Positions 1 through 22,147 of a stretch of DNA of 22,147 bases are shown here, one piece after another. Origin of the DNA: a virus; IMG/VR virus record IMGVR_UViG_3300037808_000540, positions 1 to 22,147 of that record; one strand, given 5' to 3'. The first letter of the stretch is position 1, and every line of letters begins with the position of its first letter. The notes below the pieces were generated by a model, which saw nothing but the letters and a program-made list of their open reading frames with translations, did not search any database and was not told where the DNA came from. Made by a program: the position numbers and the translations under genes.

Positions 1-368
1 GAAGAACTCAACTCACTATCATGTACAACCGAACTTGGTAATGTGTAATTGTTAGCATCAGAAGGTGCATGACTTGCTGTGATGTGAGTTTGAATGTCAG
101 CATCAGCAGATTCATATGTAGTATCTAATTTAGCTGCTGTAACCGATCCATCTACAATTTCTGATGTTCCCACGGAATTAGCTGTTAGTTGGGCATTTGA
201 GACTGTTCCGCTCAGATCACCACCCACAGTAGCGCCTGATACGTCTACTACTGAGTTGACTGCATTAGAAATCGTTACTTTTTTAGATGTACCTGAGTCA
301 TTGACTAGTAACTCTTCCGTACCATCAATAGATGCTACTGGTAAACTAGATATTTTTCTACTTCCCAT
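1..368 (-). CDS. Tail-fibre-like / virion structural protein, N-terminal part (cut by window edge)
   Basis: The reverse complement from 368 reads MGSRKISSLPVASIDGTEEL and stays open to the window edge, so about 122 residues are visible and the C-terminus is missing. The opening (KISSLP..SIDGTEELLVNDSGTSKKVTISN) has the form seen at the start of many phage tail-fibre and virion proteins. It is followed by low-complexity A/S/T/V/G/D-rich sequence (GTVSNAQLTANSVGTSEIVD) typical of fibre shafts. A good Shine-Dalgarno (GGAG, about 6 bases before ATG) fixes the start, and a late-promoter octamer lies at 400-393. An ORF on the plus strand of the same region has no ribosome site and is a shadow. The structural role is inferred from composition; the exact component is unknown. 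Confidence 0.72.
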   Translation of the reverse strand, partial: MGSRKISSLPVASIDGTEELLVNDSGTSKKVTISNAVNSVVDVSGATVGGDLSGTVSNAQLTANSVGTSEIVDGSVTAAKLDTTYESADADIQTHITASHAPSDANNYTLPSSVVHDSELSS

Positions 369-392
369 TATATTCTCCGTTAATTATGATAT

Positions 393-400
393 TATTTATC
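393..400 (-). promoter_or_regulatory. Late promoter octamer GATAAATA
   Basis: GATAAATA on the minus strand, about 25 bases before the tail-fibre-like start. It differs from the T4 late consensus TATAAATA only in the first base. The same octamer recurs upstream of late genes across the window. The predicted transcript has a leader of about 19 bases with a Shine-Dalgarno. Confidence 0.65.
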
Positions 401-436
401 ACATCAATTAAATCATATATTCTATTGATAAGGCAC

Positions 437-622
437 TCAGAAATTGAAGTCGCATTGAGTCACATCTGTATTCAAACAAGGGATTTTAGCTTCTGACTTT
501 TCATTAATCTGCTCTTGCCAACAATGATCTTTCTTATCACAATGAAAACAACACACCACTGGTTTATACGCGGCATATCCACATGAATACGGCCGTTTAA
601 CACTATCACAAAAATATCTCAT
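437..622 (-). CDS. Small cysteine-rich protein, unknown function
   Basis: Sixty-one residues with eight cysteines (including CCFHC and a CGY segment) and several His, a composition that suggests a small metal-binding or disulfide-rich fold. I do not recognise a family. The start has a convincing Shine-Dalgarno (TGGAG about 5 bases before ATG). It begins 10 bases after the stop of the 239-aa gene at 633-1352, so the two are probably cotranscribed from the late promoter at 1406-1399. The tight spacing and ribosome site make it a likely real gene; no function is assigned. Confidence 0.6.
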   Translation of the reverse strand: MRYFCDSVKRPYSCGYAAYKPVVCCFHCDKKDHCWQEQINEKSEAKIPCLNTDVTQCDFNF

Positions 623-632
623 TATAACTCCA

Positions 633-1352
633 TTATGTATGAGGGTTCCATCTCCCTGGACCTGATGGTCTTCTCAAAACCGTATATGCATTAGTTTTCT
701 CATTTTGTATCATTAAACCCTCTTTAGCATTAAGTTTAGCCCAATTCTTAATACCTTCTGCTCTTTCATCCCCATCCAAATGTGATTGCCAACGGCCCGT
801 TTTCCTTTTTCCATTTACACATTTGTGATAAACATCAAGAGAGCAAGTATAATACGGCATTCCCATTGCATATCCATCAGGATCTGATATTAAAGGGGAT
901 GGAGATGATGCAACATCTGCAGACATGACAGCTGATTCATTCACAAGGATCTTCAATGCAATCTCCTCATTCAAATCAACTGTATCATCTTTATTAATGT
1001 AATCGAGGAACGCTTCATCTATAACATCAGATTTACCACCTTGATTCACCAACTCTTCTCTTAATAGAAAATATGCAGCAGCAGCTTTAGAAATCATACG
1101 GGATCCTAGGGGTAGTTTATGTAAAAGTCTTTTTAAATTTCTCGTTAATCGGTGGAAAGGGGTATATGCATTCTTTTCTTCATTACCGATTCTATGCTTC
1201 TTAATAACTTTACCATCATCATCAATAATACCTAACTTGAAAGCTTCCCACTCTTCCCAGGGTAAACTTATAAGTTTAATGAATCTATAAGAGTAATATA
1301 GATCTCCTAATCTTCCAAATTTAGATCGTTTTCCTTCAGATTTAATCGGCAT
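633..1352 (-). CDS. Conserved phage protein of unknown function (239 aa)
   Basis: A 239-residue basic protein. The N-terminal half contains RFIKLISLPWEEWEAFKLGI, then an IIDDDGK segment and a TPFHRLTRNLKRLL helix rich in Arg/Lys. I recall similar segments in uncharacterised proteins of T4-like marine phages, but cannot name a function. The C-terminal part (residues about 150-239) holds GYAMGMPYYTC and GRWQSHL segments. The annotated ATG has no clear Shine-Dalgarno. A stronger one (GGAG) sits before a seven-codon ORF at 1365-1342 that overlaps this start, so translation may be coupled. The late promoter at 1406-1399 is about 50 bases upstream. Confidence 0.65.
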   Translation of the reverse strand: MPIKSEGKRSKFGRLGDLYYSYRFIKLISLPWEEWEAFKLGIIDDDGKVIKKHRIGNEEKNAYTPFHRLTRNLKRLLHKLPLGSRMISKAAAAYFLLREELVNQGGKSDVIDEAFLDYINKDDTVDLNEEIALKILVNESAVMSADVASSPSPLISDPDGYAMGMPYYTCSLDVYHKCVNGKRKTGRWQSHLDGDERAEGIKNWAKLNAKEGLMIQNEKTNAYTVLRRPSGPGRWNPHT

Positions 1353-1365
1353 TAGATATCCACAT
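1342..1365 (-). CDS. Possible seven-codon leader ORF overlapping the next start
   Basis: ATG at 1365 is 6 bases after a good GGAG and encodes MWISNAD before TAA at 1344-1342. It overlaps the ATG (1352) of the 239-aa gene in another frame. The longer gene has no ribosome site of its own, so this microORF could deliver ribosomes by coupling. It may equally be a chance reading frame. Confidence 0.3.
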   Translation of the reverse strand: MWISNAD

Positions 1366-1398
1366 ATTAAACTCCATTATTTCCTTAATTAACAATAT

Positions 1399-1406
1399 TA
1401 TTTATC
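1399..1406 (-). promoter_or_regulatory. Late promoter octamer GATAAATA
   Basis: GATAAATA on the minus strand in the gap between the 109-aa and 239-aa genes, about 47 bases before the 239-aa start. It is followed by AT-rich leader containing GGAG. Confidence 0.65.
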
Positions 1407-1412
1407 AACACA

Positions 1413-1742
1413 TCAGATATCAAATATTAGTTTATCATATAAAACAGTATCATAATCTGTTATCTCTTGAACATTGATATTAAGATATTTTAAATATGTA
1501 TTCAATTCAAGATGAGTCGATTCCGGAACGCTATGGAACAAAATAACTGATAACGCTCTTGGATCAAATACATTATTTAATATTATAACAGTATTAAGAA
1601 TAAGTCTACAACGTTTATCTTCTTCCCCAAGATATCTAATAAGATGTCTTATCTTACTAAAATCTTGTAAGAAGATTCTAGTATCAGATGCCACATCATT
1701 ATAAAATCGAGCAGCATATGATTTAATCTCACTTTCAGTCAT
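1413..1742 (-). CDS. Conserved small phage protein, unknown function (109 aa)
   Basis: 109 residues, mostly helical in appearance. It opens MTESEIKSYAARFYNDVASD, followed by FLQDFSKIRHLIRYL and a hydrophobic LILNTVIILNNVFDP stretch. I recall similar small proteins (TE.EI.SY...FY.DV, then RHI.R) in T4-like cyanophage genomes where they are uncharacterised. The start overlaps the stop of the upstream 75-aa gene (ATGA), so it is translationally coupled. It is the last gene of a three-gene run (2163 to 1413) before a late promoter. No catalytic motif is visible. Confidence 0.65.
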   Translation of the reverse strand: MTESEIKSYAARFYNDVASDTRIFLQDFSKIRHLIRYLGEEDKRCRLILNTVIILNNVFDPRALSVILFHSVPESTHLELNTYLKYLNINVQEITDYDTVLYDKLIFDI

Positions 1743-1966
1743 AAAGCCTTCTTGAATTTATTATTAGCCATTGCAGCAGAGAATATTCCAATATTATTCT
1801 TTAACGATCCTCCTGCCCCCATAATTAACCCTTCAATAACACTTCTTCTAATTGAACTGGAAGCTTGAACATCATTATCATACTGGGAATGTATCTGATT
1901 TATCATTTCTTCAATAGAACGATACATATCCTCAACGGTTTTGATTATAATCGTTGGTTTAGACAT
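1739..1966 (-). CDS. Small phage protein, unknown function (75 aa)
   Basis: 75 residues. The first half looks like an amphipathic helix (VEDMYRSIEEMINQIHSQYD) and the second half is glycine/alanine-containing and weakly hydrophobic (GLIMGAGGSLKNNIGIFSAAM). Its start shares one base with the stop of the 65-aa gene upstream (TAATG), and its stop overlaps the start of the 109-aa gene downstream. This chain of overlaps is the main evidence that it is real. I do not recognise it. Confidence 0.6.
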   Translation of the reverse strand: MSKPTIIIKTVEDMYRSIEEMINQIHSQYDNDVQASSSIRRSVIEGLIMGAGGSLKNNIGIFSAAMANNKFKKAL

Positions 1967-2163
1967 TACACTTCCCAGAACTTCTCACCTGCATTAGTAC
2001 CAGTAGCAGAACCAGTTTGAGCTGGGCCACGATAAAATACACCTGTGGACGCATCTCTAAGAAGAGAATCTCCTTTAGAGGCTGATCTATCAGGTGACTC
2101 AACCAACACTTCTACATTTGATTTTTCTCGTTTATTTTCATTTTTCTTAGTTTTCTTAAACAT
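1966..2163 (-). CDS. Small basic phage protein, unknown function (65 aa)
   Basis: 65 residues with a lysine-rich N-terminus (MFKKTKKNENKREKS), then a likely disordered Ser/Gly/Thr-rich part ending GEKFWEV. A good ribosome site (AAGGAT) precedes the ATG. The late-promoter octamer at 2199-2192 gives a leader of about 23 bases. It heads a coupled run of three small genes. The composition would suit a nucleic-acid or scaffold contact, but nothing identifies it. Confidence 0.6.
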   Translation of the reverse strand: MFKKTKKNENKREKSNVEVLVESPDRSASKGDSLLRDASTGVFYRGPAQTGSATGTNAGEKFWEV

Positions 2164-2190
2164 ATTTTTATATCCTTTTAATTAATAATC

Positions 2191-2751
2191 TTATTTATCA
2201 GTCATCAACGTTTGCATTAATTTATACTCAGAGTGTAACTTACTCGGCATTAACTTCTTATATGCATTATAGTCATCATCAATAATAGCTTGTCTAACAT
2301 CAGTAGCACTCGCAATACGCTTCGTCAATTTAAAGTCTATGTTATACTCAAATTCAGGTTCTAATGTCATACGCTTGAATTGCTTCTCGTATGAAGCTAA
2401 CCTATCTTCACCAGCGAATACTGCAGTCAATTCTTTACCTTCATATCTCAACTCTGCGGCAATCTTAGGTAAAAATCCAGAACTGATCTCTCTTACTTCC
2501 GCATGTGGCGCTACCATCTTGATCCACTTAGTCTGTGTTTTAGCGTCAAATGGATTCTTTTTCTTATCATTAGATGAATCTTTACCCTTCACTAATAATA
2601 TAATAGGATTATCACCCATCTCCTTTATTATCGCAAGATGACCTATATGTAACGGTGCCATACGACCTAAAAATAATGATACTTTAGGAGCGTTATCATC
2701 TCGAGGTAATATCTCCTTACCTTCATTCACAAAATCTTTAAACAATTTCAT
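2191..2751 (-). CDS. NMNAT-like nucleotidyltransferase with capsid-targeting-like N-terminus
   Basis: 186 residues. After the N-terminal peptide MKLFKDFVNEG, residues 24-40 carry the cytidylyltransferase-superfamily signature KVSLFLGRMAPLHIGH, with the HxGH nucleotide-binding motif at 35-38. Near residue 145 there is IASATDVR, the usual second motif (ISxTxxR). Such folds transfer AMP or CMP to NMN, pantetheine or other phosphates. GR(M/F)xPxHIGH is most like nicotinamide-mononucleotide adenylyltransferases, so a role in NAD synthesis is the best guess. The first ten residues match the T4 capsid-targeting pattern ending [V]-N-E, suggesting packaging in the head. The start overlaps the stop of the ligase-like gene upstream (ATGA). 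The substrate is not proven. Confidence 0.75.
   Translation of the reverse strand: MKLFKDFVNEGKEILPRDDNAPKVSLFLGRMAPLHIGHLAIIKEMGDNPIILLVKGKDSSNDKKKNPFDAKTQTKWIKMVAPHAEVREISSGFLPKIAAELRYEGKELTAVFAGEDRLASYEKQFKRMTLEPEFEYNIDFKLTKRIASATDVRQAIIDDDYNAYKKLMPSKLHSEYKLMQTLMTDK
2192..2199 (-). promoter_or_regulatory. Late promoter octamer overlapping a stop codon
   Basis: GATAAATA on the minus strand. The octamer is written by the last codons of the preceding gene: GAT AAA TAA encodes Asp-Lys-stop. It lies 28 bases before the start at 2163. Confidence 0.65.
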
Positions 2752-3896
2752 TCTACTATTCCTCTAACTCTTAAATCAGCAACTATGTTATTAATCAACT
2801 CTTTCCGTTCTCGTGTTAATCCTGATGCTTTATGCACTCTCTTCTTTTCTCTAGGCAATGCAAACAATACAACTCGGAATACATCTTCAGCCCACCAACT
2901 CTTAATCTTTATCATCTGACTAAATCCAACAGGCAACATCTTATGTGTTACAGAAGAGAATCTATTCTCTAGTGCACTATCTTTATACATATCAATATCT
3001 TTAAACTGCTTAGACACTTTATGCATCAATGAACCAGTTAATGCAGCAGCTAATCTAATATACTTATCATCCAAACTCTTCTCTTTATTAATCTTCTTTA
3101 ATGTAGTCTTATTAGTCATAATAGCATCATATGAAGACTTTATATTCTTGAAGATAACATCTTTCAAAGTGTCATTATAAGTATTATCATTCATCTTCAC
3201 TTTTTTCATCTTAACTGTATCAGTAAAGCCTGGATCTACAATCTTACTCATTGATCCATCATCAAAGTATATCACAATACCTTCAATTAGATCATCAATT
3301 AATCCACTAACACTCTTAGGTGGTAAGAATAAGCCTAAGATGAATTTGGTAAAATCAACTTGTTTATAATCTTCTGGATTATTCAAGAAGTCTTTGATCA
3401 TACCTTTCTGTTTATTATTCAACTTACCTTCAAACATAATAGGAGGGGGAGCTATATCAAATAACTTAGCCATCTCTATATTAATAGGATTATTAGGCAA
3501 CAACCTTTTACCATTGAGTTCACTGTAAGATATGATCAATCCATTCTTAGGTGTTACAGGATGTTTAATGATAGGCTCAAATTTACCAGTAAACATTTCA
3601 GCATATATTCTAATACCATCTGGCATCTGTTGCCAATCGGATTGTTCTATACGCTCAATGAATGGCTCAAAAAGATCCATACCAGCTCGTTTAACTTTAT
3701 CAATCTCGATTTTACCTTCTCTTCCATAAAAGACAAGTTCACCATTCTCTTTACCAAAAACGAATGCACTTACATCAATCTTAAAGTTCACTATAATGTA
3801 TTGTGAGAGTAACTTATCAACAAAAGACTCACCCTTCTTCGTGAGTATTTCAGAGAAGTGCACTAATTCATTAAGGTAACTTTTAAATGTTTTCAT
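2748..3896 (-). CDS. Putative polynucleotide ligase-like nucleotidyltransferase with capsid-targeting-like N-terminus
   Basis: The start is placed at the ATG giving MKTFKSYLNE, 48 bases inside the longest frame, because five neighbours begin the same way and GATAAATA lies exactly 5 bases upstream. This leaves 382 residues. Motifs in the order of covalent nucleotidyltransferases are visible: K39-I-D41 (motif I, Kx[D/E/H]), FYGREGK near 56-62, IRIYAEMF at 95-102 (motif III), IEGIVIYF at 204-211 (motif IV) and SKIVDP at 217-222 (motif V). This suggests an ATP-dependent RNA or DNA ligase fold; motif I lacks the usual Gly (KIDV). The C-terminal 160 residues are lysine-rich and unfamiliar. It is coupled to the NMNAT-like gene downstream. 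Confidence 0.6.
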   Translation of the reverse strand: MKTFKSYLNELVHFSEILTKKGESFVDKLLSQYIIVNFKIDVSAFVFGKENGELVFYGREGKIEIDKVKRAGMDLFEPFIERIEQSDWQQMPDGIRIYAEMFTGKFEPIIKHPVTPKNGLIISYSELNGKRLLPNNPINIEMAKLFDIAPPPIMFEGKLNNKQKGMIKDFLNNPEDYKQVDFTKFILGLFLPPKSVSGLIDDLIEGIVIYFDDGSMSKIVDPGFTDTVKMKKVKMNDNTYNDTLKDVIFKNIKSSYDAIMTNKTTLKKINKEKSLDDKYIRLAAALTGSLMHKVSKQFKDIDMYKDSALENRFSSVTHKMLPVGFSQMIKIKSWWAEDVFRVVLFALPREKKRVHKASGLTRERKELINNIVADLRVRGIVE

Positions 3897-3901
3897 ATTA
3901 A

Positions 3902-3909
3902 TATTTATC
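3902..3909 (-). promoter_or_regulatory. Late promoter octamer, predicted leaderless start
   Basis: GATAAATA on the minus strand followed by exactly five bases (TTAAT) and the ATG at 3896. In T4 late promoters +1 lies six bases after the octamer, here the A of ATG. There is no Shine-Dalgarno. It forms one arm of an inverted repeat with the plus-strand octamer at 3914-3921. Confidence 0.6.
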
Positions 3910-3913
3910 ATCT

Positions 3914-3921
3914 GATAAATA
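3914..3921 (+). promoter_or_regulatory. Late promoter octamer of the first GIY-YIG gene
   Basis: GATAAATA on the plus strand, divergent from the octamer at 3909-3902. The expected start of transcription is near 3927, three bases before the leader hairpin. Confidence 0.6.
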
Positions 3922-3929
3922 TACGAAAA

Positions 3930-3985
3930 GGAATGATGAACCAATCACCATTCCCTTTCTAACATAACAATACGGGAGTATTATC
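3930..3985 (+). promoter_or_regulatory. Leader of first GIY-YIG gene: hairpin plus ribosome-site hairpin
   Basis: GGAATGATG (3930-3938), a 7-base loop and CACCATTCC (3946-3954) form a 9-bp stem with one A.C mismatch on the plus strand. On the minus-strand RNA this mismatch becomes a G.U pair and the stem is followed by TTTT, as in an intrinsic terminator of minus-strand transcription. A shared sequence CCCTTTCTAACA follows, then AATAC-ggga-GTATT, a small stem with the ribosome site in its loop, and ATG at 3986. Confidence 0.55.
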
Positions 3986-5296
3986 ATGCATACATCTATT
4001 TATAACGGCCTCAACTTTTACGTTTATCTTATTACTGATCTCAATCCTATAGGAACAGAGATGTATTATATTGGGTCATCACATCGTAAAGAGCTACAAG
4101 AGAATAACATAAATCCAGAACTAGATACTTATTTTGGGTCTTCTTCTGTTAAACATTTTAGAGCTCTTCAAAAATCCAAATCACCTCAATTAGAACGCAT
4201 TATTATTAAAACATTTTCTTCTAAGAAAAGATGTTTAGATTATGAGGAGAAGATACAAAGAGATCATGATGCCGCTTCCAATCCTTTATTCTACAACAAA
4301 TGTTATGCTAATCGTGGATTCTCAACAACTGCTGAATCGCAACTGAAAACAGTAAAAACAAAACTCACTAATGTGGATGAGAATGGATTAAATGTATTTG
4401 AAAGAGCTATCCTTAAATCTAACACAACGAGATTAAAAGATATAGATAGTAACGGATTGAACTCTTATCAAAGAGTTGGAGTTAAAGCAAAAGAAACTAG
4501 ATTAAATGATATCGATGATGATGGATTAAACTCTTATCAAAGAAGTGCATTTAAAGTAAAAGAAACTAAATTAAATGACATCGATGATGACGGATTGAAT
4601 ACAAATCAAAGAAGTGCATTTAAAGTAAAAGAAACTAGATTAAATGATATCAACGATGGATTGAACTCTTATCAAAGAGCTGGTGCTAAAACTTGTGCAT
4701 CTCGATTAAATAATATAGATGATGATGGATTAAATTCATACCAAAGAAGTGTATTTAAAATAAGTGAAACTAAATTAAATAATATAGATGATAATGGATT
4801 GAATTCTTATGAACGAGGTGTTATTAAAACTAAATACACTAAATTAAATGATATAGACGATAGTGGATTGAATTCTCATGAACGAGGTGCTATTAAAACT
4901 AAATACACTAAATTAAATGATATAGACGATAGTGGATTGAATTCTCATGAACGAGGTGCTATTAAACACATCAAAACTGTAAATAATGTAAAATGGAAAA
5001 ATACTACCGGAAAAGACGCTGCACAGAAGAGAAGTAAAACGTTATGTGGTCACAAGTGTTACGGATTTAAAGGAGTGGAGGTTGTTCACACTCCTAAAGC
5101 ACTCGCTGCTGCTATTAAAAAACATTACGGATGTAGTTTGAGCTCATCTCGTATTCATGAATTAGCTAAAAGTAATTTCAAAACAATCATCACGAGAAGA
5201 GGGAATAGTCCATTTCTCCAGTCCCTAGAAGATGATCCTACTGGTAAATCATATCACGATTTAGGGTTTTATTATTACGAAGATGTTAAATTATGA
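3986..5296 (+). CDS. GIY-YIG homing-endonuclease-like protein with nine 23-residue repeats
   Basis: 436 residues. Residues 10-105 form a GIY-YIG nuclease domain: FYVYLITD (GIY-like strand), YYIGSS at 27-32 (YIG), R34 as the likely catalytic arginine, DTYFGSS at 47-53, and DYEEKIQRD at 85-93 with the likely metal-binding Glu before NPLFYN, as in the Seg/free-standing phage enzymes. Residues 125-330 are nine tandem units of 23 residues (one is 22) of the form LNDIDxDGLNSYQRxxxK, and one unit of another type (VKWKNTTGKDAAQK) follows. The C-terminal 85 residues (YGFKGV ... LGFYYYED) are shared with its two paralogues. It is the only plus-strand gene locally and overlaps the tail of the gene at 5291 by 6 bases. 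Probably a free-standing homing endonuclease; the target is unknown. Confidence 0.8.
   Translation: MHTSIYNGLNFYVYLITDLNPIGTEMYYIGSSHRKELQENNINPELDTYFGSSSVKHFRALQKSKSPQLERIIIKTFSSKKRCLDYEEKIQRDHDAASNPLFYNKCYANRGFSTTAESQLKTVKTKLTNVDENGLNVFERAILKSNTTRLKDIDSNGLNSYQRVGVKAKETRLNDIDDDGLNSYQRSAFKVKETKLNDIDDDGLNTNQRSAFKVKETRLNDINDGLNSYQRAGAKTCASRLNNIDDDGLNSYQRSVFKISETKLNNIDDNGLNSYERGVIKTKYTKLNDIDDSGLNSHERGAIKTKYTKLNDIDDSGLNSHERGAIKHIKTVNNVKWKNTTGKDAAQKRSKTLCGHKCYGFKGVEVVHTPKALAAAIKKHYGCSLSSSRIHELAKSNFKTIITRRGNSPFLQSLEDDPTGKSYHDLGFYYYEDVKL
4358..4975 (+). repeat. Nine tandem 69-bp units coding 23-residue modules
   Basis: In-frame tandem array encoding units that each begin T/S-[KR]-L-x-[DN]-[IV]. The last two units (residues 285-307 and 308-330) are almost identical in DNA over about 60 bases, which points to recent duplication. 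One unit has lost one residue. Confidence 0.85.
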
Positions 5297-6490
5297 CTTA
5301 TGCATAACCTTCATGTACATATTAACCTTAGCCTCTAATTGCGGATGTGCTTTAATTTTCAAGAGTTCAATTAGTTTATTATACATAGCCATCTTAATCT
5401 CTAAATCCTCTCTTGGATTTTTAGGCTCAATAGTTTGTGTCCTTCCATCTTCTCCAAACAATATTAACATGAACCTATAATTCACATCTTCCTTACTCTT
5501 TTTATCAAGATACTTATTAGCTATCGCTAATGTCTTAACAAAACTATCTAACTCCTTCTTAGGTATCTTCTTAGAATCAATCTTGCCCCCAAATGCTATC
5601 TTAATGAGGTTTCCTAGATTTCTATCATAAGTCCTCTCTTTAGGCTTCAGCTTACGGAACACCCTCTTCCCATTTACTAAGATAGGTTTATTCTTTGAAT
5701 CAACCATTAACTCATATGCAGGATTCGTACCAACACCTGCTTCTCCTCCATACACTATAAGACTCAAGTAAGCAGGCTGTTTCTTTTTGATTGTTATCTT
5801 ATCAGGTGTACTAGATGGTGTCGCTTCTAAGAAGTTATCTGTTACTTGTGAAGTGATCCCAATCAACGCTCTCCATAAGAATTTTGATGCTGCTCCTTTA
5901 ATTCCTGCCTTAGCGTCTTCAAAGCTACTCGAGTGTATATGAGCACTCCAATCGGTTTGTTTACCTTGTACGAATTCTGATAATTCCATATCTACTTGAG
6001 CAGATACTTCTATATCACCATAACGAGCTTTCACTATACATATTATAGTATTGCCTAATTTATCTTGAGTTTTAGCGTTATTCCCTATATACTCTAATCC
6101 CGGAACCAACTCCTTTCCTCTAAGTTTAAGAAGTAAGTTATATAGATCAGGACCATATTCTCGAGGGAATGCAACATCAATATCACCAGCAGTTTTTTTA
6201 TATTTAAGCACTTCTTCATCAGAGTAATCAGCACTCATAATGAAACTAGTGGAGCCGTTAAAGATACCAGCATTAGTGATTTCCCCAGTATCCGGCCATA
6301 GAGGATAATTATACTCTTTCTCGAATATAGTATTAAGCTTTAAGAAAAATTTTTGGAAAGATTCAACAAATGTTTTACGGCCAATATCCTCTAATGGGAT
6401 ACGAGCTGCATCATGCTCAACTCCATGTATATCAGGGATTGTTATATTACCCCCTTCATTCAGATCTATATATTCTTTAAACGTATACAT
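5291..6490 (-). CDS. Pol-beta-fold nucleotidyltransferase with capsid-targeting-like N-terminus
   Basis: 399 residues. The N-terminus MYTFKEYIDLNEG resembles the neighbouring capsid-targeting-like peptides, ending L-N-E. Residues 77-106 show the pol-beta superfamily signature: FNGSTSF with G79-S80, then D103-I-D105 in AGDIDVAFP, and a third candidate carboxylate D167 in SAQVDMEL. Members transfer nucleotides to RNA, proteins, drugs or antitoxins; the acceptor here is unknown. The spacing GS-x22-DxD is longer than in many members because of a charged insertion (DYSDEEVLKYKK). The start has AAGG 8 bases upstream. The stop region overlaps the 3' end of the first GIY-YIG gene tail-to-tail by 6 bases. 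Confidence 0.65.
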   Translation of the reverse strand: MYTFKEYIDLNEGGNITIPDIHGVEHDAARIPLEDIGRKTFVESFQKFFLKLNTIFEKEYNYPLWPDTGEITNAGIFNGSTSFIMSADYSDEEVLKYKKTAGDIDVAFPREYGPDLYNLLLKLRGKELVPGLEYIGNNAKTQDKLGNTIICIVKARYGDIEVSAQVDMELSEFVQGKQTDWSAHIHSSSFEDAKAGIKGAASKFLWRALIGITSQVTDNFLEATPSSTPDKITIKKKQPAYLSLIVYGGEAGVGTNPAYELMVDSKNKPILVNGKRVFRKLKPKERTYDRNLGNLIKIAFGGKIDSKKIPKKELDSFVKTLAIANKYLDKKSKEDVNYRFMLILFGEDGRTQTIEPKNPREDLEIKMAMYNKLIELLKIKAHPQLEAKVNMYMKVMHKS

Positions 6491-6510
6491 TAGTGTACCT
6501 TTTTATTTGA

Positions 6511-7875
6511 TTAATGAACTTTAATATAAACAGAAGAGAGATCTGTTGATGATCTAGCATACCTTATCATACCTTTAATTATATCATCTTTATCAGATCT
6601 TTTAGATGTTCCGTTTAAAATATCAATGAACTTCAATCCTAAAAACTTACTATAACGGAAGGAGTGTGCTTTTTGAGGATTTGACATCTTCCCAGAAGTA
6701 GCTTTAAGGATAAAATCTTCTAGTGACATAGATTGTTCATCGGAATATTTCTCATACAGTCTATGAAACTCTTTCCAGAACACGTTATTAGGTTCCTTAG
6801 CTGCTTTTGATACTCGTTTACTATCAGGGAGAATTCTATGCTTCAATCTTCTTAGGAGCATGTTAATCGGGCCTAAACTCATCTTACCCCCACTAGCTAA
6901 CTTCTCTTTAATCTCAGCCTGCCATCCCGTAATCTTACCAAATGCTCTCAATTGAATTGTAGTATTTTTATCTGAGAATAGATACACATCAATTGAATTA
7001 AAAAAATCATTTCGTTTAGATGAAGTTATAAATGAAGAGAATTTATCATCAACAACTTCAACTTCTATATTATAAGCATCTATAGCTACCGATCCCCCAA
7101 TCTTCTTTAAGGATATACCGACTAAATCTCTACTCTGGAATAACCGTTTAATCAATAGATTATAATCATCAATAGATCCACTTCCTCTATTAATCTGCTT
7201 CTCCCCTTCAGATGTTACGAACCAGACATCCCCTGGATTCCATTTATCTGGATTCAAGTCTGTTCCCAATTCCTTTTTCATTAAATCAGTTTTATTTTGG
7301 TATATCTTCTTCATGAATTTAGATCCACGATGCATTGTATACTTGTGATTACCTAGATAGTTGTATATTTTATTCGCTGCTAATATAGTCCCATCAATCC
7401 AATCTTGTTGATTAACGTTTAAGAGATTATCAAACTGCTCATCCACATCAATGTACTTTGCCGCAGATTTTAAATTATCTGAGAGGAGGTGGAGTGTTGA
7501 TATATTCCCTTTAACTACATTAAACGCTAAAGAACAGTACAAACATTGAAGTGATTCCATCAATCTAGTTGACGCTGCCCCTCCTCCTGATCCCTTGCCC
7601 CCTCCAAGTTCTGGGATTTTGAAGAAGTGCCCAATTGTATGAGGACCGTCCGTTGTATCAATAGATGCAGGAATGGACGAAGGATCATCAGATAACACTG
7701 ATAATACCGCTTTATCTATAACAACCTTCTTAGATCCATGTTTATCTACTAATTCAAATTCAAATCCTTGAGAAATCAACTCTTTAAACTTCTCAAATCT
7801 AATTGGATTATCCGAGAAATTCGATCTACTTAGAGACGCTTTTCCTTCAAAGATGTATTGGGTAAATGTTTTCAT
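6511..7875 (-). CDS. Capsid-targeted-like protein with possible PD-(D/E)xK-type nuclease core (unknown)
   Basis: The start is set at the ATG giving MKTFTQYIFEG; 454 residues. After the targeting-like peptide come a glycine-rich segment (ELGGGKGSGGGAAST, about residues 88-102), then MESLQCLYCSLAF, then HRGSKFMKKIY, then KWNPGDVWFV, and about 45 residues later DLVGISLKKIG. The pair NPGDVW ... ISLKK resembles the Asp and (E/S)xK elements of PD-(D/E)xK restriction-like nucleases, but the match is loose. I recall similar marine-phage proteins without function. No ribosome site is present; GATAAATA lies exactly 5 bases before ATG, predicting a leaderless message. It lies just after the stop of the gene at 7880. 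Confidence 0.55.
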   Translation of the reverse strand: MKTFTQYIFEGKASLSRSNFSDNPIRFEKFKELISQGFEFELVDKHGSKKVVIDKAVLSVLSDDPSSIPASIDTTDGPHTIGHFFKIPELGGGKGSGGGAASTRLMESLQCLYCSLAFNVVKGNISTLHLLSDNLKSAAKYIDVDEQFDNLLNVNQQDWIDGTILAANKIYNYLGNHKYTMHRGSKFMKKIYQNKTDLMKKELGTDLNPDKWNPGDVWFVTSEGEKQINRGSGSIDDYNLLIKRLFQSRDLVGISLKKIGGSVAIDAYNIEVEVVDDKFSSFITSSKRNDFFNSIDVYLFSDKNTTIQLRAFGKITGWQAEIKEKLASGGKMSLGPINMLLRRLKHRILPDSKRVSKAAKEPNNVFWKEFHRLYEKYSDEQSMSLEDFILKATSGKMSNPQKAHSFRYSKFLGLKFIDILNGTSKRSDKDDIIKGMIRYARSSTDLSSVYIKVH

Positions 7876-7879
7876 ATTA

Positions 7880-8833
7880 TTATTTATCAATCTCATTGTA
7901 TATCAGTTCAATGACTTTAAAACTCTTCTTATCTAAGAATATTGCCTGCATTGGTTCTGAAGAGTGTATAATTCCCTTTCCATCTTTATCAGCGAAACCC
8001 GCATAACCTAAGGATCGTAATACACTATTCCATTTTCTTGAAGTCTTATTTCCAATTTTGACACCTCTTGGTTTAAACTGTCCTCCAGTAGCAAGCTTCT
8101 CAGCAAGCTTCATAGTAACATACCAAAATATTCCAATAGGCGATTTAAAACGAGCGTTTTGTGCTCCCTGCTTCTCTATAAATGATATACTATTAGCAAT
8201 GAACATATCATTGTGTTTTTTAAGCTCAACTTCAACTTGTGTATAATCTTTATCAAGGGATTGAAATGCATTTACCTTCAACTTAAACTCATCCCAGCTA
8301 ATAACTCCAATCTTAATAACATCATAAACATTTTCAATCATAGATCCAAATACAAGATGCTTAGAATCTTGATTAGAGTTAATACCTATAATAGCTCGGG
8401 TTATCTTTTTAGCTGAGAATAGTATAGCGTCTTTAGTTACAGAGGCCATCGATTCCTTTTCATATAAATCTCTCAACTTCATCATATCTCGATCATAATC
8501 ACTCGATAAGTAATCCTGATTCATGTTTTTTATAAATTTAGTCCCAGTTTGCTTCAACACCCATATATGTTTATATTGACCTGCAAACGGTACTACAATT
8601 CGTTTATGTTTATGATCAAATCCCTTCCAAATCTCTTTTAAAGGGTAAGTGTATATAGATAAGGGAGTATTGTAATCAGACGCTGGATTAATCCCAATCT
8701 TTCGTTTTGAGGTAAAACTGATATACATATCAGAATCATCTTTATACTTTAATAGAGCATCATATGCTGATATTCTAGGATTCTGATCTGGATTCCGTCT
8801 CCGCTCACTGATATACATCTCAAATGTTTTCAT
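7880..8833 (-). CDS. Conserved phage protein with capsid-targeting-like N-terminus, unknown function
   Basis: The start is set at ATG 8833 (MKTFEMYISE), preceded by TTGGAGAG. A 69-base longer frame begins inside a fossil GIY-YIG tail and is unlikely. 317 residues. Segment 38-68 (YISFTSKRKIGINPASDYNT, then PLSIYTYPL) and the C-terminal segment (LGYAGFADKDGKGIIHSSEP then MQAIFLDKKSFKVIELI) are the sort of blocks I recall from uncharacterised large-phage proteins. The closing M/QAI-F-L-D--S-KVIE pattern is vaguely like the end of phage polyvalent-protein ADP-ribosyltransferase domains. An injected ADP-ribosyltransferase would have a parallel in T4 Alt, but this is only a guess. The last codons form the next late promoter. 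Confidence 0.6.
   Translation of the reverse strand: MKTFEMYISERRRNPDQNPRISAYDALLKYKDDSDMYISFTSKRKIGINPASDYNTPLSIYTYPLKEIWKGFDHKHKRIVVPFAGQYKHIWVLKQTGTKFIKNMNQDYLSSDYDRDMMKLRDLYEKESMASVTKDAILFSAKKITRAIIGINSNQDSKHLVFGSMIENVYDVIKIGVISWDEFKLKVNAFQSLDKDYTQVEVELKKHNDMFIANSISFIEKQGAQNARFKSPIGIFWYVTMKLAEKLATGGQFKPRGVKIGNKTSRKWNSVLRSLGYAGFADKDGKGIIHSSEPMQAIFLDKKSFKVIELIYNEIDK
7881..7888 (-). promoter_or_regulatory. Late promoter octamer overlapping stop codon, predicted leaderless start
   Basis: GATAAATA written by the codons Asp-Lys-stop (GAT AAA TAA) of the preceding gene. Five bases (ATAAT) separate it from ATG at 7875, so the T4 rule places +1 on the A of the start codon. Confidence 0.6.
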
Positions 8834-8896
8834 TTGATACACTCTCCAATAACTGTAGTTTCCGTTTGTATACTGTTCACGTCCATCGCAACATCC

Positions 8897-8935
8897 CATC
8901 AAGATTTAGGATTTTACTATTACGAGGATGTTTAG
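8897..8935 (+). pseudogene. Fossil 3' end of a lost GIY-YIG gene
   Basis: The plus strand reads H-Q-D-L-G-F-Y-Y-Y-E-D-V-stop. This matches the last residues of the GIY-YIG gene at 3986-5296 (Y-H-D-L-G-F-Y-Y-Y-E-D-V-K-L); by eye 31 of 36 bases agree. As in the three intact copies, the stop lies tail-to-tail against the stop of a minus-strand gene (here overlapping the TAA at 8934-8932). Nothing upstream resembles the nuclease domain, so a deletion must have removed the rest. Confidence 0.75.
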
Positions 8936-10350
8936 ACGTACTGTGAAACAAGTCTTTCCCAATCATTGATTCCTGCCTTTTTAATAGCCATAGCAGCCTC
9001 AACAGCTCTCATAGTTAGAGTCGAAGAGTTTTCTGATAACGCATCCACAATAGCAAACTTCTCCTCATCTGATACATCTAAATGAATAACTTTAAGGATT
9101 GATTTGATTCGGAGGATTACACTCTCTCTTGTTAAGTTTACATCAATAAACAGTGATCTTGATTGAATAGCAGAGTCAATCTTATTAGGAGGGAGATTAC
9201 TAATAAATATAACTCTAGACGTGAAGATAAACTCTGATGGAAGTTTAACAGCAGAAAGTGAATCAGGATCCAATAACTCTCCATCAACCTTCATCTCATA
9301 TTCCAATCTCTCTTCTGGAGTTAGATTTTGAACAGGGAACGTCGCTTTACTAGTCCACGATAATTTTCTCTTCTCATAAGTATCTAAAGCAGATTTGAGG
9401 ATGTTAACTGCATCAGCATCCTTCCACACACTATCAGAGTCATCAAATACTATAGTCATATCAGTTCTATTTTGATATAGAGCATTATATAAACCAAAGA
9501 CTGATAACTTAGCCCCTTTATAATGTCTCCATCTCGCGTTTGGACCGTCAGGAGATCCAAACATAGATTCTAGAGTTTTTTCGATGTGATACGTTTTACC
9601 AATTCCAGCCATCCCAGCCACAATCATACTATTCTGAGCACCTGATGCAACCACTTTAGCTAAATCCTCAATATCATTAAATACTAAATCGGGATCAGCA
9701 TACTTACGATCTGCTAATATTTTATCAGCTTTTTTCATATTAACTTTAACGCTATTAACTTCTGATGAGCTTATCTTCTTATATCCTCTAAACTCATCAT
9801 TATCCCAATCACCAGATTTATTCAATCGGGATTTGAGACTATGCTGTGTTAATGCTACAGCATCCTCTGCTTCCCACCCTTTAGATAATGCGTAGAGGAA
9901 TAATTTTGACCCTGATTTAACTTGAGTCGCTGCTTCATCTAAACTCTCTTTAATAGGATAATTACCTTTAATAACATAAAGAAGTACATCATTCACTACA
10001 TCTATGATATTATAATGAGGGTATGCTATAGCTGATCGAGAAGGCTTCGACCAATCCATCCCCGCTTCCCAGAAATCAAAAGTATTAAGCTCATTACTCT
10101 TATTCTCGAAACCCTTACCTTTGCTAACTCCTATACGAAGCATCTGACCTTTTTCATTCATATATAAGGCACCAGATCCTTTTATACCATCAGCTTTCTT
10201 AAATTGCACATCAAGGAAGATGGATCCCTCAAGTCTCTTAAACTCACTTCCAACTTTTTTACTAGCTAGAGATGCTAGTAAAGTTAACACTGAGTTAATA
10301 CGTTTAGAGCTGAATTTAACCTCATCCAAATGATCTAAGAAACTTTTCAT
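8932..10350 (-). CDS. AAA+ ATPase with capsid-targeting-like N-terminus
   Basis: 472 residues. It begins MKSFLDHLDE, matching the peptide shared by its neighbours. Residues 15-135 form an extra N-terminal domain (SIFLDVQFKK ... MLRIGVSKGKGFENK). The ATPase core has Walker A GMAGIGKT at 246-253, Walker B MTIVFDDSD at 298-306, a sensor-1 segment RVIFISNLPP and an AIQSRS arginine-finger region. The C-terminal helical lid follows. Within the family it looks closest to the clamp-loader/DnaC-type AAA+ fold, but the substrate is unknown. Its ATG overlaps the preceding stop (ATGA). The stop abuts the fossil GIY-YIG tail. An ATPase inside a phage head would be unusual, so the targeting inference needs proof. 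Confidence 0.7.
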   Translation of the reverse strand: MKSFLDHLDEVKFSSKRINSVLTLLASLASKKVGSEFKRLEGSIFLDVQFKKADGIKGSGALYMNEKGQMLRIGVSKGKGFENKSNELNTFDFWEAGMDWSKPSRSAIAYPHYNIIDVVNDVLLYVIKGNYPIKESLDEAATQVKSGSKLFLYALSKGWEAEDAVALTQHSLKSRLNKSGDWDNDEFRGYKKISSSEVNSVKVNMKKADKILADRKYADPDLVFNDIEDLAKVVASGAQNSMIVAGMAGIGKTYHIEKTLESMFGSPDGPNARWRHYKGAKLSVFGLYNALYQNRTDMTIVFDDSDSVWKDADAVNILKSALDTYEKRKLSWTSKATFPVQNLTPEERLEYEMKVDGELLDPDSLSAVKLPSEFIFTSRVIFISNLPPNKIDSAIQSRSLFIDVNLTRESVILRIKSILKVIHLDVSDEEKFAIVDALSENSSTLTMRAVEAAMAIKKAGINDWERLVSQYV

Positions 10351-10562
10351 GTTACACTCTTTAATTTAGTTAGTGTTTGAGATATCAAAGAAATTCCATG
10401 TAAAATCACATCAGAATCTTGTCCATAATCAACGTTATTACCAGATGATAATTTACGGATTATTGATGATTTTCTTGAGTATAATTTAACGAATCTCTCT
10501 AATGTCCGGATATCATCTGATATCGTTTTAGATATCAATCTATTTTTATGTTCTTCATTCAT
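10347..10562 (-). CDS. Small helical phage protein, unknown function (71 aa)
   Basis: 71 residues beginning MNEEHKNRLISKTISDDIRT, highly helical and charged. The start at 10562 is chosen because GATAAATA lies exactly 5 bases before it and longer frames run back into that promoter. The stop overlaps the ATG of the AAA+ gene, so it leads a two-gene late operon directly after the helicase C-terminal gene. I do not recognise it. Confidence 0.55.
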   Translation of the reverse strand: MNEEHKNRLISKTISDDIRTLERFVKLYSRKSSIIRKLSSGNNVDYGQDSDVILHGISLISQTLTKLKSVT

Positions 10563-10567
10563 CTCAT

Positions 10568-10575
10568 TATTTATC
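10568..10575 (-). promoter_or_regulatory. Late promoter octamer at the early/late boundary, predicted leaderless start
   Basis: GATAAATA on the minus strand, five bases (ATGAG) before ATG at 10562. It lies just after the stop of the gp41 C-terminal gene and is the rightmost minus-strand exact octamer noted, so it marks where the late region begins. Confidence 0.6.
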
Positions 10576-10578
10576 AGT

Positions 10579-11130
10579 TCAATTAACAACGATACTATCA
10601 AATTTACTAACTCTAGAGTTAAATGTAGGTTTATTAGACATCAAATCTTGAGTTTGGGGTGATACTGAATAGTTAGTAGATATATCATCAACATCAGAGA
10701 ATGTCATTCGAGGGAAATCAACATTCACCATAAATGATTTTTTATCCTCAGTATACCTATTTTTAATAGTTTTGAATTTAATTTGACCCATCTCAGATAA
10801 CTCATCATTAGTCGTTAATGAAATGAGGAAATCGAGAGTGGCAGCAAGTCCAAATGAATTTTTCGTTAATATGCCATTACAATAGAAAAGATGATCTCCA
10901 GTAACTGAAATATCCACAGTATCCTTAACTCCCACCTCTTCAATAGCAACTATCTCATCATTATAATCTATTTTAGAGTCAGATAATAACATTCTATCCA
11001 AATGCTCTTGACCCATAGATATAAACACTTCAGTGAGGTTTAATAAATCAGTACCAGCGTGTACCAATCCACCTTGTATATATTTTTGCGCTTTTTCATA
11101 ACAATCCTGCTCAAACTCTTTTTGTGTCAT
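10579..11130 (-). CDS. 41: Replicative helicase gp41, C-terminal part with split-intein C-half
   Basis: 183 residues. Residues 1-91 precede the splice point and end HLFYCNGILTKN, the intein block F/G region with the cyclising Asn91 (10860-10858). Ser92 then begins the C-extein SFGLAATLDFLISLTTNDEL, which aligns with T4 gp41 after DIAES. The extein is 92 residues. The residue before Asn is Lys instead of the usual His. About 45-50 N-terminal residues (MTQKEFEQDCYEKAQKYIQG ...) exceed a normal C-intein, but the strong GGAG before ATG 11130 supports this start. A shorter start at M47 would give a C-intein of ordinary size. It must trans-splice with the product of 11184-12542. Confidence 0.85.
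   Translation of the reverse strand: MTQKEFEQDCYEKAQKYIQGGLVHAGTDLLNLTEVFISMGQEHLDRMLLSDSKIDYNDEIVAIEEVGVKDTVDISVTGDHLFYCNGILTKNSFGLAATLDFLISLTTNDELSEMGQIKFKTIKNRYTEDKKSFMVNVDFPRMTFSDVDDISTNYSVSPQTQDLMSNKPTFNSRVSKFDSIVVN
10858..11130 (-). other. gp41 split intein, C-terminal half
   Basis: Codes residues 1-91 of the C-part gene. The core block is VKDTVDISVTGDHLFYCNGI, with His80 as the block F histidine and Lys-Asn at the end. The canonical core (about 40 residues) is preceded by about 50 extra helical residues. Confidence 0.8.
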
Positions 11131-11183
11131 TCCAATCTCCGTTTCTGGTAATCCTATCTTTATATAACCACATCAACAACAGA
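11131..11183. other. Short gap between the two gp41 genes
   Basis: 53 bases between the halves. It contains no ORF and no endonuclease gene, only the ribosome site of the C-part gene (GGAG before 11130). Confidence 0.7.
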
Positions 11184-12542
11184 TCATTTAGTATTCAATC
11201 TATCCCCAACACACAACCCTAAATCTATCGATTTACGACCACTCTTAGTAGGGAAAACGTGTTGCTTAGATACAATGATAGTTTTCCCCGATTTTAATGT
11301 GATCTTAACACAATCTTTAGGTTTCACGTGATGAGTAGTCACCACAGTCTTATACATCTCATTATCTAAAATCTTATCACCAATTTCAACATCTTTAATA
11401 GCAATGAAATCACCATTAACTAACTCAACCTGCTCTTCTACGTATATACATTCAGCAATACTTGTCATATCAGGATCAGAATCGTTAAATGCACCACGAT
11501 TCGTTTGAGCTGCTGTCCATATTGGAACATTACATTCAATCGCTAATCCCCGCAACTCTTCTGCGACTGCTTTAACGAAATGATAACTATTCTCCGACAC
11601 TCCACTATATCTAGTAGAAGAGCAGATCGCTAGATAATCAATTAAAAGAATATCCGGAGTAAAATCCTTCTTTATTTTCAATTCCTTTAACAACCCTCTA
11701 AACGTTGCTGCAGATGCTGCACCTGTAGGGTATTCCTTTACAATAAGATTACCTTTCACATTACTCATAGCATTCTTAAATTTTGTGGTGTACATATCTC
11801 TATCAAGATGTTCCAACTCATCCATTGGGGTTTTTAGAATATTAGCATCAATACGTTCAGCAATACGTTCCTCAGCCATCTCCATCGTAATATACAACAC
11901 ATTTTTATGTTGTTTTAAATAAGATGCCGCTAATGAACATAAAAATACTGTTTTCCCCACGTTTGTACCCGCCATAGCACAGTTTAACGTTTTTTTAGGT
12001 GCTCCCCCTTTCATTGCCACATTCAATCGGCTTAGATCACACGGTATACGTTCCTCTACGTTATGATAAAAATCATATCGTTCTTCAATATCATCCAAAT
12101 AATCATGACCAACATGATCATCTAAAGATACAGATAACGCATCACTCAGTATATCAGGGAGGGATGTATTAGGCTTTTCATTATCATCAATAATAGAGAT
12201 ACTTTCCATTACAGCATTATATACACTCTTATCTTTGATAAACTGATCTGTTGCATCTATAAGCCAATCATTATCATGAGATTCTTCAGATAAATTTTCC
12301 AATACATCAATCACATTAATATATTGCTGCTCATTAAGATCATCTCGAGAATCAATATTAATAGCAAGAGCATCTTTACTAGGAGCATTGCCATATTTAA
12401 TTGTATATTTTATAATCTCTTCTAGAACCACTCTCTCTGCTGCATCATGAAAATATTCTGGTCTAATATGTGCGATCACTCTTTGAAGATAATCAACGTT
12501 AGTCAATAACTCAGATATTATAACATTTTCAGTTGTGATCAT
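11184..12542 (-). CDS. 41: Replicative DNA helicase gp41 (DnaB family), N-terminal part with split-intein N-half
   Basis: 452 residues. Residues 1-364 are gp41: an N-terminal primase-interacting domain, then the RecA-like core with Walker A MAGTNVGKT (near residue 190-198), KNVLYITMEMAEERIAERID, and Walker B PDILLIDYLAI. It runs to AAQTNRGAFNDSDPDMTSIA-E. At Cys365 (11450) the intein begins. T4 gp41 continues DIAES-x-GL here, and the missing part is encoded by the next gene; the spliced product would be about 456 residues. Gp41 is the hexameric fork helicase acting with the primase. No clear ribosome site exists. TATACT lies 6 bases before ATG, but I see no good -35. The gene starts 21 bases after the stop of the 107-aa gene. 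Confidence 0.88.
   Translation of the reverse strand: MITTENVIISELLTNVDYLQRVIAHIRPEYFHDAAERVVLEEIIKYTIKYGNAPSKDALAINIDSRDDLNEQQYINVIDVLENLSEESHDNDWLIDATDQFIKDKSVYNAVMESISIIDDNEKPNTSLPDILSDALSVSLDDHVGHDYLDDIEERYDFYHNVEERIPCDLSRLNVAMKGGAPKKTLNCAMAGTNVGKTVFLCSLAASYLKQHKNVLYITMEMAEERIAERIDANILKTPMDELEHLDRDMYTTKFKNAMSNVKGNLIVKEYPTGAASAATFRGLLKELKIKKDFTPDILLIDYLAICSSTRYSGVSENSYHFVKAVAEELRGLAIECNVPIWTAAQTNRGAFNDSDPDMTSIAECIYVEEQVELVNGDFIAIKDVEIGDKILDNEMYKTVVTTHHVKPKDCVKITLKSGKTIIVSKQHVFPTKSGRKSIDLGLCVGDRLNTK
11187..11450 (-). other. gp41 split intein, N-terminal half (88 residues)
   Basis: Begins with catalytic Cys (CIYVEEQVELVNGDF), then DVEIGDKILDN, KITLKSGKTIIVSKQHVFPT (block B with SKQH) and ends CVGDRLNTK-stop. 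Length and layout resemble known gp41 split inteins. Confidence 0.85.
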
Positions 12543-12563
12543 ATATACAGTATACCCTATACT

Positions 12564-12884
12564 TTAATGTTTGTATTCTTTACGATTGATTAACTCTTTC
12601 TCTTTCTCTTTATATACATTATTATATTGTTTCAGAATATCTTCTGATGGAGGAGCCATAACAATAACATGAGATAGAGCGATAGAAAAAACATGTCCTT
12701 CAGTAACATAAGGTAAGAATGGATGAACAGCTACACCAATACCCCCTTGTTCCATAGGTACTTGGTGTAGAGCTATCACATCCCGTATTTCAATAACAGA
12801 TTCATTAGTACCTGCATCTACAACATTTGCTACAATATCATCCCCTGACAACAACTTCATTACTACAATTTTACTCATGTTCAT
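12564..12884 (-). CDS. Conserved T4-like phage protein, possible Sm-like fold (107 aa)
   Basis: The frame opens MNMSKIVVMKLLSGDDIVAN. The first 60 residues (KLLSGDDIVANVVD ... IEIRDVIAL ... GGIGVAVHPFLPY) have the short beta-strand pattern I recall from small T4-like cyanophage proteins sometimes considered Sm/LSM-like. The C-terminus (SEDILKQYNNVYKEKEKE) is helical and charged. Two ATGs (12884, 12878) are possible; GGAG lies 4 or 10 bases ahead of them. The start lies within the end of the 74-aa gene, so it is coupled. The function is unknown; its position between uvsX and gene 41 suggests a replication-region accessory. Confidence 0.6.
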   Translation of the reverse strand: MNMSKIVVMKLLSGDDIVANVVDAGTNESVIEIRDVIALHQVPMEQGGIGVAVHPFLPYVTEGHVFSIALSHVIVMAPPSEDILKQYNNVYKEKEKELINRKEYKH

Positions 12885-13095
12885 CAATCTCCATTGCTTG
12901 TTTAAATACATCTGTTATAAATCTTGATATAGCTCCATCAACTTCATCTTTATCATAATCATTAACAGGAACGTCATTTTTATACACTACAATATCAAGT
13001 ACCACCTCTCCATCTTCCGAAATCTCAACAGAATCAGGATTAAATTGTATATGATATCCAGATTCTGTAACTAAATTAACTTGATCATTATTCAT
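12871..13095 (-). CDS. Small acidic phage protein, unknown function (74 aa)
   Basis: 74 residues, strongly acidic (DEVDG, EISEDGEV, MEIDEHE), with beta-like first half (YHIQFNPDSVEIS) and a helical second half (AISRFITDVFKQAMEID). GGAG lies 7 bases before ATG. It overlaps the genes on both sides by a few bases. No family recognised. Confidence 0.6.
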   Translation of the reverse strand: MNNDQVNLVTESGYHIQFNPDSVEISEDGEVVLDIVVYKNDVPVNDYDKDEVDGAISRFITDVFKQAMEIDEHE

Positions 13096-13372
13096 CTGCT
13101 ATCTCCATCATTGACTTTAACATTAACATTGGCTCTCCTTTATTATAATATGTACCGTATATAGATGGGTCATCCCTAGATAAAGCATGTGCATAAAATA
13201 TAATACCATGGTGATCTATAACATCATCAAGACTAACATCAACTAGATCATTCTCATTTATAAATACAATAGCATCTTGGGTGAAGATACCCTTCATATC
13301 AGAATATCTATCAACTCCATGTTGATCTACACACAACTTATATCTTTTAAGATCTACATCAAGCTCACTCAT
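13088..13372 (-). CDS. Small phage protein, unknown function (94 aa)
   Basis: The start is taken at ATG 13372 (MSELDVDLKRYKLCVDQHGV), which overlaps the stop of uvsX (ATGAGTGA) and has GGAAGG upstream. The longer frame would run 69 bases back inside uvsX and is unlikely. The 94 residues contain DMKGIFTQDAIVFINENDLV and HHGIIFYAHAL. It is acidic and has no recognised motif. Its position immediately downstream of uvsX suggests coexpression with recombination genes. Confidence 0.6.
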   Translation of the reverse strand: MSELDVDLKRYKLCVDQHGVDRYSDMKGIFTQDAIVFINENDLVDVSLDDVIDHHGIIFYAHALSRDDPSIYGTYYNKGEPMLMLKSMMEIADE

Positions 13373-14579
13373 CCATATCACCTTCCATAGGAGAGCTACC
13401 CACTTCATAAGAACGTGTAATAGCTGTTTTAAATTCATCACTCAACAATAATGGATCCCAAAACTCAGCACACGATGAATCTCCCGCTCTCCAGTTCTTA
13501 TCACCCTCAATCATGGGTCTAGTATACCATCCATTCTTAGGTGAGGTAACATACTCCAACTGTCTAGCAATCTCAAGCAATCCTGAATACTTATCAATAC
13601 CACCTTCCCATGATACTGTTATAGGTAACTTAGACTTCTCCCTAACATATCGACTTTTCTCAATGTTCATGATAAAATCATAACCCTTAACCTCAGTACC
13701 CTTCTTATTCTGACGTCTTCCCATGATGAAGATTGTGTCAGCTGAGAGGTACACACCCTGCCCTCCTCCAACGATAGCTTTAGGATATAAACCAATCTCA
13801 TTATATACATGATTAACAGCAATCATAGGAATATCCTTCATTGTTAGATAAGGAGTAACCATACGGAATAACGATTTCAACATCTTAGCTCTTGACATAT
13901 CAGCAACTGATTTTCCATCAATAGCATCATCCATTTCCTTCTTACTGGATAGATTACCGATACTATCAATAAAGATTATAACCTTATCATCTTTGCTGAT
14001 AGCTTCTAACTGTTGCATGATATCAAACTTCAACTCCTCAATATTCTTGACTGGAAGATGTATAACTCTATCAACATCTACATCATTAGATGTGAAGTAA
14101 TTCTCAGGCATACCGAATTCTGAATCGTAAAATAAACATACAGCATCTTTATGCTTACCCATATAAGCAGAAACGAATTGTAAAGAAACTAAACTATTAT
14201 GATGAATTAATCCATGACTATCATCATTAGTATACCAATGTGGATCTGATATAGCTATATCATACACTTCTTGATCTTTCTTGAAATTGTCAACAGATGT
14301 GACTAGTAAATTTCCATGTAATGATTTTAATTGATCACCTGGGACTAAATCTTCTGTAACAACAGCATTACCGATTGAATTCATAAAAGCATGCCGATCA
14401 CCAACAGTCATCTTAATAGCACCATCTGAGATATCGATATCATATGTATCAGATTGTTTCTTATTGATACCTATAACCTTTGTAAATTCTCCGTTATGAT
14501 CCTTAACATGATATTCTATCATCTGATCTTTTTCAATCAACTCATACAACTCTTTATACGTTAATTTTAACCGCTTCAT
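13365..14579 (-). CDS. uvsX: Recombinase UvsX, C-terminal part with long split-intein C-half
   Basis: 404 residues. Residues 1-128 are the intein C-part: MIEYHVKDHNGEFTKVIGI, YDIDISDGAIKMTVGDRHAF (block B), then VYDIAISDPHWYTNDDSHGL and IHHN with cyclising Asn128 (14198-14196). Ser129 starts the C-extein, which follows T4 UvsX closely: CLFYDSEFGMPENYF, VIIFIDSIGNLSSKKE (Walker B), SRAKMLKSLFRMVTPYL, AVNHVYNE, GGGQGVYLSADTIFIMGRRQ, KYSGLLEIA. UvsX is the RecA-like strand-exchange protein. Ligated to the 65-residue N-part, the product would be 341 residues. A strong promoter (14642-14614) and ribosome site (GGAGAAAGTGA-ATG) drive this half independently. Confidence 0.92.
   Translation of the reverse strand: MKRLKLTYKELYELIEKDQMIEYHVKDHNGEFTKVIGINKKQSDTYDIDISDGAIKMTVGDRHAFMNSIGNAVVTEDLVPGDQLKSLHGNLLVTSVDNFKKDQEVYDIAISDPHWYTNDDSHGLIHHNSLVSLQFVSAYMGKHKDAVCLFYDSEFGMPENYFTSNDVDVDRVIHLPVKNIEELKFDIMQQLEAISKDDKVIIFIDSIGNLSSKKEMDDAIDGKSVADMSRAKMLKSLFRMVTPYLTMKDIPMIAVNHVYNEIGLYPKAIVGGGQGVYLSADTIFIMGRRQNKKGTEVKGYDFIMNIEKSRYVREKSKLPITVSWEGGIDKYSGLLEIARQLEYVTSPKNGWYTRPMIEGDKNWRAGDSSCAEFWDPLLLSDEFKTAITRSYEVGSSPMEGDMDE
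14196..14579 (-). other. UvsX split intein, C-terminal half (128 residues)
   Basis: Contains nearly the whole intein fold, including the block B His (GDRHAF) that normally lies in the N-half, and ends HHN before Ser+1. This is the atypical split layout with the break very close to the N-terminus. Confidence 0.85.
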
Positions 14580-14613
14580 TCACTTTCTCCATAATATCAT
14601 TAACATTAATATA

Positions 14614-14642
14614 ATTATACAACATTAAACGATAAATGTCAA
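14614..14642 (-). promoter_or_regulatory. Sigma70-type promoter of the uvsX C-part
   Basis: TTGACA (14642-14637), 17-base spacer, TATAAT (14619-14614): both hexamers perfect. The spacer begins TTTATCGTTT, shared with the promoters of uvsX-N and gene 43. It is only 6 bases from the divergent late octamer of the GIY-YIG gene. Confidence 0.8.
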
Positions 14643-14648
14643 CATAAA

Positions 14649-14656
14649 GATAAATA
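14649..14656 (+). promoter_or_regulatory. Late promoter octamer of the second GIY-YIG gene
   Basis: GATAAATA on the plus strand, back to back with the early uvsX-C promoter. The expected start is near 14662, at the foot of the leader hairpin. Confidence 0.6.
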
Positions 14657-14660
14657 AAAA

Positions 14661-14716
14661 GGATTAATGATTCGAACATTAATCCCTTTCTAACACAACA
14701 ATAAGGACGTATTGCA
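14661..14716 (+). promoter_or_regulatory. Leader of second GIY-YIG gene: perfect hairpin plus ribosome-site hairpin
   Basis: GGATTAATG (14661-14669), 7-base loop, CATTAATCC (14677-14685): perfect 9-bp stem. On the minus strand it is followed by TTTTTATTT, an intrinsic-terminator layout that would stop antisense transcripts from the uvsX-N side. Then CAATA-aggacg-TATTG (5 bp) holds the AGGA ribosome site in its loop before ATG 14717. Confidence 0.6.
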
Positions 14717-15601
14717 ATGTATACATCTATTTATAGCGGCCCTAACTTTTATGTTTACTTAATCACTGACCTCAATCCTATAGGAACAGAGAAGTATTAT
14801 ATTGGTTCCTCTTATCGTAAAGAATTACAAGAAAATAACATTAATCCTGAAGAGGATACTTATTACGGATCATCCTCTGTTGAGCATTTTAAGATCCTTC
14901 AAAAAACCCAATCATCTCAATTAGAACGTGTAATAATTGAAACATTTGATAACATCAAAGAATGTTTAGATTATGAGGAGAATTTACAACGAGAACACAA
15001 AGCAGCTATTAATCCTTTATTCTACAACAAAGGATATGCTAATAAAGGATTTGCCCCATCATTTAATTCAAACGCTAAACACATTGAAACTATTACTGAT
15101 CCTGAATGGAAAGCAACTACAGGAAAAAAACAATCAGCTAAAAGATTAGAAACTATTACTGATCCTGAATGGAAAGCAACTACAGGAAAAAAACAATCAG
15201 CTAAAATGATAAACACCAGAAACGATCCTGAGTGGAAAGCAACTACAGGAAAGGATAGTACCGCTAAACACATTGAAACTATTACTGATCCTGAATGGAA
15301 AGCGACTATCGGGAAGGATAAGATACGAAAACATGTAGAGACAAGACACGGTTACAAATTTTACGGGTTCAAGGGAGTTGGAGAATTCCACTCAGCTCAA
15401 GCTCTAGTAAACGCTATTAAAGAGATACACACTTACAGTGTACTAGCGAGAACTATCCGAAGATTGTGTAAACAAGATTTTAATGCTGTAATCAGTAAAG
15501 GCAGCATCAATCGAAGTTTATTCCTTCAAAACCTCCCCAATAATCCTATAAATAAGACTTGGAAAAGTTTAGGATTTTATTATTATGAAATAGCTAATTA
15601 A
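14717..15601 (+). CDS. GIY-YIG homing-endonuclease-like protein between the two uvsX halves
   Basis: 294 residues. The GIY-YIG domain (residues 10-105) is nearly identical to its paralogues: FYVYLITD, KYYIGSS (26-32), R34, DTYYGSS, DYEENLQRE, NPLFYN. Residues 120-203 are four 21-residue repeats of the type ITDPEWKATTGKxxxAK. The C-terminal part has YGFKGVGEFHSAQALVNAIK, an RTIRRLCKQDFNAVI helix-turn-helix-like stretch and the shared tail TWKSLGFYYYE. The gene runs opposite to uvsX, and its stop lies 5 bases from the stop of the N-part. This is the position of homing genes in fractured split-intein genes, so the likely target is an intein-free uvsX. Cleavage site not determined. Confidence 0.82.
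   Translation: MYTSIYSGPNFYVYLITDLNPIGTEKYYIGSSYRKELQENNINPEEDTYYGSSSVEHFKILQKTQSSQLERVIIETFDNIKECLDYEENLQREHKAAINPLFYNKGYANKGFAPSFNSNAKHIETITDPEWKATTGKKQSAKRLETITDPEWKATTGKKQSAKMINTRNDPEWKATTGKDSTAKHIETITDPEWKATIGKDKIRKHVETRHGYKFYGFKGVGEFHSAQALVNAIKEIHTYSVLARTIRRLCKQDFNAVISKGSINRSLFLQNLPNNPINKTWKSLGFYYYEIAN
15074..15325 (+). repeat. Four tandem 63-bp units coding 21-residue modules
   Basis: Units start A-K-x-x-x-T and contain DPEWKAT[TI]GK. The first two units are almost identical in DNA. This module type also appears once in the first GIY-YIG protein and, degenerate, in the third. Confidence 0.85.
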
Positions 15602-15606
15602 TTAAT

Positions 15607-15846
15607 CTAATCAGCAACGTAAACAACAATAGGTGTATCAGGTCCACAACATTTAAAATGTTTTGAAGGCCCACAGACTAAAGTCAATCCAGAAGTGAAA
15701 CCTTTATCCAATTGTCCTGAACACGCAATATTAAGAATAGGTAATTCAGTAACTGTATTATCTTTATCAGTGAAAAATTCAGAATTACTCAAAACCTCAA
15801 CATCTTCAATCGTACTAGCTTTTTTTAACTTATCTAACAAACTCAT
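15607..15846 (-). CDS. uvsX: Recombinase UvsX, N-terminal part with ultrashort split-intein N-half
   Basis: 79 residues. Residues 1-65 match the start of T4 UvsX (LLDKLKKAST ... FFTDKDNTVTELPILNIACS ... GLTLVCGPSKHFK). They end inside Walker A, just before the Ser that binds nucleotide phosphate with the Lys. Residues 66-79 are CCGPDTPIVVYVAD, an intein block A (C-x-x-x-D-T-x-I) followed by a stop. The Ser and the rest of UvsX come from 13365-14579 after trans-splicing. AAGGAG precedes ATG, and a sigma70 promoter lies at 15905-15877. The gene looks truncated but is not a pseudogene, because the two junctions fit exactly. Confidence 0.9.
   Translation of the reverse strand: MSLLDKLKKASTIEDVEVLSNSEFFTDKDNTVTELPILNIACSGQLDKGFTSGLTLVCGPSKHFKCCGPDTPIVVYVAD
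15610..15651 (-). other. UvsX split intein, N-terminal half (14 residues)
   Basis: Cys66 to Asp79. It contains only the first beta-strand region of an intein (block A) and is among the shortest natural N-inteins I am aware of. Confidence 0.85.
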
Positions 15847-15876
15847 TTATAATCTCCTTACATTGATACTATCATT

Positions 15877-15905
15877 ATTATACTATATAAAATGATAAAA
15901 GTCAA
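15877..15905 (-). promoter_or_regulatory. Sigma70-type promoter of the uvsX N-part
   Basis: TTGACT (15905-15900), 17-base spacer beginning TTTATCATTT, TATAAT (15882-15877). It gives a leader of about 25 bases that includes AAGGAG. Confidence 0.78.
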
Positions 15906-15918
15906 CAACTATTTAACG

Positions 15919-16197
15919 TTATTTTCTAATGAAGCGTTTATGGATATACATTGCTGATACAACTCCAAATGAACCTCCTAATCCGATATACGGAACTGCT
16001 TCCCATCCAATCTTAACCACATACAACAACATAGCAACTTCAGCTACAGATAATCCCCATGTAGTTAACACTGCCCAATAGTAATATGAGTGAATAACAT
16101 TTTGTTGTTGAAATCCTCTTAATAATACCATAATAAAAGAGGCTCCCAATAAGATTAAATTTTGTGTTTCCAATATTATATTACCCAAAAAAACCAC
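15919..16197 (-). CDS. Small membrane protein with about three transmembrane segments
   Basis: 92 residues with three hydrophobic stretches: about 8-27 (ILETQNLILLGASFIMVLL), 40-60 (YWAVLTTWGLSVAEVAMLLYV) and 67-84 (AVPYIGLGGSFGVVSAMYI), ending KRFIRK. The longest frame begins at GTG 16197 and overlaps the end of gene 43 by 17 bases. TTG codons at 16188 or about 16173 are alternatives and the true start is uncertain. It follows gene 43 and precedes uvsX. A membrane tether or holin-like role is possible, but I recognise no family. Confidence 0.6.
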   Translation of the reverse strand: MVFLGNIILETQNLILLGASFIMVLLRGFQQQNVIHSYYYWAVLTTWGLSVAEVAMLLYVVKIGWEAVPYIGLGGSFGVVSAMYIHKRFIRK

Positions 16198-18685
16198 TCA
16201 AATCAGCTTTTTTCTCATGATTCCAGTTTACTGCTTTTAACATTAACTGAAGAGGTTTGATAAACGATTTCTCAAATTGAACATCTCTATCAATCCATTT
16301 AGAATCAAATTTTGATGGAATGCCATCTTTAAAAGCAATTACATTAGAATGATACGGATTCGGAGTTTTCAGAAATACATATATCATCTTATCTCCATCT
16401 CCTATTTCTGTTAACGCTTCACCTTCTATCAACAATCTATTATGTATGATAGCAGCTCTACTATTAATCGGAGTTCCTTTAATCAACCCACCATCTAGAT
16501 CAATATACTTATCAACATAAGACACTGATTTAGGCATACCAATATCCTCAATCGTATAATCCTTATAATCATCTCGAATTTTATCTATATATGAGATGAG
16601 AGTATTGTTATCAGAATCCATCATCATCTCTAAAGCACCTTTAAGTTTATCACGAAGGATAGATGGAGTACTTGATTTAATGATATCGAGACCCATAATC
16701 TTTAGCTTGGGAGTGTCTAATCTAACCCCTTCATTATCATGTACTCTAACAGCATACCTCTTCTTTGATACCCAAATTCCTTGTGTTCCAATAATCTCTC
16801 TATCAGCTGCGATACATCTATCAGCTACATTAAGATAATCCATCAACTCATCATACACTTCATTGAGCTTAGGTTCCATTTTGTCGGAGCTAAATCTAGC
16901 AAGAGCTTCAACTCTCTGATCAAGTGATTCATTAGGAAGCATCTTATTAACCAAAGGAGTGACATCAAAATAATTGGAATCAGTGTCAATGTAATAACAA
17001 TACTTTTTCTTAGATGGTACTATACCTTGAAAGAATTGTTCCATTCCAACACTCATCCACTTAACAATCAACTGCCCTGTATGAGTAATCGATCTAGCTG
17101 CATCTAAATCAAAGTACCTGAAGTACACAGATCCAAATGAACCAAAAATAGAGTTTAACGTAATCTTCCTTGTCATCTGAGCATTATCATATAAGACAAC
17201 TTGTTTGGATGCAGCAGAGTAATCCTTTCCCTCAGATTTTAACTTCTCCACCTCTCGTTGTGCTTCAAACATCTTCCCTTTATTCCATTTCCGTTCTTTA
17301 AATAACCCTTCAATGAGATGCGGAATCATACCTTGTTTAGATCTATCATACATTACCCCTGACGCACTAATAGTATAATCGATACCCCGAAGATCAATCT
17401 CTTTATTTAAAAGAGCGTCTATACTAATACCATCTCGATGCCCAATCTTCATTTCAGGACTAATATTTAACGCTCTAATGATACTCGGGTACAACGATGT
17501 TAAATCTGAACTGATTATCCAATCATGTCTTCCTATTACAGGATCTGATACATACCCTCCCATAAATGATGCATCTCCTTGAAATGGACTATTTCGGGGA
17601 ACGATTATATCATTAGCTAAACAGTAATTATATATCCATGCATCTATAGGAGTAACAGTTCCAAACACTTTATCAAACGGAACTTTAACCATATACGAGA
17701 AGTTGATACCAATATCCATAAGACCTAAAGCATCATCTAACCTCTTAACCAACTGAGTATCTTTCAAATTATATTCAAGAAACTTATGATAATCATTCTC
17801 ATACAACTGCATTAAATCTGCATGCTCATCATAAGAGATTTTATTATCCCCTAACTCAATATGAGCTATAGTATCTAATTTGTAATTCTCTCTAACGGTA
17901 AACGTAAACTTCTGATACAACTGGATATAATCAAAAGATGCAATACCCGTGAAATCAACAATCTCTTTATCCTTACCAAACTTATCCCTAATCATACGCT
18001 TCTTAACAATTCCCCACGGACTTAAACTATCAGCATACGCTTGCCCAAGTATTGATGTGATTCGATTGTAGATGTATGGATTATCAAATGTGTCAATATT
18101 CCATCCAGATATTATATCAGGATCAATGGATCTCCAAAGCTCAATGAAATTCTCAAGAAGAGCGGTTTCAGTATCAAACGCCCTATACTCACACTCATCC
18201 GACTCCCATGTATCTGGTCCTAAACCTAATACCCAATATTTGTCTTCCAATGATGAATATACTGATACAGCATTGATTCTATGTGCTGCCAAATCCGGAA
18301 AAGGGAACCCATTTCCTGCTACAAACTCAGTCTCAATATCATAGATGAGGATACTAATACCATCAGGTCTCTGAAGATCTCTATCACGATACACATCACC
18401 CAGATACGCTAGAACATGATTATCCATTCCCCCAACTTCAATCCCATCTACATCTTTATATTGATTAATGAATTGAGATGCTTCCCACATATTATCAAAC
18501 TTATGGGGTTGCATAGAATTTCCGTGCAGATCCTTGTGTTTATATTCATCTTTAGATTTAGTGAAGAGTGTAGGTTTATAGGTGACCTTCTCGTTGTGTT
18601 TATTACCGTTCTCATCAACGAAACGGTGAAGAATTTTGTTACCTTGCTTGGCAACAGATACATACGTGTTTTTATTTTTAATCAT
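16181..18685 (-). CDS. 43: DNA polymerase gp43 (family B)
   Basis: 834 residues from ATG 18685 (MIKNKNTYVSVAKQGNKILH); the longer frame starts with TTG and crosses the promoter. The 3'-5' exonuclease has YDIETE (D116, E118), GWNIDTFDNPYI (D201) and YNLKD (Y305, D309). The polymerase has DLTSLYPSII (D394), KITLNSIFGSFG (motif B, about 507-518), YIDTDS (D567, D569) and KKRYAV. The C-terminus KADLSGFFG corresponds to the T4 sliding-clamp-binding tail. It is the replicative polymerase, working with the gp44/62 loader. No intein interrupts it. The promoter places +1 on the A of ATG, so the message may be leaderless. Length is a little below T4 (898). Confidence 0.95.
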   Translation of the reverse strand: MIKNKNTYVSVAKQGNKILHRFVDENGNKHNEKVTYKPTLFTKSKDEYKHKDLHGNSMQPHKFDNMWEASQFINQYKDVDGIEVGGMDNHVLAYLGDVYRDRDLQRPDGISILIYDIETEFVAGNGFPFPDLAAHRINAVSVYSSLEDKYWVLGLGPDTWESDECEYRAFDTETALLENFIELWRSIDPDIISGWNIDTFDNPYIYNRITSILGQAYADSLSPWGIVKKRMIRDKFGKDKEIVDFTGIASFDYIQLYQKFTFTVRENYKLDTIAHIELGDNKISYDEHADLMQLYENDYHKFLEYNLKDTQLVKRLDDALGLMDIGINFSYMVKVPFDKVFGTVTPIDAWIYNYCLANDIIVPRNSPFQGDASFMGGYVSDPVIGRHDWIISSDLTSLYPSIIRALNISPEMKIGHRDGISIDALLNKEIDLRGIDYTISASGVMYDRSKQGMIPHLIEGLFKERKWNKGKMFEAQREVEKLKSEGKDYSAASKQVVLYDNAQMTRKITLNSIFGSFGSVYFRYFDLDAARSITHTGQLIVKWMSVGMEQFFQGIVPSKKKYCYYIDTDSNYFDVTPLVNKMLPNESLDQRVEALARFSSDKMEPKLNEVYDELMDYLNVADRCIAADREIIGTQGIWVSKKRYAVRVHDNEGVRLDTPKLKIMGLDIIKSSTPSILRDKLKGALEMMMDSDNNTLISYIDKIRDDYKDYTIEDIGMPKSVSYVDKYIDLDGGLIKGTPINSRAAIIHNRLLIEGEALTEIGDGDKMIYVFLKTPNPYHSNVIAFKDGIPSKFDSKWIDRDVQFEKSFIKPLQLMLKAVNWNHEKKADLSGFFG

Positions 18686-18691
18686 AACACA

Positions 18692-18720
18692 ATTATACCA
18701 CACAAAACGATAATTGTGAA
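18692..18720 (-). promoter_or_regulatory. Sigma70-type promoter of gene 43, predicted leaderless start
   Basis: TTCACA (18720-18715), 17-base spacer containing TTATCGTTTT, TATAAT (18697-18692), then six bases and the ATG at 18685. The expected +1 falls on the start codon; no Shine-Dalgarno fits. Confidence 0.75.
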
Positions 18721-18737
18721 CGAGAGATTCTTTAAAC

Positions 18738-18745
18738 GATAAATA
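18738..18745 (+). promoter_or_regulatory. Late promoter octamer of the third GIY-YIG gene
   Basis: GATAAATA on the plus strand, divergent from the gene 43 promoter and 18 bases away from it. The leader hairpin starts 19 bases downstream. Confidence 0.6.
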
Positions 18746-18763
18746 ATCATAGATACACAAAAA

Positions 18764-18819
18764 GGATTAATGTTCTTAGCATCAATCCCTTTCTAACACA
18801 ACAATACTGGAGTATTATC
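18764..18819 (+). promoter_or_regulatory. Leader of third GIY-YIG gene: hairpin plus ribosome-site hairpin
   Basis: GGATTAATG (18764-18772), 7-base loop, CATCAATCC (18780-18788). There is one A.C mismatch on the plus strand, which is a G.U pair on the minus-strand RNA, where TTTTTG follows. Then AATAC-tgga-GTATT presents GGAG in the loop and at the base of the stem before ATG 18820. Confidence 0.55.
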
Positions 18820-20118
18820 ATGTATACATCTATTTATAGCGGCCCCAACTTTTACGTTTATCTTATTACTGATCTCAATCCTATAGGAACAGAGAAGTAT
18901 TATATTGGTTCCTCAACACGTAAAGAACTCATTGAGAAAAATATTAATCCTGAAGAGGATACTTACTTTGGATCTTCTACCGTTGAGCATTTCAAGATCC
19001 TTCAAAAAAATCAATCCCCTCAATTAGAACGCATTATCGTTAAAACATTTTCGTTTAAGAAAGATTGTTTAGATTACGAGGAGAAGTTACAAAGAGAATA
19101 TGAGGCAGCTTCAAATCCTTTATTCTATAATCTATCGTATGCTAACTCGTTTATGAATTCAGTAGAAAGTATTAATAAGGGACTCGAAACTAAAAGAAAT
19201 AATATTGATGATAATGGGTTAAATGAATTTAACAGAACTAGCTTGAAGATATCCAAACACCATGAAGATGTAAATTGGGTTAATGATGTGTGGAAACCAG
19301 CATGCATCCAGATAGGTAAGAGTAACAGCAAGTATCACAATAACCCTGATTGGAAATCTACAGTGTGGGTAGCAGCTGTAGATAAAATTAAATCACATTA
19401 CAACGATCCTGATTGGATTGATAATGTTAAAATACCATCAACTAAACGGATGATTGAGTCTAAACTAAACAACATAGACGAAGATGGTTTGAATACATTT
19501 CAGAGGGTTGGTATTAAAGCATCTAATACGAAACTAAATGATATAGACGAAAATGGTTTGAATACGTTTCAGAGAGTTGGTGTTAAAATGCTTAATACTA
19601 AATTGAATGATATAGACGAAAATGGTTTGAATGCTTGTATCCGAAACACAAGAAAAGGAAATGAGACTAAATTAAATGATGTAGATGTAAATGGTTTGAA
19701 TACGTTTCAGAGAGTTGGTATCAAAACCCTCAACACTAGATTAGATGATATAGATGAAAATGGTTTAAATTCGTTTAAGAGAGCTGGTATTAAAATGCTT
19801 AGCACAAAATTAAACGATGTGGATGATACTGGTTTAAATTCATTTGAGAGAGCTCATAAAAAATCAACCAAAACTAAAGGATTTAGATATAGTAACATAT
19901 GTCATATTGAGTTAGGGTGTTTCAGAACTGGAGTATTAATGGCTGATCAATTACCACACTTATCACCATCTGTGATCATAAGATTAGCACGGACAAATTT
20001 CAACCAAGTGATAACCAAATTATCTTATCTTCGTAACAACTACCTTCAATATTTAGGAACAGAGGATGATATTGTTGGTTTGACGTGGAAAGATCTAGGG
20101 TTCTATCTAGACAGTTAA
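18820..20118 (+). CDS. GIY-YIG homing-endonuclease-like protein with mixed repeat modules
   Basis: 432 residues. GIY-YIG domain at 10-105 as in the paralogues (FYVYLITD, KYYIGSS, R34, DTYFGSS, DYEEKLQRE, NPLFYN). The middle is mixed: one 23-residue unit of GLN type (124-146), a stretch of degenerate DPxW-type units (about 147-213: NWVNDVW, NNPDWKSTVW, NDPDWIDNV), then six GLN-type units (214-351). The C-terminus (ADQLPHLSPSVIIRLARTNF, then TWKDLGFY) is related to the others but lacks the YYYED ending. It lies between gene 43 and a small conserved gene, and its stop overlaps that gene's stop (GTTAAC). Probably a free-standing homing endonuclease. Confidence 0.8.
   Translation: MYTSIYSGPNFYVYLITDLNPIGTEKYYIGSSTRKELIEKNINPEEDTYFGSSTVEHFKILQKNQSPQLERIIVKTFSFKKDCLDYEEKLQREYEAASNPLFYNLSYANSFMNSVESINKGLETKRNNIDDNGLNEFNRTSLKISKHHEDVNWVNDVWKPACIQIGKSNSKYHNNPDWKSTVWVAAVDKIKSHYNDPDWIDNVKIPSTKRMIESKLNNIDEDGLNTFQRVGIKASNTKLNDIDENGLNTFQRVGVKMLNTKLNDIDENGLNACIRNTRKGNETKLNDVDVNGLNTFQRVGIKTLNTRLDDIDENGLNSFKRAGIKMLSTKLNDVDDTGLNSFERAHKKSTKTKGFRYSNICHIELGCFRTGVLMADQLPHLSPSVIIRLARTNFNQVITKLSYLRNNYLQYLGTEDDIVGLTWKDLGFYLDS
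19189..19872 (+). repeat. Mixed array of 69-bp GLN modules and degenerate DPxW modules
   Basis: One GLN unit (19189-19257), a DPxW block (19258-19458), then six GLN units (19459-19872) with patterns such as LNDIDENGLNTFQRVG. Confidence 0.8.
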
Positions 20119-20501
20119 CTATCTAATATCACTTTCATCTTATTTAACTGAGAATCGATCATCGGCACCCTCTTAGAACCAGGCCAATAAATGGTATCTG
20201 ATTCTGGAGATTTTTGTAGGTTACGAAGCAAAGGTACTATCAATTGCACAATGTCAACCACCTTGCGCTGCGCATTAGCTTCTACTAATTCTTTAGATTC
20301 GCTAAAGTCTATCTTAGCTGCTAATTGATCTAAGTGAGATGTTAGTCCATCTAATTTATGTTCTAGGTTACTATTGCTGTCTGATACTACTTGTTTAATG
20401 TCATCAACTTCTTGTTCTTTGCTGACGCTATCGACGAAGTCAATCCCAAATTCAAAACTTTCGCCATCAAATTGTTTAAAAATATCTTCACTTGTACTCA
20501 T
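20115..20501 (-). CDS. Conserved T4-like phage protein, unknown function (128 aa)
   Basis: The start is set at ATG 20501 (MSTSEDIFKQFDGESFEFGI), with AAAGGAA 6 bases upstream. The N-terminal part is acidic, followed by a coiled-coil-like region (SNLEHKLDGLTSHLDQLAAK) and a C-terminal segment VPLLRNLQKSPESDTIYWPG. I recall similar proteins with a YI[YF]WPGR-like end in T4-like cyanophages near the replication genes, without function. It lies between regA and gene 43. Confidence 0.65.
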   Translation of the reverse strand: MSTSEDIFKQFDGESFEFGIDFVDSVSKEQEVDDIKQVVSDSNSNLEHKLDGLTSHLDQLAAKIDFSESKELVEANAQRKVVDIVQLIVPLLRNLQKSPESDTIYWPGSKRVPMIDSQLNKMKVILDS

Positions 20502-20599
20502 AATTATTCCTTTGGTTGTATTACTAGTCATTAACTGGAGTAATACTGTGTATGTTTATCCGCTTATTTTAACTCTATACATTCATACACAGGTAACAT

Positions 20600-21007
20600 C
20601 TATCTCCCGAAACTGTATTTAGGTATCAATTCCCAGTTATGTTTATCTTTATAAGGTATAACTTTAAAATTGTTATAATCAGATCTTGGTTGCTCATTGA
20701 AGTTGTCTGATACTATCTCCAATAACCCCCATTCCTCTAATAAGAGTGTTATGCGATTCCGTCTAGTCATATCTTCCAACGTGAAATTCACGTGTTTACC
20801 ATCCATAGCAAACATCTCTTTAAAATGCACTATGAAATATACACCACGTTTATGTAGTATATGACAACTTTGATATAATACATTATCCTTTGTACTGATG
20901 CCTATCCTTGACAATGTCTCTTTAATTTTTAGAAAACTATCTGTATCAATTAACTCAACTTTAATTAAAAGAGAGGTATCCCATTTAACAACTTCTTCAA
21001 TTTCCAT
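20600..21007 (-). CDS. regA: RegA translational repressor
   Basis: 135 residues from ATG 21007 (MEIEEVVKWDTSLLIKVELI). From residue 18 it matches T4 RegA well: SFLKIKETLSRIGISTKDN, VLYQSCHILHKRGVYFIVHF, KEMFAMDGKHV, RRNRITLLLEEWGLLEIV and the end ELIPKYSFGR. RegA binds ribosome sites of early phage mRNAs and blocks their translation. Its N-terminus is about 15 residues longer than T4's. An earlier ATG at 21031 is possible and neither start has a strong ribosome site. It keeps the T4 order gp62-regA-gp43. Confidence 0.92.
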   Translation of the reverse strand: MEIEEVVKWDTSLLIKVELIDTDSFLKIKETLSRIGISTKDNVLYQSCHILHKRGVYFIVHFKEMFAMDGKHVNFTLEDMTRRNRITLLLEEWGLLEIVSDNFNEQPRSDYNNFKVIPYKDKHNWELIPKYSFGR

Positions 21008-21042
21008 AATCCAATATTCTCTGTAAATCATTAATATCAAGT

Positions 21043-21050
21043 TATTTATG
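21043..21050 (-). promoter_or_regulatory. Weak late-promoter-like octamer CATAAATA
   Basis: CATAAATA on the minus strand, 35 bases before the regA start and just after the gp62 gene's stop. The first base differs from the GATAAATA used elsewhere, so this is tentative. Confidence 0.25.
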
Positions 21051-21063
21051 ATTCTAGAAAATG

Positions 21064-21447
21064 TTAAACCATGCCTCCTTTATTATACTTAGATCTAAGC
21101 ATATCAACACCATTATCAGGCATTAATTTAATATAATCTTCAGCTATATATCGATTAACTTGATATAACTCTTGTATAAACGTTACATCATCATCTGCAA
21201 CTTGTTTTGGCCATTTACTGTATCGTTTCCTTTTCGATACACTTCCGATATAATAATCCATTTTAGCTTCATCGTGTATATCGTGCATTTGATCAGCCTG
21301 ATACGCTTGAAAGATTGTATCAGAGTGAAGTGACATACCTCTATTAACCATAAACTCTGGGTATGTTAGTTCTGGATTATCTCTAACAATATTATTCCCA
21401 TTGTTATTAATCTTGTTTAAAAAATCAAATGGATTTATTTTAGACAT
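21064..21447 (-). CDS. 62: Clamp-loader small subunit gp62
   Basis: 127 residues from ATG 21447 (MSKINPFDFLNKINNNGNNI), with GGAAG 5 bases upstream formed by the end of gene 44. Features I recall in marine T4-like gp62 are PFDF.N.IN, YPEFMVNRGMSLHSDTI, an SVSKRKRYSKWPK basic motif, and YQVNRYIAEDYIKLMP. T4 gp62 also has a KRYGKWAK motif. It forms the loader complex with gp44 and loads the gp45 clamp for gp43. It is shorter than T4 gp62 (187), as in marine relatives. Assignment rests on motifs plus position directly after gene 44. Confidence 0.8.
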   Translation of the reverse strand: MSKINPFDFLNKINNNGNNIVRDNPELTYPEFMVNRGMSLHSDTIFQAYQADQMHDIHDEAKMDYYIGSVSKRKRYSKWPKQVADDDVTFIQELYQVNRYIAEDYIKLMPDNGVDMLRSKYNKGGMV

Positions 21448-21448
21448 A

Positions 21449-22147
21449 TTACTTCCACTCAACTGTTACCATCAACTCTGTAAAAAAAGCAACTAAATGA
21501 ATTTCTGAATCTACTGCGAAATTACATTTATGGATATACTCACTCATCATCACAACCGCTTCAGGGATACTCGCAGGATTTAGTAATGGGAGCATATATT
21601 CATATACAACTTTGAACATTCCTTGAATATCATGATCCATATTCTCTCCAACCCAAATTCGCATCTGATTAAAATCTTTCTTCTTTAAAGCATTAACCAA
21701 CTCATTGATATGATCCTGAGATAACATCTCAAGTACATCAACATCTATCACACCTGAACTCGAATATCTCTGAAGCTCATTAATAATCCGTCTATTGTCA
21801 GGATAATGTTTCTCAATAAGAGTCGCTAAAATCTTAGGATCTTTAAGTTCGATTTTTTCTTCTGTGAGAATGAACATCAATCGTTTCATGATTGTAGCCA
21901 TCATCATAGGTTTATCTGCTTTACTAGTATTAAATTTAATCTCTGTAGTTCTAGAATGTATAGGCTCGATTAGTTTATTAGTACTGTTAGCGGTTAGAAT
22001 GAATCTAACCTTATCTGAATGTTCTTCAAGAAAATTAAGAAACGCTTTCTGTACTTGAGGACCAAGATGATCAGCTTCATCAATGATAATACATTTAGGT
22101 TTACCATTGAGAGATATAGTAGTAGCGTAATTAAGCATAGATGTTCT
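21449..22147 (-). CDS. 44: Clamp-loader ATPase gp44, C-terminal part (cut by window edge)
   Basis: The frame is open to the window edge (R-T-S before the first Met), so the N-terminus with Walker A is missing; about 232 residues are visible. It shows Walker B CIIIDEADHLGPQVQ, sensor 1 RFILTANSTNKLIEPIHSR with the SRC-like arginine finger (HSRT), and the lid and collar domains matching T4 gp44 (YPDNRRIINELQRYSSSGV, DSEIHLVAFFTELMVTVEWK). It loads the sliding clamp at primer ends. The stop TAA lies next to the gp62 start. Confidence 0.93.
   Translation of the reverse strand, partial: RTSMLNYATTISLNGKPKCIIIDEADHLGPQVQKAFLNFLEEHSDKVRFILTANSTNKLIEPIHSRTTEIKFNTSKADKPMMMATIMKRLMFILTEEKIELKDPKILATLIEKHYPDNRRIINELQRYSSSGVIDVDVLEMLSQDHINELVNALKKKDFNQMRIWVGENMDHDIQGMFKVVYEYMLPLLNPASIPEAVVMMSEYIHKCNFAVDSEIHLVAFFTELMVTVEWK

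Follow-up and report, generated by a model that had tools for sequence, protein, structure and literature searches.

A probable head-cargo operon of six proteins with T4-type capsid-targeting leaders in an uncultivated T4-type virus

The internal head proteins IPI, IPII and IPIII of phage T4 reportedly carry a capsid-targeting sequence (CTS), a finding attributed to Mullaney and Black in 1996. Their leaders of about 10 residues follow the pattern MKT[YF]xxF[I]xE, in which positions 4 and 7 are aromatic, position 8 is aliphatic and position 10 is Glu, and in IPIII these four positions govern targeting and cleavage (PMC9026906). The locus described here shares with them the kind of leader, mature bodies that are unrelated and the presence of gp21 and gp22 in the genome, but the T4 proteins are small, basic and anti-restriction, whereas the six found here are larger, mostly enzyme-like and encoded in one operon beside gp41. 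The T4 ADP-ribosyltransferase Alt is a further head-carried enzyme with an N-terminal leader (MELITELFDE), although it is a single gene and no Alt-type domain was detected in our cassette. The cytidylyltransferases/NMNATs (T4-GC190) of the cyanophages S-SM1, S-SCSM1, S-CREM2 and S-SZBM1 have the same enzyme family and kind of leader as one of our proteins and were detected in virions; in S-SM1 and S-SCSM1 the NMNAT operon also adjoins gp41. The cyanophage operons differ in that only the NMNAT gene bears the strict tag, plus one small ORF in P-SSM7, and the accessible text of the papers on virion NMNATs makes no mention of a leader. DarB of bacteriophage P1 is a virion-carried defence protein that also has an N-terminal packaging signal, unrelated in sequence and with 30 residues sufficient (PMC9024508). 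Many head-carried ejection proteins of the giant phage SPN3US are likewise trimmed by the prohead protease, gp245, but their propeptides are long, several exceeding 100 residues (PMC5694885).

The window, i.e., the whole stretch of 22,147 nucleotides (22 kb) that we have analysed, covers positions 1 to 22,147 of the IMG/VR record IMGVR_UViG_3300037808_000540, from an uncultivated T4-type virus. It lies entirely, at 100% identity, within G001, a contig of 46 kb from the same virus that encodes T4-type gp20 (PF07230, E 3.9e-154), the gp21-type prohead protease (PF03420, E 1.7e-41), the gp22-type core scaffold (PF25623, E 1.9e-53) and gp23 (PF07068, E 1.9e-110). The main attempt at refuting the original prediction of head-packaged cargo was the search for a gp21 homologue, and it fails because this gene lies on the contig that contains the window. 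No S77 protease was found inside the 22-kb window, which shows nothing since the window is a fragment. The conserved upstream neighbour of the cassette, recognized by sequence and synteny, is the N-terminal part of the DnaB-type helicase gp41 (11184..12542, minus strand), which ends inside an apparent intein; the remainder of the intein and the C-terminal part of gp41 follow (10579..11130, minus strand; from sequence). The conserved downstream boundary of the locus is an untagged DUF7207/phrog_407 gene (1413..1742, minus strand; PF23837 E 5.6e-13, phrog_407 E 2.6e-13). A GIY-YIG homing-endonuclease-like ORF with 69-bp repeats (3986..5296, plus strand; from sequence) is a divergent insertion between the third and second proteins and is not cargo; altogether three GIY-YIG elements and repeats are found near the cassette.

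Six genes with related N-termini had been claimed between positions 2191 and 10350, and all are present, on the minus strand. We have defined the strict tag as M-x-x-[FY]-x-x-[FYH]-[ILV]-x-E, which is matched exactly by five of the six starts. These are P1 (MKLFKDFVNE, 2722-2751, starting at 2751), P2 (MKTFKSYLNE, 3867-3896, starting at 3896), P4 (MKTFTQYIFE, 7846-7875, starting at 7875), P5 (MKTFEMYISE, 8804-8833, starting at 8833, with a GGAG ribosome-binding site upstream) and P6 (MKSFLDHLDE, 10321-10350, starting at 10350, with His at position 7). The sixth, P3, has the leader MYTFKEYIDLNE (6455-6490, starting at 6490) immediately before GGN, with two extra residues before the Glu. The tags of P2, P4 and P5 begin at an internal ATG, 16, 7 and 23 codons downstream of the earliest TTG/ATG at which the frame could start. 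Throughout two overlapping contigs of this virus the only further tagged ORF is G002:35381 (MKSFKEYVNESF, TTG start). A search for late promoters (TATAAATA) found 5, against 5.2 expected.

P1 (2191..2751, minus strand) is a predicted NMNAT/cytidylyltransferase, given its HIGH and IASATDVR motifs (of the HxGH and ISSTxxR types in the alignment), a match to PF01467 (22.4 bits, cut-off 21) and one to phrog_3041 (E 4e-16). P2 (2748..3896, minus strand) appears ligase-like; its homologue in the huge phage LR756500 is joined to a P1 homologue, it has KIDV where ligases have KxDG, EGIVI is present, and Pfam gave no match. P4 (6511..7875, minus strand) belongs to phrog_1462 (E 4.6e-55), and a fold search of its AF2 model (pLDDT 91.5, residues 1-8 disordered) against the PDB gave no match. 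The idea of a PD-(D/E)xK nuclease, which came from the invariant D216 and SLK257, found no support in that search. Most cyanophage orthologues of P4 lack the tag, though one of them, S-SCSM1_90, carries a virion-protein annotation in a phage whose virions were analysed by MS proteomics, which counts against the cargo reading; in S-SZBM1 no relative of P4 was found. Relatives of P5 (7880..8833, minus strand; defined from sequence) were searched for and none was found. P6 (8932..10350, minus strand) is predicted to be an AAA+ ATPase of the T4 NrdC.10 family from its Walker A (GMAGIGKT) and Walker B (TIVFDD) motifs and its matches to phrog_1250 (E 4.9e-36) and to NrdC.10 itself (E 1e-15). Elsewhere, P6 orthologues directly downstream of gp41 have a short extension followed by ..FK.YL[TA]E. 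Sequence matches to solved structures were sought for P1, P3 and P6, none of them useful. Orthologues of P1 and P3 in Xanthomonas phage X1 and Stenotrophomonas phage Moby have no tag, another point against the cargo reading.

A view of the predicted cut site comes from P3 (5291..6490, minus strand; phrog_19290). Its orthologues begin either with MGGN or with a variable leader that ends in [ILVM]-x-E right before GGN, and in 17 of 17 distinct leaders Glu stands at -1 and I, L, V or M at -3. This is what cleavage by a protease back to the native start would produce, and an internal junction of the same kind (LLRE directly followed by GGN) lies inside a 2207-aa protein that combines ligase and P3. 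The protein itself is probably a nucleotidyltransferase of the pol-beta superfamily, as suggested by alignments in which GS, DxD and a third Asp (G79 S80, D103 D105 and D167) are invariant in 14 sequences. The best Foldseek matches of its AF2 model (pLDDT 88.6, residues 1-13 disordered) were RelP and pol mu; their probability was about 0.9, but their E-values exceeded 0.01 and their TM scores were low. The leaders of both P3 and P4 are without structure in the models, in line with the cargo reading.

Beyond this virus, the tag is modular and was found in IMG/VR on proteins of at least 54 unrelated families, which rules out its restriction to a single cassette. The claim that the protein bodies are unrelated holds for this wide spread, but not entirely for the cassette, since P1-, P2/ligase- and P3-type domains are fused to each other in other phages. 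The most regular setting of the tag is an operon just downstream of gp41, which recurs in many T4-like contigs with 2-5 tagged genes. At 78 distinct gp41 loci, selected partly by tags or P3/P4, 75 tagged ORFs lie within 8 kb downstream of gp41 and 0 upstream. An S77 protease was found in 9 of 12 tagged contigs above 100 kb, against 0 of 15 control-pattern contigs, the latter mostly smaller. A literature search on DUF6267 was uninformative.

The best explanation of the six-protein operon, and in our judgement a highly probable one, is a head-cargo operon of the T4 CTS type. The 10-12-residue leader of each protein would be a capsid-targeting sequence whose aromatic residues at 4 and 7 attach to the gp22-type core of the prohead, with the result that the protein becomes incorporated there. 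Cutting after [ILV]-x-E by the gp21-type protease would then free the mature protein in the head before DNA packaging, and the freed proteins would ride in the virion, most probably reach the cell along with the DNA and act before phage gene expression. The presence of gp20, gp21, gp22 and gp23 in the virus, the residues at the CTS positions and the tagged relatives in cyanophage virions all support head packaging. The non-random occurrence of the tag, its modularity and the position of the predicted cut directly before the GGN of P3 also favour the cargo reading, as does the recurrence of the tagged operon downstream of gp41. For P1-P6 themselves packaging and cleavage are strongly supported predictions, whereas injection and the purpose of the enzymes are inferred.

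The resemblance among the leaders might be due to chance, or to a translation signal or DNA-level repeat common to gene starts, as the nearby GIY-YIG elements and repeats could suggest. Given the composition of the window proteins the per-gene chance of a tag is 1.8e-4, so that 0.004 tagged genes are expected in 24 and 5 are observed (P = 7e-15). Among internal Met residues of long ORFs, one in 4545 begins such a pattern, and T4 IpII and IpIII were recovered as positive control. Whole-collection scans of IMG/VR found the strict DNA pattern in at least 120 stretches, against 12 and 20 for two control patterns, and among the matches listed 114 of 122 were at an ORF start, against 2 of 12 for the first control (Fisher 7e-9). 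Synonymous codon use within the tag is variable (TTT/TTC 78/21, TAT/TAC 59/40), so it is the peptide that is constrained and not the DNA. Together with the unrelated families these results exclude chance or a repeat, whose probability we consider practically nil. Other groups have detected an NMNAT-like relative in purified virions of four cyanophages, and all four copies bear the tag (S-SM1 MKKFSAFLNE, S-SCSM1 MKSFLQFLKE, S-CREM2 MKNFSSFLTE, S-SZBM1 MRFRQFIIE). Peptide support was low (2-3 peptides), and the S-SCSM1 and S-CREM2 authors themselves consider that CsCl purification may have left enzymes of this sort as carry-over. Two further observations count against the cargo reading: the NMNAT of S-CREM1 is absent from its 14 reported virion proteins, and S-SCSM1_30 bears MKTFKQFMSE, yet is absent from the virion protein list. 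If the enzymes detected were abundant lysate proteins, with some other shared N-terminal constraint behind the tag, one would have to explain why NMNAT recurs in four independent studies, each time with a tagged copy, and is the sole enzyme among 30 virion proteins of S-SZBM1; moreover, nothing but cleavage would account for the leader/GGN pattern. We regard carry-over as extremely improbable.

If the leader were instead a docking peptide for some other machine, of the phage or of the host, this would fit the position of the operon beside gp43-uvsX-gp41 in many phages, where the replisome genes adjoin it. The leader, however, matches T4 IPII/IPIII and IPI at the head-targeting positions, the gp21 motif ends exactly before the native GGN start, and tagged relatives occur in virions, which makes docking very improbable. 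The tagged proteins could also be packed and cleaved but act in the head or its assembly (core structure, DNA end or genome maintenance) and not be injected. In T4, IPIII influences head assembly as well, and many proteins of the core do not serve as effectors (PMC9026906); some tagged proteins are small and have no assigned role, e.g., a 122-aa family encoded next to tail or baseplate genes. Against this, enzyme-like folds abound among the cargo (NMNAT, ligase-like, nucleotidyltransferase, AAA+, HAD/PNK-like, GNAT), and the best-studied T4 CTS proteins (Alt, IPI-III) leave the head by ejection and do their work inside the cell. We consider a role confined to the head unlikely, and keep injected cargo as the preferred reading.

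CTS cargo is a known kind of system; what appears new is an operon of several enzymes and how widely it occurs. Within the open library searched, capsid targeting and cyanophages come together in a single paper, which reviews T4 head assembly, so that the connection had apparently not been drawn in that literature. The tag would explain the repeated finding of NMNAT-like enzymes in cyanophage virions. The most likely job of the cargo would be nucleotide/NAD repair or counter-defence, with NMNAT, the ligase-like protein and the nucleotidyltransferase acting together. A more specific idea, in our view rather doubtful, is a pre-loaded nucleotidyl-transfer kit (NMNAT, ligase-like, pol-beta-type, AAA+ and others), tagged separately or made as a polyprotein cut by the prohead protease, that is injected to restore NAD or repair defence-cut nucleic acid before phage transcription, the exchangeable tag making virion cargo of dozens of unrelated genes. 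Head contents that enter the cell first are poorly known outside T4, and a readable leader would allow candidate injected proteins to be listed from sequence alone, including those of uncultivated phages, besides providing a ready set of natural cargo tags. Existing virion proteome data also become directly testable for cleaved N-termini. For S-SCSM1_91, the predicted N-terminal peptide is AAESGASVQAK if cleaved and the fully tryptic EAAESGASVQAK if uncleaved, and for S-CREM2 gp154 the predicted uncleaved peptide is NFSSFLTEADEK.

Six minus-strand genes follow one another from P6 to P1 (10350 down to 2191) in this T4-type phage fragment, whose minus-strand order is gp43, uvsX, gp41 and then the cassette, and all six start with related peptides as had been predicted. 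Five of the 24 window genes match the strict form of this tag (M-x-x-[FY]-x-x-[FYH]-[ILV]-x-E), with P = 7e-15 given the residue frequencies of the window proteins, and one of 4545 internal methionines fits the pattern. Plausible ribosome-binding sites precede P1, P3, P5 and P6, the start of P4 is coupled to the stop of P5, and P2, without a clear site, starts about 90 bases from a GIY-YIG-like ORF (3986-5296, plus strand) inserted between P3 and P2, where it breaks the run. A seventh tagged gene lies on a longer contig of the same virus (G002:35381-36109, or L030:15381-16109; 242 aa, leader MKSFKEYVNESF), with a TTG start, GGAG upstream and a weak phosphoribosyltransferase-like match.

Along 100 kb of T4, the tag pattern recovered IpII and IpIII, both with the MKTYQEFIAE start that the original prediction had ascribed to T4 internal proteins, plus gene 61.1. 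In T4 IpI, which begins MKTFKEF, the TITE site comes later, a parallel to P3 with its longer leader. Gene 61.1 (18966-19130 in L045, the T4 sequence; 54 aa), adjoining genes 61 and 41, has a full leader like the capsid-targeting sequence (CTS), MKTFKEFIKE, and is a candidate overlooked head protein. In T4, such a ten-residue leader suffices for a foreign protein to enter the head; targeting depends on positions 4 and 7, cutting on positions 8 and 10, and the proteins bearing it are then delivered to the cell (PMC9026906). The simplest account of our comparisons is that the six proteins would share this T4-type CTS route. G001 (IMGVR_UViG_3300024339_000032, 46 kb) includes the whole window at 100% identity, and G002 (65 kb) includes it at 99.99%. 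The gp21 protease gene that the prediction called for is present in G001, together with those for portal gp20, the gp22 scaffold and the major capsid protein gp23, and all four score well beyond the Pfam cut-offs; LITE and LKE sequences seen by eye in the N-terminal regions of its gp21 and gp23 appear compatible with gp21 cutting.

The clearest evidence for a cut site comes from P3. The body of nearly all its standalone orthologues starts with GGN, which follows a bare methionine (MGGN) in some phages and a leader of variable length and sequence in others. Among the distinct leaders, E directly precedes GGN and I, L, V or M occupies position -3 in 17/17, and a 2207-aa fusion has LLRE|GGN between its ligase-like and P3 parts. 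A cut behind this E would leave every one of them with the native start of the untagged relatives. P3 residues 1-13 and P4 residues 1-8 lack confident structure in AF2 models, the remainder being well ordered. In the huge phage LR756500 (L010 6636-13110), at least four clustered genes carry an offset leader, M[KE][FY][VIL]Kx[YF]xxF[ILV]N[EDK], the ligase-like one with an LILE|GG junction.

The expectation that the tag marks one cassette was not borne out. When IMG/VR was scanned for MKTFxxY[IM]xE, at least 120 stretches matched, compared with 12 and 20 matches to two control patterns; among the matches listed, the tag stands at an ORF start in 114/122, and these 114 proteins (at least 60 residues) fall into 54 unrelated clusters. 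At the free position 6, 38 of these have Q or E (24 Q, 14 E), as in T4. The tag is modular. The gp21-type prohead protease (S77) occurs in 9/12 genuine tagged contigs > 100 kb, with a T4 portal in two further tagged contigs without S77, and in 0/15 control-pattern contigs; the contrast with the controls (above 20 kb, 13/36 tagged vs 0/14 control, Fisher 0.01) is weak since contig size was not matched. A 122-aa family (L072, L099, L112) makes up 20/114 tagged proteins and adjoins tail or baseplate-type genes; on these contigs the S77 domain lies within a 640-690-aa protein.

Directly downstream of gp41, other contigs encode AAA (P6 type), P4, DUF6267 ligase-like, NMNAT-like, P3, HAD/PNK-like and GNAT proteins, several of them tagged (L267, L287, L345, L349, L335, L343). 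Across 78 distinct gp41 loci, the 8 kb on the downstream side contained 75 tagged ORFs and the upstream side none, a count biased because loci were picked partly for tags or P3/P4, with 499 kb searched downstream vs 122 kb upstream. In Xanthomonas phage X1 and Stenotrophomonas phage Moby this locus reads gp41, P3, two genes, NMNAT and then gp26, with P1 and P3 untagged.

Published mass spectrometry reports an NMNAT/cytidylyltransferase in CsCl-purified virions of S-SCSM1, S-SZBM1 and S-CREM2, and in purified virions of S-SM1 (T4-GC190). All four copies are tagged (MKSFLQFLKE, MRFRQFIIE, MKNFSSFLTE and MKKFSAFLNE, respectively), the S-SZBM1 form being one residue shorter. The S-SCSM1 and S-CREM2 authors caution that carry-over of enzymes is possible. 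S-SCSM1_90, a P4 relative, has a virion-protein annotation and no tag, and the tagged S-SCSM1_30 is not so annotated; therefore the tag is neither the sole route nor perfectly predictive.

Homologues of P2 and P1 are fused in LR756500, ligase-like and NMNAT-like parts in an L335 protein, P3 and NMNAT-like parts in an L349 protein and ligase-like and P3 parts in an L359 protein, suggesting that P1, P2 and P3 cooperate. NMNAT-type motifs persist in P1, and P3 retains the catalytic pattern of pol-beta-type nucleotidyltransferases, the predicted P3 model matching that superfamily weakly. P6 is an NrdC.10-type AAA+ protein, the confident P4 model has no PDB counterpart and the collections searched yielded no relative of P5. 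We infer injection and a biological role for the six proteins: the NMNAT-like protein could replenish the NAD that NAD-depleting defences remove, and repair of RNA or DNA ends could fall to the ligase-like and nucleotidyltransferase proteins. T-even ip genes have already been found via the leader (PMC12373910) and the CTS principle is known; what seems new is an operon of several tagged enzymes that occupies a conserved locus in T4-type phages from the environment, the wide range of families bearing the tag, the evidence for a cut before GGN and the link to NMNAT found in virions.

Three GIY-YIG-like ORFs (3986-5296, 14717-15601 and 18820-20118) each sit upstream of a phage gene on the minus strand, in divergent orientation, and contain in-frame 63- and 69-bp tandem repeats (4432-4966, 15074-15308, 19460-19854). 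Each holds one minus-strand T4 late-promoter word, TATAAATA (3997-4004, 14728-14735, 18831-18838), 11 bases into the ORF and 101-149 bases from the start of the next gene. A replacement promoter may come from these elements; since the coding that gives rise to the word is conserved, the three occurrences are maybe one event. Split-intein "fractured genes" have been described from marine metagenomes, and two genes here resemble them, each divided into two ORFs by a break within intein-like sequence: gp41 (11184-12542 with 10579-11130, minus strand) and UvsX (15607-15846 with 13365-14579), whose halves are separated by a homing-endonuclease ORF.
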